Assembly (NCBI GenBank): GCA_023248635.1
Contig: JAHFED010000012.1
Location: 42,118 to 106,117 of the forward strand
DNA from: Myxococcales bacterium
GTDB taxonomy: Bacteria > Myxococcota > UBA727 > VGSZ01
Length of the DNA stretch: 64,000 nucleotides
Reading direction: 5' to 3'
Translations under genes and position numbers: made by a program
Shown: positions 1 through 64,000 of the stretch, piece by piece
Layout: every line of letters starts with the position of its first letter
Position numbering within the stretch: position 1 is the stretch's first letter
Notes under the pieces: model-generated
The model's database searches: none
Seen by the model: the letters and a program-made list of their open reading frames with translations, nothing else
Told to the model about the DNA's origin: nothing

Positions 1-122
1 GGGCGGTCGGGTTCGTCGGGGGGGGGATCGGGTTCGTCGCCGGCCGCCAATACCGCAACGCTGGCCCCGCCAACGGCCATCAGCAGCTGAACGGTCTTTT
101 TTCTCGACCAACGGTGCGCCAT
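1..122 (-). CDS. N-terminus of exported protein, cut by left edge
   Basis: Only the first 40 codons are present. An ATG at 122 is preceded by a GGTGGAG-type ribosome site. The peptide begins with a basic stretch (HRWSRKKT), then a hydrophobic segment (LLMAVGGASVAVLAA) and a Pro/Asp-rich stretch (DEPDPPPDEPD), which reads as a signal peptide followed by a flexible linker. It lies 65 bases downstream of the MaoC-SDR gene on the same strand, so it could be the next gene of the polysaccharide operon. A run of nine C (coding strand) encodes the three prolines. The function cannot be judged from this fragment. Confidence 0.5.
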   Translation of the reverse strand, partial: MAHRWSRKKTVQLLMAVGGASVAVLAAGDEPDPPPDEPDR

Positions 123-186
123 CGCTCCACCGCTTCTTTCCGCGGGACACCGCATGGCTATCGCGCCCTGGGGTCGCACGGGCCGT

Positions 187-1365
187 TCAGACGGGGCCCC
201 CGACGAGTGGAAGGTTCTGGCCGTTCACATAGCTCGCTTCGTCGCTCGTCAAAAACGCGACAACACTTGCTGTGTCCGCTGGTGTTGCCAGTCGCCTCAT
301 CGGGCTCCTGCGGGCTTCCAGTTCCTTCACGCGAGCCGGAACATGCTCGACGAGCTGGGTGACCGTCAGGCCAGGGGAGACCATGTTCACGGTAATGCCG
401 TGCGGCCCCAAATCGACGGCAGAAGCTCTGACCAGGCCCCAGAGCGCGCTCTTGGCGGCCACATAGGCGGCATTGCCCGCCGGCGGCGTCCCCAACAGCG
501 ATGAGGTTCCCAGGACGACGAACCTCCCGAACTTCCGCTCGCGCATTCCGGGCACCGCCGCTGCCAGGAGGGCCAGCGCTCCCCCGACGTAGACGTCAAA
601 GAGGGTCTTCACGTCCTCGAAGGCGACCTCCTGAACGGGCACGGTGGAAATCGGCGTCGAGGCGCCGTGGACCACGATGTCGAGGGCACCAAATACTCGA
701 GTGGCGCGATCGACGAGTGCTGCCACGGCGCGCGGGTCGGCGATGTCGCACGGCTCCGCGATCACCCGCCCACCCGCCACGCTGATCTCCTGGGACACAC
801 GTTCGAGGTCATCGGTCATGGTCCGGCCGTTGATAACCACGGCCATTCCGCTGCGCGCCAGCCGGAGCGCCACCGCAGCTCCGATTCCGCGCGAGGAACC
901 TGTCACCAACGCAACGCGATTCTCGCGCGGGGTCACCTCGCGGCGATCAGAAATCTTCTCAACAACGCTCACCCGCGCCTCCCCCTTCATCACCATTCGC
1001 CCGTCTTGGTTGAATGCCTCGGTCAAAAGCACCAACGTGCGCCCCGCTCTGGAGGCGCGGCGCACCGTCAGTCGCACTTCAAGACGATCGCCAAGAAAGA
1101 CCGGAGCCAGCCACTCAATCTCTTGACCACGCCACAAGGCCCCTGGACCCGGGATCTCCATCCCAATCAGCCGCGACACGAGAGCAAGCGTAATCACGCC
1201 GTGGGCCACCTGACGAGCGTAGCCGTACGATTCCGCGGCCTCGCGATCGACGTGGAGAGGATTGCGATCGCCCGAGAACTCCGCAAAGGCTGAGATCACT
1301 CGCTCGTCGATGACGAGCGACGCCCGAGCCGTCTGGCCCTCAGTGAAGGGAAAGTCGTCAGTCAA
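187..1365 (-). CDS. MaoC-like hydratase fused to SDR ketoreductase
   Basis: The 392-residue protein has two parts. Residues about 5-135 are a MaoC/hot-dog hydratase with the hydratase-2 signature (FSGDRNPLHVD, then VAHG). Residues about 148-392 are a short-chain dehydrogenase with TGSSRGIG for NAD(P) binding and YVAAK as the catalytic Tyr-Lys, resembling FabG. Together they would interconvert 3-oxoacyl, (R)-3-hydroxyacyl and enoyl thioesters. No ATG is available near the N-terminus; the start is TTG at 1365, overlapping the end of the acyl carrier protein gene and preceded by GAGGGGCGG. Its position directly after the ACP gene suggests it works on an ACP-bound acyl group destined for the surface sugar. 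The exact substrate is inferred, not seen. Confidence 0.85.
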   Translation of the reverse strand: MTDDFPFTEGQTARASLVIDERVISAFAEFSGDRNPLHVDREAAESYGYARQVAHGVITLALVSRLIGMEIPGPGALWRGQEIEWLAPVFLGDRLEVRLTVRRASRAGRTLVLLTEAFNQDGRMVMKGEARVSVVEKISDRREVTPRENRVALVTGSSRGIGAAVALRLARSGMAVVINGRTMTDDLERVSQEISVAGGRVIAEPCDIADPRAVAALVDRATRVFGALDIVVHGASTPISTVPVQEVAFEDVKTLFDVYVGGALALLAAAVPGMRERKFGRFVVLGTSSLLGTPPAGNAAYVAAKSALWGLVRASAVDLGPHGITVNMVSPGLTVTQLVEHVPARVKELEARRSPMRRLATPADTASVVAFLTSDEASYVNGQNLPLVGGPV

Positions 1366-1594
1366 GTCCCGCCCCTCGTTCTGTCAGCACAAGCTTGATG
1401 AGGCGCACGGACAGCATGTCCATGGCGTCATCCGGTGTGAGCGTCACCGCAAACGCTTCCTCCAGTGCCACGATCAATTGTACATGCGACAGCGAATCCC
1501 AACCGGCGATGTCGTCGGGACTGCTGTCGTCCGTCAACGAGCTTGCCGGGACACCGAACACTTGCGCACAGACCTCAAGCACTCGATCCTGCAC
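1358..1594 (-). CDS. Acyl carrier protein
   Basis: This 78-residue protein carries the phosphopantetheine attachment motif GWDSLSH, whose Ser is intact, in a typical four-helix ACP layout. The start is taken as GTG at 1594, one base after the stop of the FkbH gene; in-frame codons upstream run inside that gene. The neighbours (FkbH upstream, MaoC-SDR downstream) show it is a specialised ACP of the surface-sugar operon and not the housekeeping fatty-acid ACP. It probably carries a small hydroxyacyl or glyceryl unit for transfer to a sugar amine. Confidence 0.88.
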   Translation of the reverse strand: MQDRVLEVCAQVFGVPASSLTDDSSPDDIAGWDSLSHVQLIVALEEAFAVTLTPDDAMDMLSVRLIKLVLTERGAGLD

Positions 1595-1595
1595 G

Positions 1596-3380
1596 TCACT
1601 CCCCCATGATGAAGTTCTCGGCGAACTCGACACTGATCGATGGCGTCGGCGCCGACGCATCGGCCCCCAGCGGCATGCGCCAGGTACCACCGCCTAGATC
1701 CTCGAACCCACGATCGCGATAGAAATCGGCCACAATATGGTTCTTCGCCGTCGGCAGATATTCGCCGATCAGCTGGCGACCGCCGCGGCTCTTCACTGCC
1801 ATCCGCAGCGTTGCCAAGAACGCATCCTCGATTCGCCGCCCAAGGACGCGACAGCTCAGAAGGAGGGTGTCAATTCGCCAGGCGCCCTCAGGTCCCGGAA
1901 CGGCGATTGCGACGCCGACGAGCCCGTGATCGCCGAAACGATCCGCCGCCCGCAGCCACATGGCCACAGCACCGTCGTCGAGCAGCCGCTGTAATTCGCC
2001 CGCACCGTGGCGCCGGGTGGTCAGGTTGAATTGGTTCGTCTTTCCCAGCAACTGCACGACCCGGGGGAGCACGTCCGCGCCGACCTGGCCAATTCGAAGG
2101 CGGGTCCCAAGGTCGTGCAGAAACTCGTCCACACCCGGCGTGCGCTGCCGCACCACTTCGCGCTGCCGCTCCTCACCGTACATGGCGGCACGTCGTGCAT
2201 CCTCTTCGATAACTTGGAGCTGATCGAACGCGCCCGACTCGTCGAGTGCCGCCGCATAGCCCAAAGGGCTTTCTGGGACAGCAATGACCACGACCTCCGG
2301 TAGCTGGCTCTTGACCCACTGACGCTCAACCGGGTTGTCATCGAAAAAAGCGAGCGCGTCAGTGCCGATGTTGAGATCGCGGGCGATCGCTCGCAGGCTC
2401 GTGGCCTTGTCCTGCCAATGGATCTGCATCGCTGCAAAGTGTTCCGGTCTAAGCAAGCTGTCGGGATGCCGTTCGAGCACCTGGCGTGCATCAGCTTCAT
2501 CGTTTTTGCTGGCAATCGCGAGCAGAATGCCGCGCTCGCGCAATGCGAGCACCTGCCGCTGAAAAGCGCGGAAGACATTGCCGGGGTAGTCCGCACCAAG
2601 TTTGATGCCGGCCATCAGGTCCTCGCCCAGCACGCCGCCCCACAGCACGTTGTCGAGGTCGAGGACCAAGCACTTGCACGGCGGCGAGACGGTAGCCCTC
2701 ACATACCGAGCCAAGCGCTGTGCGATGGCCCGAGCACCGCTTGCTCCGTAGGGAACTCGGGCCATGTATTGCAGTTTCGGATCGGCCCAATTCTCGAGGC
2801 CAACTTCCAGCGCGACCCGGGAGACGTCGAATACGAACACGCCCGTCTGTCGGCGCGCCAGGGCGGCGAGTGCCGCGTTGAACTGCTCTACAACGGCAGA
2901 CGTCGAGGGCAGATGGAGGGTGCTGGCCAAACCCAGAGGGAGGAGTTTCGGCTCCACAGCATTGAAAACAAACAGGGGCGCAGTGCTCACGCGGCGCAGG
3001 CCCAGCGCCAGGGCCTCGATGCGCGCCACGGTTTGCTGAAGGGCTCCCTCGACGTCCCGGCCATCCAGGCCCACGGCATGATCCACCAGGGCGGGCGCGA
3101 GATCCTCGAGGCGGCTGGCGATGAGCACCACATCGGGAGCCGACGACAGAGCTCCGCTGGCGGCGTTGAACAGCTCCTGCTCAAGCTGGCCATACGGGCC
3201 AAAGACCGGCTGCACCAAGAGGCCGCGCTGCGCCCCCGCCACGATCAAGTACGGGCGGAGAAACTCCGCCGTGAATGTAGACACGATGGCAACCCGCACC
3301 CGCCGCAGTGAGGGTGGCGGCGCTTGCTCGAGCCGGCGGGCCTCTTGAATCGTTTCGCCAGTCGTCATCGCTACGCTCAT
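1596..3380 (-). CDS. FkbH-like HAD-IIIC enzyme (ACP loading)
   Basis: The 594-residue protein has three regions: an N-terminal SGNH-like part (residues about 25-215), a HAD-IIIC domain whose nucleophile motif DLDNVLWGG starts at Asp241 with Asp243 next, and a C-terminal GNAT-like domain (about 430-580). FkbH proteins take 1,3-bisphosphoglycerate, remove phosphate and load the glyceryl group on an ACP; relatives occur in polysaccharide clusters with a partner ACP. The start is ATG at 3380, overlapping the stop of the tandem GNAT gene by ATGA. The ACP gene begins one base after its stop, which supports enzyme and carrier acting together. Whether the acyl unit is glyceryl is inference. Confidence 0.87.
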   Translation of the reverse strand: MSVAMTTGETIQEARRLEQAPPPSLRRVRVAIVSTFTAEFLRPYLIVAGAQRGLLVQPVFGPYGQLEQELFNAASGALSSAPDVVLIASRLEDLAPALVDHAVGLDGRDVEGALQQTVARIEALALGLRRVSTAPLFVFNAVEPKLLPLGLASTLHLPSTSAVVEQFNAALAALARRQTGVFVFDVSRVALEVGLENWADPKLQYMARVPYGASGARAIAQRLARYVRATVSPPCKCLVLDLDNVLWGGVLGEDLMAGIKLGADYPGNVFRAFQRQVLALRERGILLAIASKNDEADARQVLERHPDSLLRPEHFAAMQIHWQDKATSLRAIARDLNIGTDALAFFDDNPVERQWVKSQLPEVVVIAVPESPLGYAAALDESGAFDQLQVIEEDARRAAMYGEERQREVVRQRTPGVDEFLHDLGTRLRIGQVGADVLPRVVQLLGKTNQFNLTTRRHGAGELQRLLDDGAVAMWLRAADRFGDHGLVGVAIAVPGPEGAWRIDTLLLSCRVLGRRIEDAFLATLRMAVKSRGGRQLIGEYLPTAKNHIVADFYRDRGFEDLGGGTWRMPLGADASAPTPSISVEFAENFIMGE

Positions 3381-4405
3381 AGATTCGCCGCCTCGACAGC
3401 CAGTGGGACCCGGGGCTTCCATTCCTCGGCTCGCGCCCCCCAGAGGAACTCGTCGACCAACGAGCCATCATCCAGGCGGTGGGACTTGCGCAAAACGCCT
3501 TCGCGCAGGAAGCCGAGCCGACGAAACGTAAAATTCATGCCCGTGTTGGTCGCATAGGTGCCACCCGTCACCCGCTGCAAACCGAGTTGAGAAAATGCGA
3601 ATTGCGCCAATAGATCGATCGTCTCGTCCGCGGCGCCGCGGCCCCATCGATCTCGTTCTCCAATGAGAAGGCCCACCTCGGCGGACTCACGTTGCAAATT
3701 CAAGCTCAGGGTCGCCGTTCCGACCATCCCGCGCGTGTCGCCCTCGGTCACTGCCCAGAAGTAACGGAGGGGGTCTTGCCGAATCGAGCGAACGAACTCT
3801 CGCCCGCTGGCGAGTGTCTGCTTTGCGTGGCGCACTTCTAAGAAACGGTTGACCAATGGGTCGTTCAGCCAACCAATGTATTGTTCGGAGACCAGCGCTT
3901 CAGTGAAAGGGACCAAGGCGTGGCGGATGCCGCGCAAGACGGCGGCTTCGCATCGCTTTTGGGCTGCTTCAGTTGGGTTTGCTCCCCGGAGACAACCCAG
4001 TCTCACGCCATCTTGAAAAGCGCCGTCAATGCAGAAATGGTCACGATCCCGACCTTCGTGCTCGAAGCCCGCGCGCTGAAACGCGCGTATCGCGCTGACG
4101 TTGTTAGCCCCAACGTGTGCAGTCAGCCGGTGCAGGTCGAGATGGCCAAACGCCCATTCGACAACCGCGCCAATCGCCTCCGCCGCATAGTGATGACCCC
4201 GGCAGTCCTGCGCGATGTGGATGGTCTGGATGGCGGCACGTTGATTGACGCGATCCAGGGCCCCAAGCCGGAGCTGCCCGATGGGTCGGTGCCCGTCCTT
4301 GAGAATAATCTCCATCAGAACATGCGACGTTACGAAGTCGCACTCCGACGAGGGCAGCGAGAGGCGCGTTCCTTCGAGAACCACCCTCCCAGACTCGATC
4401 TTCAC
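3377..4405 (-). CDS. Tandem GNAT N-acyltransferase
   Basis: The 342-residue protein holds two RimJ/RimL-type GNAT domains. The second (residues about 165-335) is complete: it has WLNDPLVNRFLEVR near its start, the CoA loop region ERDRWGRGAADE, and ATNTGMNFTFRRLGF. The first (about 5-150) has the C-terminal half (QDCRGHHYAAEAI, ANNVSAIRAFQRAGF) but its N-terminal helices look shortened. The start is GTG at 4405, overlapping the acyltransferase stop by GTGA. In the pseudaminate pathway a GNAT (PseH) N-acylates UDP-4-amino-4,6-dideoxy-altrose; this protein or the GNAT domain at 5550-7127 could do that. Adjacent FkbH and ACP genes suggest an ACP thioester donor is possible. Confidence 0.8.
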   Translation of the reverse strand: MKIESGRVVLEGTRLSLPSSECDFVTSHVLMEIILKDGHRPIGQLRLGALDRVNQRAAIQTIHIAQDCRGHHYAAEAIGAVVEWAFGHLDLHRLTAHVGANNVSAIRAFQRAGFEHEGRDRDHFCIDGAFQDGVRLGCLRGANPTEAAQKRCEAAVLRGIRHALVPFTEALVSEQYIGWLNDPLVNRFLEVRHAKQTLASGREFVRSIRQDPLRYFWAVTEGDTRGMVGTATLSLNLQRESAEVGLLIGERDRWGRGAADETIDLLAQFAFSQLGLQRVTGGTYATNTGMNFTFRRLGFLREGVLRKSHRLDDGSLVDEFLWGARAEEWKPRVPLAVEAANL

Positions 4406-5553
4406 GTTTGCCCCCCAAAGCGGGTATACACGACCCGCCGAAGTGTGTGGTAGTGCCTTTCCGTTGCGAGATATCCAATATAACAATATAAGTAGAAAAT
4501 AAGAAGCAAAATAATCCACGTGGATATGCCCTCTGGAGTCGTCGATGAGTATGGCCCGATGCCGGCGTTCTTGAGGGTGTAAGTCAGCATGATGAGGACT
4601 GGATAGTGATAAAGATAGACACTGTATGAAAATCCCGAGAAGAACTTCCAGAACTTACGAAAGCGATTCGAGTGGCTCCGTGGGTCGAGACGGTAAGCAC
4701 TCAGCAACAACGCGACGCTGGCAGCCGTCCCCAAGAGATGGGCAAAGCCGACACCCCGGACGCTGAGCAGGTCACTGTGCGCGGTGGACAAGAAAGCAAA
4801 GAGAAGCAACCAACCGAGCCATCGCGGGATGAGCGGCTTGCTCGGCAACCATGCCGCGACCCCGATCATCCAGAGCGGAGCAAATTTCAGAAGGTGTGGC
4901 GTCATGGTTGACGCGAGATGATTACTGCAGATGGCAAGGGCTGCGACAAGCAAGATTGCCGACACAAATCTGATGCCTTTGGCTACGCCAAAGCATGCCG
5001 CCAAGCCGAGCGGAAACATGAGATAATACCACAGCTCAAATGAGAGTGACCATAGCGGCTCATTGCTTCCGAAGATCGGAGAGAATATCGTCTGCAGAGC
5101 GAACAGGTTCCCCAAAAAAACAGCAATGGTCATGTTGCCAGCGATCTTGTCGAATCCCTCAGGTCCAAGGGCATGCACAAGCACATAGTCCAGCGCAAAA
5201 CCGAACGTCAGTGCCGGAATTAATACTATATAAATACGCGTAATACGATCAACAATAAAGCCGTGGACTGATTTCTCCCGCAGCATAAAAACCTGGATTG
5301 CAGCCTTCCCAATGAGAAAGCCGCTCACCACGAAGAAAATGACCACTGCGTGGCCACCGAGATCCGTGTAAGTTAGAAATATTTGCGTCGGCAGATCCGG
5401 ATGATCTGACGGCACGAACATCTCCGAGACGACGTGCCAAGAGACCACCATGAAGGCGGCAATGGTGCGCAGAACATCCAACACATTGGAAAGCTGGGGC
5501 CCGATGGAGAAGTCCTTCTTGCGCATGAACTCGATCGGGCTCTGCGCGGTCAT
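4402..5553 (-). CDS. Acyltransferase-3 family membrane protein (OafA/YrhL-like)
   Basis: The 383-residue integral membrane protein has about ten predicted transmembrane segments and the family signature LRTIAAFMVVSWHV with the conserved His near the N-terminus, typical of inner-membrane O-acyltransferases that acetylate surface polysaccharides. The start is ATG at 5553, sharing ATGA with the stop of the upstream GNAT-formyltransferase gene. The gene is visibly richer in A+T than most of the operon, for example around 5215-5260 and 4440-4510, which may mark a separately acquired piece. The likely role is O-acylation of the sugar or repeat unit made by this locus; the substrate is unknown. Confidence 0.85.
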   Translation of the reverse strand: MTAQSPIEFMRKKDFSIGPQLSNVLDVLRTIAAFMVVSWHVVSEMFVPSDHPDLPTQIFLTYTDLGGHAVVIFFVVSGFLIGKAAIQVFMLREKSVHGFIVDRITRIYIVLIPALTFGFALDYVLVHALGPEGFDKIAGNMTIAVFLGNLFALQTIFSPIFGSNEPLWSLSFELWYYLMFPLGLAACFGVAKGIRFVSAILLVAALAICSNHLASTMTPHLLKFAPLWMIGVAAWLPSKPLIPRWLGWLLLFAFLSTAHSDLLSVRGVGFAHLLGTAASVALLLSAYRLDPRSHSNRFRKFWKFFSGFSYSVYLYHYPVLIMLTYTLKNAGIGPYSSTTPEGISTWIILLLIFYLYCYIGYLATERHYHTLRRVVYTRFGGQT

Positions 5554-7127
5554 TTCATTCCGTGGGCGGTGAGCCGCGGTCGGAAGGTGCGGCCGTGCCA
5601 CAGCTTGTCCTGTGGCGTTGCAAAGCGATCTCCCTCGCGGACGCGTGCGATCAGCGATTCGCCCTCCGATGTGTGCACCGAATCGGTAGCAAGCAAGCCA
5701 TCGCTTACAGCGATCCACACCCGCGTGCCTTTTTGGCGTCGTACGACCAGGCCCGAAAGGTAGGGGTGGAAGAGCTGGCAGCGGTCGATTCGCACATTTC
5801 GAAGCCGGATTTCGGTCCCGTTCCAAAACGTGGCTGCGCCGATGTATGGCGCATCAAACGCGTTGCAAAAAGACTCGATGTCAGCGCCGCTCCACTGCCA
5901 ATCAATGTAGCCATTTTCTTTGGTGTGGAGACGCGGGAAGTAGGTACGCTGCGCGTCGAGGATTGCGTACGGTAGTCGGGGAAACGGCTCATCGTTCCTC
6001 ATGTCTTTGAGAGCACGCTGCATGAATTCGGCCGCCGCGCGATGGTTCTCGATGAAATAGTCCCTTGGCAGGCGTGCAGTTGGAGGAAGGCTGAAATACG
6101 CGCTTCTCAGCAGATCTCCACGATCAAGGTCCTCAGTGATCTCTTGGAGATGACAACCACCAGATCGATTATTATTTAAGATCTGCCATGTATAATGGGC
6201 ACCACCTAGGTAGTTGGGAATCGGTATGCCATTGAAATTAATCATCCCGGCACCGAACTGAGAGATAACCTGGGACGAGAAGATCCATGCGGGGCCAAAG
6301 CACAGGGCCAGCGCGTCCGGCCCCGCGGCTGTCGCGGTGCACAAGCCACTCCAGTCGTTGATGTCGTCTACCACGAAGACGTCGCCGCCGATGGCTCGAC
6401 AGGCCTCGGCAGTTTGCGTTTGGGCCAGAGGGAGGTTCTCCGTCGCATGGCGGGGCGCCAGGATGACCGAGACCGGGTAGCCAAGCTCGCGTGCGCATCG
6501 AGCCGACTCCAGCAGCAAATCTCCCCCGCCAATGAAAGTGATCTTGTCGACATGACCATAACGGGCGGCCGGGTCCGAAGGCTCCGCCAGCCGGGCGCCC
6601 CGCGAGAGGCCGAGGAGCAGTTGGTCTTGCCGTCCGTGCGCGGTCTCCCAGTGATCCTTGATCGTCGCTTCATGTGTGAAGCCGGCCTTCAAGAAGGCCT
6701 TCAGAGAACCGAGGTTATTGCTGTAGCAACCAGCGCCGATCTTTTTGAGGTTCAGTTTCTCAAAGCCATATGAGGCGACCGCGGAAATGGCTTCGGTTGC
6801 ATAGCCCTTGCCCCACGCACTCCGCTCTCCGAGCATGAGGCTGATGTCTGCGCGGCCGTGATTCCTATCGATTGGGCCCAGTTTGATGTTGCCAATATGG
6901 CCGCACCCATCACTCATAAATACGCCGAAGAGAAGGGAGTGCGATGAATCGTTGGCGTCGCAGACGAACGAACGAATGGCATCAATTGTATGAGTCAAGA
7001 ATCGCACTTCGAGATACCGAGTTACCTCGTCATCTTGCAGCCAACTCAGATAGCGCTCGGTGACGTCTTCATGCCCCAAGTTCCGCAGAAAGAGCCGTGG
7101 CGTCAGCAGGGGCGTGTCGGATCGCAT
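5550..7127 (-). CDS. GNAT acetyltransferase fused to formyltransferase-like protein
   Basis: The 525-residue protein combines a RimL-type GNAT domain (about 8-175; WGKGYATEAI and NNLGSLKAFLKAGF) with a formyltransferase fold (about 195-370) and a FMT C-terminal-like domain (about 400-515). In the formyltransferase loop the usual Asn-x-His is read as Asn297-Phe-Asn299, so the catalytic His is replaced by Asn, while the later Asp (DRGDLL, Asp337) remains. It may bind a folate or another donor, or be non-catalytic. The start is ATG at 7127 with an upstream GGAAGAAG. The GNAT half could be the missing PseH step, and the fusion would couple two N-acyl modifications on one diamino sugar. Confidence 0.82.
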   Translation of the reverse strand: MRSDTPLLTPRLFLRNLGHEDVTERYLSWLQDDEVTRYLEVRFLTHTIDAIRSFVCDANDSSHSLLFGVFMSDGCGHIGNIKLGPIDRNHGRADISLMLGERSAWGKGYATEAISAVASYGFEKLNLKKIGAGCYSNNLGSLKAFLKAGFTHEATIKDHWETAHGRQDQLLLGLSRGARLAEPSDPAARYGHVDKITFIGGGDLLLESARCARELGYPVSVILAPRHATENLPLAQTQTAEACRAIGGDVFVVDDINDWSGLCTATAAGPDALALCFGPAWIFSSQVISQFGAGMINFNGIPIPNYLGGAHYTWQILNNNRSGGCHLQEITEDLDRGDLLRSAYFSLPPTARLPRDYFIENHRAAAEFMQRALKDMRNDEPFPRLPYAILDAQRTYFPRLHTKENGYIDWQWSGADIESFCNAFDAPYIGAATFWNGTEIRLRNVRIDRCQLFHPYLSGLVVRRQKGTRVWIAVSDGLLATDSVHTSEGESLIARVREGDRFATPQDKLWHGRTFRPRLTAHGMK

Positions 7128-7296
7128 CGTTGCTTCTTCCCGTCTTGTTGCCGCCGGCGCAAGAGCCGTATTCGAAGCCAGGGTCCGATGCTGCAGGCGT
7201 CGGGGCGGCGTTGGGTGCCATCGGCGAACAGCGATGCCTCCGGTCGCGCAGGGCAGCCGGAACCTCGTGGCGCCGCAAGAAGCCTTGGATCGGCCG
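7128..7296. other. Intergenic gap inside the operon
   Basis: This 169-base stretch between the GNAT-formyltransferase gene and the peptidase-like gene is the longest gap within the operon. No credible small gene, terminator with a T-run, or promoter pair was recognised. The ribosome site of the downstream gene (GGAAGAAG) lies at its left end. Confidence 0.4.
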
Positions 7297-8628
7297 TCAT
7301 CCCGGCCGACCATGTGCCCCAGTGCTCTCGGCGCAATTGACTGCCAGGCCCTTCTCCACAAAACGCGAGACGTAGGCATGTACATCGGCAATCGGCAGGC
7401 CGTAGCGATCGGCAATTTCAAGGAGGTGTGTGCGGCCGTTGAGATGCCTCGAAAGACAGTTCATCAGCAAGTTCCATTTCGTATTGATTTCTGCGTACTT
7501 CTCGCGATCAATGCCCGGAGCCGGAGCGGCTCGGTACAGGCCGTAGCGGGGGTGCGAGAGCGCCACCAAGCCGGTCATGGTGGAACGTACGAGGAGGTTC
7601 TGCTCGAGCGCATCGATGATCAGCAGGGCGGTCTCGGCTGTGTCCAGCAGCCTCGGCCCGCTGACGGTGTCGGGAGTGTCGAGATTTGTATGGTAGCCAA
7701 AGAAGGGGAATCTAGTGAGTGAAATGCTTGGTATTTCGAAGGGGGGGGCCTCGAATACTGTTTCATCATTTCCATAAATCGTCCGAAATTCGCCGCTGTC
7801 GTATTGGCCAAAACGATGGCGGAAGACGTGATGCGCGGCCTTGTCGATCTGTGCCTCACCAGTGAAGCTCTGCTGCAGCCGCAACGGCCGGTCGTTCCCA
7901 ACAGACTTGAGCATGATGGTGCAGCCGAGATCGCGCGCTTTCGCCCCGAGCGCATCGAGCCAGAAGACCGTGCCGATGAGCTCGGGAGCGATCACCAGCC
8001 GATACGACAAGCGCCGCCGCTGCCGCTGCCGCAGCATTTGCAAGACTCGAATGCCGACGGCGCAGCCCGAAATGTCGTCGTTGGCTTGAAATGGGTGGCA
8101 GTTGTGAGCGTTGAGGAGAACTGTCTCGCTGCTGTCGCCTGGCAGTAGAAAATCGAGGACCTTCATCGTCCCCGTCTTCTCGGTGGCCACGAGGTCGACG
8201 TCGTAGTCGCCTTCTTCCAGGGCCTGGTAGAGGCGGTGGGGCACGCAGAATCCCCACGAGCGTTCACTGGGTCGGTACAGCGCCGTCCAGTGGTAGGGGA
8301 TCGCGTCTTCGGATTCGGAGCTGAAGTAAAGGTGCTCCTTCAGCTCTGTGAGCGACACGCGTCCGCGAAACGACTTGGAGAGGGTGATGACGCCGAGCGG
8401 GGAAGCGCGGCCGTCGTAGATGAGCCGCCCATCTTTGCGGATCTCCGCTTTCTCGATGTGGCAGGCAGGCGATGTCCGCCACCCATTGAGCTCGCTGCCG
8501 GAGGCGACCTCATGGACCTGAAACGGAAGCTCCGACTGGAAGGCGGCGACGGCATCGTCGTTGCCGCGGCCCGTCACCGAATAGGGAAATGGGTAGAGCT
8601 TTCGAACGAGCCGCAGAAGATCATCCAT
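7297..8628 (-). CDS. DUF4910/DUF2172 aminopeptidase-like protein
   Basis: The 443-residue protein resembles the zinc aminopeptidase-like family often found in sugar and polysaccharide clusters (DUF2172/DUF4910). Likely metal ligands are visible in LLNAHNCHPFQANDD and in YHTNLDTPD, with a Glu in the IAPELIGT segment. The last 70 or so residues look like the winged-helix domain that ends this family (LLEIADRYGLPIADVHAYVSRF). It has no signal peptide, so it is probably cytoplasmic. It lies 13 bases downstream of pseI. The substrate in sugar loci is not established; deacylation or deamidation of a sugar-linked group is a possibility, not something the sequence proves. Confidence 0.82.
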   Translation of the reverse strand: MDDLLRLVRKLYPFPYSVTGRGNDDAVAAFQSELPFQVHEVASGSELNGWRTSPACHIEKAEIRKDGRLIYDGRASPLGVITLSKSFRGRVSLTELKEHLYFSSESEDAIPYHWTALYRPSERSWGFCVPHRLYQALEEGDYDVDLVATEKTGTMKVLDFLLPGDSSETVLLNAHNCHPFQANDDISGCAVGIRVLQMLRQRQRRRLSYRLVIAPELIGTVFWLDALGAKARDLGCTIMLKSVGNDRPLRLQQSFTGEAQIDKAAHHVFRHRFGQYDSGEFRTIYGNDETVFEAPPFEIPSISLTRFPFFGYHTNLDTPDTVSGPRLLDTAETALLIIDALEQNLLVRSTMTGLVALSHPRYGLYRAAPAPGIDREKYAEINTKWNLLMNCLSRHLNGRTHLLEIADRYGLPIADVHAYVSRFVEKGLAVNCAESTGAHGRPG

Positions 8629-8641
8629 GTCCTCACCTCTG

Positions 8642-9694
8642 TCACGCCAGCAGCTCCCAGCTCAGTGGCGTTCCCGCCGGAGCATCTTGGTTGATGTGTT
8701 TTCCGAGCATGCGTTCGTAGTACTTCGGCGACAACCCAAATCCGGGCCGCACGATCCGCAGGTTCGTCTTCGTCAACAGGTCGCCCTTCTTGAGATCCTG
8801 AGCGATGTACAGCGTGCGGCGGAATACTCGGGATTTTTCTTCGGCTTTGGTGCCCCCATAGATGACGCGGCCCAAACCGAGCCACGCGCGCTCAGACTCG
8901 GTTCGCAAGAGCCGAAACTCCGCGGGCTCCAGCGAAAACGCGGAGTCGACGCCGCCATCCGCGCGGCGCAGCGTGAAGTGCTTTTCGATGACCGTGGCGC
9001 CAAGCGCAACGGCGGCGACGGCGACACCACAACCCATGGTGTGGTCCGAGAGTCCGACTTCGCAGCCAAATGCGTCGCGCATGTTGGGTATGGTTCGGAG
9101 GTTGCTGTTCTCCGGAGTCGCGGGATAGGTGCTCGTGCACTTCAGCAGCACGAGGTCATGGCAGCCGGCGTCCTGGGCGGTGCGCACCGCCTCGTCGATC
9201 TCCGCGGCAGTGGCCATGCCGGTCGAGATGATCATCGGTTTGCCGGTGCGCGCAACTCTGCGGATGAGGGGGAGATCCGTGTTTTCGAAAGAGGCAATCT
9301 TGTATGCGGGCACGGCAAGCGACTCGAGAAAATCGACGGCACTCTCATCGAAGGGCGAGCTGAAGCAGTGCAGCCCCAGTGCCTTCGCCTTCTCCATGAT
9401 CGGACGGTGCCACTCCCAAGGGGTATGCGCCTCGCGGTAGAGGTCGAACAACTGACGCCCTGACCATAAACTGTCGCCTTTCTCAATGACGAAACCAGAC
9501 GCTTTGAGGTCCAGCGTCATGGTTTCGGCGGTATAGGTCTGCAGTTTGATGGCGTCCGCACCGGAGTCGGCCGCAGCGTCGACGATCTGCAGCGCTCGCT
9601 CCAGCGACTGGTTGTGATTGCCGGACATCTCCGCAATCAAATACGGACGAACACTAGGCCCAATTTCGCGATCATGGATTTTCATTGTGCTCAC
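8642..9694 (-). CDS. pseI: Pseudaminic acid synthase (NeuB family)
   Basis: The 350-residue protein has the NeuB TIM barrel followed by an antifreeze-like SAF domain (about 285-345). It condenses phosphoenolpyruvate with 2,4-diacylamino-2,4,6-trideoxy-L-altrose to give pseudaminic acid. Family residues are clear: YLIAEMSGNHN, DAIKLQTYTAETMT, SLWSGRQLFDLY, STGMAT, LSDHTMG and VIEKHFTL. The SLWSG...LFDLY region favours PseI over sialic or legionaminic synthases. The start is GTG at 9694, overlapping the stop of the formyltransferase-like gene by GTGA; ATG at 9685 is an alternative. PseB, PseC and PseG lie upstream in the same operon. Confidence 0.93.
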   Translation of the reverse strand: MSTMKIHDREIGPSVRPYLIAEMSGNHNQSLERALQIVDAAADSGADAIKLQTYTAETMTLDLKASGFVIEKGDSLWSGRQLFDLYREAHTPWEWHRPIMEKAKALGLHCFSSPFDESAVDFLESLAVPAYKIASFENTDLPLIRRVARTGKPMIISTGMATAAEIDEAVRTAQDAGCHDLVLLKCTSTYPATPENSNLRTIPNMRDAFGCEVGLSDHTMGCGVAVAAVALGATVIEKHFTLRRADGGVDSAFSLEPAEFRLLRTESERAWLGLGRVIYGGTKAEEKSRVFRRTLYIAQDLKKGDLLTKTNLRIVRPGFGLSPKYYERMLGKHINQDAPAGTPLSWELLA

Positions 9695-10353
9695 ATCTTA
9701 TCAATGCGGATCCGATACTTTTGCCCCCGCAGCTCGAAGAACGCGGGGTAGCGATCCGGGTCCGCAACGCGCAACAGGTCGAAATGTTCTGTGAGCGGGC
9801 GCGAGGGATCGAGGGCACTGTCCGCCGGCGTCCGCTTCCGGTAAAGGCTCGGTTCGCCCTGCTGCACCCTGGGGGTGGAGTGGTCGCAATGCTCCAGCGC
9901 CCAGGTCATGAGGGTGAGCTCGGCGTCAAAGATCGCGGCGTTGATTTCGGTGTGCAATTCTGTTCCATTGAATTGCACAGGAATCTGATGCCAAATGTCA
10001 CCTGAATCAACTGAATTCTCGGCATTCAGAAGCGTAACCGTGAGGGAACTCTGGCCTTCGAGGATCTGCCAGATGTGCGGCGACATCCCACGCCCGCGGG
10101 GCAATGCACTCGCATGCACGACGAGCGTGCGGCGAAACATGTCGCGCGCCGGTTTGCGGATAATCTGGTGACACGAGATCAAGAACAGGAAGTCGCCGGG
10201 CTGTAGCTCGCTCACGTCGCGCAAGATGGCGACAGAAGCTGTGCCGGCACGTTCTTGAGCCTCCGCCCATAGCGCGAGCGGTGCATTCACCGGATGGCGT
10301 GGATCAGTGCATAGGATGGTCACGCGCTGCATCACATCGTCCTCACGAGGCAT
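9691..10353 (-). CDS. Formyltransferase-like protein of the Pse operon
   Basis: The 220-residue protein resembles a single formyltransferase domain with a short C-terminal tail. The core loop reads VVHASALPRGRG and a later acidic motif reads VDSGDIW. Compared with the usual Asn-Ile-His loop, the His is kept but the Asn is Val. A downstream part, HFDLLRVADPDRYPAFFELRGQKYRIRI, resembles the C-terminal part of sugar formyltransferases. It sits between pseG and pseI, where homologues often occur, and may add an N-formyl group to a 4-amino sugar before condensation. The start could be ATG 10353 or ATG 10332, which follows a GAGG. Confidence 0.8.
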   Translation of the reverse strand: MPREDDVMQRVTILCTDPRHPVNAPLALWAEAQERAGTASVAILRDVSELQPGDFLFLISCHQIIRKPARDMFRRTLVVHASALPRGRGMSPHIWQILEGQSSLTVTLLNAENSVDSGDIWHQIPVQFNGTELHTEINAAIFDAELTLMTWALEHCDHSTPRVQQGEPSLYRKRTPADSALDPSRPLTEHFDLLRVADPDRYPAFFELRGQKYRIRIDKM

Positions 10354-10398
10354 CGCCCCTGCTCCACGCGGCCCCCAAAGACGTCCAGCTCCGGAAGA

Positions 10399-11481
10399 TC
10401 ATCCAGTCCTCATAGCGTGCGCGACGCGACGCGTCCCCTGGCCATCAACGAGCGCTCTCCCCTTCTCGGCGCCTCGTCGTCGCAACCCCACGTCTTTGAT
10501 CATCCGGTCGAGCTCCACGCCGACAGAAGCCGGTGAATGCGGAGCGTGCAAAACGGCATGCAGAATGCCCAACTCGACCAGTGGCTCGATGACATGGCGT
10601 TGGTTGTCGGCAACGACCAGGACTTGCGTCGGTGCACCAATACAACAGCGTTCCCACGTGGCGCCGCCGCCAGCTCCGACCTGCAGGTCGTGCCGGCCAA
10701 AGAAGGCGGCGAGGTCTGGCTGATCGAGCGTGACCGTCGTGTGCGGCCAAGTTTCGGCCAGAGCGATCAGCGCACGATGGTGGGGGTTTTGCCGGGTCGT
10801 AGCAATTTCGATCGCGCCATCAAAGCGGACGTGCTCGCGACAAGCGAGTAGCACCGTACGGCTCACATCGGCGACGTCCGCGCCGCCCATGAAGATGCCG
10901 ATGCTGCGAACCACCTCTTGAAAGGCGTAACGCGCGGCGGTCTCGTAGGACGCATCGAGCAGCGCGAAGCGGGGACCACCAAGGATGGGCACCGCAGGGT
11001 CCAAGCGACCGGCGTACTTGGCCCGATGATCTGGTGCGAAATTGTGATCGATGAGGAGGTCGGCCGCCAGGGGACGATCGGCCAGATCGTCGACCACCGC
11101 GACGCGAATGGCCCCCCGCCCCGAGATCGCCTCGTGCCAACGAGCATCGAACGCGTAGTGATCGACAACGAGCCAGTCGGCGCCGAACTGTGCCAGCGCC
11201 AATGCCGTTTCCTCGGCGTCAACATGCGCCGAGACCTGCGCCCAGCCTGCATGCATCGGCTCATGGGCCAGCCCATCGCGCTCCTCGGCGCGCGGTGCCC
11301 GCAGCAGCGAGCAACGAAAACCCGCGGTGGTCACGGGGCCGACGACGTCGACACCGAGATTGCGTGTCACGAAATGAACGTCCGCCCCGTCCGCCTGCAG
11401 TGCTTGCCCGAGGGACAGACAGCGCCGAACGTGCCCGAGGCCGATTTCAGTCGAGGCGTCGACGCGAACAGCGACGTTCAT
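10399..11481 (-). CDS. pseG: UDP-2,4-diacetamido-2,4,6-trideoxy-altrose hydrolase
   Basis: The 360-residue protein has the PseG layout of two Rossmann-like domains of the GT-B fold. The N-terminus has the GLGHVRRC loop whose His17 is the family catalytic base, and a C-terminal glycine-rich UDP-binding loop (LQVGAGGGATWERCCIGAPT) is clear. It removes UDP from the 2,4-diacylamino sugar before condensation by PseI. The length is typical with a modest C-terminal extension. It starts at ATG 11481, nine bases after the upstream aminotransferase stop. Confidence 0.9.
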   Translation of the reverse strand: MNVAVRVDASTEIGLGHVRRCLSLGQALQADGADVHFVTRNLGVDVVGPVTTAGFRCSLLRAPRAEERDGLAHEPMHAGWAQVSAHVDAEETALALAQFGADWLVVDHYAFDARWHEAISGRGAIRVAVVDDLADRPLAADLLIDHNFAPDHRAKYAGRLDPAVPILGGPRFALLDASYETAARYAFQEVVRSIGIFMGGADVADVSRTVLLACREHVRFDGAIEIATTRQNPHHRALIALAETWPHTTVTLDQPDLAAFFGRHDLQVGAGGGATWERCCIGAPTQVLVVADNQRHVIEPLVELGILHAVLHAPHSPASVGVELDRMIKDVGLRRRGAEKGRALVDGQGTRRVAHAMRTG

Positions 11482-11490
11482 GTACTGGTC

Positions 11491-12777
11491 TCAGCGAAGC
11501 TTGAAGAGCGGAACGAGTGGTTCACAACGCAACGTGCTGCGCAGGGTTCCCCGATCGAGCACCTGCCCGATCATCGGCAGGACCTCGGCGTAGGCGGCAA
11601 TCAGGGCGGCGATGTCGGCCTCCGAATGCGCGTAGTTCACGTTGTGCGATCCGACGGAGAGGATCCCGCGTTGTAAGAGCTCCTGCATGAGCAGGGTCTT
11701 GATCTCGAACGCCGTGGCCCCACGAGCGTCCTTGATGGTCAGAAAGGTCCACGTCGGGTGGCCGCTCAAGGAAAAGACGTCACCGAGGCCGCCGTCTTCG
11801 ACCACCCGACGAGCACCGGTGAGGATCTGGTTGCCGTGGGCCAGGAGCGTCTTCACCACAGGTTGCGTCTTCAGTTTCTGAAGCGTCGCCTTCGCAGCCG
11901 CGAGCGAAAGGGCTTCGCCACCGAAGGTGAAGGAGAAGAAGACCTCCTCCATCATCTTCATAACGTCCCGCCGACCAGCTACCGCGGAAACGGGGTAGCC
12001 GTTCGCAAGGCCTTTGCCGAAGGTCGCGAGGTCGGGCGTGACACCAAAGTGTTCCTGCGCCCCACCATTGGAAAAGCGAAACCCCGTGATGGTCTCGTCA
12101 AACACGAGCAATGCCCCGTGAGCGTGCGCCAGCGCCTTCACGCCGTTGAGGAATCCCACCTGCGGTTCTGCGACGTTCATGGGCTCCATCACAACGGCCG
12201 CGAACTCGCCGCGATGCTGTGCGAGACCGGCCTCGAGTGACTCGAGGTCGTTGTACTTGAACGTATGCGTCAGTTCTTGCGTTGCCTTCGGCACCCCACG
12301 GTTACGCGCCGTGGTGCCGATGTACCAGTCCTGCCATCCGTGGTAGCCGCAAACCATCACGCGGTCGCGGCCGGTGAACGCGCGCGAGATGCGCACCGCG
12401 CCCGACGTCGCATCGGAACCATTCTTTCCGAAGCGGACCATCTCGGCACACGGCACCATCTCGCAAATCAGCTCGGCGACCTCGGTCTCGATGGGATGAG
12501 GCAGCGAAAAGATGACGCCGACGTCCAACTGTTCACGCACCGCACGAGTGACGTCGGGATCGTTGTAACCGAGCGTGATGGCGGCCAGGCTGCTGACGAA
12601 ATCGATGTACTCGTTGTCGTCGATGTCCCAGGCATGAGCGCCCTGCGCCCGTTTGATGAAGTAGGGCGAGACGCCATGCGGGTACTGCGTCCGGCTCTTG
12701 CTGAACGTCTGGCTCCCGAGCGGGATCGTTTTCTCGGCGCGCTGCAAATAGAGTTCGGACTGCTGGAACGTCTTCAT
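11491..12777 (-). CDS. Class III aminotransferase, glutamate-1-semialdehyde aminotransferase-like
   Basis: The 428-residue PLP enzyme resembles glutamate-1-semialdehyde aminomutases, with the PLP-binding Lys in TFGKGLANGYP, the acidic residue in LLVFDETITGFR, and GSDATSGAVRISRA around the phosphate. The start is ATG at 12777, preceded by AAGGGGCAG. Its position inside a sugar operon between hisF-like and pseG argues against a role in haem synthesis. Related genes accompany SpsF-type cytidylyltransferases and NeuB-type synthases in other surface-sugar loci, but their reaction is not well defined. A role in making a modified nonulosonate or an amino substituent is inference. Confidence 0.85.
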   Translation of the reverse strand: MKTFQQSELYLQRAEKTIPLGSQTFSKSRTQYPHGVSPYFIKRAQGAHAWDIDDNEYIDFVSSLAAITLGYNDPDVTRAVREQLDVGVIFSLPHPIETEVAELICEMVPCAEMVRFGKNGSDATSGAVRISRAFTGRDRVMVCGYHGWQDWYIGTTARNRGVPKATQELTHTFKYNDLESLEAGLAQHRGEFAAVVMEPMNVAEPQVGFLNGVKALAHAHGALLVFDETITGFRFSNGGAQEHFGVTPDLATFGKGLANGYPVSAVAGRRDVMKMMEEVFFSFTFGGEALSLAAAKATLQKLKTQPVVKTLLAHGNQILTGARRVVEDGGLGDVFSLSGHPTWTFLTIKDARGATAFEIKTLLMQELLQRGILSVGSHNVNYAHSEADIAALIAAYAEVLPMIGQVLDRGTLRSTLRCEPLVPLFKLR

Positions 12778-12796
12778 GGCCTGCCCCTTTGCATCA

Positions 12797-13597
12797 TCAG
12801 GTCTCCATGCGGATGGCGACGCCGGCATTCCGGATGTGGGCGCGTGTTTGCATCGGATTTTGGTCTCGGAAACAGAAAAAGGTTCCGGCGGCGACACCTT
12901 CGGCGCAGCCCTTCACGAAGCCTTCGGTGAAGTGCTCGGCGCGACCACAACCGCCCGAGATGATTACCGGCACAGGCACCGCATCTGCGATCTGTCGGCA
13001 CACTTGCCAGTTGAGCCCGTCGCCGCCGCCGTCGCGATCGGCGTCGCACAAGAGAATTTCGCCGGCTCCTCGGTCCGCCGCTTCCTTCGCCCAATCCAGT
13101 ACGGTGCGACCGGTGGTGTGTCGGGCCGAATGCCGGACAACGAAGGACGCACCGTCTGCGCCGGTCCGAAAATCGATCGAGACGACCACGCACTGCGCGC
13201 CGTAGCGGTTCGCCGCAGCACCAATCAGATCGGGGTCGTCGAGCGCCGCTGTGTTGACAGAGACCTTGTCGGCACCTCGTTCCAGCAGCAACCCAAAGTC
13301 GTCGAGTGCTCGCACGCCGCCTCCGACGGCCAAGGGCATGAAGGTTTCGCCCGCGAGTCGCTCGATGAGCTCGAGCATCAGCTTGTCGTCGCCGATGGGC
13401 GTTCCATCGATGTTGAGAACGATGAGCTCGTCGGCCAGCTGTGCCTCGTAGATCTTGGCTTGCGAGACTGGATCACCAACATCGTGTGACGCGGAAAAAC
13501 GCGTCGTCGTGACGAGAACGGGGCGCGTCGTTCTTCCGAGCTTCCGGTGCTGAATCAGCAGCTTGGGGATGAGGCGCTTCTTCAACATCGCGTTCAC
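12797..13597 (-). CDS. HisF-like cyclase subunit for sugar amidination (WbuZ type)
   Basis: This 266-residue TIM-barrel protein is a HisF paralogue: RLIPKLLIQHRKLGRTTR at the start, then ELIVLNIDGTP, AVGGGVRAL, GADKVSVNTAA and IISGGCGR. In true HisF the first Asp lies in CLDV; here that segment is VLVTTTRF, as in the WbuZ/HisF2 group that serves N-acetyl-sugar amidotransferases. With HisH it would supply ammonia for the adjacent amidotransferase. The start is GTG 13597, overlapping the HisH-like stop as GTGA, or ATG 13588. No other his genes are near, so histidine synthesis is unlikely. Confidence 0.86.
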   Translation of the reverse strand: MNAMLKKRLIPKLLIQHRKLGRTTRPVLVTTTRFSASHDVGDPVSQAKIYEAQLADELIVLNIDGTPIGDDKLMLELIERLAGETFMPLAVGGGVRALDDFGLLLERGADKVSVNTAALDDPDLIGAAANRYGAQCVVVSIDFRTGADGASFVVRHSARHTTGRTVLDWAKEAADRGAGEILLCDADRDGGGDGLNWQVCRQIADAVPVPVIISGGCGRAEHFTEGFVKGCAEGVAAGTFFCFRDQNPMQTRAHIRNAGVAIRMET

Positions 13598-14220
13598 ATT
13601 GCCATGAAGCTGCGGAGGAAACGCATGCCTGCGGCCTGGCTCTTCTCTGGGTGAAACTGTGCGGCGACGAGGTTGTCGCGCCGCAGCGCGGCACAGAACG
13701 TTTCACCGTGATGACAGGTCGCCAGGACGCTTCCCGAGATCGGCGTGCGGTAGCCGTAGGTGTGGTCGAAGTAAAAATCGGCGGATTCTCCGCTCTTGAA
13801 CTCGCCGAAGTCGTCGCAAAAGACGGCCGCATTCCAGCCGACGTGCGGGATCCGAACGGAAGGATCGGTGCTCGTGAGGCGCCGAACTTCGCCGCCGCAG
13901 AACCCGAGACCTCGCTGAAACCCCATCTCGTCGCTCGTGTCCGCCAGGAGCTGCATGCCGACGCAAATCCCGAGGGTGGGACGCTTGCGGCCCAAGGTCC
14001 ACTCCTCCAGGTACGCCAAGAGGCCGCTAGCACGCAGGCGCCCTGCACAGAAGCCGAAAGCGCCGACGCCAGGGAGGAGGAGATGTGTCGCGTCGTTGCC
14101 ATCCCCTGGGGCGCGAATTCGAATGGCCCGCGCGCCGAGGTGCTCGAGGGCACTCGTGATCGAGCGGATGTTCCCCGCCTGGTAGTCAACAATGCCGACG
14201 ACGGCGGACGAGCAGCTCAC
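13594..14220 (-). CDS. HisH-like glutamine amidotransferase subunit
   Basis: The 208-residue class I glutaminase has the nucleophile Cys86 in GICVGMQLL and the His-Glu pair in QFHPEKS. It releases ammonia from glutamine, which the HisF-like partner would channel to the sugar amidotransferase. The start is GTG at 14220, sharing GTGA with the amidotransferase stop. The tight order amidotransferase-HisH-HisF matches WbpG/HisH2/HisF2 loci where an acetamido group becomes acetamidino. Confidence 0.88.
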   Translation of the reverse strand: MSCSSAVVGIVDYQAGNIRSITSALEHLGARAIRIRAPGDGNDATHLLLPGVGAFGFCAGRLRASGLLAYLEEWTLGRKRPTLGICVGMQLLADTSDEMGFQRGLGFCGGEVRRLTSTDPSVRIPHVGWNAAVFCDDFGEFKSGESADFYFDHTYGYRTPISGSVLATCHHGETFCAALRRDNLVAAQFHPEKSQAAGMRFLRSFMAM

Positions 14221-15425
14221 GTTTTCGCGGCGCCCGAGTTCTTGCGCGCGCGCCAACGCGAAAGCTGCTCCTCGGTGCTCTCGCGATCCATGGCCCCTGC
14301 GCGGCTCCAACGATCGAAGTCGGCCGTCTTGGCCCCGGGTTTCGTCGCCTTCGGATCGTGTATGTAAGGCGACACCTGGTGACCCATTGCCACTTCGTGG
14401 AATTCGGCTTCGGTGAGGCCGGTAAATTCTAGAAATAGCTCCAGGCTCGGCGGTCGCTTTCCCTCGTAGTCATTGACGAGCTGCCGCCCCTCTTCAGCCG
14501 TCTTGCGGTCGCTCCTGCGATCGATCGCGACAAGGTGAGACGGCCTCGAGTATCCGCGTTTGATGTACTTGATGTAATCTCGCACTCCTTGCATGTAGCA
14601 CTCGATCTTTTCGTAGTTATATTCCGGGGGAACGTTTTCAACTTCATCGCCCTTCCACGAGATCTCTTTTTGGATGATCGTGGACTGCTTCTTCACGTCC
14701 CAAGGGATGAAGGAGCCCAGACAAACAGATCGATAATTCAGAGCACGCAGCGCCGACAGCGGCGGATACGAATACGGCTTTAGCTCTCGTTCGTCGACTG
14801 TTCCACCGAGACGAACGAACATATCAGGCGCGCTGATGCCGAGGTTCATGAAACGATTGAATCGGGTTTCATCCACCTCTTCTGCCTTTTCATAGCTGAA
14901 GTAGGCGGTGTATTCTGCTGATGGTTCGCCCCAGAAAATAAGCGGTATTTTCTTCTCGATGGCGATCCACATTGGATAAGAAAAAATGCCTGTGTGGCAG
15001 TGCCAGCAGAAGTCACCCTTTTCGAGGAACGACTGCAGCATGAGCTTCTGCACGATCTTCCAATTGGGCGTGAAGGACAGGCAGTCGGCGCCTAGATGGC
15101 GCAGGGTGCGCCTAACGTTATCCTCAAGATTCGGACGCATAAACCCGTGGTCGAAGCGCACCACCAAGGGCTTGATGTTGTACTCCTTCATGAGATAATA
15201 GAGAGTCCAGGTGCTGTCTTTGCCACCGCTGAATGGAACGAGGCAGTCATAGTCGTACTTGCCGCGGTGCTCCTCGATCAGGCCGTCGAGGGCCTTCTTG
15301 TTCGTGGCCCAGTCGGTCCGCAGGTTCTTGAAATCCTGCTGGCCGCAGATGTTGCAGACCCCGTCGACGTTGAAGGAAATGGTCTCGTGGGTTTCGGGGA
15401 GACCGCAGCGGGTACAGCGTTTCAT
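14217..15425 (-). CDS. wbpG: N-acetyl sugar amidotransferase (WbpG/PseA type)
   Basis: The 402-residue protein belongs to the N-acetyl sugar amidotransferase family. It starts with a four-Cys zinc-type motif (CTRCG...CNICG), then an ATP pyrophosphatase loop PFSGGKDS (residues 64-71). Later conserved parts include FCWHCHTG and WGEPSAEYT. The family adenylates an N-acetyl group and replaces oxygen with ammonia to form an acetamidino group, as in Pse5Ac7Am (PseA) or bacterial mannuronates (WbpG). The start is ATG 15425, one base after the stop of the cytidylyltransferase gene. Its coding sequence is relatively A+T-rich (about 14,560-15,230) compared with its neighbours. Confidence 0.9.
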   Translation of the reverse strand: MKRCTRCGLPETHETISFNVDGVCNICGQQDFKNLRTDWATNKKALDGLIEEHRGKYDYDCLVPFSGGKDSTWTLYYLMKEYNIKPLVVRFDHGFMRPNLEDNVRRTLRHLGADCLSFTPNWKIVQKLMLQSFLEKGDFCWHCHTGIFSYPMWIAIEKKIPLIFWGEPSAEYTAYFSYEKAEEVDETRFNRFMNLGISAPDMFVRLGGTVDERELKPYSYPPLSALRALNYRSVCLGSFIPWDVKKQSTIIQKEISWKGDEVENVPPEYNYEKIECYMQGVRDYIKYIKRGYSRPSHLVAIDRRSDRKTAEEGRQLVNDYEGKRPPSLELFLEFTGLTEAEFHEVAMGHQVSPYIHDPKATKPGAKTADFDRWSRAGAMDRESTEEQLSRWRARKNSGAAKT

Positions 15426-15426
15426 G

Positions 15427-16182
15427 TCAGCTCTGTCCGAGTTGGAGGGCTTTGGGCGCCAGTGCTTCGTTCCGCGCATGCACGTTGGAGAGGATGTCAG
15501 GCTCCGCGTCGAGCGCCCGCAGCATGTCGAAGAGATCAAACTCGCTGTTCGCGGTGCCGATGGCGGCGAGGAGGCGCCGGACCGTGACGAGGTCGTCGGG
15601 GTAGTCGACGGTTAGGCGCATGTGCGAGAAGTCGGCGACGGCGCGCAGGTTGGCGCGCGCGAGCCCGGCTGCCTTCGATCGCATCCACAGCGTGACGTGC
15701 TCTCGCTCCGGCTGTTCGCCCGCCAGATCGTCAGCACGTTCGAGGGCAGCCCACGAGAAACACTCCACGTCGAGGCCGTCGGGGTAGGTCGGCGGATCGA
15801 TGTTGCTGGCATAGTCGCTGCCGCTGCTCCGACGCAGCGCGATGACGCGATCGATGATCGCCGGATCGATCAAGGGACAGTCCCCCGTCAGGCGCACGAC
15901 CTCGGTTGCCCGCTCACTCCTTGCAGCATCGACATAGCGCCTGAGCACGTCGTGCAGATCGCCGCGAAAGGCGCGCACGCCTGCGGTCTTCAGCGCCACC
16001 TCGAGCTCGTCATCCGTCGGATCCGTGCTGGTCACGACGACCACGTCGTCGAGCAGCTGGGCTCGAGCGGCGCGGCGCACCATGTAGACGATCAGGGGAA
16101 TGCCGTGGAGCAGCTCCAGCACTTTCCCGCGAAAGCGACTGCTCGACATACGCGCTTGGATGAGGCCGACGGTTCTGCTCAT
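15427..16182 (-). CDS. SpsF-type cytidylyltransferase, candidate PseF
   Basis: The 251-residue nucleotidyltransferase has the N-terminal motif IQARMSSSRFRGKVL, the DCPLIDP acidic motif and a later RLTVDYPDD. It belongs to the SpsF/COG1861 cytidylyltransferase group, not to classical NeuA. In this operon it is the only candidate for CMP activation of pseudaminic acid, the step called PseF. The start is ATG at 16182, sharing ATGA with the aldo/keto reductase stop. The exact nucleotide and sugar are inferred from context. Confidence 0.85.
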   Translation of the reverse strand: MSRTVGLIQARMSSSRFRGKVLELLHGIPLIVYMVRRAARAQLLDDVVVVTSTDPTDDELEVALKTAGVRAFRGDLHDVLRRYVDAARSERATEVVRLTGDCPLIDPAIIDRVIALRRSSGSDYASNIDPPTYPDGLDVECFSWAALERADDLAGEQPEREHVTLWMRSKAAGLARANLRAVADFSHMRLTVDYPDDLVTVRRLLAAIGTANSEFDLFDMLRALDAEPDILSNVHARNEALAPKALQLGQS

Positions 16183-17042
16183 GAGATGGTCGACCAACGG
16201 CGCGGATCGATGACGTCGAGGTCTGCTGTAGCGAGCGCCGGCGCGTGCAGAGCGGGAACCGTTTCCCAGGCTGCTGCGATCGCTTCGAGGTGGGCCTGCG
16301 AGTCTACGCCCACGACGCAGACGCGGACCCCCGGCAAACCCTTTGCTAGACCGAGCGCCGCGTCGAGCCACGGGAGCCCTCGCTCGCGGCACCAGCTGTG
16401 AAAACGTGCGATTGACGGCGACGACGACGGCACGCGCGCGGTGGCTTTCTCTTCCGGCAGGAGCAGAAGCCCTTGGAGAAAAACGGATCGCAAATGAATC
16501 TCGACCTTCGCGCGGGACGGCGACGGTTCGCCGTGGAGCCGTTGGTCGAGAGCGCTTCCTGGCAACTGCGCGATTGAGATGGGCACGCGCTCGCAAATTC
16601 GATCGAGGGTCTCGGCGTCGTAGCAGGACACCCCAAAGCGTAAGTCGCGGTTGGCGCCGTCGACGTCACATGCCTGCCACGCTGCACCCCCATGGACGCC
16701 GAGCAGATCTTCGGCCCGATGAAAAAGGATGGCGCTGAGCAGCGACCCGAGCTTCGCTCGCGTCCTCTGAATCGCAGCCTTCACGAAGTCGTCGGTATCA
16801 GCGGCGCAGGCTCCACCCAGCGCCGGCAGTTTGCTGACGACGGAAAATGGAGCGTCGCCCGCGAGCCCCGCGAGGCGCGTCTCGATGTCGCCGTAGGCTG
16901 CGGCTGTATCGAGCACCCGGACGCCGAGTTGCCGTGCTCGGCGCAAGATGGCGCGCACTTCGTCTTCGGGAACCACGTGACCACGTCCGGCGACGCCGTA
17001 GGACAGCCCGAACTGCGCGGTGCCCAATGCCAGCTCGATCAT
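16179..17042 (-). CDS. Aldo/keto reductase
   Basis: The 287-residue TIM-barrel NAD(P)H reductase keeps the family tetrad: Asp and Tyr in VLDTAAAYGD, Lys in VVSKLP and His in ILFHRAED. ALGTAQFGLSYG at the N-terminus is like reductases found beside spsF and pse genes. It overlaps pseC by ATGA. The function here is not known; it could reduce a keto intermediate of the sugar or of the acyl substituent. It lacks a signal peptide and is likely cytoplasmic. Confidence 0.85.
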   Translation of the reverse strand: MIELALGTAQFGLSYGVAGRGHVVPEDEVRAILRRARQLGVRVLDTAAAYGDIETRLAGLAGDAPFSVVSKLPALGGACAADTDDFVKAAIQRTRAKLGSLLSAILFHRAEDLLGVHGGAAWQACDVDGANRDLRFGVSCYDAETLDRICERVPISIAQLPGSALDQRLHGEPSPSRAKVEIHLRSVFLQGLLLLPEEKATARVPSSSPSIARFHSWCRERGLPWLDAALGLAKGLPGVRVCVVGVDSQAHLEAIAAAWETVPALHAPALATADLDVIDPRRWSTIS

Positions 17043-18214
17043 CGCGTTCCGGCCTCGCCAAGAGCGCCGCGAAGCACGTCGACCACGCGGTCCTGTTGCT
17101 CATCGGTCATGTCGGGGAAGAGCGGGAGGGAGATTGCGCGCGCGTAATAGTGCTCCGCTGCAGGCCAGCCGCCGACCTGAAAGCCGAGGCGGCGGTAGTG
17201 AGGCTGGAGATGAATGGGGATGTAGTGGACGTTCACGCCAATTTCCGCGGCGCGCATGACCTCGAAGACGCGGGCGCGCGAAACCGGGCAGCGGTCGCCG
17301 TCGATCTCCACGGCGTACAGGTGCCACGACGAGACGCGATCGGGCAGCCGACACGGCCGGATCAGCGGCAAGGCTTCGAGAATCAGATCGTAGCGCGCCG
17401 CCAGTGCGACCCGTCGTTCGTGTGCTTCAGAGAGGCGCTTCAGCTGCGCCGTCCCCAACGCTGCCTGCAGGTCCGTCATGCGATGGTTGAAACCAAGCAG
17501 CTGCTGCTCGTAGTACCAAGCGCCCTCCGCTCGTCCCTCCAATTCCTCCACCACACGCGTCATGCCGTGGGAGCGCAGTAGACGGAGCTTGTACGCGAGC
17601 GCCGCATCGTTGGTGGTGACCATGCCGCCTTCGCCTGTGGTCACGATTTTCACAGCGTGAAAGCTGAACACGGTCGCGTCCGACCAGGCACTACCGACGG
17701 GCTTATCAAGGTAGGTGGCCCCAGTCGCATGAGATGCGTCCTCCAGGACCTTGAAGCCGTGCTCGTCGGCGAGTCCTCGAATCTCGCGCAGGTCGCAGGG
17801 CAGGCCCGAGAAATCCACCGGGATGACGACGTCGGGCAACACGCCCATTCGTTTGGCTGCGACGAGCTTTTCGCTCAGGCGGGCCACGGACATGTTGCGC
17901 GTCGCTGGATCGATGTCCACGAAATCAACGACAGCACCGCAGTACAGTGCGCAATTTGCGGACGCGAGGAAACTGTTGGGACTCGTCCACACGCGGGAGC
18001 CCGGCCCGACGCCGAGGGCCAGACAGGCGATGTGCAGCCCAGCCGTTGCGTTCGAGACAGCCACGGCGTGCTCGACGCCATGCAGTTCCGCAAACGCATG
18101 CTCGAAACCGGGCACGGTCGGCCCCTGGGTCAGGAAGTCGGAACGCAAGACGGCCACCACAGCGGCGACGTCTTCCTCTGAAACCGATTGGCGGCTGTAG
18201 GGGATGAAAGCCAT
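17039..18214 (-). CDS. pseC: UDP-4-amino-4,6-dideoxy-N-acetyl-altrosamine transaminase
   Basis: The 391-residue DegT/DnrJ aminotransferase adds the 4-amino group in pseudaminate synthesis using PLP and glutamate. The PLP Lys is Lys189 in FSFHAVKIVTTGEGG, and the Asp of LEDASHATG binds the pyridine ring. FIPYSRQSVSEEDVAAV at the N-terminus is typical of PseC. It follows pseB by 12 bases and overlaps the reductase gene. The length is normal for the family. Confidence 0.93.
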   Translation of the reverse strand: MAFIPYSRQSVSEEDVAAVVAVLRSDFLTQGPTVPGFEHAFAELHGVEHAVAVSNATAGLHIACLALGVGPGSRVWTSPNSFLASANCALYCGAVVDFVDIDPATRNMSVARLSEKLVAAKRMGVLPDVVIPVDFSGLPCDLREIRGLADEHGFKVLEDASHATGATYLDKPVGSAWSDATVFSFHAVKIVTTGEGGMVTTNDAALAYKLRLLRSHGMTRVVEELEGRAEGAWYYEQQLLGFNHRMTDLQAALGTAQLKRLSEAHERRVALAARYDLILEALPLIRPCRLPDRVSSWHLYAVEIDGDRCPVSRARVFEVMRAAEIGVNVHYIPIHLQPHYRRLGFQVGGWPAAEHYYARAISLPLFPDMTDEQQDRVVDVLRGALGEAGTR

Positions 18215-18226
18215 AGGCCACTGAGC

Positions 18227-19246
18227 TTAGTGCTCAATTCCCCGCGCGCGGGTGTCGAGGTACTCGGCGATAAGACCCTGCAGCTGTGCGACAGTGAGAA
18301 AGTTGGGATTTGTGCCGCTGTTGTAGCTGAACATCGGTGCCACGGCTCTCGCACCGGTCGCAGCGACATAGTCGGCGAGGGTGTAGAGGCCGCCCGAGGG
18401 CAGAATCGCGTAATAGTTGCCCAAGTCGACAGTGTTGAGGCTGTCGCTCTCGGTGATCATCTCCTCGTGGATCTTCTCGCCGGGGCGGATACCCACGACG
18501 CGCTGTTCGCATTCGGGGGCAATCGCTGAAGCCACGTCGACGATACGATAGGACGGGATCTTTGGCACGAAGACCTCCCCACCCCATGCATTGTCGAGGG
18601 TCCAGAGCACCATCTCGACTCCCTGTTGAAGGGAGATGTTGAAGCGGGTCATTGCTGGGTCTGTGATCGGCAAGACGCCGCTCGCGCTCCTGTGAAGAAA
18701 AAACGGGATTACGGACCCTCGGCTCCCAAGGACGTTACCGTAACGCACGACGCTGAATTTCAGGTCTCGATTGCCTTTGATGTTGTTGGCCGCAACGAAA
18801 AGCTTGTCCGAGCACAGCTTCGTGGCGCCGTACAAATTAATGGGGGCCGCGGCCTTGTCGGTCGACAAAGCGACGACGCTGTGAACATGCGAATCCAGAC
18901 ACGCATCGATCAAATTTTGAGCGCCGAGCACATTCGTCTTGATGCACTCGAAGGGGTTGTATTCGGCGGCGGGCACCTGTTTGAGAGCAGCCGCGTGAAT
19001 GACGACGTCGATGCCCTCGAGCGCACGCCGTAGTCTTGAGGCGTCGCGAATGTCGCCGATGAAGTAGCGTATGCCCTTGTATTGCGTGTCCGGGAATGTC
19101 TGGGACATTTCGAACTGCTTGAGCTCGTCTCTCGAGTACACAACGAGACGTTTGATGCCCGGAAAACGGCTTAGGATCGTGCCGACAAATCTCTTGCCAA
19201 ACGATCCGGTACCCCCGGTCACAAGAACCGACTTATCACTCAACAT
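18227..19246 (-). CDS. pseB: UDP-GlcNAc 4,6-dehydratase (inverting)
   Basis: The 339-residue extended SDR carries out the first pseudaminate step, C6 dehydration with C5 inversion of UDP-GlcNAc. Visible are the NADP loop VTGGTGSFG (from residue 9), IHAAALKQVP, the Asp130-Lys131 pair in STDKAAAP, and Tyr139/Lys143 in NLYGATK. The start is ATG 19246, which overlaps the Wzz-like gene by 11 bases. An upstream in-frame codon at 19309 would add 21 residues that match nothing in the family. Confidence 0.94.
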   Translation of the reverse strand: MLSDKSVLVTGGTGSFGKRFVGTILSRFPGIKRLVVYSRDELKQFEMSQTFPDTQYKGIRYFIGDIRDASRLRRALEGIDVVIHAAALKQVPAAEYNPFECIKTNVLGAQNLIDACLDSHVHSVVALSTDKAAAPINLYGATKLCSDKLFVAANNIKGNRDLKFSVVRYGNVLGSRGSVIPFFLHRSASGVLPITDPAMTRFNISLQQGVEMVLWTLDNAWGGEVFVPKIPSYRIVDVASAIAPECEQRVVGIRPGEKIHEEMITESDSLNTVDLGNYYAILPSGGLYTLADYVAATGARAVAPMFSYNSGTNPNFLTVAQLQGLIAEYLDTRARGIEH

Positions 19247-20342
19247 GAGGCGACTTTTTCTGTAAGGTAATGAAACGAAAACTGGCTTGGTAAGATCGAA
19301 GGAGCACACCGAGCGCTAGGATGAATGCCGAAGCCACGCTCGCCGTCGCAGCGACTTGCAGCCGCTTCGGCTTGCTCTTCAGCTCCGGCACTGTTGCTAG
19401 ATCAATGATCTGGATGACTGCGCCCTCACGCCCCTCGTCAAGTCGGGCGGCCTCGTACTGCTTGGAAATAAATTCGAACAGGTATTCGCTGTACTTAAAA
19501 TTGCGGTATTTTTCGATGTACCGTGATGGGTCGGATGGCTCGGTGCTCCCTTCCTCAATGAGTGCCAGCTGCCCGCGCAGGGCGGTAAGCTCATTATTGG
19601 CCTGTTTGAGGAGCGGGTTTTCGTCACCCGCGAAACTGCGCATCGACACGATCTTCAGCTCCTGCGCGCTCACTGCGGCCTTGATGCGCGCCACGGCGGC
19701 GACGGCGGACTGAGGTGCGGCGTTCATCGCGCGAGTAGAGACCCCCGACGCATTCAAGGCACTTTCCGCATCCGCCAACGCGTCCCGCGAGCTCTTCAGC
19801 TGGGCTTCGAAATACGCGCGGCGCTGGGAGGCCTCGCCGAACGCAAATTCTTTATTGATCCTTTGAAGCTCCTCTACATAGGCATTGGCCATCTTTGCAG
19901 CGCGCGCCGGGTCGTGATCGCTCACGGCGACGCTGATAAAGCCTTCCTTTTTACCGATCGTGATCACGGTGTTCTCTTCCAACTCGCTTTGCAGCTCTTG
20001 CGCGTACTCAAGACCATAGATTTCTTTTAGATTAAATCGCGCAATGATCGCGTTCTCTACATTCCTGCTCTTAAGTAACGCTACATATTGATCTACTGGG
20101 TTCTTGGTCACCGCACTTCCGGCCGACCCGGCCAAGCCGCCGATCACGCCAGCGAGGGCCGCGAGGCCAGATGACGATTGCTGCGCTGGAGGCATTACAG
20201 TCGTCGACGCGGTGAAGGTCGGTGCGATCAAGAACGTAATGCCGATGGCAACGACGCCGACGGCCGGTGGAGCCCAAAGGAGCAGGCGCCACTGCTTTTG
20301 GAGGGCATGCACGATGGCATCGAGGTCCAAGTCGTCACTCAT
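19236..20342 (-). CDS. Wzz-like polysaccharide chain-length protein
   Basis: The 368-residue inner-membrane protein has the Wzz/PCP layout: an N-terminal transmembrane helix (about 22-42, LLLWAPPAVGVVAIGITFLIAP) followed by a periplasmic coiled domain (about 80-320), and a second helix near the C-terminus (about 328-350). The Pro-rich part just before the second helix (VPELKSKPKR) is typical. There is no fused tyrosine kinase. It starts at ATG 20342, five bases after the exporter stop, so the two envelope proteins are translated together. Confidence 0.88.
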   Translation of the reverse strand: MSDDLDLDAIVHALQKQWRLLLWAPPAVGVVAIGITFLIAPTFTASTTVMPPAQQSSSGLAALAGVIGGLAGSAGSAVTKNPVDQYVALLKSRNVENAIIARFNLKEIYGLEYAQELQSELEENTVITIGKKEGFISVAVSDHDPARAAKMANAYVEELQRINKEFAFGEASQRRAYFEAQLKSSRDALADAESALNASGVSTRAMNAAPQSAVAAVARIKAAVSAQELKIVSMRSFAGDENPLLKQANNELTALRGQLALIEEGSTEPSDPSRYIEKYRNFKYSEYLFEFISKQYEAARLDEGREGAVIQIIDLATVPELKSKPKRLQVAATASVASAFILALGVLLRSYQASFRFITLQKKSPHVE

Positions 20343-20347
20343 CCCAT

Positions 20348-22675
20348 CTACCTGAACACGTTGATGGTGGCTGCAGCGAGGCCCATGTTGGCCAGAATTT
20401 GGGTCCAATCTTTCAGGCCCCGGACGAGCATGGTGTAGCCCGTCTCGAGGTCGATCCGCTCCGGCACGATAATGACGTCGCCTGGCTCGAGAATCAGTCC
20501 GTTGGCCCGGTTGCCAAACCAGGCCCAGAATCCGTCGCCCCTCGATTGCACGGTCCCATCGGCACGCAACACGAAGATCTCACCGAGATCCGCGATGGCC
20601 AGCGGACCCGCGATCTCAAGGTACTGCGCCGTCGTGCGCCCGGGCTTCCACAAGAGGCTGTTCTCGTTTTGAACGGCACCCACCACGGAAACGAAAGACG
20701 GCCGCGCTGGCACCAAGATGCGGTCCTCGTTTTCGAGCACGACAGTCGGCAGCTCAGGAGCCGCCGGGTCGAGCTCCAGCGAAACGCGTCCCTCGGGCTC
20801 AAGCGCGGCGAGCTTTTCGATGCGCTTTTGGGCCAGCGTTTGCTCGAGTTCCAATTGCGCCTGCGACGCCTCACCTTGGGCGCCCGCCAAGTTCGCCGCC
20901 CGAAGGGCAAAGCCTTCGTTCATGCGCTTTTCGATTTGCGCGATGACGGTTGTGAGGGTGCGAATCTGTGATTGTCGAACGCTCTCGCGTCGCAGCGCCA
21001 GCCCGAAGATATACGCTTGATCTGTGAATCCCCCCGCCCGTTTAATGAGGGACATCAACGTCTCTCCCGCCGCCAATTGGTAGATGCCAGGCGCACGGAC
21101 CTCACCTTCGACGCGCGCGAGGCGCGTTCGCTTCGCTTGCGGGCTCGTCAGGTCGCGCTCGCCAAAGACTGTGACGACGTCGCCGGGTTTGAGCTGGAGG
21201 TTCTCCGCCTCGTCGCCTTCGAGAACGGCCTTGCCGAGGTTGAAGGGGATGAGCTCCGTGGCCAGCGCGGGCGGGTTCACGCGCTCGACGACGGCGTAGT
21301 CCCAATTCACTTGGTCGATCAGCTCCTTGATGTCGCTTCGGGATGTCTCCATTTCAAGTTTCACCACCGCGTTCTTCCGCCGGAAGTAGTCGTTGGTCAT
21401 GAGCGACTCACGGTCTGGGATGAGGTCCCGGATGCGCATGCCCTCGCGAAAGGCGTAGCGGCCGGGCACAGCGACGTTGCCGCGCAAGGTCACCGCATTG
21501 GAAAAGGCCGGGCTGATGGGGAAGAGCGTGGCGATATCGCCGTCGCGCAACGGTGTTTGCAGCCCGGCGTCGTCGAGGGCGAGCGTCACCACCGTTCGCG
21601 CCATACGTTCGTGCGGATCGATTCGCTCGAGCGTTGCCCGCCGTTGCGTCGCCGTGACGGGAATACCGCCCGCGAGCTTGAGCAGATCACCGAGGGATTC
21701 TTCGGGGCTCTTGAGCTCGAAGACGGCTTCGGTATGCACGTCTCCGAGCAGGGCCACCCGCGAGCGCGCGACGGGGTAGAGCAAGGTGTCGCCGGGCAGG
21801 AGGGGCACGTCGCCGTTGGTGTGGCCCGCACTGATGAACTCGTACAGATCAATCTCGGCGACGACGGCCCCTTCGCGGATCAGCTGGACCCGCCGCACGC
21901 TGCCGTTGCCGTTGGGACCGCCAGTCGCAAACAGGGCATTCACGAACGATGTGAGGCTGCTGACGGTGTACTTTCCCGGCAGGCGCGCTTCGCCTACGAC
22001 GTAGACGTCGAGGGGCCTCAGCGACCCCAGGGTGGCCGACAGCGAAAAATTGCGGAAACTCTTGCCCAGCTCGCGGGTCAGGAAAGGCTCGAGCTCCGCC
22101 ACCCGCACACCCGCAACGGAAACTGCGCCCACCTTTGGCAGCGTCACGCGGCCCGTGCGATCCACGGTCAGCCGGAGGTTGAGGTCGACGACGCCGGTGA
22201 GGCGCGCGACGATCTCGTCACCTGGGCCGATCACGTAGTCACCAGGAACTGGTGCATCTTTCAGCTGCGCGAAGGTCGTCGGGGGGTCTACGAAATAGGT
22301 CGCGCCATACATGGGCACGGTCCGCGCGGTGTTCCTTTTGACGAACCGCTGGAATCCGTTGAGCTGGGGCTTGGGACGCGGCGGGGCTGCTCCGGCCGAT
22401 TCTCGCGCGGCGTCCTTCGCGGCAATTTCCGCAGCCAGCGATCGGGCGTCGGGCGTGATGGGCTTCGTGGGATCGGCCCCGGGCGCAGCTTCTGTGGGCA
22501 TGCCCCCAGGCACGCCAGTTGGGACATCGTCAGCGCCGTCAGCGTCGAGGCCGAGATCGGAAGGGATACCGGTGTCCTGGCCGAATGAACGTTGGTCGGT
22601 GGTCGGTAGCTGGGCTAGCGCGACAGATCCGAGGAACATCGAAACACCGCAGGCCTGCAACCAAATCCGCCGCAT
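20348..22675 (-). CDS. SLBB-domain polysaccharide export protein (Wza-like)
   Basis: The 775-residue exported protein starts at ATG 22675 behind GAGAGGAAGCG, with a signal peptide ending near SVALA-QLP. Residues about 110-190 are the polysaccharide export domain (DYVIGPGDEIVARLTG, TLPKVGAVSVAGV). Several SLBB domains follow (ALLGDVHTEAVFELKSPEESL, VTLRGNVAVPGRYAFREGMRI, ARVEGEVRAPGIYQLAAGETL, SVVGAVQNENSLLWKPGRT). It is longer than E. coli Wza (379 residues) and resembles larger SLBB outer-membrane exporters of myxobacteria. As the first gene of the operon it likely gives the outer-membrane channel for the polymer. Confidence 0.9.
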   Translation of the reverse strand: MRRIWLQACGVSMFLGSVALAQLPTTDQRSFGQDTGIPSDLGLDADGADDVPTGVPGGMPTEAAPGADPTKPITPDARSLAAEIAAKDAARESAGAAPPRPKPQLNGFQRFVKRNTARTVPMYGATYFVDPPTTFAQLKDAPVPGDYVIGPGDEIVARLTGVVDLNLRLTVDRTGRVTLPKVGAVSVAGVRVAELEPFLTRELGKSFRNFSLSATLGSLRPLDVYVVGEARLPGKYTVSSLTSFVNALFATGGPNGNGSVRRVQLIREGAVVAEIDLYEFISAGHTNGDVPLLPGDTLLYPVARSRVALLGDVHTEAVFELKSPEESLGDLLKLAGGIPVTATQRRATLERIDPHERMARTVVTLALDDAGLQTPLRDGDIATLFPISPAFSNAVTLRGNVAVPGRYAFREGMRIRDLIPDRESLMTNDYFRRKNAVVKLEMETSRSDIKELIDQVNWDYAVVERVNPPALATELIPFNLGKAVLEGDEAENLQLKPGDVVTVFGERDLTSPQAKRTRLARVEGEVRAPGIYQLAAGETLMSLIKRAGGFTDQAYIFGLALRRESVRQSQIRTLTTVIAQIEKRMNEGFALRAANLAGAQGEASQAQLELEQTLAQKRIEKLAALEPEGRVSLELDPAAPELPTVVLENEDRILVPARPSFVSVVGAVQNENSLLWKPGRTTAQYLEIAGPLAIADLGEIFVLRADGTVQSRGDGFWAWFGNRANGLILEPGDVIIVPERIDLETGYTMLVRGLKDWTQILANMGLAAATINVFR

Positions 22676-22905
22676 CGCTTCCTCTCGACGCTGTCCCTCC
22701 GCGTAGAACGAAGCGGCAGCTGTGAAAGGCCCTACCCGGCCGTTCGCGCCGACGCAACGCCGCGCTGGTTGCCGAACGGTGCGACTTCGAGTTCGCGCGG
22801 CACCGCGCCGGCCGAGCCCGCTGCAGTTGTCTTCGTCGTTGCTGCGTGTCATGGCACGCGGAAGTGTTCCGGCGGCCCGTCTTCGAACCGACGGTCCGCT
22901 TCAGG
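22676..22905. promoter_or_regulatory. Divergent start region for the polysaccharide operon
   Basis: The exporter gene (minus) and the hexapeptide acetyltransferase (plus) start at opposite ends of this 230-base stretch, so it should hold the promoter of the 20-gene operon. No convincing sigma-70 or sigma-54 pair was recognised by eye. Confidence 0.45.
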
Positions 22906-23442
22906 ATGTCGGACTTCATGGCTCCACGAGTATCCAAACTTCGCGTCCGCAGGCTGCTCCGGGCCGCTCCGATTCGGCACGTCCTCTCGCTGGTCCTCGT
23001 TGGCGCGAACGTCGGGGAGCGCTTCTTGAGCGTCGCGCGGACCGCGGTGCTGCTTCCTCAGTCCGACGACGTCGTTTGCCACCGGTCTGTGGAGGTAAAA
23101 TACTCGGAGCGGATCACGCTCGGACGACGGGTGATCGTCGGGCCGGACGTTACCCTGGGCGCGTACAGCGGTATTTGCCTAGGCGACGATGTGCACTTGT
23201 CGAAGGGTGTGACGATTGAAACGGCAGGCTTGGACTTCTCCGGACCGCCACCTTATCCGCACGCTGGCAAGCCAATCATCATCTGTGAGGGCGTTTGGAT
23301 TGGCGCTCATGCGATGGTTCTAGGAGGCGTGACGATTGGGCGTCGAGCCATCATTGGCGGGGGGGCGATCGTCAGCAAGGACGTTCCAGCTTTCGCCGTG
23401 GTGACCGGACAACCCGCTCGGACACGCTTGCGGACCATCTGA
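22906..23442 (+). CDS. Hexapeptide-repeat O-acetyltransferase
   Basis: The 178-residue protein has the left-handed beta-helix hexad pattern (ITLGRRVIVGPDVTLGAYS, ICLGDDVHLSKGVTI, VWIGAHAMVLGGVTIGRRAIIGGGAIVSKDV) and the His of the acyl transfer site is plausible in GAHAMV. It belongs to the CysE/LacA/WcaF group of acetyl-CoA-dependent O-acetyltransferases. The start is taken as ATG 22906; ATG 22918 is possible. It is transcribed away from the polysaccharide operon and ends 87 bases before the convergent Wzi-like gene, and probably decorates a surface sugar. Confidence 0.82.
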   Translation: MSDFMAPRVSKLRVRRLLRAAPIRHVLSLVLVGANVGERFLSVARTAVLLPQSDDVVCHRSVEVKYSERITLGRRVIVGPDVTLGAYSGICLGDDVHLSKGVTIETAGLDFSGPPPYPHAGKPIIICEGVWIGAHAMVLGGVTIGRRAIIGGGAIVSKDVPAFAVVTGQPARTRLRTI

Positions 23443-23528
23443 TGATGATGACGCGCGCGGACCGCGGCAACCACGGAATCCTGAGTGGAAGGAATTTGAT
23501 TTAGGGATCTCTCGCGCGACTGCGCCGA

Positions 23529-25310
23529 TCAGAGCCGCAGGCTGAGCCCAAGGGCCAATTGGTGGTCGTCGAGGGTCGCGCCGCTGAGGTGGTTGAGGTT
23601 CGCGATCCAAAAATGCTGGTAGTCGAGGTGCACGCTCAGGGTGAACCTGTCGAAGCGCAGCGGCAGCAGCTCGCTGCGCAACGTGAACACCCACTGCTCT
23701 TCAGAGACCCCCGTCGGCGTCGTCAGCGCCACCGCCGCGGCCCCTTCTTCGTAGGCCGTGCGCAGGTCGTGTTGCCCCTGCTCCCGGTGCTCCATCCCGA
23801 TCTCGATGTCGCCGGCGCCGACGTCGAGCACCCCGAGCCACGCGCGCCAGACCCGGCTGTCGGGACCAAAGCGCCACCCCAGGGGTTGGTCGACGTACTC
23901 CTCTCCGCCGGGGAGGTTGCTGGTGAGGCGACGACGGGAGAACGACGACACCAGCGGATTCTCGCGCACCCCGAACCAGGGGTTCGTCTCGACGACCTCG
24001 ACGCCGGCGAACACGTGCAGCGTCATCCCCGCTGCCAACCACACAGGCACAGCGAGGCCCAGGTCCAGCGGCAGCGGCGCGCACAGCTCGAGGCCCGCGA
24101 GCCCGGCCATCGCGTTGGGAATGCCAGCGGCGACGTCGCCGTAGCGCTCCCGCTCGAAGTCCGATTGGTATTGGTTGAGCGCCGCCTGACCCCACAAGCG
24201 CAGTCCCCGCACCGGGACCACTGTTGCTTCCACCTCGAAGACGTAGGCGGCGGCGACGTAGGCGCTGACCTCGTTCCAGGGGTAGAGGTCGTGCAACACC
24301 AGCAGGGGGTTCAAGAAACGCAGGTCGGGCGCCACGCCGCCGATGGTGACCCCCTCCATCAGTCCCACGTGCACCTTCTCGAGCAGCACCACCTCGAAGC
24401 GGTGGAGCACCACGTGCTTCTCCTGCGCGCGCAGGCGGTCCATGCCGGGGAGGGCGAGCTCGTCGCCCAGCAGGGTCGGATCGAGGCGCATCATCGTCGT
24501 CGTCCAGGTGAACCAGGGCACGAAGAGCTGCAGGCTGCCGAAGTCGTAGAAGTCGACGGCGTCAGAGATGGCGAGATTGCCCATCTGGCCGTTGCCGACG
24601 TCGAGACGGTCGCGGCCGAGGTGGAGGTTCCAGGCGGGTCCGCCCAGCGCCACCACCGCGCGGTGCGGCAGGGTCACGTCCGTCCCAGCGAGGGGCGGGA
24701 TGTTGTTGCGGACCTCGCGGGGCTGCGGCTGCTCGAAGAGGTTGTGGTCTTGGGTGAGGTCGAAGGTGACCCGGCCCCAGGCATCGAGCAGGCCTTCAGG
24801 AACGAGATGCAGCGTCGCCTGGGCGTCGAGGGCGGCGATGGGTTGGCGCCGGTTCCAGCCGTAGTCCCACGCCGGTCCCACGCCGACGACGCTGCCGCGA
24901 GAGTAGATTTCGGGTCCCGCGCCAAACCCCACCTCTGCAGCGAAGGTGTCGTCGTGAAAGACCAAGGGCGGTCGAAGATCGAAGCCCAACACCCGCTGCT
25001 CCGTCGACGAGACTGAGGGACCGCGCAGCCACGCGGGCCAGGCCGGACCCTCGTCGAACACCACCGGCGCTGGTGCTCGCAATCGACCCAAGACCTCGCC
25101 CACCCGCCCGATCGGCAGCGGCCGCACCGGCGTGGGGACCACGACGCCGCCTTCGCTTGCCAGCAGCTCGAGCACCCGCGGCAGTCGGTCCTCGACCTCG
25201 ACCAGGCGCTGGTTGCCGAGGGGTCCCACCGACCTCGCGTCCTCTGCGCCTGCACCGCTCGCCCTCAACAAGACAAGGGCGAGGACGCTGGCGACGACGA
25301 CGCGGAACAC
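23529..25310 (-). CDS. Wzi-like outer-membrane barrel protein
   Basis: The 593-residue protein is predicted to be exported: with GTG at 25310 the N-terminus reads as a signal peptide (VVVASVLALVLLRASGAGA, then EDAR). The rest is rich in alternating hydrophobic strands and ends in LGLSLRL, as in outer-membrane barrels. LHLGRDRLDVGNGQMGNLAIS resembles the segment conserved in capsule-assembly Wzi proteins, but the match is partial. The gene is next to the polysaccharide locus, and a role in anchoring or assembling surface polymer is plausible. A TTG start at 25388 would add 26 residues that spoil the signal peptide. Confidence 0.65.
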   Translation of the reverse strand: MFRVVVASVLALVLLRASGAGAEDARSVGPLGNQRLVEVEDRLPRVLELLASEGGVVVPTPVRPLPIGRVGEVLGRLRAPAPVVFDEGPAWPAWLRGPSVSSTEQRVLGFDLRPPLVFHDDTFAAEVGFGAGPEIYSRGSVVGVGPAWDYGWNRRQPIAALDAQATLHLVPEGLLDAWGRVTFDLTQDHNLFEQPQPREVRNNIPPLAGTDVTLPHRAVVALGGPAWNLHLGRDRLDVGNGQMGNLAISDAVDFYDFGSLQLFVPWFTWTTTMMRLDPTLLGDELALPGMDRLRAQEKHVVLHRFEVVLLEKVHVGLMEGVTIGGVAPDLRFLNPLLVLHDLYPWNEVSAYVAAAYVFEVEATVVPVRGLRLWGQAALNQYQSDFERERYGDVAAGIPNAMAGLAGLELCAPLPLDLGLAVPVWLAAGMTLHVFAGVEVVETNPWFGVRENPLVSSFSRRRLTSNLPGGEEYVDQPLGWRFGPDSRVWRAWLGVLDVGAGDIEIGMEHREQGQHDLRTAYEEGAAAVALTTPTGVSEEQWVFTLRSELLPLRFDRFTLSVHLDYQHFWIANLNHLSGATLDDHQLALGLSLRL

Positions 25311-25461
25311 GAGCGCTGCATAGCGCTCGACTGGCCACGGCTCAAGGCGCCCTCGGGGAGCCCCGCCGATGAAGCACCGGAACGGCAAGACGCTGGCGCT
25401 TCTGGGATGGACCGGCGGGCGGGGGCGTGAGAGCTAGGGCGGTGTCTTGGTGCCCCTCGCC

Positions 25462-25587
25462 ATGGACCAGGTGCACCAACGCATCCGGCTCGGCGACGTA
25501 CCGGCCTTCCTCGCCGCGCGGTTGGGTGCGGGCCTCGGGGGAGGCTTTGCTTGGCTCGTTGGATCCGCGGAGGGAGAGGGACGATGA
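25462..25587 (+). CDS. Possible 41-residue small protein overlapping arsC
   Basis: An ATG at 25462 opens a frame of 41 codons that stops at TGA 25585-25587, sharing ATGA with the arsC start. The peptide starts MDQVHQRIRLGDVPAFLAARL and ends with a Gly-rich hydrophobic stretch (GAGLGGGFAWLVG). The overlap suggests translational coupling, but the frame also contains the arsC ribosome site, so it could be chance. No family was recognised. Confidence 0.3.
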   Translation: MDQVHQRIRLGDVPAFLAARLGAGLGGGFAWLVGSAEGEGR

Positions 25588-25997
25588 CCCACACCGTGAT
25601 TTTCGCCTGTGTGCACAACGCGGGGCGCTCCCAAATGGCGGCGGCCTTCGTCAACGCCCTGGCCGACCCCACCAAGGTCCGCGCCCTCTCGGCCGGCACC
25701 CAACCCGGTGCGCGGGTGCATCCCGAGGTGCTGAGCGCGATGAACGAGGTTGGCATCGATCTCTCGGCGGCTGTGCCCCAGCTGCTCACCGACGAGCTCG
25801 CGCGCGGCGCATGCCTGCTCGTGACCATGGGATGCGGCGAAGCCTGTCCCCTGGTGCCGGGTCTCGCGCGAGACGATTGGCCCCTCGAAGATCCCAAAGC
25901 AAAGCCGGTGGAGCGCGTGCGTCAGATTCGCGACGACGTCAAAGGCCGCGTGCAGGCGCTGATCAAAGAACGCGGATGGGCGCGCGACGCCGGGTAG
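25584..25997 (+). CDS. arsC: Arsenate reductase, low-molecular-weight phosphatase type
   Basis: The 137-residue protein has the phosphatase loop CVHNAGRS with Cys9 and Arg15, and the general-acid Asp in RDDWPLEDP. Cys77, Cys84 and Cys88 are available for the disulfide relay; TMGCGEACP is a usual sequence in actinobacterial and deltaproteobacterial ArsC. It reduces arsenate to arsenite with thioredoxin or a thiol. The start is ATG 25584 after GGAGGGAGAGGG. No arsR, acr3 or arsB is adjacent, so it is not in a classical ars operon. Confidence 0.88.
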   Translation: MTHTVIFACVHNAGRSQMAAAFVNALADPTKVRALSAGTQPGARVHPEVLSAMNEVGIDLSAAVPQLLTDELARGACLLVTMGCGEACPLVPGLARDDWPLEDPKAKPVERVRQIRDDVKGRVQALIKERGWARDAG

Positions 25998-26155
25998 GCG
26001 GCAGATAACGCCGATGTGTTCATTGCTTCAGGCGCGCCTGAAGTCTCGGCCCCGCTCATCCCGCATCGCCTTGATGTTCGACCGCGTTCTGAATTGGGAA
26101 AGACGCGGGATGATGCGCGTGAAGCGCGCCCGCGGAACGCGGAGTTGGTGGGGGG

Positions 26156-26185
26156 CCCCGCCGCCGGCTCCGCCGGCGTGGGGGG
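26156..26185. terminator. GC-rich hairpin between convergent genes
   Basis: Arms CGCCGGC (26162-26168) and GCCGGCG (26172-26178) form a perfect 7-bp stem with loop TCC, extended by flanking CCCC and GGGG. It lies between the arsC end (plus) and the small acidic-peptide gene end (minus), where a bidirectional terminator is expected. There is no T-run. Confidence 0.5.
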
Positions 26186-26220
26186 AGCGCTCCGCGGTCG
26201 AAGTTCAGCGAGATCGGGGA

Positions 26221-26364
26221 TCAGCCCCGGCTCAAGGCAGCCTGCTCGTCGTCGTCGACGTCTTCGACCTTCAGTCCGGCATCGCGCCAGCCTTGCACGA
26301 CCTCGTCGACCGCGGGCTCTGGCTCGAGGGGCTCGGGCGGCGTCGGCGTCTTGGGCTTGGTCAT
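26221..26364 (-). CDS. 47-residue acidic peptide coupled to NAT-like gene
   Basis: The frame ATG 26364 to TGA 26221 encodes a 47-residue peptide. Its start overlaps the stop of the preceding minus-strand gene by ATGA, a sign of real translation. The N-terminal third is Pro/Lys/Glu-rich (TKPKTPTPPEPLEPEP) and the rest is acidic, with GWRDAGLKVEDVDDDEQAAL. There is no signal peptide or cysteine. It could be an accessory or inhibitor, or a substrate peptide, of the larger protein; no family was recognised. It is followed by a GC-rich hairpin that would end the transcript. Confidence 0.5.
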   Translation of the reverse strand: MTKPKTPTPPEPLEPEPAVDEVVQGWRDAGLKVEDVDDDEQAALSRG

Positions 26365-27536
26365 GCGGCACCCCCTTCGAGAGCCAGGCGCAGGTTGTTC
26401 AATGTCGACGACGCGGCCACCAGCTCCTTCAACTCGGACCTCAGCTCAAAGACGTCGCGGCCCAAGAGCCGAGCGAAGGCGGGGGTCACCACAGCTTCGA
26501 CGTCGTCGCCGAAGCGCAGCTGCACTTTGTGTTGGCCCGCGGAGAAACGCAGCCGCTGGCGCTCGAAGTCGACGACGACGGAGGCCGTCACGGTCCCGTC
26601 CGCGGTGCGGGCACAGAGCGTGGCCCTGGGGTTCAGCGATGCATAGGTGCGCGTCAGCAGGACGTCGGCGTTGAGCAGCTCCTGCACGTGCAGCGTCGTC
26701 GTCTCGGTGCCGCCGCCGGCGGACAAGGGCTTGGGGCGAGCGCAGCTCACCGTCTGTCCATCGGCGGCGAGGGTGTAGGTCCAGCTTCGGCCGGTGTTGC
26801 CGAGGGGAACGGTGACGGGCTGGCTGGGCAAGAGCACCACCGGCTCGCCGATGTTGGCACCGGTGTCACAGAGCACCAGGCCACGCTGCCCTCCATCGAC
26901 GAAAGGGACCACGGCGGCGACGTGTCCGAAGGGTGGCTCGATGGACCGGCGCGTCCCGGGCGGGTGCTCGACGGGCACCAAGAACGCGGGCACGCCCTGA
27001 GAACGCAGGCGGGCGACGAGATCGAGGCAGTGGCCGACGCAATTGCTGCCCCCCTGGTGCCAAGCTCGAAGGGCGTCGGGGGCGAAGCTGCGAAAGGCGG
27101 CGACGAGTCTCTGGGTCGCTGCACCCGGCGCGACCGGCGCCGCACCCGCGCTCTGGACGTGGGCCTGCAGGTGGCGGGCGAGCTCGAGCACGAAAACGAA
27201 GGTGTCATAGCGCTGGTTCTCGACGTCACCCCGGGTGGTGCTTCGAAGTCGTCCAGCGAGCGCGGCCCCGCTGCTCTGCACCGCCATCCCCGCGAGAAGG
27301 GGCGAGAGCTGGGGAAGGGGCCAGCACCGATCGGCGACGGCGAGGGTGCGGGCCTCCACGCCTCGCGTCGAGGCCAAACCCAGCGGGGCCGCCTGCGTCG
27401 ACGCACTGGCCTTCGGCAAAGGCAGATCCTGCGCTGGGGGCTCCTGCGATGTCGACGACGTCACCGTCTCCTGCGCCAGCTGGGGCACCAGGGGCTGCGG
27501 GCTGGGCTTGGTGGCGGGGCGGGAGTCGATCTTCAC
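26361..27536 (-). CDS. NAT/transglutaminase-like protein of unknown function
   Basis: The 391-residue protein begins with a Pro/Ser/Thr-rich tail (about 1-60) and has no signal peptide. In the middle, residues Cys166 (GGSNCVGHC), His205 (PPFGHVAA) and Asp224 (LVLCDTGANIGEP) are spaced like the Cys-His-Asp triad of arylamine N-acetyltransferases and transglutaminase-like proteins, including the DxGxxxxxP run after Asp. The C-terminal half (about 240-391) has no recognised domain but looks beta-rich, as in the NAT third domain. The start is GTG 27536. It lies next to a 47-residue acidic peptide gene in ATGA overlap. The fold assignment is inference from motif spacing. Confidence 0.6.
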   Translation of the reverse strand: MKIDSRPATKPSPQPLVPQLAQETVTSSTSQEPPAQDLPLPKASASTQAAPLGLASTRGVEARTLAVADRCWPLPQLSPLLAGMAVQSSGAALAGRLRSTTRGDVENQRYDTFVFVLELARHLQAHVQSAGAAPVAPGAATQRLVAAFRSFAPDALRAWHQGGSNCVGHCLDLVARLRSQGVPAFLVPVEHPPGTRRSIEPPFGHVAAVVPFVDGGQRGLVLCDTGANIGEPVVLLPSQPVTVPLGNTGRSWTYTLAADGQTVSCARPKPLSAGGGTETTTLHVQELLNADVLLTRTYASLNPRATLCARTADGTVTASVVVDFERQRLRFSAGQHKVQLRFGDDVEAVVTPAFARLLGRDVFELRSELKELVAASSTLNNLRLALEGGAA

Positions 27537-27579
27537 CGGACCATCCTACCGCGGAGGCTGCTTCGGCGACGGCGCCACG

Positions 27580-29895
27580 CTATTTTTCGTGCATGACCCA
27601 TGTGCCATCCCAATCCGGCGCCGGAGGCTGGGCCTTCATCATCTCACACCGCTCCAGGTAGATCCCAGAGAGCTTATCGTGACTGTTCAGGGCGAGCGCT
27701 TCCTTAAAGGAAGAGATGGCGCGATTCCACTGAGAATCACGGTAGTGTCCCAAACCGCTCTTGAAGTGATGACACACCTCTGGAAGATTGGGAAAGGTCT
27801 CTTCGTTGTAGTAATCCATCACCTCGAAGATGGCGACGGGCTTGGTCTTGCCCTTCACCACCACCCGATCGATCTCGCGAATGCGGTAGGTGCCCTTGAG
27901 GCGTCGGCTGGTGTTCTCGCTGATGAGAATGTGCGCCGCATATTGCTTGCACGCGCTCTCGAGCCGGGCGGCAAGGTTCACCCCGTCGCCGATGAGGGTG
28001 TAGCCCATGCGCTTGGGCGACCCGATGTTGCCGGCCAGCACGTTGTCGGTGTTGAGCCCGATGCCGATGTCCAAGGGGCGTAATCCGCGCTCGACCCGAT
28101 CGCGGTTCCAGTTCGCCAAGTCGGTCATCATCGAGATGGCCGCCCGCACGCCCCGGTCTTCGTCGTCGTCGTGGGCGATGGGCATGCCAAAAGCGGCCAT
28201 GATGGCGTCGCCGATGAACTTGTCGAGCAGGCCGCCCTCGCGCTGAATCGACTCCATCATGATCGTGAAGTAGTCGTTCAACAGGTTGACCGTGCCCTGG
28301 GCGCCCAGCTCCTCCGAGATGGTGGTGAAGCTGCGAATGTCGGAGAAGAGCACCGTCGCCATGCCGGTCTTGCCGCCGAGGATGTCGCCGCCGTCGCCGA
28401 GGAGCTTGTCGGCGATGGAGGGATCGATGTAGCGCGACATCGTCGACTTCATCCGCTTCTCGCTCGAGATGTCGTCGATCATGAGCATGGTGCCCAGCGT
28501 TCTCTTCTCGCCGCTCTTGAGTGGGGCCACCGTTAGGTTCACCGAGATCTTCTTGCCGCCGTATTCGAGGTCGGCGTCGGTGACGGTGTCGGGCTCTTTG
28601 GTCTCTTCGACCTTGTGAATCAGATCCAAGACGAATGTATTGGGCTCGGCGAAGAAGTCCTTTGCCTTCTGATTGATGATCGATGACGCCGGCATTCTAA
28701 GGATGTTTTGTCCGGCGGCGTTGCAGGTGATGATCTTGCGGTCGTCGTCGAGTGTGATGACACCATTCGACATCGATTCCAGCATGCTCTCGTTGTAGTT
28801 CTTGATGTTCTGCACATCATTGAAGAGCTTGGCGTTCTCGAGCGCGATGGAGACCTGGGCGGTGAAGGCCCGCAGCCGGGATTCGTCTTCGGCGGTGAAA
28901 GGCCCGCCACGCTTGTTCAACACCTGGGTGACGCCGATGGTCTTGCCCTTCTTGTTGACGACGGGGACACACAAGATCGAACGCGTGAAGAAGCCGGTTT
29001 TCTTGTCGAAGGCGGGGTTGAAGCGCAGGTCAGCGTAGGCGTGGGGGATCTCCACCGACTTGCCTGAGGTGAAGACGGCGCCAGCGATGCCGAGGTGGTT
29101 GGGCAGACGGATGCCGCCTCTGACGTCGACGGCGCCGACCAGGGACCACAGCTCCTGAGTCTTTTCGTCGTTGAGGAAGAGGGTCGAGCGCTCGGCGTTG
29201 AGCATCTTGGTGGCTTCGTCCATCACCTTTTTGAGCAGGACGTTGATCTCGATCTCGCTGGTGACCTCGGTGACGACCTCGAGGAAGCGCAGCTCCTGCG
29301 CGCGGGTCTTGTTCATGCGCTCGATGACCTGCGCGCCTTGGAGCGTCATCGACGCCTGGGCACCCATGGCCTCGAGCAGCGAGAGCTCGTCGGCGTCGAA
29401 CTCGCCTTCCTTCTTGTTGAGCAGCTGGATGACGCCGATGATCTCCGACTTCACCGTGCGAATGGGTGCGCACAAGATGCTTCGGGTCAGAAAGCCGGTG
29501 CGCTGGTCAAAGACGGGATCGAAGTGCGGGTCGGCGTAGGCGTCGACGACGATGGCGCCCTGCCCGGTGGTGAACACGTGGCCGGCGACGCCCTTGGAGC
29601 TCTGCACGCGCAGCTCACGGCTCAGGTTTCCCTGGGCGACGCGCGAGTAGAGCTCACCGGTGGTGGGATCGTGGAGAAAGAGGGTGCCGCGCTCGGCGCC
29701 CAGCTGGGTGCTGACGATGTTGACCAGGGTCAGCAGCACGTCGTCGAGGGTCTCGAGCCCGGCGGTCTTTTGGTAGACGTCGAGCAGGATCTCGGCGCGC
29801 CGCAGTCGACGCCATCCATCAGCACCCAGCGAGGGGGGACCGGCGACGACGACGTCGGGGGGGCTGTTCAGGGCTGCGGGCTCAATTCCGGGCAT
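27580..29895 (-). CDS. GAF-GAF-PAS-class III nucleotide cyclase
   Basis: The 771-residue signalling protein has two GAF domains (about 40-190 and 205-355), a PAS-like domain (about 365-475), a class III adenylate/guanylate cyclase domain (about 500-695) and a TPR-like tail (about 705-750). Cyclase residues are intact: metal Asp in FSDIRSF, DKFIGDAIMAAFG, and the Asn and Arg in GDGVNLAARLE. It has no transmembrane segment, so it is a cytoplasmic sensor cyclase making cAMP or cGMP; the purine preference cannot be read reliably. ATG 29895 overlaps the upstream coiled-coil gene by 14 bases, so the two are probably co-translated. Confidence 0.9.
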   Translation of the reverse strand: MPGIEPAALNSPPDVVVAGPPSLGADGWRRLRRAEILLDVYQKTAGLETLDDVLLTLVNIVSTQLGAERGTLFLHDPTTGELYSRVAQGNLSRELRVQSSKGVAGHVFTTGQGAIVVDAYADPHFDPVFDQRTGFLTRSILCAPIRTVKSEIIGVIQLLNKKEGEFDADELSLLEAMGAQASMTLQGAQVIERMNKTRAQELRFLEVVTEVTSEIEINVLLKKVMDEATKMLNAERSTLFLNDEKTQELWSLVGAVDVRGGIRLPNHLGIAGAVFTSGKSVEIPHAYADLRFNPAFDKKTGFFTRSILCVPVVNKKGKTIGVTQVLNKRGGPFTAEDESRLRAFTAQVSIALENAKLFNDVQNIKNYNESMLESMSNGVITLDDDRKIITCNAAGQNILRMPASSIINQKAKDFFAEPNTFVLDLIHKVEETKEPDTVTDADLEYGGKKISVNLTVAPLKSGEKRTLGTMLMIDDISSEKRMKSTMSRYIDPSIADKLLGDGGDILGGKTGMATVLFSDIRSFTTISEELGAQGTVNLLNDYFTIMMESIQREGGLLDKFIGDAIMAAFGMPIAHDDDEDRGVRAAISMMTDLANWNRDRVERGLRPLDIGIGLNTDNVLAGNIGSPKRMGYTLIGDGVNLAARLESACKQYAAHILISENTSRRLKGTYRIREIDRVVVKGKTKPVAIFEVMDYYNEETFPNLPEVCHHFKSGLGHYRDSQWNRAISSFKEALALNSHDKLSGIYLERCEMMKAQPPAPDWDGTWVMHEK

Positions 29896-30616
29896 GGGCT
29901 TTCTCCAGCTCCTCACGAACGTTCCTGATGGTCGACTGCAGGTGGCCGGTCTCGGCCCGGTGGTACTGCGCGAGCGTCTCGAGCTGCTCGGCGTGCTGCC
30001 GCTGCAGCCGTTCGACGTCGTCGCGCAGCACCGCGATCGTGGCCTTGAGCTGGCGCGTTTCGTCGTCGGCCGCCCGCGTGACCTCGATGAGATCCTGGTT
30101 TTTGCCGTTGCGCATCTGCTCCAGCTGGGCCCGCAGCGCCTGAATGGTCTGGCGCAGCTCATCGTCGCCCGCCTTCGCCGCCGCGATGGCCCGAGCGGCC
30201 TCCTCGACGTGGATCGCACGCGTGCGTTCGAGCTCGTCGCGCAGCACAGCGATGGTCGTCTTGAGCAGCTCCATGTCGGCCGCCGCCGCCAACGCCGCGA
30301 CCTGGGCCCGGGCTTCGTGCTCGCCGCGCTGGGTCTCGAGTCGCTCGCGCACGCTGGCCACCGCCGACTGCAGGTACGTCACCTCGTCGGTGACAGCCTG
30401 CGCCGCAGCCTGGGCCCTCAGCTCGCCATCGCCCAGGCTGCGTTCGAGGGCCTCGCGCAGGGCGACGATGGTCCCCTCGAGGTGCGCCCGATCCGGCTCA
30501 GGATCGTCGGCCCTGGCCTCGTCGGCGCTGGGCGTGGGGTGCGAGCGAGACGAAACGTGGTTCAATCCAACACCCTCTCGCCAGGTCCCCCGCGTTCGCC
30601 GCGGGGGCTCGTGCAC
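29882..30616 (-). CDS. Coiled-coil protein upstream of cyclase
   Basis: The protein (up to 244 residues) is almost wholly heptad-repeat coiled coil from about residue 40 to the end, made of several related blocks: TIVALREALERS, TTIAVLRDELERT, QTIQALRAQLEQM and ATIAVLRDDVERL. It has no signal peptide, cysteine-rich part or enzyme motif. The blocks of about 35-40 residues indicate internal duplication. The start is uncertain: GTG 30616 leaves only 20 bases to the divergent peroxiredoxin start, so a later start is likely. The overlap with the cyclase gene suggests a scaffold or regulator for it. Confidence 0.72.
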   Translation of the reverse strand: MHEPPRRTRGTWREGVGLNHVSSRSHPTPSADEARADDPEPDRAHLEGTIVALREALERSLGDGELRAQAAAQAVTDEVTYLQSAVASVRERLETQRGEHEARAQVAALAAAADMELLKTTIAVLRDELERTRAIHVEEAARAIAAAKAGDDELRQTIQALRAQLEQMRNGKNQDLIEVTRAADDETRQLKATIAVLRDDVERLQRQHAEQLETLAQYHRAETGHLQSTIRNVREELEKAHARN

Positions 30617-30636
30617 ACGTGGACACGCCCATTAGC

Positions 30637-31248
30637 ATGGATCCCAGCACCCCTCCCCTCGATGGCCCTTCGCCTTGTTCGCCCGCGCCGCGCCCCGCTC
30701 CAGAATCCGCCCAACGAGGGGCTGCGCTGAGCGAGGGGCGGGCAAAAACAACTGTTGTTCCGCTGCTCCACGACTACGCTGACCTGGTGCCTGAGCTTGT
30801 GCCCGGAAACAGAGCCCCCGCCTTCGCCGCAACGTCGACGGAGGGCAAGATCTTGACCCTCGCCGACTTCGCCGGGCGTTTCCTCGTCCTCTATTTCTTT
30901 CCCAAGGCCTTCACGCCCGGGTGCACCAAAGAGGCGCGGCGCTTTCGCGACAACCACGAAGAAATCGAGCAGCTCGGCGGCGTCGTCATCGGCGTCTCCG
31001 TCGACGACGTCGGCGTGCAATGCGATTTTGCTCGCGAAAACCACTTGAGCTTTCCTCTCATCGCCGATCACGACGAGACCATGTCGAAGAGCTACGGCGT
31101 GACCCGAGGCTTTCTGCCTTTCAACAAGCGCATCACCTTCATCATCGATGGCAGCGGCGTCATCGTCGCCCGCTTTCACCACGAGGTGCAGGTGTTGAAG
31201 CACGTCGACGACGTCGTGGGCTTTTTGAGGGCTGCGCGCTCTGCCTGA
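30637..31248 (+). CDS. Peroxiredoxin, BCP/Prx-Q type
   Basis: The core of the 203-residue frame is a thioredoxin-fold peroxiredoxin with peroxidatic Cys96 in AFTPGCTKEA. The usual second Cys five residues later in many BCPs is Arg here, so it may be a one-Cys enzyme. The first 50 residues are Pro/Ser-rich and unlike the family; GTG 30787 or 30799 could be the true start, giving about 150 residues. It would detoxify peroxides in the cytoplasm. It is divergent from the coiled-coil gene. Confidence 0.85.
   Translation: MDPSTPPLDGPSPCSPAPRPAPESAQRGAALSEGRAKTTVVPLLHDYADLVPELVPGNRAPAFAATSTEGKILTLADFAGRFLVLYFFPKAFTPGCTKEARRFRDNHEEIEQLGGVVIGVSVDDVGVQCDFARENHLSFPLIADHDETMSKSYGVTRGFLPFNKRITFIIDGSGVIVARFHHEVQVLKHVDDVVGFLRAARSA
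30747..30759. promoter_or_regulatory. Short palindrome, possible operator
   Basis: AACAAC and GTTGTT flank one T, a 13-base inverted repeat preceded by a run of A in otherwise GC-rich DNA. If the peroxiredoxin starts at GTG 30787 or 30799, this is in its promoter region. No regulator is known for it. Confidence 0.25.
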
Positions 31249-31269
31249 ACGCCTTCGGCGAAGGCGTTC
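31247..31269. terminator. Hairpin after peroxiredoxin gene
   Basis: Arms GAACGCCTTC and GAAGGCGTTC form a perfect 10-bp stem with loop GGC, starting on the stop codon of the peroxiredoxin gene; GAAGGCGTTC appears again at 31275-31284, allowing an alternative pairing. It lies between two convergent genes. There is no T-run, so Rho-independent action is uncertain. Confidence 0.55.
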
Positions 31270-31295
31270 TCCGCCGAAGGCGTTCTTGAAGAAGC

Positions 31296-33212
31296 TCAGT
31301 TCTCGGCGAGCACGATCAACTTGTCGCCCGCCGCAAAGGTGATCGGCTGCGATTTCTTGGGGCTGACAACGACGCCGTAGGACTTGTCGGCGGCGGCAGC
31401 GTCGGCGGCAACTTTGTAGCCGAAGGCGACCTCACCCTTTTGGGCGGCGGCGTTGATCAACGTCGAGAAGGTGACCGGGATGCCGGGCTTCACGTACTCG
31501 TTGACGGGCTTCAAGTAGACCTCGCTGCCCTCGGGCGAGAAGAGATCCTTGAACACGATGTTGAGGTCCTTGTTCTCGGAGATCTGGCTCATCATCAAGC
31601 TCACCAGCCGATCGCTGACGATGAAGTCGTCGGCGTTGGTGACTTCGGCGAGGCGGCGGTTGGTGATGTCGAGCATCTCGCTGACGACGCTGATGCGCAC
31701 GCCGGTCTTGCTGCCGATGTCGCGCAGGTGGAGCAAGGTGATCAGGGTCTTGGCGTCGGCTTTCTCGACGGGGAGCTCGTCGGAGTAGCAAAGGACGATG
31801 ACGTGCTGGTAGGTGCCCACCTGGAGCGCGTCGAGGACACTGCGGTCGGTGGTGTCGTCCTTCTGGAAGGTCAACTTCTGCTTCGTGAGGTTGCCGCACT
31901 CGTGCTCGATGCTGGCCTCGGTGCCCTCGCTGTCGGAGACGATGTGCACCGCCGAACCGGCCGGCACGTAATTGTCGAGCTCGTTGACGACGCTGGGGCC
32001 GCGCCAATTCCAACCCAAGATCAAGGAACGCTCCGGCTTCGGCGGCGGCGGCGTCACCAAGGCAATGAGGCTGGCATCGGGCTTGGCCACGCTTCCGGAG
32101 ATGACGATGGAGTCGTCGTCTTCGGCGATCACGATCAGCCGATCACCCGCGTTGATCAGCGTGTTCATCGGCGGGTTGAGGATGGGGCGACCGTTCTGGG
32201 GACGGACGCCGATCACCGCAGAGTCTTCGTGGGCGAGCAAGCACTCGGCGAATTTGCGGTTGGTGAGCTGGGGCTCTTCTTTGAAATAGATTTCGACGCC
32301 GCCAAAGTCGAGCAATTCTGTATAGACGACCGACAGACCGGACTGACGGCAGGTCTGGGCCATGATGCGAGCGATGAGGTCGCCGACGAGGACCAGCTCG
32401 ACCTCGTCCTTGCCGATCATCTCGGCGACCTGCACGTTTTTTGGATCGCGAATCTCGGCAATCAGGTGATACTTGCCCTGCTTGCGCGACGGCGAATTGG
32501 TGACCGCCAGCAGGGCCTTGATGACGTCGACGTCGGGGTCTTCGCTCTTGCCTCCTTCTTCGGCGTCGGGGGCCAGCACCAGGATCGATCGGGCGCTGTC
32601 GACGCCGACGATGGCGAGGTCGTGGATTTCGACCGGACTGCCGGTGCGACAGATGATGCGGGTCGTTTTGAAGTCCGAGATTTTGTCGCGGATCTCGTCT
32701 TCCATCTCGACCTTGTCCTTGGCGCCGAGGATCACGATGGCGGCGCGCTTGCGCGAGCTGTTGGCCTCGATGAGCTCGGTGAGGATCGGAAAGACCTGCT
32801 CGGACCACCCGAGGATCACGGTGTGGTCGACCTCGACGACGCGGGATCGGCCCTTGCGCAGCTGTTCGATCTGGGCTTCGAGGCCGGCGCTCAGCACGCC
32901 GATCAACGTCGACATCACGAAGATGCCGAGCAGCGTGACCAGCAAGGTGATGATGCGGAAAGGCCAGCCGGCGTCGTCGGCCATGTTGCCGGCGTCGAAG
33001 GTGCGCATCAGCGACATCCAGGCCGCCTCGATGAACGAGAGGGCTTCGGCGTCGCCCTCGTTCTTGATGTGCGTGATCGCGATGATGAGCGCGAAGATGG
33101 TGATGGCGCCGCCGGTGACGAGCGTCAGCAGTCCGATGAGCGCGATGGTGCCCTTGGCCAGGATGTTGTCGAAGGCGTAGCGCAGGCGCTCGCGGGTGCT
33201 GAATTGGGTCAC
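31296..33212 (-). CDS. CASTOR/POLLUX-like ion channel with RCK domains
   Basis: The 638-residue protein resembles bacterial homologues of the plant CASTOR/POLLUX channels. Transmembrane helices lie at about 22-48 and 85-110, with a pore region between them (EAAWMSLMRTFDAGNMADDAG). Two RCK-like Rossmann modules follow (about 125-370 and 395-635), beginning DHTVILGWSEQVFPIL and RSLILGWNWRGPSVV. It probably conducts K+ or another cation under ligand control. The chosen start is GTG 33212 behind GAGGTGAAAG; the reading frame stays open upstream, but those codons resemble no protein. It is followed by a hairpin. Confidence 0.85.
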   Translation of the reverse strand: MTQFSTRERLRYAFDNILAKGTIALIGLLTLVTGGAITIFALIIAITHIKNEGDAEALSFIEAAWMSLMRTFDAGNMADDAGWPFRIITLLVTLLGIFVMSTLIGVLSAGLEAQIEQLRKGRSRVVEVDHTVILGWSEQVFPILTELIEANSSRKRAAIVILGAKDKVEMEDEIRDKISDFKTTRIICRTGSPVEIHDLAIVGVDSARSILVLAPDAEEGGKSEDPDVDVIKALLAVTNSPSRKQGKYHLIAEIRDPKNVQVAEMIGKDEVELVLVGDLIARIMAQTCRQSGLSVVYTELLDFGGVEIYFKEEPQLTNRKFAECLLAHEDSAVIGVRPQNGRPILNPPMNTLINAGDRLIVIAEDDDSIVISGSVAKPDASLIALVTPPPPKPERSLILGWNWRGPSVVNELDNYVPAGSAVHIVSDSEGTEASIEHECGNLTKQKLTFQKDDTTDRSVLDALQVGTYQHVIVLCYSDELPVEKADAKTLITLLHLRDIGSKTGVRISVVSEMLDITNRRLAEVTNADDFIVSDRLVSLMMSQISENKDLNIVFKDLFSPEGSEVYLKPVNEYVKPGIPVTFSTLINAAAQKGEVAFGYKVAADAAAADKSYGVVVSPKKSQPITFAAGDKLIVLAEN

Positions 33213-33322
33213 GGCTTTCACCTCGTTCAGAAATTCTCTGCCCTCAGGCCGGGCGGCCCAAAGGGAGGCATGCGTTCCCACGAAGAGCCTGCACAGAGCA
33301 AGCGGCCGCTCCCAAATCCGCG

Positions 33323-34558
33323 TCAGCCCTTCACGCAAACCACCTGGTGGAGGGTGTGGACGACGTCGACGAGGTCGGCCTGGGCCTTCATCACCGCATC
33401 GATGTCCTTGTAGGCAGCCGGACTTTCGTCGACGACGTCTTCGTCCTTGCGGCACTCGATGCCTGCGGTGGCCAGGGCGTGGTCGGCGACGCTGATGCGC
33501 TTCTTCGCCTCCGTGCGGGACATCACCCGGCCGGCGCCGTGGCTGCACGAATGGAAGCTGTCGACGTTGCCCTTGCCGCGCACGATGAAGGAGCGCGCCC
33601 CCATGGAGCCGGGGATGATGCCGAGGTCGCCTTCGCGGGCCCGCACCGCGCCCTTGCGTGTCACCAGCACGTCGCGCCCGTGGTGGTGCTCCCGGGCCAC
33701 GTAGTTGTGGTGACAATTCACGGCCATCGACGTCGCCAGGAAAGGCGGGATCCCTTTGCACGACGACACCGCCTTGATCACGGCCTGCATCATCAGCTCG
33801 CGGTTGCAGGCCGCGAACTCCTGGGCCCAGGAAACGGCTTCGACGTAGTCGTCGAAGTGGGCCGTGCCTTCGGGAAAATACGCGAGGTTCTGATCGGGAA
33901 GGTTGATGAACCAGGAGCGCATGTCCTCCTTCGCCATCTCGATGAAGACCGAGCCGATCTTGTTGCCGACGCCGCGCGATCCCGAGTGCAGCATGAACCA
34001 GACGCGCTCCTCCTCGTCGAGACAGACCTCGATGAAGTGGTTGCCGGTTCCCAGCGTGCCCAGGTGGGTCACGTGGTTCGACTGCCCGATGCGCGGGTGC
34101 TTGGCGACGATGGCCTCGAAGCGCGTCGACAACGACGACCAAGCTTGGGCGATTGCTGGGGGAGCGTCGTCGGACCACGAGCCGGTGTCGAAGGTGTGGC
34201 CCGAGCGTCCATGGGGCACCGCCTTTTCGATGGCCGCGCGCACGGGAGCCAGGGTCTCAGGCAGATCCGACGACGACAGCGACGTGCGCACCGCCATCAT
34301 GCCGCAGCCGATGTCGACGCCGACGGCCGCGGGGATCACGGCTCCGATGGTGGGAATGACGCTGCCGACGGTGGCGCCGATGCCGACATGCACATCGGGC
34401 ATCACCGCGATGTGACCGTGGATGAAGGGCAGGCGGGCCGCGTTTTTGAGCTGCTCGAGCGCGCGCTCATCCATCGGAACGCCGCGCGTCCACGACTTGA
34501 TCAGCCCCCCGCCCTCGGTGCGATGGACCTCGAAGGGATCAGGCATCGACGACGACAT
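33323..34558 (-). CDS. rtcB: RNA-splicing ligase RtcB
   Basis: The 411-residue protein is an RtcB-family RNA ligase joining 2',3'-cyclic phosphate and 5'-OH ends with GTP and Mn2+. Seen are the metal motif VGVDIGCGM (Asp82, Cys85), GTGNHFIEV, HSGSRGVGN, NCHHNYVAREH and the guanylated-His motif HSCSHGAGRVMSR. The length fits the short bacterial branch. The start is ATG 34558; ATG 34546 is an alternative. No rtcA, rtcR or archease is adjacent. Confidence 0.93.
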   Translation of the reverse strand: MSSSMPDPFEVHRTEGGGLIKSWTRGVPMDERALEQLKNAARLPFIHGHIAVMPDVHVGIGATVGSVIPTIGAVIPAAVGVDIGCGMMAVRTSLSSSDLPETLAPVRAAIEKAVPHGRSGHTFDTGSWSDDAPPAIAQAWSSLSTRFEAIVAKHPRIGQSNHVTHLGTLGTGNHFIEVCLDEEERVWFMLHSGSRGVGNKIGSVFIEMAKEDMRSWFINLPDQNLAYFPEGTAHFDDYVEAVSWAQEFAACNRELMMQAVIKAVSSCKGIPPFLATSMAVNCHHNYVAREHHHGRDVLVTRKGAVRAREGDLGIIPGSMGARSFIVRGKGNVDSFHSCSHGAGRVMSRTEAKKRISVADHALATAGIECRKDEDVVDESPAAYKDIDAVMKAQADLVDVVHTLHQVVCVKG

Positions 34559-34623
34559 CGTTCACCCCGTCTGATGCATCGGCGCATCTCGAATCATCCC
34601 AAGTCCTATCGGATTTTCTGGCT

Positions 34624-34845
34624 GGATCGCCAGCGAAGCGAGGCGCCGCCCGCGAGGGGAAGAATGTTCTCTTTGATCGCGAGCGGAGCGAGGCGGAAGA
34701 AGGGCCGCCCGCGAGGGGAAGAATTTTCTGTTTGATCGCGAGCGGAGCGAGGCGGAAGAAGGGCCGCCCGCGAGGGGAAGAATTTTCTGTTTGATCGCGA
34801 GCGGAGCGAGGCGGAAGAAGGGCCGCCCGCGAGGGCAAAGAATAT
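34624..34845. repeat. 59-bp tandem repeats
   Basis: A unit beginning GATCGCGAGCGGAGCGAGGC recurs with a 59-base period at 34675, 34734 and 34793, preceded by a shorter divergent copy from 34624. The middle copies are nearly identical; the outer ones have changes, and the last loses its tail at about 34836. As 59 is not divisible by three, the array is non-coding, and the frames it opens are artefacts. It lies downstream of the lipoprotein operon and upstream of rtcB. Confidence 0.9.
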
Positions 34846-34846
34846 T

Positions 34847-34897
34847 CCGTGTCCGCATGATGCAGCCGACGCAGTCGGCAAAATCATGCGGACACGG
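34847..34897. terminator. Nested long hairpin after lipoprotein operon
   Basis: A perfect 15-bp inverted repeat (34847-34861 with 34883-34897) encloses a second stem, GCCGAC (34865-34870) with GTCGGC (34874-34879). The outer arm ends three bases from the stop codon of the minus-strand lipoprotein gene. The position suits transcription termination or mRNA 3'-end protection; no T-run follows. Confidence 0.6.
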
Positions 34898-34899
34898 AT

Positions 34900-35901
34900 T
34901 CAGTCGGAGCACCCGATGCCGATGTCGTCGACGTCCTGCAGGGGCACCAGAGTCGTGACCGTGGTGTCGTCGACGTCGATCAGGGTGAGCTCGTGGACGC
35001 CGTCGGGGTTCCCCTCGCGATCCAGGAAGAGCACCGCCATGCGTCCGTCGGGCAGCCCACAGGGCGAGACGACGTTGTTCAAGGTGGGCAGGGCAGGAGC
35101 GGGATCCCCAGCAGCGTCGAGACGCCAGATGGTCTCGGGGCTGTCACCGTTGATGGGCCACGAGCCCTGAAAGACCACGCCCCGGGTGCTGGCGTGGGGA
35201 AACTGCGTGAAGGTGTTGCGCGGATTCGGCAGGGCATCGGGAGCGACGACGACGACGAATCCGGTGCCGTCGACGCCGACTTCGCACGAGCTGGTGGCCC
35301 CGGACTCTGGCGCTCGATCGCCGCCGCAGTCGAAGAGCACGTTCTCTTGGTTGAAGGTCAAAGCCGGGCTGTTGTTGTCGACGAAGGTGGAATCCCCCGT
35401 CAGCAGTTGAGGAGCGCTCCAGCTCCCGTCGCCGCTGCGGTCGGTGCGGAACAAGTCGATGTCGTGGGGGCCACCTTGGCTGCCGTAGATGATCATGTCG
35501 CCAGCGAGGTTGATGGCCGGAATGCCTTCCAGAAAGACCTCCGCGCCGCCGGCGAGCACGATCTCCGCGTCATCGAGGGCCGCGTTGGCGCGCACGAGCA
35601 CCTCGCCGTTGTTGCTGAAGCGCTCGCTGGCGAGAGCGAAGAAGGCGCCATCGGTCGAGGGCGCCAGCCAGCGATCGTCTCCGGGCAGGGGGCCCGCCAG
35701 GGCGGCGCTGACGTCTTCGATCGCTGCCCCGTCGGCTGCGGCGATGCGAAAGACCTTTCCCCCCAAGGTCCAGGTCACGTGCCCCCCGCCCGCCGGCGTG
35801 AAGGTCAGATCGTCATCGGCGGGTTTGCCAGACGGCGGCCCGCCGGGGGCCTCGCAGGCGACGATCAAGACCAGGGCGACCAGAGACCAAGACAAGCGCA
35901 T
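34900..35901 (-). CDS. Lipoprotein with beta-propeller-like repeats
   Basis: The 333-residue protein has a lipoprotein signal (LVALVLIVAC, with Cys at the lipobox). The mature part carries short strands like PD40/TolB propeller blades (AINLAGDMIIYGSQGG, PALTFNQENVLFDCGG, GRMAVLFLDREGN). Its start is ATG 35901 after GGGGA; ATG 35919 is possible. It is the last gene of a four-gene minus-strand group with the DUF1501 protein and probably acts in the envelope. The substrate is unknown. Confidence 0.7.
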   Translation of the reverse strand: MRLSWSLVALVLIVACEAPGGPPSGKPADDDLTFTPAGGGHVTWTLGGKVFRIAAADGAAIEDVSAALAGPLPGDDRWLAPSTDGAFFALASERFSNNGEVLVRANAALDDAEIVLAGGAEVFLEGIPAINLAGDMIIYGSQGGPHDIDLFRTDRSGDGSWSAPQLLTGDSTFVDNNSPALTFNQENVLFDCGGDRAPESGATSSCEVGVDGTGFVVVVAPDALPNPRNTFTQFPHASTRGVVFQGSWPINGDSPETIWRLDAAGDPAPALPTLNNVVSPCGLPDGRMAVLFLDREGNPDGVHELTLIDVDDTTVTTLVPLQDVDDIGIGCSD

Positions 35902-35987
35902 GCGGATTCCCCAGCTCATTTGGCGCCGGCACCGCGCCGTTGGGCGTCGGTTCGACGACGTTGTCAGCAGGCGGACGTCGGGCCGCG

Positions 35988-37454
35988 CTATTGCGGTGCG
36001 GCGCGGAGCAAGATGGGTGACTGCAAGATCCCTTCGATGAGCGGCTTGGGTCCGCCCTTCGCCAGCCGGGTGAACTCCGCGCGCTCGGCGTCGGTCAACA
36101 CCTGGTCGAAGGACAACCCCGAGAAGGAGTTGAAGGCGCGCTTGGCCATGCACTCGTCAAAGCCAGGCCCGCGCTCGACGTAGCCGCGGATGAGGTCGGC
36201 GGGTCCGACGCCGTCTTCGCCAAACACGTGCCCGATCTGCGACTGGATGTTGATGAACTGCGCGGTGCCATCCCGGTCGTAGCCGAAGAGCATGGCGGCC
36301 TGGTTGTCCATACCGAAGTGGCAAAAATTGCAGCGTGGGTTCGAGCCGTGGGCAATGTCGGCGGGCGTGTGGTTCGGGTTTGGGTAGTCCCGGAAGTCAT
36401 CGATGTTGAGGGTCTCGTCGACGTCGTGGCACAGCAGGCGCTGGCTGAGGGCGCGGGCGCGGCCGCGAACGGTGTTGTAGGTGTCCAGGTATCCCGGCGA
36501 CGTCACCAGGCCGGCCCGCGGCATCACACCAGTGGGCCAGGGGGCGCGCCCGGATCCCACCACAGGAAGGGCCCGGATCTGGGCGACGGCGTCGGCGGTG
36601 GAGACCTCCTGGGTGAAGATCGCTCCTTGGCCCAGGAGGTAGGAGAGGTAGAGGCCGCGGGTGCCGTAGAAGAAGTCGCCGCCGAGGTAGTCGAACCAGG
36701 AAAGGTTCTGCTGGTAGGCGAACAGGCCCCGTTCGACCGACTCCTGGTTGAAGTCGCGCTCCACCTCGCGGTTTCTCGTCAGGTCGGGGCGGCCGACGAC
36801 GTCACAGGTGCTGGGGTCGGCCCCTGTCTGCTCGCAGGGCAGGCACAGCAGCTGCTCCCGACCGCAGCCGCAACGCGGATCGGACTGCTGGTTGGCGACG
36901 GCGTTGCACAAGACGAAGCAGCCGCTGCCGACCTCACTGGGATCGATGCCCACGCAGGTCGGATCATCGGTGACCAGCGGAAAGACCACCTCGTCCGACA
37001 GCGACGTCGGGCACATGAGAATGGTCTCCCCCTCGTCGAGCCACCACGCAGGTGCGGCCACGGCTTCGTCGAGCGTGCAGTCGGGCTTGCTCGCCAGGCG
37101 GTACACCCCGCTCGCGTTCGGCTCGAGGAGGAATTGGTCAAAAGGCGTGAAACCAACGGTGAGGCCAAAGAAGTCGGAGAAGTAGCGGCGCACCCGGGCT
37201 TCGTGTTGCGGGGACGCCAACCACTCGGTGGTGAAGGAGTCGAGTGAGCGGTCGCCCGCGAGGAAGGCGGTGGTCTCCTCGATGGAGGGCGGCACATCGC
37301 GGATGGCCAGGGAGAGAAAGCGCAGCGTGCTTCCCGTGGGGGGTGTCACGGGGGCGGCGGCGGGGGGGTCGGCGGGCACCGGTGGGGGGCACCCGAGGCC
37401 AACCAGCAGGACGGCGACGACGAGCAGCGGGGCTTTGGATGTGTGCATGTTCAT
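35988..37454 (-). CDS. Cys-rich lipoprotein of DUF1549/DUF1588-like type
   Basis: The 488-residue protein has a lipobox (VAVLLVGLGC). Near residue 45, the segment RFLSLAIRDVPPSIEET and the following FTTEWLASPQHEARVRRYFSDFFGL resemble the DUF1549/DUF1592-type proteins seen with DUF1501 or DUF1552 partners in Planctomycetes and Myxococcota. NPRCNFCHFGMDN has CxxCH, the haem c pattern, suggesting a single covalent haem; CGCGREQLLCLPC is a separate Cys cluster. It starts one base after the stop of the DUF1501 gene, so the pair is coupled. The reaction is not known. Confidence 0.7.
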   Translation of the reverse strand: MNMHTSKAPLLVVAVLLVGLGCPPPVPADPPAAAPVTPPTGSTLRFLSLAIRDVPPSIEETTAFLAGDRSLDSFTTEWLASPQHEARVRRYFSDFFGLTVGFTPFDQFLLEPNASGVYRLASKPDCTLDEAVAAPAWWLDEGETILMCPTSLSDEVVFPLVTDDPTCVGIDPSEVGSGCFVLCNAVANQQSDPRCGCGREQLLCLPCEQTGADPSTCDVVGRPDLTRNREVERDFNQESVERGLFAYQQNLSWFDYLGGDFFYGTRGLYLSYLLGQGAIFTQEVSTADAVAQIRALPVVGSGRAPWPTGVMPRAGLVTSPGYLDTYNTVRGRARALSQRLLCHDVDETLNIDDFRDYPNPNHTPADIAHGSNPRCNFCHFGMDNQAAMLFGYDRDGTAQFINIQSQIGHVFGEDGVGPADLIRGYVERGPGFDECMAKRAFNSFSGLSFDQVLTDAERAEFTRLAKGGPKPLIEGILQSPILLRAAPQ

Positions 37455-37455
37455 C

Positions 37456-38931
37456 TCAACCCTTGCTCACAAAGAGGCCGCTCAGACGCTTCACGCCGTC
37501 AAACTCGGGGATGCCGTCCACCACGGCCTCGCCGCCAATGTTGGCGAGGATGGTGGCAATGAGGTTGTCCGGCAGCAGCTGCGTGCTTTCGCTGAACGCC
37601 ACCGGCTGCACGAGGTCCGGGTCCCACCCCAAGGCTTCGGCGTTGTCGCCGGTGGCGCCGATGAGCGCGCCATCTTGAATGCCGCGCCCCATCAGGATCG
37701 CCGAGGCGCTGGGCCAATGCTCCGTGCCGCCCGTGGCCAGGGTGAAGACCGGCGTGCGGACGAACTCCGAGGTGATGTAGATGGTGGTCGTGTCGGCGAG
37801 CTTCAGGTCCGGCGAGGTGGGATCGTCCGTCGCGAGCAGGTCGGTGACCAAGACGTCGAGGGCCCTCGCGAAGCGCTGCATCAACGGCAGGTGCACCGCG
37901 AGTTGGTCGGAGTGCGAATCGAAGGAGCCAAAGGTGACGGTGACGTAGGGGCTCAAGTTGCTCTTCAACAGCAGCAAGGCCGCCGCGAGGTTCTCCTCGG
38001 GGCCGTTGCTGGCGGCGCCTTCTGGATTGTAGCGAGCCCGGTCGGCGTCGGAGAGAGAGAGAGAGCCGCCGAGCTTCTTGGCGTAGACCTCTTCGATCTT
38101 GGCCGACGACTCCCGCCAGGCCTTGAGCTCGTTCTGGTAGGTCGCGGGCAAGCGCCCGACCACGAGGTCGTCGAGCCCGTCGATCAACCCGTGGGCATCG
38201 CCGACCAGCTGGTCGAAGGCGGCGGCGCGGGCTGGATCATTGGGGTCGAAAGAGTCGGGAAAGGCCCCACCAGGGCCGATGAGCACCGAGGTGGGTCCGC
38301 TCACCATGGTGTTGAGGGCGTCGCTGGAGAAGGCCTGCAGCGGCGGCGACGTCAGCCTCGTGTTCCCCAGGGGAGCGGCCGTCCCCAGGACGATGTGGGA
38401 GGGGAAGCTCCGCGTCGCTTCCCCCAAGAGAGCAGGGATGGCGGGGTAGTCGCGGGTGTTGGTGAGGCTGAGGATGCCCGAGCTCATGTACTGCGCGGCA
38501 AAGTCGTGGCCCGACACCTCCATGAAGATGCCGTTGACGAAGGCGGTGGGCAGGCGCGCAAAGGGGCCCGCGCTGTCGGGGACGATGAGCCCAGGCCCGA
38601 TCTGCAGCGTTGGTTTGCCGTCGACGACCTGGGTGGGGCACTGGGCGGACTGGTAGGCGGCGTCGTAGGCGGCGGAGGCTGCCTTGCTCCCCACCACGGG
38701 GTCGCAGGCGAAGGCGCTGTCCCAGCCCCCCTCGAGGTTGATCTGCAGGAAGCGATGGGGAGCCGGGGCGGCACCAGCGCGGCTCCGTCCCGCTGGTAGG
38801 AAGGCAGCACCTGCTCCCAGCGCGCTCAGACGCAGGAGATCGCGCCGCGTCAGCGATGTCGATCGGCCCCGGGGGGCGTGGTTGTGCGCGGAGGAGGCAG
38901 GCCGCCGGAAGCCAGAAGATTTCAACGCCAT
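37456..38931 (-). CDS. DUF1501 protein with Tat signal
   Basis: The 491-residue protein has a twin-arginine signal ([20 protein letters not shown]), so it is exported folded. The mature part resembles DUF1501, a sulfatase/alkaline-phosphatase-fold family: [13 protein letters not shown] at the start, [11 protein letters not shown] and [11 protein letters not shown] later. ATG 38931 overlaps the upstream lipoprotein gene by 10 bases. A (GA)7 dinucleotide run at 38051-38065 encodes part of LSLSD. The enzyme activity of DUF1501 proteins is not established. Confidence 0.82.
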
Positions 38932-39635
38932 GTGTGCCACGTCTCCAGGCTCGAGAGGAGGGCATAGAGGGTCACGAGCCAGGCCGGGGAGGTGCTCTGC
39001 TCGCGCTGGTAGACACGCTCGAAGGTCTCTTCGACGAGGGCCAGCTCTGCGGGGGTCGCCGTGCGCGCGTACAGCCGCACGTAGAAATCCTGGATCTGCG
39101 CCTGCCAGCGCGCGCGCGCCGCCTCGTCCTTGCTCGGGAAGTCCTCGGCGATGTTGCACTTGGTGAACAAGGTGCCTGGGGGATTGAGGAACACGTCTTG
39201 GGGGCAGGGACCTGCGGGTGCCGCCTGGCTGCACTCCACGATCTGGATGGCGAGCGGCCACGCGACACCGCGCGAGACCAAGAGGGTCTGCACCTTGGTG
39301 AGCGTGTCGCGATCGCGCACGCGGCCAAGGAAGTCGACGCCGCCGAGGGGAACGGCGAACTCCCGCTGCAGACTGCCGAAGAAGCCGTCGGTGGGCCCGA
39401 GCACATTGGGCTCACCCTGGACCCCCAGATCGGTGCCCAGGGCCGCGCGAAAGGTCTTGCTCACCTGTTCCGGGGTGAGCCGCGCGACCCCAGCCACGAT
39501 GGCGCCGGCCTCAGGTTCTGGATCGGGTGGGGGGGTCTCTGCGGGGCAGCCGCCGAAGGCGCCGACGAGGGCGAGCAGCCCCGTGACCCGACCCCAGCTC
39601 TGCAAAGGCCCACGTCGCTTTGGTTCGTCTCGCAT
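38922..39635 (-). CDS. Lipoprotein, first gene of DUF1501 operon
   Basis: The 237-residue protein has a lipobox ([11 protein letters not shown]) and a Pro/Glu linker. [22 protein letters not shown] resembles the N-terminal helix of DUF1587/DUF1592-type proteins, and [26 protein letters not shown] resembles their C-terminal helical part. The protein may be a shortened or split member of that family. It starts at ATG 39635 and is divergent from uvrA, with 124 bases between them for both promoters. Confidence 0.65.
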
Positions 39636-39759
39636 GCCGGCATGTTTGCCCTGGATCAGCGGCCGGCGCCAGCAAACCACCGCCCGGTGTCCCGCGGCCT
39701 GGCCGGGCGGACCTGAACACCTGTTGCGTGGTGACGTCGAGGGATCGTAGTCCTCGTGC

Positions 39760-42729
<2,970 letters not shown>

Positions 42730-42775
42730 TCTGGCACGCTCACAGCCGCAGCGGCATCACTGATAATCCAATGAA

Positions 42776-45010
42776 TCAGCCAGGTCTGAAGTAGAGTTTT
42801 TGCACGACGACGTCGTCGTCGCCGTCGAAGGTCTTGAATTTCCAGATCTTCGTCGCCTCTACCAAGCACTCGTGAAAAGCATCGTTGGTGAAGGGGCTCT
42901 TCTTCACGCTGGCCGCCGATACCGAGCCGGCCGGCACCACGGTCACCGCGAGGGTCACTTCGCCTTCAGCGGTCCCGTCGATGCTCAGCAGGTGCTCGAC
43001 GTAGCAGCGCTTCGCCCGGGCGCTGCTGGTGTGCATGATGGCGCCGAGGACGGCGTCGCTGAGCTCAGAGGGGCGCGGCCGGGCTTTGGGCTGGTGGGCT
43101 TTGGGTCGGGCCGGGGGCTCCACCAGCGCTGGCACTTTGGGCCGGGGCGGGGGCTCCAGCGCCGGCACCTTGGCTCGCTGGGGTGCGTTGTCGTCGACGA
43201 CGGCCTCGGCGATCGGCACGGCGACCGGCGCGTCGATGAGCGCCTGCAGCGCCGCGCGGCTTCGCGCCTCGCGCGGACTCAGGGTCGGCGGCAGGCGACG
43301 CAGGCTGGCGGTGGCGGCGGGCCTGTTGTTGCCGGCGAGCAGGATGCGCGCCCGCAGCAAGAGGGCTTCGACGTTGGCATCGTCGAGGTGCAGCGCGGTG
43401 TCGACGGCCACGCGGGCGTCGTCGAAGGCCCCGTGCTCGAAGGCCACCTCGGCGCGCGCGATGAGCGCCCCGACCTGGAAGCGCAGCTCGTTGGTTCGGG
43501 TGGCTTCGACGACGTCGACCTCGTCGAGGGGGAGCAGCGACGGCAACGCGGCGATGACGGCGACCGCAATGGCGCTGATCAGCACGAGCGCCGCCGCCCA
43601 ACCCACCGCGGGGTTGGCGGGGGCGCGGATGGGCTCGTCGTCGCGTCGGTCATCAAAGGCCAGCGCCGGGGTCTCTGTCGTCGGCCGCGGCACGGGGGCG
43701 AGAGGGAATCGAGCCGTGGGCGGCGGCGGCGGCGGCGGCGGCGCCAGGGCCACTTTGCCGTCGAGGATGTCGACGACGTCTTCGCCGCGCTGGGGCCGGG
43801 CCGCGGGGTCCTTCTCGAGCAAGGCATGAACGAGCGCGACCAGCTCGTCGGGAACGCCCCCTTCGACGCCGGGCGCCAAGGTGCCCGCGGGCACCAGGCG
43901 CAGCTGCTCCGCGCGCAGAGTGCGCAGGTCGGGGACCGGTTTTTCCACGTGCGCTTTCAAGATCTCGTAGGTCTTGTCGCCGTCGAAGGGGGGGCGGCCG
44001 CTCAACATCTCGAAGAGCACGAGCCCGCAAGCGTAGAGGTCGCCGCGGCCGTCGACGTTCCTGCCCTGGATCTGCTCGGGGCTCATGTACTGGGGTGTGC
44101 CCATCAACATGCCGGTCTGCGTGAGGCGCTTTTCGCCTTCCAGCTGGCGAGCAATGCCAAAGTCGACGACGACGATGCGGCCGTCGTCGCCGACGACGAC
44201 GTTGGCGGGTTTGATGTCCCGGTGCACGACGCCGTGGTCGTGGGCGTAGCCAAGGGCAGTGACCACCTCGCGCAGGATGCGGCGGGCTTCGTCGCAGGAG
44301 AGCACCCGGTGCTCGTCGATGTGGGCGTCGAGGGAGCGACCGCTCACGTATTTCATGACGAGGAAGCGATCCTCGCCATCCTGCGCGAAGGTGATGAGGG
44401 GAACGATGCCGGGATGATCGAGGGCCGCGAGGGCCCGGGCTTCCTGCACGAAGCGGTCGCGAATGCCCTGCTCTTTGGCCAGCGCCGCCGGCAACACCTT
44501 GATGGCGACCCGTTGCCCGCTGACGTCGTCACGACCCAGATAGACGGCCCCCATGCCGCCCCGTCCGAGCTGCCGTTCGATGACATAGGTCGACAAGACG
44601 ACGTCGCCGACATGGAAGCTCAAGTCGTCGTCGCCGCTGCTGCGATGGGCCCCTCCTTCGGTGCGTGCGCTCGGGGGCAGAGACGGCCAGCGGGAGCGGG
44701 GGGCCTCGACGTTGGCGGCGGGCGGTTCGGGCTGGGTGTCGGGAGTCTCGGCGTCGTCGACGGCGCCACCCTCGTCGCTGCGGGTGTCATCTCCCGGCCG
44801 CAAGAGGCCCACCGTCGCCGGAAAGCGACTCGCCGGCAGACCCGCAGGGGAGCGCATCATGGACCCCTGGGTGGGTGTGCGCGAAGGAGACCCGGCGGGC
44901 GGAAACAAGAGCGACAGGGAAGCGCCGCAGTGCACGCACGCCTCGACGTCGCGGCCTAGATCGGCCGACGGCGGGACAGAGGATTCCCTTCCACAGGAGG
45001 GGCAACGCAC
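42776..45010 (-). CDS. Ser/Thr protein kinase with zinc ribbon and AgmX-like C-terminus
   Basis: The 744-residue protein starts at GTG 45010 after AAAGGTGG. It has an N-terminal zinc ribbon (CPSCG, CVHCG), a Hanks kinase domain (about 140-415; GRGGMGAVY, Lys171, HRDIKPAN with Asp265, DFG with Asp283, MGTPQYMSPEQ), a poly-Pro linker from a GGC run near 43,718-43,743, a transmembrane helix (about 475-500), a TPR-like part and a TonB/AgmX-like C-terminal domain (about 650-744). It probably phosphorylates cytoplasmic targets and senses or acts in the periplasm. The substrate is unknown. Confidence 0.9.
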   Translation of the reverse strand: MRCPSCGRESSVPPSADLGRDVEACVHCGASLSLLFPPAGSPSRTPTQGSMMRSPAGLPASRFPATVGLLRPGDDTRSDEGGAVDDAETPDTQPEPPAANVEAPRSRWPSLPPSARTEGGAHRSSGDDDLSFHVGDVVLSTYVIERQLGRGGMGAVYLGRDDVSGQRVAIKVLPAALAKEQGIRDRFVQEARALAALDHPGIVPLITFAQDGEDRFLVMKYVSGRSLDAHIDEHRVLSCDEARRILREVVTALGYAHDHGVVHRDIKPANVVVGDDGRIVVVDFGIARQLEGEKRLTQTGMLMGTPQYMSPEQIQGRNVDGRGDLYACGLVLFEMLSGRPPFDGDKTYEILKAHVEKPVPDLRTLRAEQLRLVPAGTLAPGVEGGVPDELVALVHALLEKDPAARPQRGEDVVDILDGKVALAPPPPPPPPTARFPLAPVPRPTTETPALAFDDRRDDEPIRAPANPAVGWAAALVLISAIAVAVIAALPSLLPLDEVDVVEATRTNELRFQVGALIARAEVAFEHGAFDDARVAVDTALHLDDANVEALLLRARILLAGNNRPAATASLRRLPPTLSPREARSRAALQALIDAPVAVPIAEAVVDDNAPQRAKVPALEPPPRPKVPALVEPPARPKAHQPKARPRPSELSDAVLGAIMHTSSARAKRCYVEHLLSIDGTAEGEVTLAVTVVPAGSVSAASVKKSPFTNDAFHECLVEATKIWKFKTFDGDDDVVVQKLYFRPG

Positions 45011-45076
45011 GGGCCCACCTTTGCATCCTGCAGCGCCCCTCGCCAACGGAACGACCTCGTGCCATCGAAGGGGGCC

Positions 45077-45895
45077 ATGACAGCCCCGCTTTTCCACGAT
45101 GCGACGACGGTGAAGGTACGGGCGCTCTACCTGGGCGAACGCATCGACGTGCGCGCCCTCGAGGCCGCCAGCCGCATCACCCCGGTGCTGCCTTTGGCCA
45201 TCCAGGTGGGCCAACATGGTGCCGCCGTCATCTTTCGCTACGGCGTGGTGGTGTTTTTCCACGTGTCACCGCTGGAAGAGGTGGGGCTCATCGAGAGCCT
45301 GAAGAAGCTCGTCGGCGAGAGCTTTGCCCGGCCGGAGCTCGAGGAGATCGAGATCCGCGTCCTGCCCGATCGCAACGACGGGCGCCAAGACCTCGTCGAA
45401 GGCAACGTCCTCACGGTCAGCGAGCTCTCGGTCGAGCGTGCCCAGCTCATCGCTGAGATCCTGGCCCGCACCGTGGCCCTCGCCCGCTACGAGTCGGTGG
45501 TGAAGGAGTCCTGGTCCGCCATCGAGAACTGGGCGCAGGCACTGCAGCAGGGAAAGAGCGAAAACGCGCTGGCAAAGCAGCTCCTGAAAAATCTCGGGTC
45601 GACCATCGTGATTCAATCATCAATGACCGGCCGCATCGAGATCGACGACAAACCAGAGATCCTGTGGGACCGCCCCGATCTCGAGCGCATCTACCTCCGC
45701 CTCGAGGACGAGTACGAGCTGAAAGAGCGAGACAAGGCCCTGGAGCGCAAGCTCGCCCTGATTTCGTCGACGGCGGAGATGATGTTGAATCTTGTTGACA
45801 ATCGCCATGCACACCGCCTTGAATGGTACATCATTGGCTTGATTGTGCTGGAGATTGCAATCTCTTTGGCCACCATCGGCTTCGGCGGGCACTGA
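45077..45895 (+). CDS. RMD1/DUF155 family membrane protein
   Basis: The 272-residue protein matches the RMD1 (DUF155) family: VRALYLGERIDV near the start, VIFRYGVVVFFHV, LARYESVVKESWSAIEN, LWDRPDLERIYLRLEDEYELKERDKALERKL and a C-terminal transmembrane helix (about 248-268). Yeast and human members are mitochondrial scaffold proteins; bacterial members are little studied. It starts at ATG 45077, 66 bases from the divergent kinase start. Confidence 0.85.
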   Translation: MTAPLFHDATTVKVRALYLGERIDVRALEAASRITPVLPLAIQVGQHGAAVIFRYGVVVFFHVSPLEEVGLIESLKKLVGESFARPELEEIEIRVLPDRNDGRQDLVEGNVLTVSELSVERAQLIAEILARTVALARYESVVKESWSAIENWAQALQQGKSENALAKQLLKNLGSTIVIQSSMTGRIEIDDKPEILWDRPDLERIYLRLEDEYELKERDKALERKLALISSTAEMMLNLVDNRHAHRLEWYIIGLIVLEIAISLATIGFGGH

Positions 45896-45997
45896 TCGTC
45901 GGCGCGGTCCCGTCTGCCTGGGGCGCCCGTCGTTGCTCAGCCCCCACCCCGACATTGGGGTTGGGGCCGGGCTCGGCGGCTGCCAATTCTAATACTG

Positions 45998-48256
45998 CTA
46001 TTCGTCGTGCTCCAAGGCCCCAATGCTGTAGGGAATTGTGCGCGCCTGACCCGCATGATCGAGGGTCGGTTGGAGGTCGACCGGCAGCGCCACCGCACCT
46101 TCGGAGAAGCGCACATCGACGGACGGCTTGAGCGTCCAGCCGCTGCCGAGGAAGTCGTCCCAGCCGTGGTTGACCCAGGTAGCAAAGACTTCGTCGACGC
46201 CGGCAATTTCCTGGTTGGCGACGGCGCGGTCGGGGCCCTCGCGATTGAAGCAGGCCTCGAGAAACGCGAGCGATGAGGTGCGCTCCCAGGGGCCGCCGCA
46301 GGGATTTTCCGGGTAGTTGATCATCGCAGTGGTGCCGTTGCCGTCCCCCAGCACGAGGGCGTTGCCCGAGAACTCTTGCACCAAGGCCGGGAGCCCCTCG
46401 CGCTGGTTGATTCCCACGAAAGGCGCTGAATTATAGGTGTTTTCAATGAGGCACATGTTGTTGTTGAGGTACACGGCGGGACCTGTTCCCCCACCGAGCA
46501 GCTCGAAGCAGAGCGAGAGGTTCGGTGGGCTGACGTGCGAGGCGTAGATGGAATTGAAGTGCACGCGGGCCCGGTAGCCGCCGCCGCCGAAGCGCAGGGC
46601 GCGGTTGGCCGAATCGAAGCCGTCGATGAAATTGTGGTCGCCGGCATAGATGAGGTTGTTCTCGACCACCTGCTCGCCGTCGCCCCCAAAGAGCACGCCC
46701 CAGTTCATGCCAACGTTGCCGATGAAGTCGCCGCCGTAGATGCGGTTGCGGCGCAGGGCCGTCACAGCTCCCGCGCCGGTGCTGATGTTGAGGGCGAAGT
46801 GGCTGTGGCGCAGCTCGGAGGGAGCGCCGCCGCCGCCGTGGATGAAGCTCTCCGCAATCTCCACACTGCCGTTGCCCCGCACTTGAAAACCCGCGGCGCG
46901 CGTTCCGCTCGAGTTGGGAACCTCGCCCTCGCCGCCGTAGACCGCGGCGCGCAAGAACTCGCCGACGCCGGAGCCGTCCCACTGCACCGCCAGCGCGCCC
47001 ATCCCGCCGTGATCGATGGTGTTCGTGCCGCTGCCACCAGAAATCTCGTCGTCGTGCACCACCGGGAAAGAGCTGCCGCTCACGAGCAGGCCGACGCTGG
47101 CGGCTTCGCTCGGCGTGCTTCCCGTACCAGCACCGCCTTCGATGTGGTTGAAGCTCAGGGTCGCTGAGGCGTTGTCGAGGATCACCCCCACGCTCCCGGC
47201 GGGTCGAAGCGCGTCGGCCACCGTGGCACCGCCGAGGATGCGGTTGTGCTCGACGCGGGCGTTCGCCCCGGCGGTGATTTCGAGCGCCGCGCTGCTCCCG
47301 CTGCCGGTGCTTGGCCCGAGAAGGGCGAAGCCTTCGACGACGACGACGCTGGCCTCGGCGCCGGTCACCACCAAGGTGCTGCGCGTGGTCGGGAAATCGC
47401 CGTTTTCGATGGTGCTCTCAGCGTCGCTGACGGAGCCCGGCGCGCCGAAGTCTGCGGCGCGCTCCCAGCTCTCGCAGTCGTAGCCGCCTTGCAGGGCCAC
47501 GTTGAAGGAGATGCTGAGCCCACGCTCGGGGAAGCGACCGGCACAGACGAACACGCTGCGGTTTTCGGCGGCGGACGCAGACGCCAGCGCGAGACCGCGA
47601 CCGATGGTGCGCAGCGGATCTTCCTGGGTGCCGGGGTTTTGATCATCGCCTTGGGGTGACACGTAGAACTGTCCGGCGGGCTCCGCGTCCAGGCAAGCGA
47701 GGTTCAAGGGGTCACAGCCAAACGCACAGAGCTCGCGCGTTTCTTCGTAGACGCATTGGCCGTCGACGCACTGACCTTCGGCGGCGAAGCTCGACAGCGC
47801 GCCATCGGCGCCGCAAGAGCGGGCCGGGGCACCGTCACAGGCGTCGCAGCCCGAGCTTCCAGCTCCGACGAGCACGACGCGCTCGCGTTCTCCGTCGACG
47901 CTGTTGCTGAGGATTTCGATTGCTCCTTCGTAGGCCCGGACCGCCTCGGGGCGGAAGCGCACGGTCACCGTGGCGCCGGTGCCGGGCCCCAGGTTCAGCG
48001 TGGCCGGCTCCATGACAAAGGCCTGCTCATCGCTGGAAGCCACCTGGACGGTGAGCGCAGCGCTCTCCCGGCTGAGCACGTCGAAGGTGCGGCTGTTCTC
48101 CTGCCCGATGACCACCACGCCAAAATCGAGGGTGCGCACCGAGACGCCGATCTCCGCTCCCCTCTCGATCGGCGCCAGCGGCTCTGGTCCACATCCCGAG
48201 CAGCCCAGATGACCGAGGCACAACACCAAATAAAGTCCAACAAGAAAACGCGCCAT
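45998..48256 (-). CDS. Lipoprotein with choice-of-anchor and beta-helix domains
   Basis: The 752-residue protein starts at ATG 48256 after GGAGGGAAGGG. Its signal ends in a lipobox (LCLGHLGC). Residues about 40-130 form an ASPM-SPD-2-Hydin/choice-of-anchor Ig-like domain (LDFGVVVIGQENSRTFDV, VTVRFRPEAVRAYEG). A Cys-rich linker follows, then FYVSPQGDDQNPGTQEDPLRTI, the DUF1565-type start of a right-handed beta-helix running to about residue 650 (VEHNRILGG, LRRNRIYGG, VENNLIYAG). It is likely an outer-membrane-attached surface protein, perhaps polysaccharide-binding. No catalytic residues can be assigned. Confidence 0.82.
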   Translation of the reverse strand: MARFLVGLYLVLCLGHLGCSGCGPEPLAPIERGAEIGVSVRTLDFGVVVIGQENSRTFDVLSRESAALTVQVASSDEQAFVMEPATLNLGPGTGATVTVRFRPEAVRAYEGAIEILSNSVDGERERVVLVGAGSSGCDACDGAPARSCGADGALSSFAAEGQCVDGQCVYEETRELCAFGCDPLNLACLDAEPAGQFYVSPQGDDQNPGTQEDPLRTIGRGLALASASAAENRSVFVCAGRFPERGLSISFNVALQGGYDCESWERAADFGAPGSVSDAESTIENGDFPTTRSTLVVTGAEASVVVVEGFALLGPSTGSGSSAALEITAGANARVEHNRILGGATVADALRPAGSVGVILDNASATLSFNHIEGGAGTGSTPSEAASVGLLVSGSSFPVVHDDEISGGSGTNTIDHGGMGALAVQWDGSGVGEFLRAAVYGGEGEVPNSSGTRAAGFQVRGNGSVEIAESFIHGGGGAPSELRHSHFALNISTGAGAVTALRRNRIYGGDFIGNVGMNWGVLFGGDGEQVVENNLIYAGDHNFIDGFDSANRALRFGGGGYRARVHFNSIYASHVSPPNLSLCFELLGGGTGPAVYLNNNMCLIENTYNSAPFVGINQREGLPALVQEFSGNALVLGDGNGTTAMINYPENPCGGPWERTSSLAFLEACFNREGPDRAVANQEIAGVDEVFATWVNHGWDDFLGSGWTLKPSVDVRFSEGAVALPVDLQPTLDHAGQARTIPYSIGALEHDE

Positions 48257-48396
48257 ACCCTTCCCTCCAATAATCTAGAACAACTGTGTCGTGATTGTAT
48301 GATTCCGGTGGCCTTGCGCGCCGGGCACTCACCTTAACAACTCGACGATTGGCTCCCAGATTGTCGGGACCCAGATCGGCGGTGCACCGTGTGCAA

Positions 48397-50628
48397 CTAC
48401 GGCATCTCCGCGGCCCCGTCGGCGACATCGAGGCCTGCGGAATGGAAGGTCGACGGCGCCGAGCTGCGCCGGTTGTTGACCCACGCCATCTCGTCGCCGC
48501 GGGTCACGGGGCTGCCGCCGACGTCGTAGGCATCGGTGCCGCCGACGTCCAAGAAGATGCCCGTGGTGGGACGGGTCTCTCGGATGTCGCCGGCAGCGAT
48601 GCCGGGCAAGTCCGCTGCGGGAAGCGCGGGTTCGGCGACGGAGTGATAGGCGTCGTCGCCGCCGACGTTCACGAGCAGGCCCACGCCGTTGGAGTTGCCG
48701 GTGCCCAGCGAATGGTGGTGCACGTGGTAGGCATCGTCGCCACCCCGATCGATGTGAATGCCGACGGCGAAGTCGTTTCCGATTCCTACTGATTCGGCGA
48801 CCTGCAAGAGATTTGCATTGTATTGATCTGATCCAGATTGGTCTAGGAAAATGCCGCTTGAAAAGTGCGCTGCCGCGCCCTGAACATAAAAGAATCCGTC
48901 ATAGGTGTCGTCGCCGCCGGCGTCGCTGAGGATGCCGGTGCCGAACCAATAGCCGACGCCCTGCCCAAAGACCGAAGCCACGTAGATGTCGTCGCCGCCC
49001 TGATCGCGCAGCAGGCCCAGCCCGCCCGACATGTAGTGGCCTCCTTGGTCATCACGCCGGCCAAAGCCTGCGCCTTGCACGAAGGAGCTGTTCGCCTGTC
49101 CGGGGATCTGGGGCGAGTAGTACAAAGGGTCGGTCGGCTCGGCGAAATACCGGTCGCTTCCCGCGCCACCGTCGACGAGAAAACCCGCTCCGCGCACGAA
49201 GCCGAAGCCCTGGGAGACGGTGTAGGTGCGGTATTCGTCGGCCCCGCCCGCATCGAGGAGCAGGCCGATGCCGAAGACGCCAGCCCCCTGCCCTTCTGCC
49301 TCCAAGGCGTAGCGGTCGTCGCCGCCGGCATCATAGAGGACGCCGACCCCAAGGGCGCCAAAGCCCTGCGAGGCGCGCAGCGATTGGTAGTGGTCGGCTT
49401 CGGGCCCGAGGTCGAAGAGGAAGGCGATGCCGAGCGAGGCTGCTCCTTGCCGCAGGGCCGACGAATTGGTGTAGGGGCCGTAGTACTGCGAGGGCGCCAC
49501 GCGGCCCGCGCCGTCGGAGGGCAGGCGCGCCCCATCGTTGGGATCGACCAGCTCGGGGTAGCCATAGGAATCAGCACCTCCGAGATCGATGGCGACGGAG
49601 ACCCCGTGCTCGCCGTCCACCGTGGCGCCGATCTGGGCGCGGTAGACATCGTCGCCGCCGGTGTCGAGCAGGAAAGCAACCGCGCCGCCGCCGTCTTCGG
49701 GGGGCTCGAGGGTTTGGCTGCTGGCATCGGACACGATGATCGCTCCCAAGGGCGTGTCGGCCCGAAAGGAGAAGCCCTTTGATCCGGCATAGGCCGACAG
49801 GCCGGCGTGCTCGATCGCCAACGCGAGATCGGCGGCCCCTTGGTAGAGCAGGGCGTAGTCGAGACGATCACCCTGCAAGATCTCGAGGTAGAAATCGTCG
49901 ACGGCGACGCCTGCTGGCATGGGCCACTGCGGCGTCGACGCGAAGGCCGCGCGGAGCTCTTCGTCTTCGAGCCGCCCCACCGCCTCGTCCCGCGCGGCAG
50001 CGGCCGTCGCCAGAGCGCGAAGCACCGGAACCAGCGCCCGCTGCAGCTCCAAGGGGACGTCGGCGCCGTCGGCGGCGAGGGCTGCGACGTCGGGTTGGGC
50101 ACCGCGTGCGCGCGTCAATTCGGCCACGGCGTCGGCCAAGGGTTGGTCACCGGGGGGGATCGCCGCCGCAGCGGTGCAGCTTGCTGGCGCGTAGCCCAGA
50201 CGAGAAGCGGCGGCCACGATCGCGCTGGCCACCGGGTGGGGGCCAGAAAGAGCGGCGTCGATCTCTGCCGTGAGGTTGCTCGCGAAGGGGACGGCGTTGA
50301 GGGGCGCCTTCCAAATGCGATCGTAGAAAGGAAGGCGCTCGGGATCGGCGACGATGTTGGGGGGAAAGAGGGCCACGTCGCTGTCGCTGTAGCCGAGGGA
50401 GCAGCGGTCCAGGCCCGCCATCGCCAGCGCGTCGTCGAGGCGATCTGCCGTGGGGAGATGAACGCCTCTACAGGCCTCCGACTCCGCCAGCGCCTGGCCC
50501 TCATAGGCGGGCGTCGCGCACACAGCCTCAGCCGGCGCGCTGCTGGCCACGTCGTCGACGGCAGGGGTGCACCCATTTCCCAGGAGGATGCCGACGACGG
50601 CCCAAGAGATCTGCACAACCTTGGTCAT
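48397..50628 (-). CDS. Lipoprotein with about eleven GGDD-Y repeats
   Basis: The 743-residue protein has a lipobox (VVGILLGNGC). The N-terminal half (30-290) is helical and unrecognised. From about residue 300 to 720 a unit of about 25-30 residues is repeated with the consensus GxGxLxDxGGDDxY followed by xQGxGxxx: LLDTGGDDVY, LYDAGGDDRY, LLDAGGADEY, LRDQGGDDIY, LSDAGGDDTY, IDRGGDDAY, VNVGGDDAY and LDVGGTDAY. Spacing and Gly/Asp content suggest a beta-solenoid with stacked Asp residues, possibly Ca2+-binding; it does not match the RTX nonapeptide. It lies 140 bases upstream of the beta-helix lipoprotein on the same strand. Confidence 0.75.
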   Translation of the reverse strand: MTKVVQISWAVVGILLGNGCTPAVDDVASSAPAEAVCATPAYEGQALAESEACRGVHLPTADRLDDALAMAGLDRCSLGYSDSDVALFPPNIVADPERLPFYDRIWKAPLNAVPFASNLTAEIDAALSGPHPVASAIVAAASRLGYAPASCTAAAAIPPGDQPLADAVAELTRARGAQPDVAALAADGADVPLELQRALVPVLRALATAAAARDEAVGRLEDEELRAAFASTPQWPMPAGVAVDDFYLEILQGDRLDYALLYQGAADLALAIEHAGLSAYAGSKGFSFRADTPLGAIIVSDASSQTLEPPEDGGGAVAFLLDTGGDDVYRAQIGATVDGEHGVSVAIDLGGADSYGYPELVDPNDGARLPSDGAGRVAPSQYYGPYTNSSALRQGAASLGIAFLFDLGPEADHYQSLRASQGFGALGVGVLYDAGGDDRYALEAEGQGAGVFGIGLLLDAGGADEYRTYTVSQGFGFVRGAGFLVDGGAGSDRYFAEPTDPLYYSPQIPGQANSSFVQGAGFGRRDDQGGHYMSGGLGLLRDQGGDDIYVASVFGQGVGYWFGTGILSDAGGDDTYDGFFYVQGAAAHFSSGIFLDQSGSDQYNANLLQVAESVGIGNDFAVGIHIDRGGDDAYHVHHHSLGTGNSNGVGLLVNVGGDDAYHSVAEPALPAADLPGIAAGDIRETRPTTGIFLDVGGTDAYDVGGSPVTRGDEMAWVNNRRSSAPSTFHSAGLDVADGAAEMP

Positions 50629-50795
50629 GGGTGGCGGCTACTGCGGACCCAACCCTTCCGCCACCGGCCAGAGCATCAGCCCATCGGCGGAGGGCGGCCA
50701 GGACCTTTCACGACGACGTCGTCACCGGCGGGGTTCACCGCGAAGGCATCGGCTGAGGGGACGACGACGTCGAAGCCTCAACGGTCTTCGTCGGC

Positions 50796-51905
50796 TCAGA
50801 CGTTGAACTTGAAGTGCATGACGTCGCCGTCTCTGACGACGTACTCCTTGCCTTCGAGGCGCAACTTGCCGGCTTCGCGGCAGCGGGACTCACCGCCCAA
50901 GGCGACGAAGTCCTCCCACCAGATGACCTCGGCCTTGATGAAGCCGCGCTCGAAGTCGGAGTGGATGACGCCGGCGGCGCCAGGAGCCTTGGTGCCTTTG
51001 CTGATCGTCCAGGCCCGAACCTCTTTGACGCCGGCGGTGAAGTAGCTGGCGAGGCCGAGCAATTTGTAGCCGGCGTAGATGAGGCGATCGAGGCCCGACG
51101 ACGTCATCCCGAGGCTGGCCAGGAATTCCTTGCGCTCTTCGCGGGGCAGCTCGGCCACCTCGGACTCGATCTTGGCGCAGATGGGCAACACCTGATCCTT
51201 GCGGGCGGCGGCGAAGTCGGTGAGGGCCTTGAGGTGGACGTTGTCGTCGACGCTCATGCCGCCTTCGTGGCAGTTGGCGACGAAGAGCGTGGGCTTGATC
51301 GTCAACAGATGCATGTCGTGCAAGACGCGGTTGTAGTCGTCGTCGAGACGGTCGTAGGAAAACGAGCGCGCGGGCTCGCCCTTGTCCATGTGCACCCGCA
51401 AGGCCTCGCAGAAGGGCAGCGCCTTCTTCTCCGCCGGATCACCAGCGCCCTTGGACATCTTGCGCGCGCGATCGACGCGCTTTTCGACTGCTTCGAGGTC
51501 GGCGAGGATCAGCTCGGTCTCGATGGTCGAGACATCGCGAACGGGATCGACGCGGCCGTCGACGTGGACGACGTTGTCGTCGACGAAGCAGCGCACCACA
51601 TGGCAGATGGCGTCGGTGTCTCTGATGTGCGTGAGGAATTTATTCCCCAGGCCTTCGCCCTTCGACGCCCCCCGCACGATGCCGGCGATGTCGACGAAGC
51701 GGTTGGTCGCTGGGACGGTGCGCTCGGGGTGCACGATCTTGGCGAGAGCGTCCATGCGGGCGTCGGGGACCTCGACGATGCCGACGTTGGGCTCGATGGT
51801 GCAAAAGGGGTAATTGGCCGCCTCGGCGCGCGCCGACGACAGGCAGTTGAAGAGGGTGGACTTGCCGACGTTGGGCAGCCCGACGATTCCGCACGAAAAA
51901 CCCAT
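50796..51905 (-). CDS. ychF: Redox-regulated ATPase/GTPase YchF (OLA1 family)
   Basis: The 369-residue Obg-related protein has the P-loop GLPNVGKST (residues 9-17), switch region FVDIAGIVRGASKGEGLG and the unusual G4 motif NCHE in place of NKxD, a feature of YchF that favours ATP. A TGS domain ends the protein (WTISKGTKAPGAAGVIHSDFERGFIKAEV). It binds ribosomes and modulates translation under stress. The start is ATG 51905; the gene is divergent from trmH with 67 bases between them. Confidence 0.95.
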   Translation of the reverse strand: MGFSCGIVGLPNVGKSTLFNCLSSARAEAANYPFCTIEPNVGIVEVPDARMDALAKIVHPERTVPATNRFVDIAGIVRGASKGEGLGNKFLTHIRDTDAICHVVRCFVDDNVVHVDGRVDPVRDVSTIETELILADLEAVEKRVDRARKMSKGAGDPAEKKALPFCEALRVHMDKGEPARSFSYDRLDDDYNRVLHDMHLLTIKPTLFVANCHEGGMSVDDNVHLKALTDFAAARKDQVLPICAKIESEVAELPREERKEFLASLGMTSSGLDRLIYAGYKLLGLASYFTAGVKEVRAWTISKGTKAPGAAGVIHSDFERGFIKAEVIWWEDFVALGGESRCREAGKLRLEGKEYVVRDGDVMHFKFNV

Positions 51906-51950
51906 GATCGCGCGGTAGCAAGCCGATGCTCGTTGTTCCACCTGAACTTC

Positions 51951-51960
51951 GGGGGGGGGG
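51951..51960. repeat. Ten-G homopolymer at trmH ribosome site
   Basis: Ten consecutive G lie 12 bases before the trmH ATG, where the ribosome site should be, and 45 bases from the divergent ychF start. Such a tract may slip during replication and change spacing. Confidence 0.7.
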
Positions 51961-51972
51961 AAAGACCAAACC

Positions 51973-52743
51973 ATGACGACGACGTCGACCGCGCCCACCT
52001 CGGCGGCCGCGCTGCGGGCCCACCTCGAGACCCTGCCCCTCGCGCAGGCCCTGATCGAGCACCTCAGCGCCCACCGCTTCCAGCGCGTCGTCGACGTCGC
52101 CGCCGCCCGCCTGCAGGGCATCACCGTGGTGATGGAGAACATCGCCGACGCCCACAACGCCTCCGCCGTGCTGCGCACCTGCGAGGGCCTGGGCATCGAC
52201 ACCCTCCACGTCGTCGAGCAGCCCAACAAGTGGGAGAAGAACAAGGCCATCTCCCGCTCCGCCGACGACTGGATCACCGTGCGCAAACACCAGGGCCTGG
52301 CGCGCTGCCTCGGAGATCTCTCCGCCGAGGCCTTCACCCTCTACGCCGCCGACGTCGGCCCGGGCTGCGTGTCCGTCGCCGACGTCGACGTCAGCGCGCC
52401 GGTGTGCTTCGTCTTTGGCAGCGAGCACAGCGGCCTGAGCAAGAGGGCCAAGGCCCTGACCGATCGGCGCTTCACCGTCCCCATGCACGGCATGGTCGAG
52501 AGCTTCAACGTCAGCGTCTCCGCCGCGGTGGCCTTGTGGGAGGTGACCTCCCGACGGCGACGGCTGCTGGGCTCCGCCGGCGACCTCTCCCTCGAGCAGG
52601 CGACCACTCGTGCACTCCGCTTTCTGAAGCGCGCCGTGAAGAACCCCGAGCTGGTGGCCCGCCTCGAAAGCGAGCTGGTGTCGGGGGTCACGCCGCTTCA
52701 GGCTGGCCAAACAGAATCTCGCGACCCGGTCGAACCGCGGTGA
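51973..52743 (+). CDS. trmH: tRNA (guanosine-2'-O)-methyltransferase TrmH
   Basis: The 256-residue SPOUT-class protein has all three TrmH motifs: ENIADAHNASAVLRTCEGLG, FGSEHSGLS and GMVESFNVSVSAAVALWE. Most similar to TrmH, which 2'-O-methylates G18 of tRNA with S-adenosylmethionine. It has a Ser/Thr-rich first 12 residues. It starts at ATG 51973, and a ten-G run takes the place of its ribosome site. It is followed by a hairpin array. Confidence 0.92.
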   Translation: MTTTSTAPTSAAALRAHLETLPLAQALIEHLSAHRFQRVVDVAAARLQGITVVMENIADAHNASAVLRTCEGLGIDTLHVVEQPNKWEKNKAISRSADDWITVRKHQGLARCLGDLSAEAFTLYAADVGPGCVSVADVDVSAPVCFVFGSEHSGLSKRAKALTDRRFTVPMHGMVESFNVSVSAAVALWEVTSRRRRLLGSAGDLSLEQATTRALRFLKRAVKNPELVARLESELVSGVTPLQAGQTESRDPVEPR

Positions 52744-52786
52744 CGTCGACGTCGGAGACTTGTAGGGTGCCTTGGGAGTTGGCACG

Positions 52787-52975
52787 AAGACGCTCCAGCG
52801 TCTTGAAGTTCGACGTTCAAGACGCTGGCGCGTCTTGAAGTTCTGCTGGTTCAAGACGCTGGCGCGTCTTGAAGTTCTGCTGGTTCAAGACGCTGGCGCG
52901 TCTTGAAGTTCTGCTGGTTCAAGACGCTGGCGCGTCTTGAAGTTCTGCTGGTTCAAGACGCTGGCGCGTCTTGAA
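52787..52975. repeat. Array of 34-bp hairpin repeats
   Basis: Five units start at 52816, 52850, 52884, 52918 and 52952. Each is a 24-base hairpin, TTCAAGACGC + TGGC + GCGTCTTGAA, separated by an identical 10-base spacer GTTCTGCTGG, giving a period of 34. A sixth shorter variant, AAGACGCT + CC + AGCGTCTT, lies at about 52787-52804. The array ends 13 bases before ATG 52989, so if it is transcribed with that gene it forms the leader. Spacers are identical, so this is not CRISPR. Confidence 0.95.
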
Positions 52976-52988
52976 GATCAGGAAGGTC

Positions 52989-54086
52989 ATGGTTGCTGCG
53001 GTCGCCCAGCGTGTCGAATCTTCCGCCTCGCCGGCGGTCGGCGGGGGTGCGCCGGCGATCCTTCCCCCCGCCCTCGTGCTGCGCCAACGCGCCGTCGTCG
53101 ATCTGGTGGGCCAGGACGCCCTCGAACCGTCGACGGCCAGCTTTCGCCGGGTGCTCACCGCCGAGGTCGACCGGCTCTTTGATCGGGGGGTGCTGCCCCG
53201 GGTTCGCACGGTCTGGCCCGACGTCGACGCCGCGGGGTTCTTGGCCAAGTGGCGGGGCGGCTTCGAGCTCTATTGCTCGCTGGCGCTGTCGAGCATCGTG
53301 TGCTCGGCCCGACGGCCCATCGCCATCTCCATCGCCAGCCGCGTCTTTCGGGCCCTCGGCGTCGACGAAGAGGGCATCGCCTTCGTCGGCTTGCGCGTGG
53401 TGCCGCTGGTCTTTCGCGTGCTCGAGCGGGCCGCCTGCCAGCGGGCGGCCTTGGTGTCGGCGTGGATCCTGGTGCTCGACGAGGCCCTCGACGAAGGCTT
53501 GAACGCCGTCCCCCTGGCGCGGCGACCGCAGGTGCTGGCCGAGACCATGAGAGGAGCGCTCCCCGACGACGCCACTCCCGAGCTGAGGGCCGTGCACGTG
53601 CTGGGTGCGGCCATCCGGGCCTCGGTCCGAGACGCCGCCGATCAGGCCCACCTGGCCCGCGTCGTCGACGACGTCGAAGCCTGGGCTTGTGGCGAGGTCA
53701 AGAACCTCCTGGGTGAGCCCGATCCCCACGGCGTCTCCCACCGCACCATCGGCATCACCGCCAGCATGGATCTGCTCGGCTGGGCCGTCTCCAACTACGC
53801 CGGCGGCGTCGAGCACCAGTTCCTCTACCGCGTCGCCGAGCTCGGGCAGATGGTCGACGACTGGCTCGACCTCGACAAAGATCACGCCCAGGGACGCGTC
53901 ACCCCCGCCACCGCCGGTGTGTGGAACCCCGAGACCATGGCCGCCTCCTACGCCGCCGCCGAAGCCCTGCTGCACCAGCTCGCCGACGAGGTCGGAGAAC
54001 CCCAAGGCGCCTATCGGCGGCTGCTGGTGCGCACCTTTCGCGGGCAGGTGCAGCACATGGTGCGCTGTCTGGTCGCCAACCCCTGA
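52989..54086 (+). CDS. Isoprenoid-synthase-like protein, function unknown
   Basis: The 365-residue protein is helical throughout and has two acidic motifs in the places expected for a class I isoprenoid synthase: DEALDE (164-169, LVLDEALDEGLN) and, about 120 residues later, MVDDWLDLDKDHAQGR (Asp290, 291, 294, 296, 298), much like the second DDxxD region of polyprenyl synthases. The first motif is DExxDE, not the usual DDxxD, and the flanking Arg-rich segment is weak, so it is a divergent member at best. The start is ATG 52989 with AGGAAGG just upstream; TTG 52971 would enter the last hairpin. It is preceded by the 34-bp hairpin array. Confidence 0.55.
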   Translation: MVAAVAQRVESSASPAVGGGAPAILPPALVLRQRAVVDLVGQDALEPSTASFRRVLTAEVDRLFDRGVLPRVRTVWPDVDAAGFLAKWRGGFELYCSLALSSIVCSARRPIAISIASRVFRALGVDEEGIAFVGLRVVPLVFRVLERAACQRAALVSAWILVLDEALDEGLNAVPLARRPQVLAETMRGALPDDATPELRAVHVLGAAIRASVRDAADQAHLARVVDDVEAWACGEVKNLLGEPDPHGVSHRTIGITASMDLLGWAVSNYAGGVEHQFLYRVAELGQMVDDWLDLDKDHAQGRVTPATAGVWNPETMAASYAAAEALLHQLADEVGEPQGAYRRLLVRTFRGQVQHMVRCLVANP

Positions 54087-54091
54087 CGCTC

Positions 54092-55147
54092 TCAGCCTGA
54101 GAGACTCACCAGCGCCGTCGACGATGCTTCGACCAAGGCGTCGGGCGCGGCCATCAAGGACAACGACGACGACCGGCCCTGCTGCACCCAAGCCCGCGCG
54201 GCCATCGCGATCATGACGGCGTTGTCGGTGCACAGCGCCTTGGGCGGCAGGTAGACTGCGACGTCGAGCTCCTGGCCTCGCCTCACGGCTTCACGGCGCA
54301 AGCGCGAGTTGGCCGCCACGCCGCCGCCGAGCACCAGGGTGTGAATCTGCAGCCGACGACAAGCGAGCAAGGCCTTGTGCAAGAGCATGTCGACGATGGC
54401 CTCTTGCACGCTGGCGCAGAGATCGGCGAGGCGTTGGCCCTCGAGGCGCTCCCCGCGCTTGAGGGCGGCGTCGACGTGCACGCGCACCGCGGTCTTCAAG
54501 CCCGAGAAGGAGAAGTCGTAATTGCTGCGGTCCCGCAACGAGCGCGGCATGGCGACGGCGTTGCAGTCCCCCTGCTGCGAGAGTTGGTCGATGACGATGC
54601 CGCCGGGGTAGCCCAGGCCGAGGAGCTTCGCGGTTTTGTCGAAGGCTTCACCGGCGGCGTCGTCCCGGGTCTGCCCGAGCAGCTTGGCGCAGCCGACGCC
54701 GTCGAAGCGGTAGAGCGCCGTGTGTCCTCCCGACACCACCAGGCCGATGAAGGGCGGCGGCGGCGACGCGGGATCAGCGGCGGCGGCCATCAGGTGTCCC
54801 TCGATGTGGTGCACGCCGACGAAGGGGCAACCCCAGCCCTGCGCCAGACCTTTGGCGTACCCCAGGCCCACCAAGAGCGCGCCCACGAGCCCGGGACCAT
54901 AGGTGGCCGCGACGACGTCGACGGTGCCGACGCCGGCCAAGGCGTCGCCGACGACGACGTCGATCTTCTCCAGATGCTCGCGGGACGCGATCTCGGGCAC
55001 CACTCCGCCAAAGGGAGCATGGGCCTGGGTCTGGGAGTGGATCACCGACGAGAGGACGGACCCGCTGTCGATGTCGACGACGGCGGCGGCGGTCTCGTCA
55101 CAGCTGCTCTCGATGGCGAGGAGAAGCCTCCGCCCAGCGGGGCTCAC
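54092..55147 (-). CDS. tsaD: tRNA N6-threonylcarbamoyladenosine transferase TsaD
   Basis: The 351-residue ASKHA-fold protein transfers threonylcarbamoyl to A37 of ANN-decoding tRNAs with TsaB and TsaE. IESSCDETAAAVVD, PEIASREH, the metal motif HIEGH (His114, His118) and VVSGGHTALY are present, plus GGGVAANSRLR near the C-terminus. The start is GTG 55147, sharing GTGA with the stop of the upstream membrane protein gene. It lies five bases from the end of the convergent isoprenoid-synthase-like gene. tsaB and tsaE are not in the window. Confidence 0.95.
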   Translation of the reverse strand: MSPAGRRLLLAIESSCDETAAAVVDIDSGSVLSSVIHSQTQAHAPFGGVVPEIASREHLEKIDVVVGDALAGVGTVDVVAATYGPGLVGALLVGLGYAKGLAQGWGCPFVGVHHIEGHLMAAAADPASPPPPFIGLVVSGGHTALYRFDGVGCAKLLGQTRDDAAGEAFDKTAKLLGLGYPGGIVIDQLSQQGDCNAVAMPRSLRDRSNYDFSFSGLKTAVRVHVDAALKRGERLEGQRLADLCASVQEAIVDMLLHKALLACRRLQIHTLVLGGGVAANSRLRREAVRRGQELDVAVYLPPKALCTDNAVMIAMAARAWVQQGRSSSLSLMAAPDALVEASSTALVSLSG

Positions 55148-55686
55148 GTCCGACCGGGCACGGCCGCGAAGCGCGCCCGGGTCAGCGCCACCATGGCCGC
55201 GAGCACGACGACGAGGGCGGCGGACAAGAGGCCGGCGGGATGGGACCAGAGGGCGCGACCCTCGGTGCCAGCGACGATGATGATGTGCCGTCCGTCGAGG
55301 GCTACGACGGCGGTGGCGGCCAAGGCACCCACCCAAATGGGCGCGCGCGCCCACTGCGGGCGATCGCGAGACGAGACGACGACGACGTGAAACATCCCCG
55401 TCACCGTGGTCAGCCCCGCACCCAGACCCACCAACAAGAGCAAGCCGAAGTGGAAACGCTCGTAGGCCACGCTGCCGTGGCCGATGAGGGCCCCGTGCAA
55501 GAACCACCCGCCCGAGTAGCGCAGCAACACCGCTCCGACGGGGGCGGTCACGAGGGCGACGGGCAGCAGCGTCAGCAGCAGCGACGGCCCCAACACTTCG
55601 CCTTCGGCGCGCATGCGCGGAAAGAGCACGAGCCCCATCACGGTGCCGTAGACCAGATGCAGAACCAAAAAGAGCGGCAGCGTCAT
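55144..55686 (-). CDS. Membrane protein of unknown function, coupled to tsaD
   Basis: The 180-residue protein has about five hydrophobic segments (about 4-22, 33-55, 78-100, 115-133, 148-170). No family was recognised. YERFHFGLLLLVGLGAGLTTVTGMFHVVVV and DGRHIIIVAGTEGRALW are its least hydrophobic parts. Its stop overlaps the tsaD start, so the two are co-translated, which may reflect gene packing and not shared function. Confidence 0.7.
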   Translation of the reverse strand: MTLPLFLVLHLVYGTVMGLVLFPRMRAEGEVLGPSLLLTLLPVALVTAPVGAVLLRYSGGWFLHGALIGHGSVAYERFHFGLLLLVGLGAGLTTVTGMFHVVVVSSRDRPQWARAPIWVGALAATAVVALDGRHIIIVAGTEGRALWSHPAGLLSAALVVVLAAMVALTRARFAAVPGRT

Positions 55687-55809
55687 GCTTGGCCCATCAA
55701 GAAGCAGTCGGAAGGTCCCTGGCGACGACCTCGATCGTCGTCGCCGCAGGCCTAGATGCTTTTCTCAGCCCCGTCATCGCCTTCCGTCAGCTCAGCACCT
55801 CGAGCGGGA

Positions 55810-58800
55810 TCAGCTCCGCCGACGGCGCCTCACCAGGGTCAACAACACCAGCGCGAGAGGCGTGGTTCCCGAGCCCCCCGAGCAACCAGGGCAACCGCTT
55901 GTGGGCGGCGCGCTGCCTGCGCTGACCTCGGCATCGACGCCCTCGCCTTCGCCTTCGCCTTCGCCCTCGCCTTCGCCCTCGCCTTCCCCTTCGCCGTCGA
56001 CCTCTTCGCCTTCGCCTTCGCCTTCGCCTTCGACCTCCGCGCCTTCGCCTTCGCCGCCGCCGTCGTCTTGGTCATCCAGGTAGTCGGGAACGCCATCGCC
56101 GTCGCCGTCACCGGTGCCTTCATCGACGTCGGGGACACCGTCGTCGTCGCTGTCGGTGTCGATGGAATCGGGAACGCCGTCGCCGTCGGCGTCGCCCCTG
56201 CCTTCGTCGACGTCGGGGATGCCGTCGTTGTCGCTGTCGGTGTCGAGGTAGTCGGGGATGCCATCGCCGTCGCTGTCGACCGGCACCGGGCCCAGACCCC
56301 GCTCGATGCGGGTCGGGAGGTCGTCGTTGTCGTCGTCGGGGTCGTTGGGGGACACGCGGCCGTCGCGGTCTGGGTCGAGGTCGAAGAGGGGCGGAGGCAC
56401 GATGCACGGTGCGCAATTCCCGCCGCAATCGACCCCCGTCTCGTCGCCGTCCCGCACGCCGGTGTCGCAGCTCGGCGAGAAGCGGGAGATCGAAAGCTCG
56501 AATTCGCCCTTCGCCGCGGCCCCGAAGCCGTCGACGAAGACGTAGTAGGTGGTGCCGGCCAGGGCCTCGATCTGGACTTCGGAGGCCAGCGGCGATTGAT
56601 GAGCAAAGGCGTCGTCGTTGCAGATGAGGTCGTCGTCGTCCGGCGCGCAGCGCGCCTTCACATAGAGCACGGAATCGAAGCTCGTGCCCGGGTTCACCAA
56701 GCTGATCGTCAGCGGGCCGCTGGCCGTCGGTGTCAGCGTGTAGGCGAGATCCTCGCCGCCCAGCGCTCCGCAGTCGCCATGGGAGTCGTCGCCGGCACCG
56801 GTCGTGTTTCCAAAGAAGGAGCCGGCGTTGATGAAGGCGGAGACGTCGCCGTCGACGATGCACTCGTCTCCGGGACAGGTTGCCGCGCACGATCCGCTGC
56901 AGTCGACGCCGTTTTCGCCGCCGTCCTGCTTGCCGTTGTGACAGCCGGTGGAGATCGCGATCTCGAATTCGCCGCTGGCGAAGAAGCCGTCGACGACGAC
57001 GAAATAGGTCGTGCCGGCCTCAGCTTGCAGATCGACCTCGGACGCTTCGTCGGGGCCGTCGTCGTTGCAGGCCAGCTCAATGTCCGCCGGCGCGCAACCG
57101 CTGCGAACGTAGAGCACCGAGTCGTAGAAGGTGCCGGCGTCGGTGAGCCTGATGGTCAGCGGACCGCTGGTGCGGGGGGTCAGCGTGTAGACGAGGTCGT
57201 CAGCGTCCTCGCCGCCGCAGCTGCCGCTCAGGTTGTTCCCCGCGCGAGCGGTGGTGCCCGAAAACGTGTCCCCGTCGATGAAGTCCGAGAGATCGCTCTC
57301 GACGGCGCAGAATCCGTCGCCGGGGGGTGGGTCGTCGATGCCCAGTCGTGGGTCGTCGCCGCCGGGGGGTGGCTCGTCGCCGCCCGGGGGGGGGTCGTCG
57401 CCGCCCGGTGGGGGGAGGGGGCCGTCGGGGCACGGTGGGCAGGTACCGCCGCAGTCGATGCCGCCGTTTTCGTCGCCGTCTTTCACACCATTTTCGCAAC
57501 TCGCGGGGGGGCTCGAGATGGTCAGCTCGAAGTCGCCGCTGCCGTCGTAGCCGTCGATGATGACGAAGTACGTCGTGCCCGCCTCCACCTGGAGCTGAAC
57601 CTCCGAGAGCCGCCCGAACACGTCGTCGTTGCAGGCGACGTCGCCGTCGCCGGGCGCGCAGCGGGTTCGCACGTAGAGCAGGGTGTCGTAGTTGGTGCCA
57701 GGGTTGACCAGGCTGATGGTCAGCAAGCCGCTGTGTGCTGGCGTCAGCGCGTAGGCGAGGTCCTCGACGTCGCCGCCGCCGCAGTCGCCCCGGTAGTCGT
57801 CTCCTGCACCCTCGGTCGTGCCAAAGAACGAGCCGGCGTCGATGAAGTCCGAAAGGTCGCCGTCGACGACGCAGAGGTCTTCAGGGCAGGTGGCCTCGCA
57901 GGGTCCGCTGCAGTCGACGCCGTTTTCGTCGCTGTCCTGCACGCCGTTGTGGCACCTCGGGGGAGAGCGAGAGATGGACATCTCGAACTCGCCTTGGCTG
58001 CCTCCAGCAGCGCTGGTACGTCCGTCGACGATGACGAAATAGGTCGTGCCCGCCTCGGCCTGGAAGTCGACTTCCGCCCCCGCATCCCCCAGCGCGTCGC
58101 TGTCGCAGGCCAGCTCGACGTCCCCGGGCAGGCATCCGCGCTGCACGTAGAGTAGGGCGTCGTAGTTGGTGGCCGGGTGGACCAGGCTGATGGTCAGCGG
58201 CCCCGTCCGTGTCGGCGTCAGCGCGTAGACGAGGTCCTCGGAGATCCCCCCGCCACAGTTGCCACCCATGTCGCTCCCGGCACCCGTGGTGTTGCCGAGA
58301 AAGGTGCCGGCCTCGATGAAGGCGGAGAGATCGCCGGCGATGTCGCCACAGAGGGGGAAACCCCCGCCGGCACCTCCGTCGCCCTCGCCCTCTCCCTCTC
58401 CCTCTCCCTCGCCCTCTCCTTCCCCTTCCCCTTCTCCTTCTCCTTCGCCTTCTCCTTCACCTTCACCTTCGCCTTCGCCTTCTCCTTCGCCTTCGCCCTC
58501 TCCTTCACCCTCACCCTCACCTTCCCCTTCCCCCTCGCCACGACACTGGGGTGGGCCGACGCCGCAGCGGATGCCGCCCACAAAAGGCACCGGACCACAG
58601 ATCTCTTCGCCGTCGTCGACGCCGTCGTCGTCGCTGTCCCTGTCGTGCGGGTCCGTGCCGATCACCACTTCGTCGCAATCGCAGACGCCGTCGCCATCGT
58701 CGTCGCATTCGGTCTTGCCGAACTCGCTGCAGCCGTCGCCGTTGATCTGGTTGCCATCGTCGCAAGCCTCGCCGCCGGGCGGACCCACACATCCGGCCGT

Positions 58801-59826
58801 CGTCGCGGATCCCTGGCATTGCCGCCCTTCGAGGTCGCCGTTGCCTTCCACGGGAACGCGGCAGTCGTGCACCAGGAATTCGAAGACGCCCGCCTGGCCC
58901 GGGCTCGTGTTGGTGAGCTGGGGCAAGTTGAGCAGTCGGGCGGTGCGCGAGATCGGGAGCTCAATGAAGTCAAGACCATCGCCAGCGTCAAAGCCCACCT
59001 GTGCGGCCGGTGAACCAAGACCAGTGAAATTCGTTCGAAAACGACAACCAGAGAGGCTGTCGCATCGCGTGTCAAAGAATCTGCTGTTTGTCCACTGTAT
59101 CTGTTTATAACGATAGATGATATCGTAGTCGCGTGAGCTGTCGACAGGCCTGAGCTCCAACTGGAAGGTGTTTCGCAGCTCCACGGGGCCCACGTTGTCG
59201 GCGCCCAAGCCACCGTTGAGGGCCTCGACCGTTTGCCAGGTGACGACGATGCCGCGCGGTCCGACGTCGTAGTAGACGCAGCTCTCGGGCGACAAAGCGG
59301 AGCAGCGTGGGGCACCCTTGCGACCAGGCGCGAGCCCCCTCGTGTCAATGTTCGCCCAAAAAGGTGCGATCATCGGCGCCGTTGCCGCCGAGTGCTGCGC
59401 CGCGTTGCACGTTTCTACCGTTCCGGTGGAAACAAATCCCCCAACGACGCCATCTTCGCCGAGGGGGACAGAGACAATATTTGTTGTACGAGTGCAGTGG
59501 ATGAAATTGCCATTGTCGTCGGTCGGTGGCTGGGCCATCGGATCCGCGAAGGTGACGCTGCCGTTGGAGTTGATGAAGAGCTCAAAGTAGGTCTGGCCGA
59601 AGAAGCAGAGTCCGTCGGGGAAGGCGGCGGTGATCGGAATGGCGGCCGTCGATCTGCCGAAGCCGGTTTGCGAGGAGGTGTTGTCGCCGCCGGTGGGCTC
59701 CAGAAAATTGCTGCCAAAGCCCAGAGGCCCGCCGAGGTCGCGGCGCAGCGTGGCACCGACGGGACTGCCCTGGGCGCCAAACGCGCCCAAGAGGAGGCAC
59801 AGGGCGACGATCCGGCGACTGAACAT
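55810..59826 (-). CDS. Large MYXO-CTERM surface protein with NIDO, TSP3 and PPC-like domains
   Basis: The 1,338-residue protein starts at ATG 59826 with a signal peptide ([14 protein letters not shown]). Domains in order: nidogen-like NIDO region (about 25-275), a DUF4215-type Cys repeat ([20 protein letters not shown]), a TSP3-like repeat, a Gly-Glu tract of about 52 residues, four PPC-like domains each ending in AGTTYF[V]..DG...GEFE and joined by [15 protein letters not shown]-type linkers, a TSP3 block ([13 protein letters not shown]), another Gly-Glu tract, and a C-terminal GCPGCSGG motif with a hydrophobic helix and RRRRRS. The last is a MYXO-CTERM-type sorting signal. A PPGGDD repeat lies in the linker after PPC 2. 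No catalytic domain is visible, so a structural or adhesive role is likely. Confidence 0.85.
55939..56060. repeat. Second Gly-Glu codon tract
   Basis: Hexanucleotide-based repeats encode GE dipeptides interrupted by AEVE, EEVD and VDAE, just before the C-terminal sorting signal of the large surface protein. Slippage by six bases would keep frame and only change linker length. Confidence 0.75.
58381..58538. repeat. First Gly-Glu codon tract
   Basis: About 26 six-base units, pyrimidine-rich on the plus strand (CCCTCG, CCCTCT, CCTTCT and similar), encode (Gly-Glu)26 in the minus-strand surface protein. The strict purine/pyrimidine strand bias could favour non-B DNA. Confidence 0.85.
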
Positions 59827-60010
59827 GACCCACGTTAGGTGGCATCCCGGCGACGCGCCAAAGAGCGGCTGCCTGTCTCGATCTCTATGTAGGCCGGGGA
59901 AGGAGGCGCCGTCGCCGCAGCCCGAGGGCGCAGGGGTGACGACGACGGCGGCTGATCTGCTGAGCCAGGGACCGGCTTTCGCCCCCCGACGAATTGCGTA
60001 GCGTGGCGAC

Positions 60011-63000
60011 ATGCGCACGCACCGCCTGCCTCTCTCCATCTGCCTCGCCACCTCCTGCGTCGTCGGCTGCGTCGGCGCGACCAATCCTCTCGATCCCGCG
60101 GCGCCACCGGAGTTGCAGGCCTCAGGGACCCTGGTGGGTCAGGTGGTGCTCGAGGGTTTTGACTTCGATCAGCGCGTCATCAAGCTGGTGGCCCTCGACG
60201 ACCAGCGCAACGCGACCCAGATCGAAACGCTCGCCAGCACCGATGTGGCCCCCCCCGGCATCGACAACGCCGCCGGCGCCTTCCAAGCCCTGCTGCCGCC
60301 CGGCACCTATTCTTTGCGCTTCGACGCCAGCGTCAACGCCGTCGGCACCCACGCCGATCTCGAGCTGCGGGGCATCGTCATCCAGCCCGGTGGCAGCACC
60401 GACGTCGACGTCGCACCCGCTTTGTTGGCGCCCGAGGAGCTCGAGGGCTCCGTGCGCGTGAGCCTCGCCGGCGCCGGCCTGGGCAGCACCGTGCTGCTGC
60501 GCCTGGTCCCGGCCGACGGCAACCCGCTGACCACCAAGAGCCTGAGCACCGAAGGGTCGGGGGACGTCGTCATCGCGCAGGTTGCCGACGGTGACTACCG
60601 CCTGGTCGCGACCGGTGAAGGCTACGTGCCCGTGTCGTCGCCGGAGTTCTCCGTCGCCGGCGCCGAGGCCCAGGCCGGGACGCTGACGCTCACCACCCTC
60701 GGCAACTTCTTCGCGCTCGTCGACGACGACGACACCGCTCCCTTTCTCGCCCGGGCGCAGATCCAGCTGCAGACCGCAGCACTCGTGTTGCCGGCGGGGG
60801 TCTCGGCCCGTGCCTGCGTCGTCGTCGGCGACGACGCACCCCCGGCGCCGGCCCTCGATGACCCCTGCTTTGCGCCCATCGCCGCCGATGGCATCATCGA
60901 GGTCGATTTGGCCGCGGACGACGCTGCCGACGGGCCCCGCACCATCGCTGCCCAGCTCCTGCTCGACATCGCCCGCGACGACGGCGCGCAGGTCGTTCCC
61001 AGCCTGGTGACCACCCTCTCGGTCGTGCTCGATCAAAGCGCACCCGTGATTCTCGATGTCACCTGTCTGCAGTGCGGCGGTGCCGTCGACGGCGATCTGT
61101 ACACCGCGAGCTTGGCTCCCGAGCTGTTTCCCAGCGCAGCCGACGCAACCAGCACCGTGGTCGCCTTCACCATCGACGTCGACGGCGGCGGTGCCAGCGC
61201 TCCTTTTCCCGCCGGCGTGCCTTTCGCTGCACCACTGCTGTCGATCGGCCCTCACGAAGTGGCCGTGGTGGCGCTCGACGCTGCCGGCAACGCCTCCGCG
61301 CCCGCCACGCGCGCGATCACCGTCGACGCCACGGCCCCCAACGTGAGCGCCGACGTCGTGGGCGGCCCCTTCACCAACGCAGAGACTGTGGCCGTCGCCC
61401 TGCAAGACGACGAAGGCAGCGCACCCCCCGTCGCCATGCGCGCGGCCCTCGGCAGCACCGCAGGCTTGCCCTTGGTGCCTTTTGGACCCTTGGTTGCGGT
61501 CGCGCTGACGGGCGTGAGCGAAGGGCCCGCCAGCCTCAACGTCGACGTCGTGGACGCTGCTGGCAGCACCACCTCGATCCCGCTCACCATTACGGTCGAT
61601 CGCACCCTCCCCGCCAACCTCAGCGTCGTCCTCGCCGGGGGCGCGGGGGTGACGTCGTCGTCGACGGCGACCATCACCATCGCCGCTGCCGACGCCGCCC
61701 CGCTGCGCTACGCCCTCACCCTCTCGGGCCCCGCTGGCGATGAGCTGCGCGCGGGCTCGCTGCCCGACACGCCGAGCCCCTTCGCCCTCGCCCTGGATGG
61801 GACCTACACGCTGTCGGGCTCGGTGCAAGACGCGGCGGGCAACCGCGTCGACGTCACGCCCCGGAGCTTGGTTCGCGATGCCAACGCCCCCTGCGCGGGT
61901 GGGGCCGAGCTGCGCGTCCTCGACGTCGTCGTCGACGGCGGCGCGCTCTTTTCCCCACGCTCGGCGGTCGCTGTGGCCATCGCTTGCGACGAGGGTGACG
62001 CCTCACTCTTGCGCATCGGGTGCGGCGTCGATGCAGCTTTGGCGGCGGCGGTGCCCTTTTCGACAGCGGCCACTTGTGTGCTCGAGGAGGGCGCCAGCTC
62101 CATCACCGTCGACCTGCTCGACGGCGCCGGCAACGTCACCCGGGCCACCGCGCTGACGCCGTCCTTGGTCTTCGTCGATGCCCGAGCGCCCAGCACGCCG
62201 CGTTTTGCACCTGCTGCGGCCCCGGTGGTCGGCACCAATGAGTTGGTGCTCGATCCTCTCGTCGTCGTCTCCACAGACGCGGCGGGCTCCGGCTTCTCGT
62301 TGACGGGGCCCTATCGGGTGAGCGCCCCAGGATTTGACGACGAACAGCCCTGGGACGGCGTCAGCGGGCTGGTGGTGCCGCTGGTTGAGGGCGACAACGT
62401 CGTGCGGGTCAAAGCGGTGGATCGCGCGGGCAACGCCTCGAGCGAGGACTTCTTCGTGGTGCGCAGTGACCTCGACCGACCGGTGATCAGCTTCCTCGAC
62501 GCCGCCGCGGGCAACGGAGAGATCTCGATCGACTACGACTCCGACGACGACGACGTCCTCGGCTTCGAGGTCTTTTATGGCCCCATCGCGACCAGCAACG
62601 AGGCCGCGTTCACCGGCGCCAACGCCGACCAGGGCCAGAGTCCCGTCGACTTCGGCAACAACCGGGCCGCGCGCTTGACCGGCTTGCCGCGCGGAACCCC
62701 CGTGTTCGTCGCCGTCCGCGCCTACGACGACGTCGGCCCTGGGCCGCTGCTGACCTTCGCCGCGGCCGTCACGCCGAGCGAGTTGCCCCTGGCCACGATC
62801 GGGAACGTGAGCTTGCCCGGCTTCGCTCGCGCGGTCGCCTTCGCCGACGGCTTCGCCTTCGTCGTGCACGGGTGCCGCGGGACAGCAACCTGCCCCGAAG
62901 CCGGCGTCTCCAGCGTCGACATCAGCGATCCCACACAGCCTCGGGTCATCAGCACTTGCACGGGAGGAGGCGGCGCCATCGGAGCGGTGGCCTCAGACAT

Positions 63001-64000
63001 CGAAGTGATGGGCGATCTCGCCTACGTCGCCGACGGCCAGAACATCGACATCGTCGACATCTCTGACCCTTCTGCCCTCTCGTGCTCCAGCTTCTCCACC
63101 GCCCCCGATGGGGTGTTTGCCGGCGTCGACGTCGACTTCAACGTCGCCATCGACATCACGCCGGGAGTGCTCTACGTCGCCGCCGAGCGCGAGGGCCTCT
63201 TGCTCTACTCCTTGGCCAACCCTGTGGCGCCGACCTTTCTGGGTCGTCACAATCCTGCTGGCGATGGCGATCCGGCAAACCTCACCGATGCCAATCGTCC
63301 CTACCGCGAGCGTGGTCGCGCGGTGTGCGTGACGGCCCAAGGGGGCTTCGCCTATGTCTGCCGAGGGAACGCGCCTCCGGGAGACTCACGGCCCATCGAG
63401 ATCATCGACGTGCACAATCCCGCGAGCCCCGCCCGCGCCGGCACCGGAGCCATGCGCGGGTTCACGTCCTTGGACGCCGAGATCTTCGGCGATTCGCTCT
63501 TTTGGACCGAGGTGAACGGCGGACTGCTGGTGCACGACCTGCCCGGCAACGGCATCTCAGCCGACCACAGCGCGGCCGATGCCCGCGCCATCTCCAGTGG
63601 CTCCATCGCCGACATCGCCGTCGACGGCGGCGTCCTCTACGCGCGACTGGAGAACCCCTTGCGTCTGCGCGCGGTCTCCATGGCCGCCGCCGATCCGGCC
63701 ACCAAAGCGATGGACACCCTCGGCGAAATCCCGGCCACCGACGTCGTCGAGGTCAACGTCTGCCAAAACAGCTTCATCGGCGACTCGAACATTGCCGCCT
63801 GTGCGGGCTCGCGCTTGATCGGCAACCCCAGCCGCCTCGCCCCCGCCGGCATCTACCTGCTCGAGGCCTCGCCCTCGCTGGGCCTGGTGGTGCACCGGGC
63901 GGCGCGGCCGGTGCGCGCCAATGAGGTGGCCCATCTGCAGATTCCAGGCTTCGGCGGCGAAGGCCAGGTCGGCGGCAAAGGCATGGCCCTTTATGGTCCA
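60011..64000 (+). CDS. Lipoprotein with Ig-like and LVIVD repeats, cut by right edge
   Basis: An ATG at 60011 opens a frame of 1,330 codons that is still open at 64,000. The signal ends in a lipobox (ATSCVVGC). The protein has a carboxypeptidase-regulatory-like start ([22 protein letters not shown]), then Ig-like modules each ending DAAGN...VD.TAP (for example [16 protein letters not shown]), a fibronectin-like part (about 815-920), and LVIVD beta-propeller repeats from about 930 on ([47 protein letters not shown]). It is likely an outer-membrane surface protein. The 184-base gap to the divergent large surface protein should hold both promoters. Confidence 0.85.

Follow-up and report, generated by a model that had tools for sequence, protein, structure and literature searches.

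An FkbH-ACP-MaoC/SDR cassette at the end of a pseudaminic acid operon, a candidate supply of carrier-remodelled acyl groups for a nonulosonate or its polysaccharide

Enzymes of the FkbH family take the glyceryl group of 1,3-bisphosphoglycerate, remove the phosphate and load the group onto an ACP, and in bryostatin-type lactyl loading modules FkbH acting with a dehydratase, a ketoreductase and an ACP would yield lactyl-ACP. Our literature search found no paper that treats the formation of lactyl groups by FkbH modules. The formation of glyceryl-ACP by FkbH from 1,3-bisphosphoglycerate, with a free-standing ACP, is described for the methoxymalonyl-ACP and tetronate glycerate operons (PMC7489565). 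Groups of this kind also occur on pseudaminic acid (Pse). In the passages cited, Campylobacter jejuni makes dimethylglyceroyl-pseudaminate (DMGA-Pse) and needs Cj1295 for the group at N5, where the authors propose that this protein removes an acetyl group (PMC3068675); the FkbH gene Cj1302 and Cj1295 are placed in one Pse locus (PMC7099621). The assignment of Cj1295 to the DUF4910 family rests on its aminopeptidase-like description (PMC3068675) together with the listing of Campylobacter among the carriers of the family (PMC4000134), both as worded in the passages cited. Table 2 of the latter source shows that NeuB, a DUF4910 protein (3k9t), a GNAT, an ACP and a GNAT+HAD, FkbH-like protein are neighbours in Clostridium acetobutylicum (CA_C2186-2199; PMC4000134). 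Tannerella forsythia ATCC 43037 makes Pse5Am7Gra. As the cited parts of the literature present it, the origin of glyceric-acid-type acyl groups on pseudaminic acids is a gap, the Tannerella glyceroyl gene being called elusive (PMC6120980) and only Cj1295 being linked to the group in Campylobacter (PMC3068675); a small FkbH-ACP unit that is linked to nonulosonate genes offers a direct candidate for that origin. The sequence-only reading of the locus described below had called such a route unusual for a nonulosonate, a wording that is too strong given DMGA-Pse, the neighbourhood of CA_C2195 and Pse5Am7Gra, as far as the cited sources describe them.

The whole stretch of DNA analysed, hereafter the window, comprises 64,000 nucleotides of a Myxococcales genome. 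On its minus strand, a tandem GNAT, FkbH, ACP and a MaoC-SDR fusion follow one another in this transcription order with almost no gaps (Table 1): GNAT and FkbH overlap by 4 bases, FkbH and ACP are separated by 1 base, and ACP and MaoC-SDR overlap by 8 bases. Since the four frames overlap or nearly touch, they probably share one message; promoter and terminator scans gave results at chance level. The cassette forms the end of a pse operon that includes PseB, C, G and I, a likely PseF, an amidotransferase trio and a DUF4910 protein. All four genes lie where the sequence-only reading had put them, and the families of FkbH and MaoC/SDR and the ACP serine were confirmed; the placement within a nonulosonate operon is supported, similar company being found in relatives. 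The boundaries drawn there, 187-4405, do hold the four genes but leave out the DUF4910 protein, the GNAT-formyltransferase fusion and the AT3 protein of the same operon. Next after the MaoC-SDR gene comes an FG-GAP repeat protein (L002:17843-19090), with a short run of undetermined residues in its frame.

Table 1. Genes of the cassette and of the surrounding pseudaminic acid operon, in window coordinates
Feature	Position	Strand	Basis
MaoC dehydratase/hydratase fused to FabG-like SDR	187..1365	-	Pfam, NCBIfam, alignment with 2 relatives, model and PDB fold match to FabG (SDR half)
Free-standing ACP, 78 aa, phosphopantetheine Ser34 in GWDSL	1358..1594	-	PF00550, sequence, PDB ACP matches
FkbH-type HAD-IIIC protein, 594 aa; DLDN motif, SCRV Cys C510	1596..3380	-	TIGR01686, alignment, PDB 3slr
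Tandem GNAT, candidate acyltransferase; domain 1 degenerate, domain 2 complete	3377..4405	-	Pfam (two stretches), PDB alignments, domain alignment
AT3 (Acyl_transf_3) membrane acyltransferase, rival transfer route; start codon not fixed	4402..5571	-	PF01757 E 1.6e-25
GNAT fused to formyltransferase domain; its GNAT the best PseH candidate	5550..7127	-	Domain searches, alignment
DUF4910/DUF2172 protein, same family as Cj1295 and CA_C2195	7297..8628	-	PF16254 E 1e-52; PDB 3k9t E 4e-43
PseI pseudaminic acid synthase	8642..9694	-	TIGR03586 497.6 bits, cut-off 340.25
Formyltransferase-like protein	9691..10353	-	Domain searches
PseG UDP-sugar hydrolase	10399..11481	-	TIGR03590 217.8 bits, cut-off 153.55
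Glutamate-1-semialdehyde aminotransferase-like protein (true start inside)	11491..12897	-	
HisF/WbuZ-like subunit	12797..13597	-	
HisH-like glutaminase subunit (true start inside)	13594..14310	-	
WbuX/PseA-like N-acetyl sugar amidotransferase, acetamidino group (true start inside)	14217..15539	-	TIGR03573 299.7 bits, cut-off 203.2
Nucleotidyltransferase, likely PseF (true start inside)	15427..16596	-	Weak KdsB/PseF matches
Aldo/keto reductase	16179..17042	-	
DegT aminotransferase, PseC	17039..18214	-	Pfam, identity to G011
Polysacc_synt_2 dehydratase, PseB	18227..19309	-	Pfam; 73% identity to G011 pse-cluster copy

The Pse gene set is identified with unequal firmness: PseG and PseI exceed their cut-offs, PseB and PseC are assigned by Pfam and by identity to a second genome of the same order (G011), and the PseF matches are weak. 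Past the pse operon lie Wzz and Poly_export genes, and past the end of the cassette, outside the window, a glycosyltransferase, a hexapeptide transferase and capsule-type genes; from these neighbours we infer that the product most likely forms part of an exported surface polysaccharide and that an acetamidino group is one of its substituents. The host genome has a second NeuB-family gene on a different contig (G000:C130:24818-25534), and a second nonulosonate may be made.

FkbH scores 292.5 bits against TIGR01686, twice the curated cut-off of 146.65 (E 3.6e-87), matches PDB 3slr at E 1.8e-38 and is the sole copy in the 6.5 Mb of genome searched. Across an alignment of five sequences, the HAD motif DLDN is invariant and C510 of the SCRV motif is unchanged, making this cysteine a candidate for the acyl-bearing thiol. 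The ACP passes the PF00550 cut-off (E 1.1e-9), and its modification site, Ser34, is intact (codon 1495-1493). FkbH would transfer the glyceryl group of glycolytic 1,3-bisphosphoglycerate, dephosphorylated, to this dedicated ACP, and the cassette probably supplies acyl-ACP for the nonulosonate or for the polysaccharide that contains it.

The MaoC-SDR fusion holds both domains in one frame (MaoC, E 2e-18; SDR, E 8.6e-48). In the alignment of three fusions, D33 and H38 of the MaoC motif GDxNPLH are invariant, and the SDR half, which is FabG-like by its predicted model and PDB fold match, retains GxxxGxG, S288, Y301 and K305; the Asn position of the SDR tetrad reads as Tyr in all three, which counts against the proposed function. 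A profile search of 195 genomes of the phylum recovered the full-length fusion in three (E ~1e-201 to 1e-207), the next match (E 8e-55) covering the SDR half only; the profile was built from those same three proteins, so that what the search adds is the lack of a fourth and not the presence of the three. In each of the three genomes the fusion stands directly behind FkbH and ACP, and two of the three loci are nonulosonate clusters. In another genome, G016, MaoC and SDR are two separate genes, arranged in this order behind FkbH-ACP and followed by an MBOAT, so that all four loci link MaoC and SDR to FkbH. With three further genomes of the phylum sharing it, the FkbH-ACP-MaoC/SDR order is not attributable to chance. 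A contig scan with MaoC-SDR returned mostly generic FabG proteins or MaoC/SDR pairs, the long matches L020, L022 and L028 having no FkbH nearby, and the plasmid MaoC+SDR matches inspected belonged to degradation-type operons without FkbH.

The sequence-only reading had suggested that the acyl group may be reduced or hydrated; reduction or (de)hydration on the carrier fits these results, since the MaoC and SDR motifs are intact and the fusion was met only behind FkbH-ACP. The fusion suggests that a decorating acyl group can be remodelled on its carrier before transfer, and it is likely that MaoC-SDR acts on the group loaded by FkbH. Glyceryl-ACP has a hydroxyl at carbon 3, where dehydratases of the MaoC type act. 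As a candidate glyceryl-ACP dehydratase, the MaoC half would remove this hydroxyl as water to give an enol and then pyruvyl-ACP, which the SDR half would reduce to lactyl-ACP; no simpler scheme would employ every part. Lactyl as the product, derived from the logic of the enzymes, is a tentative assignment, and somewhat doubtful.

An unlikely alternative is that no lactyl group is formed: the SDR would oxidise the primary hydroxyl of glyceryl-ACP, as in a methoxymalonyl-like route, or glyceryl would be transferred unchanged, with MaoC-SDR acting elsewhere. Dehydrogenases do oxidise glyceryl-ACP in the proposed methoxymalonyl-ACP pathway (PMC7489565), unmodified glyceroyl is reported on Pse in the cited description of T. 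forsythia (PMC6120980), and the pse cluster of G011 has FkbH-ACP without MaoC-SDR. An oxidative route, however, would leave the MaoC half without a role; the operon genes of the window include neither of the two dehydrogenases (FkbI and FkbK types, the former an acyl-CoA dehydrogenase) nor the O-methyltransferase expected beside FkbH-ACP in a methoxymalonyl-ACP operon; and a fusion acting elsewhere sits poorly with its being met only behind FkbH-ACP. A 3-hydroxybutyryl-type group, made by SDR reduction of a 3-ketoacyl-ACP with MaoC interconverting enoyl and 3-hydroxyacyl forms, would suit the FabG-like SDR and the hydroxybutyryl substituents known on nonulosonates (PMC6388019), N-hydroxybutyryl being common on Pse and Leg, but we judge it improbable, as the operon has no ketosynthase, FkbH would be left unexplained and MaoC and SDR go with FkbH at all four of the loci above.

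The step after the carrier is less clear-cut. The tandem GNAT that the sequence-only reading had cast as the transferase is an extra GNAT touching FkbH, which fits, but one of its domains is degenerate, an AT3 is present in the operon, and relatives pair FkbH-ACP with MBOATs. The ~35 residues that would separate the first strand from the CoA core are absent from domain 1, whose CoA loop has the sequence CRGHHYA, against RWGRGAA in domain 2, which resembles acetyl-CoA enzymes in PDB alignments; a structure predicted with no relatives was uninformative (pLDDT 34). No GNAT of the operon exceeds the PseH cut-off. The better PseH candidate is the GNAT half of the GNAT-formyltransferase protein, since it shares 43% identity with the single GNAT recognised in the G011 pse cluster, and the predicted tandem GNAT fits the part of an additional transferase coupled to FkbH. 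By eye, both formyltransferase-like proteins (5550-7127 and 9691-10353) depart from Asn-x-His, with NFN in the fusion and VVH in the shorter protein, and both may be altered or inactive.

The acyl transfer, with a free amino group on the Pse precursor as acceptor, would most likely fall to domain 2 of the tandem GNAT. The competing possibility, also unlikely in our view, is that the ACP-bound acyl is an ester donor, moved to a polysaccharide hydroxyl by AT3 or another O-acyltransferase, with both GNATs using acetyl-CoA only. The AT3 gene lies inside the operon, and an MBOAT accompanies FkbH-ACP in G016 (with MaoC and SDR), in G011 (where it is DltB-like), on Sinorhizobium pSymB and in Tistrella; DltB-type MBOATs draw the acyl group from a carrier protein. 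AT3 enzymes, on the other hand, are known as users of acyl-CoA and not of ACP, the window's operon showed no MBOAT, and it is the tandem GNAT, not AT3, that touches FkbH. N-acylation over O-acylation is an even call. We noticed in passing that on the plasmids L113-L116 (Sinorhizobium meliloti, Tistrella, Paroceanicella and Niveispirillum) FkbH has an ACP beside it or close by, together with genes for MBOAT, WcbI-like or methyltransferase proteins, and no polyketide synthase is visible; these may belong to a wider FkbH-ACP acylation theme.

Across the 195 genomes of the phylum, which hold 52 NeuB places, 4 of the 31 FkbH sites have a NeuB-family gene within ~22 kb, against ~0.06 expected at random positions, a figure that overstates the link, given that polysaccharide clusters tend to hold genes of both kinds. 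G005, a genome of the same order, has NeuC (over cut-off), NeuB-family, cytidylyltransferase, methyltransferase and GSCFA genes next to its cassette, and no GNAT adjoining it. In G011, FkbH-ACP and the MBOAT follow on from a complete pse cluster that includes amidotransferase genes. In G066, FkbH-ACP-fusion lies on a short contig with no visible nonulosonate gene beside it, and NeuB is on another contig. The missing GNAT of G005 and the G066 locus both count against the proposed function.

DUF4910 would, following the hypothesis for Cj1295 in the source cited, expose or exchange the amide at C5; we propose, by analogy, the same role for the protein of this operon. The family exceeds its cut-off in 10 of the 195 genomes, and besides the window's genome only G056 (a weak, partial match on a different contig) has matches to DUF4910 as well as to FkbH, so that FkbH has no constant partner in DUF4910 within the phylum. 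It was not found in genome G011, where a PIG-L de-N-acetylase (PF02585, L170:10249-10926) lies between a formyltransferase-like gene and a PseF-aminotransferase fusion and is a possible functional replacement.

Taken jointly, loading and remodelling of a three-carbon acyl-ACP, with some transfer to a sugar or polysaccharide, is slightly favoured as the function of the cassette. The full sequence, in which free-standing FkbH-ACP-MaoC/SDR converts 1,3-bisphosphoglycerate to lactyl-ACP and an ACP-dependent GNAT passes the group to a Pse amino group, is distinctly unlikely to hold in every step. If true, it would bring polyketide-type carrier chemistry into sugar biosynthesis and point to the missing source of nonulosonate glyceroyl groups.

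Each described system shares a part of this locus. The C. jejuni flagellin locus, compared by its published description, likewise combines a Pse pathway having an acetamidino option with DUF4910-type and FkbH proteins and a glyceric-acid-derived N-acyl group on Pse, but methyl groups are added there and no MaoC-SDR appears in the description cited. T. forsythia comes close to the present system through six pse genes and a Pse that bears acetamidino and N-glyceroyl groups, in the passages cited (PMC6120980). CA_C2186-2199 differs in that Table 2 of its source gives no MaoC-SDR. Unlike the methoxymalonyl-ACP and tetronate operons, the operon described here has no polyketide synthase, FabH-like protein or FkbI/K/G partners, and its acceptor would be a sugar or polysaccharide; unlike the bryostatin-type modules, it encodes free-standing proteins in a sugar cluster. 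Against the sources as cited, the association of FkbH and ACP with Pse genes appears to be of a known kind, and what is new appears to be the step carried out by MaoC-SDR.

Follow-up and report, generated by a model that had tools for sequence, protein, structure and literature searches.

A divergent transglutaminase-like protein and an overlapping gene for an acidic peptide, predicted as a co-translated pair in a Myxococcales genome

Taking all lines of evidence together, we consider it fairly probable that two overlapping genes of a Myxococcales bacterium encode an enzyme of the transglutaminase-like (papain-like) superfamily that is cytoplasmic and restricted to its lineage, together with a real, co-translated peptide whose likeliest functional role is that of a partner or regulator of this enzyme. 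Both genes lie on the minus strand of the window, which is the whole stretch of 64,000 nucleotides of DNA analyzed here. The first (positions 26361 to 27536, GTG start) encodes a divergent protein of 391 amino acids with likeness to transglutaminases and arylamine N-acetyltransferases (NATs), and the second (26221 to 26364, ATG start) encodes an acidic, proline-rich peptide of 47 amino acids, which overlaps the stop codon of the enzyme gene within an ATGA. The first-pass annotation of this DNA had reported a 47-residue peptide gene overlapping the stop of a NAT/transglutaminase-like protein by ATGA, and both open reading frames (ORFs) are present as described. The acidic character that it gave the peptide is also borne out, both by composition (12 D/E versus 5 K/R) and by a computed pI of 4.13.

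The enzyme starts with approximately 95 residues rich in proline, serine, and alanine, followed by a putative catalytic domain that holds Cys166, His205, and Asp224, spaced 39 and 19 residues apart. Counting from the GTG at 27536, the codons of these residues are located on the minus strand at 27039 to 27041 (Cys166, the putative nucleophile), 26922 to 26924 (His205), and 26865 to 26867 (Asp224). If the protein works like other members of the superfamily, the nucleophile would be Cys166, activated by His205 and oriented by Asp224. Cys166 may then form a thioester with an acyl or a glutaminyl/peptidyl substrate that would be passed on to an amine or to water. At 0.24 bits per codon, the coding score of the enzyme frame exceeds that of the other five frames (runner-up, 0.05), and the last 30 codons of the enzyme frame score 0.27, indicating that the frame is coding up to its stop. 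The gene is present as a single copy in its own genome.

In a simple codon-based gene map, the enzyme and peptide genes are the last two of four consecutive genes on the minus strand. Upstream of the enzyme gene, at a distance of 43 nt, lies a gene with an ATG start (27580 to 29895, minus strand) for a protein of 771 amino acids with the Pfam domain order GAF-GAF-PAS-class III cyclase. The start of this gene is overlapped by a gene for a coiled-coil protein (29882 to 30565, minus strand), which is likely the first of the run; this overlap is 14 nt long and could reflect two coupled genes or a single protein split by a frameshift. A search for consensus sigma-70 promoters between 25500 and 28000 was negative, and the enzyme and peptide genes probably share the transcript of the cyclase gene. 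Given this position on the same strand after the cyclase gene and the probably shared transcript, the enzyme may act under the GAF/PAS cyclase signaling unit. Downstream, the run faces a convergent gene for a low-molecular-weight phosphatase/arsenate reductase-like protein. Between this gene and the peptide gene we observed a perfect 18-bp palindrome, CTTCAGGCGCGCCTGAAG, at 26026 to 26043, possibly a terminator shared by the two, as well as a very GC-rich stretch (80% GC) at approximately 26101 to 26200. A shared N-terminal leader, as might be expected if the enzyme were a secreted effector, was also considered and discarded: the start pattern had 25 matches in the own genome and 20 in a reversed control and thus gave no sign of such a leader.

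At the junction of the two genes, CTCGAAGGGGGTGCCGCATGACC, the TGA of the enzyme and the ATG of the peptide share the ATGA, and a Shine-Dalgarno-like AAGGGGG (26371 to 26377, minus strand) is found 6 nt upstream of the peptide ATG. The codon usage of the peptide gene scores 0.47 bits per codon, a value that only 3 of 395 same-length, wrong-frame pieces of neighboring genes reach and that lies well within the range of true-frame pieces, 45 of 79 of which score at or below it. The codon table behind this value was trained on seven neighbors, one of which included approximately 320 nt upstream of its later-assigned start; with a table retrained on ten genes, the two halves of the peptide gene score 0.45 and 0.55. 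Upstream of its own ATG, the peptide frame scores -0.36 over 27 codons and looks non-coding. Given the Shine-Dalgarno-like site, the match to the codon usage of the genome, and the switch of frames at the junction, the peptide ORF is probably a real gene. The predicted product is likely a co-translated small protein, which the ATGA junction would allow to be produced in step with the enzyme.

The overlap itself is ordinary for this genome, since 11 of the 31 same-strand neighbor pairs in the gene map of the window overlap, 5 of them by exactly 4 nt (a count that omits one doubtful 45-amino-acid ORF of the map). The peptide is tied to the enzyme by position alone, and we consider it about as probable as a partner role that the peptide gene is a real small gene riding at the end of the operon as a functionally unrelated passenger. 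The frequency of 4-nt overlaps is in line with such a passenger, as is the fact that no homologue showing both genes traveling together was found. What speaks against it is the compact run of four genes on one strand, together with the expectation that coupling would set the ratio of both products.

The searches behind this statement yielded no homologue of the enzyme or of the peptide in any of the collections covered, and hence no related pair. For the enzyme, a protein search of 58 relatives gave matches in two genomes, one of which was its own, and a search of 195 genomes of the phylum at E values up to 0.1 gave matches in 26, again including its own; neither contained a credible homologue. 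The same holds for the 30 genomes from which other loci derive (1 match at E up to 0.01), for 396 genomes from the phylum of genome G208 (E up to 0.01, 7 matches), and for 377 genomes from the phylum of G196 (E up to 0.001, 1 match). A further 398 genomes from the phylum of G223 gave 0 matches at E up to 0.001, an empty answer that shows nothing, as this search had no known positive. The candidates among the matches listed were short, in the wrong frame, or compositional, and the three putative catalytic residues were aligned in none of them. Six loci (L002, L003, L019, L020, L022, and L023) were re-examined as possible enzyme homologues and rejected, L002 being without a match.

Pattern scans led to the same result. 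Among genome contigs, 83 stretches fitted the degenerate pattern FGHV...D-x-G....EP of the enzyme; by reading frame, local alignment score, and sequence, 0 of them were relatives, although distant ones may escape such a single pattern. In the same search for enzyme homologues, peptide patterns of exact short stretches matched 173 places, with 0 confirmed, and distant relatives may escape here as well. Viral contigs contributed 18 stretches, 0 of them confirmed, and no relatives were found in plasmids and phages. A search with the peptide in the 195 genomes at E values up to 1 gave matches in 123; the best besides its own copy had an E value of 0.007, and most lay inside long frames, so that these weak matches are apparently compositional. 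The neighborhood offered no further handle: the best matches of the cyclase in two same-genus genomes and one same-family genome share 38 to 40% identity over the catalytic end only, and thus no orthologous neighborhood was seen in which the pair could be checked. Among the titles listed in literature searches, some of which targeted enzymes with a coupled small protein and myxobacterial effectors, none described the pair, which does not prove its absence from print.

Rather less probable is that there is no separate peptide product at all, either because the ORF is untranslated or because it is the tail of the enzyme, detached by a frameshift or an assembly error. Length is uninformative in this GC-rich window, where 49.5% of 1463 ATG-started ORFs have at least 47 codons, and where 186 of 381 ORFs that start within an ATGA reach 47 codons; chance ORFs of this size are therefore common. 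In addition, the genome assembly is incomplete (135 contigs), and the data are compatible with a frameshift located right at the junction. These points are countered by the codon usage, which so few wrong-frame pieces match, by the Shine-Dalgarno-like site, and by the non-coding look of the upstream frame. In particular, since the coding signal of the enzyme frame persists to the stop codon and the peptide frame is non-coding upstream of its ATG, a separate small gene is likelier than a frameshifted tail.

If the peptide is produced, our leading, still tentative, guess is that it binds the enzyme as a partner or regulates it. This guess is prompted by the coupling of the genes, by the opposite charge of the products (computed pI of 8.83 for the enzyme versus 4.13 for the peptide), and by the example of vasohibin, which is transglutaminase-like and, according to PMC4866520, is helped in its release by a small protein that binds it. 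In the description given there, the vasohibin triad C169-H204-S221 has a spacing of 35 and 17 residues, close to the 39 and 19 residues seen here. The two differ in the third residue, which is Ser/Thr in vasohibins and Asp224 in our enzyme, so that the Cys-His-Ser/Thr arrangement is absent. A full bacterial counterpart of vasohibin and its small binding protein, in which a lineage-specific enzyme would need or modify its coupled acidic peptide under the control of the GAF/PAS cyclase of the same operon, appears unlikely on balance. The two-gene system proposed in the first-pass annotation may nevertheless exist, and should the peptide be a dedicated partner or substrate, the pair would represent a compact bacterial enzyme-peptide module and a simple model for the control of transglutaminase-like enzymes by small proteins.

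The next functional candidate is that the peptide is a substrate, which the enzyme would trim, crosslink, or acylate. Lasso peptide systems provide the precedent, as there a transglutaminase-like leader peptidase (the B protein) acts on a short precursor, and a transglutaminase-like enzyme lies beside a short ORF, as at this locus. A substrate would be in keeping with the size of 47 amino acids, with a gene that adjoins and is coupled to that of a transglutaminase-like enzyme, and with the presence of Gln and Lys residues in the peptide. However, among the 18 neighbors scanned with Pfam there was no asparagine-synthetase-like cyclase of the kind found in lasso systems, no transporter, and no RiPP recognition element. 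The peptide shows no evident leader-like motif or typical precursor motif, and no conserved pair was found, so that we consider a substrate role improbable and retain the partner or regulator role as the preferred one.

The assignment of the enzyme to a superfamily had to be made with custom profiles. It has no match at E values up to 10 in Pfam, NCBIfam, or PADLOC and none among PDB sequences; the PHROGs collection gave one weak match each for the enzyme (E value of 0.22) and the peptide (0.059), both of unknown function. Its locus is absent from the matches of the transglutaminase-core family (PF01841) in its own genome, and the NAT family (PF00797) matches neither the enzyme nor any other place in its own genome or in two same-genus genomes. 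Of 30 PF01841 loci of the own genome and of relatives, 23 showed a Cys-His-Asp pattern and were used to build a transglutaminase-core profile, while 7 were dropped, and this selection by pattern is a point against the assignment; a NAT profile was built from 30 PF00797 loci of the phylum. Residues 96 to 391 of the enzyme aligned with the 23-sequence transglutaminase-core profile in hhalign with a score of 34.0 and a P value of 1.5e-4, at a probability of just 51.7%. None of 300 shuffled sequences, whose best score was 26.2, and none of 87 ORFs of the window (best, 20.3) attained this score, and 10 of 30 genuine NATs tested on the same profile, which truly belong to the superfamily, score between 30.2 and 40.1. 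In the alignment, C166, H205, and D224 fall on the consensus C, H, and D columns. The order of the three residues is that of PF01841, and the stretch 'NCVGHCLDLVARLRSQGVPA' of the enzyme is similar to the helix after the catalytic Cys of that family; the enzyme differs from it by GGSNC in place of G-x-C, by its long N-terminal extension, and by an extra C-terminal part. Against the NAT profile, the enzyme scored 22.6 (P value of 0.022), and 2 of 300 shuffles scored as high; the NAT profile is less diverse, which makes this the weaker test.

Predicted structures point in the direction of NATs, albeit roughly. Because no homologues were available, AlphaFold2 was run twice on the single sequence, with no alignment, which resulted in poor models: the first (residues 59 to 391) has a mean pLDDT of 43 and a pTM of 0.37, and the second (residues 100 to 310) has a mean pLDDT of 50 and a pTM of 0.50. 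In both low-confidence models, a helix begins at Cys166, and His205 and Asp224 lie on or next to the strands that follow, an order of elements that fits the superfamily. In Foldseek, matches 1, 2, 4, 6 to 10, and 12 to 14 of the first model are NATs, none with an E value below 0.001, and the second model is led by chains of the RNA-binding proteins MRP1/MRP2, with a NAT third. Structural re-ranking placed a NAT on top for the first model (Z score of 5.3, rmsd of 5.4, 154 residues), a position that it shared with unrelated matches of short length. For the second model, NAT-family chains filled the top 13 rows, with 122 to 146 residues aligned at an rmsd of 5.0 to 5.9 and Z scores of 5.0 to 6.5, a range that possibly means a mere common arrangement. 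The unrelated rows after them align approximately 49 residues, and the best NAT reaches a Z score of up to 6.5 (rmsd of 5.2, 135 residues aligned), again for a low-confidence model. No transglutaminase chain is among the re-ranking matches listed for either model, which excludes nothing. Thus, it is the NAT fold, including that of amide synthases such as GdmF, that the rough models resemble best, and the Cys-His-Asp spacing is similar as well.

That the enzyme is a true NAT of unusual sequence, using acetyl-CoA, would account for the NAT chains at the top of both re-rankings and for the spacings of 39 and 19 residues, but it is poorly compatible with the sequence. The motifs used to annotate NATs, as given in PMC11213898, are VPFENL, RGGYC, THRL, and VDV. 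All four are missing from the enzyme, which has no PFEN and reads QGGSNC, FGHV, and LCDTG instead. Together with the lack of PF00797 matches in the enzyme, its genome, and its same-genus relatives, and with a NAT profile score that shuffles can equal, this makes a true NAT quite improbable, and NAT membership is not supported by sequence. The reading of Cys166, His205, and Asp224 as a catalytic triad, proposed in the first-pass annotation from their NAT-like spacing, thus fared better than the family name attached to it: the residues sit on the catalytic columns of the transglutaminase-core profile, and the rough models are NAT-like, whereas NAT as a family label is not supported. Based on the profile match, the position of the three residues, and the absent NAT motifs, the analysis supports placing the enzyme in the transglutaminase-like superfamily as a divergent member, rather than calling it a proven NAT.

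Finally, a degenerate or spurious large ORF with a triad arranged by chance, which the lack of homologues in the collections searched and the single copy in the genome might suggest, is very unlikely in view of a coding score that tops the six frames and a transglutaminase-core match far above that of shuffles. The case also matters for the annotation of such orphans, as none of the family libraries used captured this protein, which is of considerable size and apparently catalytic.

Several other genes of the window deserve mention in their own right. A gene on the minus strand (31296 to 33212) encodes, according to Pfam, a Castor/Pollux-type ion channel with RCK/TrkA-like domains, a type of channel better known from plants; it is adjoined by a gene for an RtcB RNA ligase (33323 to 34558, minus strand). 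On the plus strand, positions 45077 to 45895 encode a protein of the DUF155/RMND1 family, which is best known from mitochondria. Lastly, a long minus-strand run of sugar-biosynthesis-like genes (187 to 20342), including genes for NeuB (8642 to 9628), GNAT acetyltransferases, and an FkbH-like protein and adjoined by a polysaccharide export gene, looks like a nonulosonic acid cluster.
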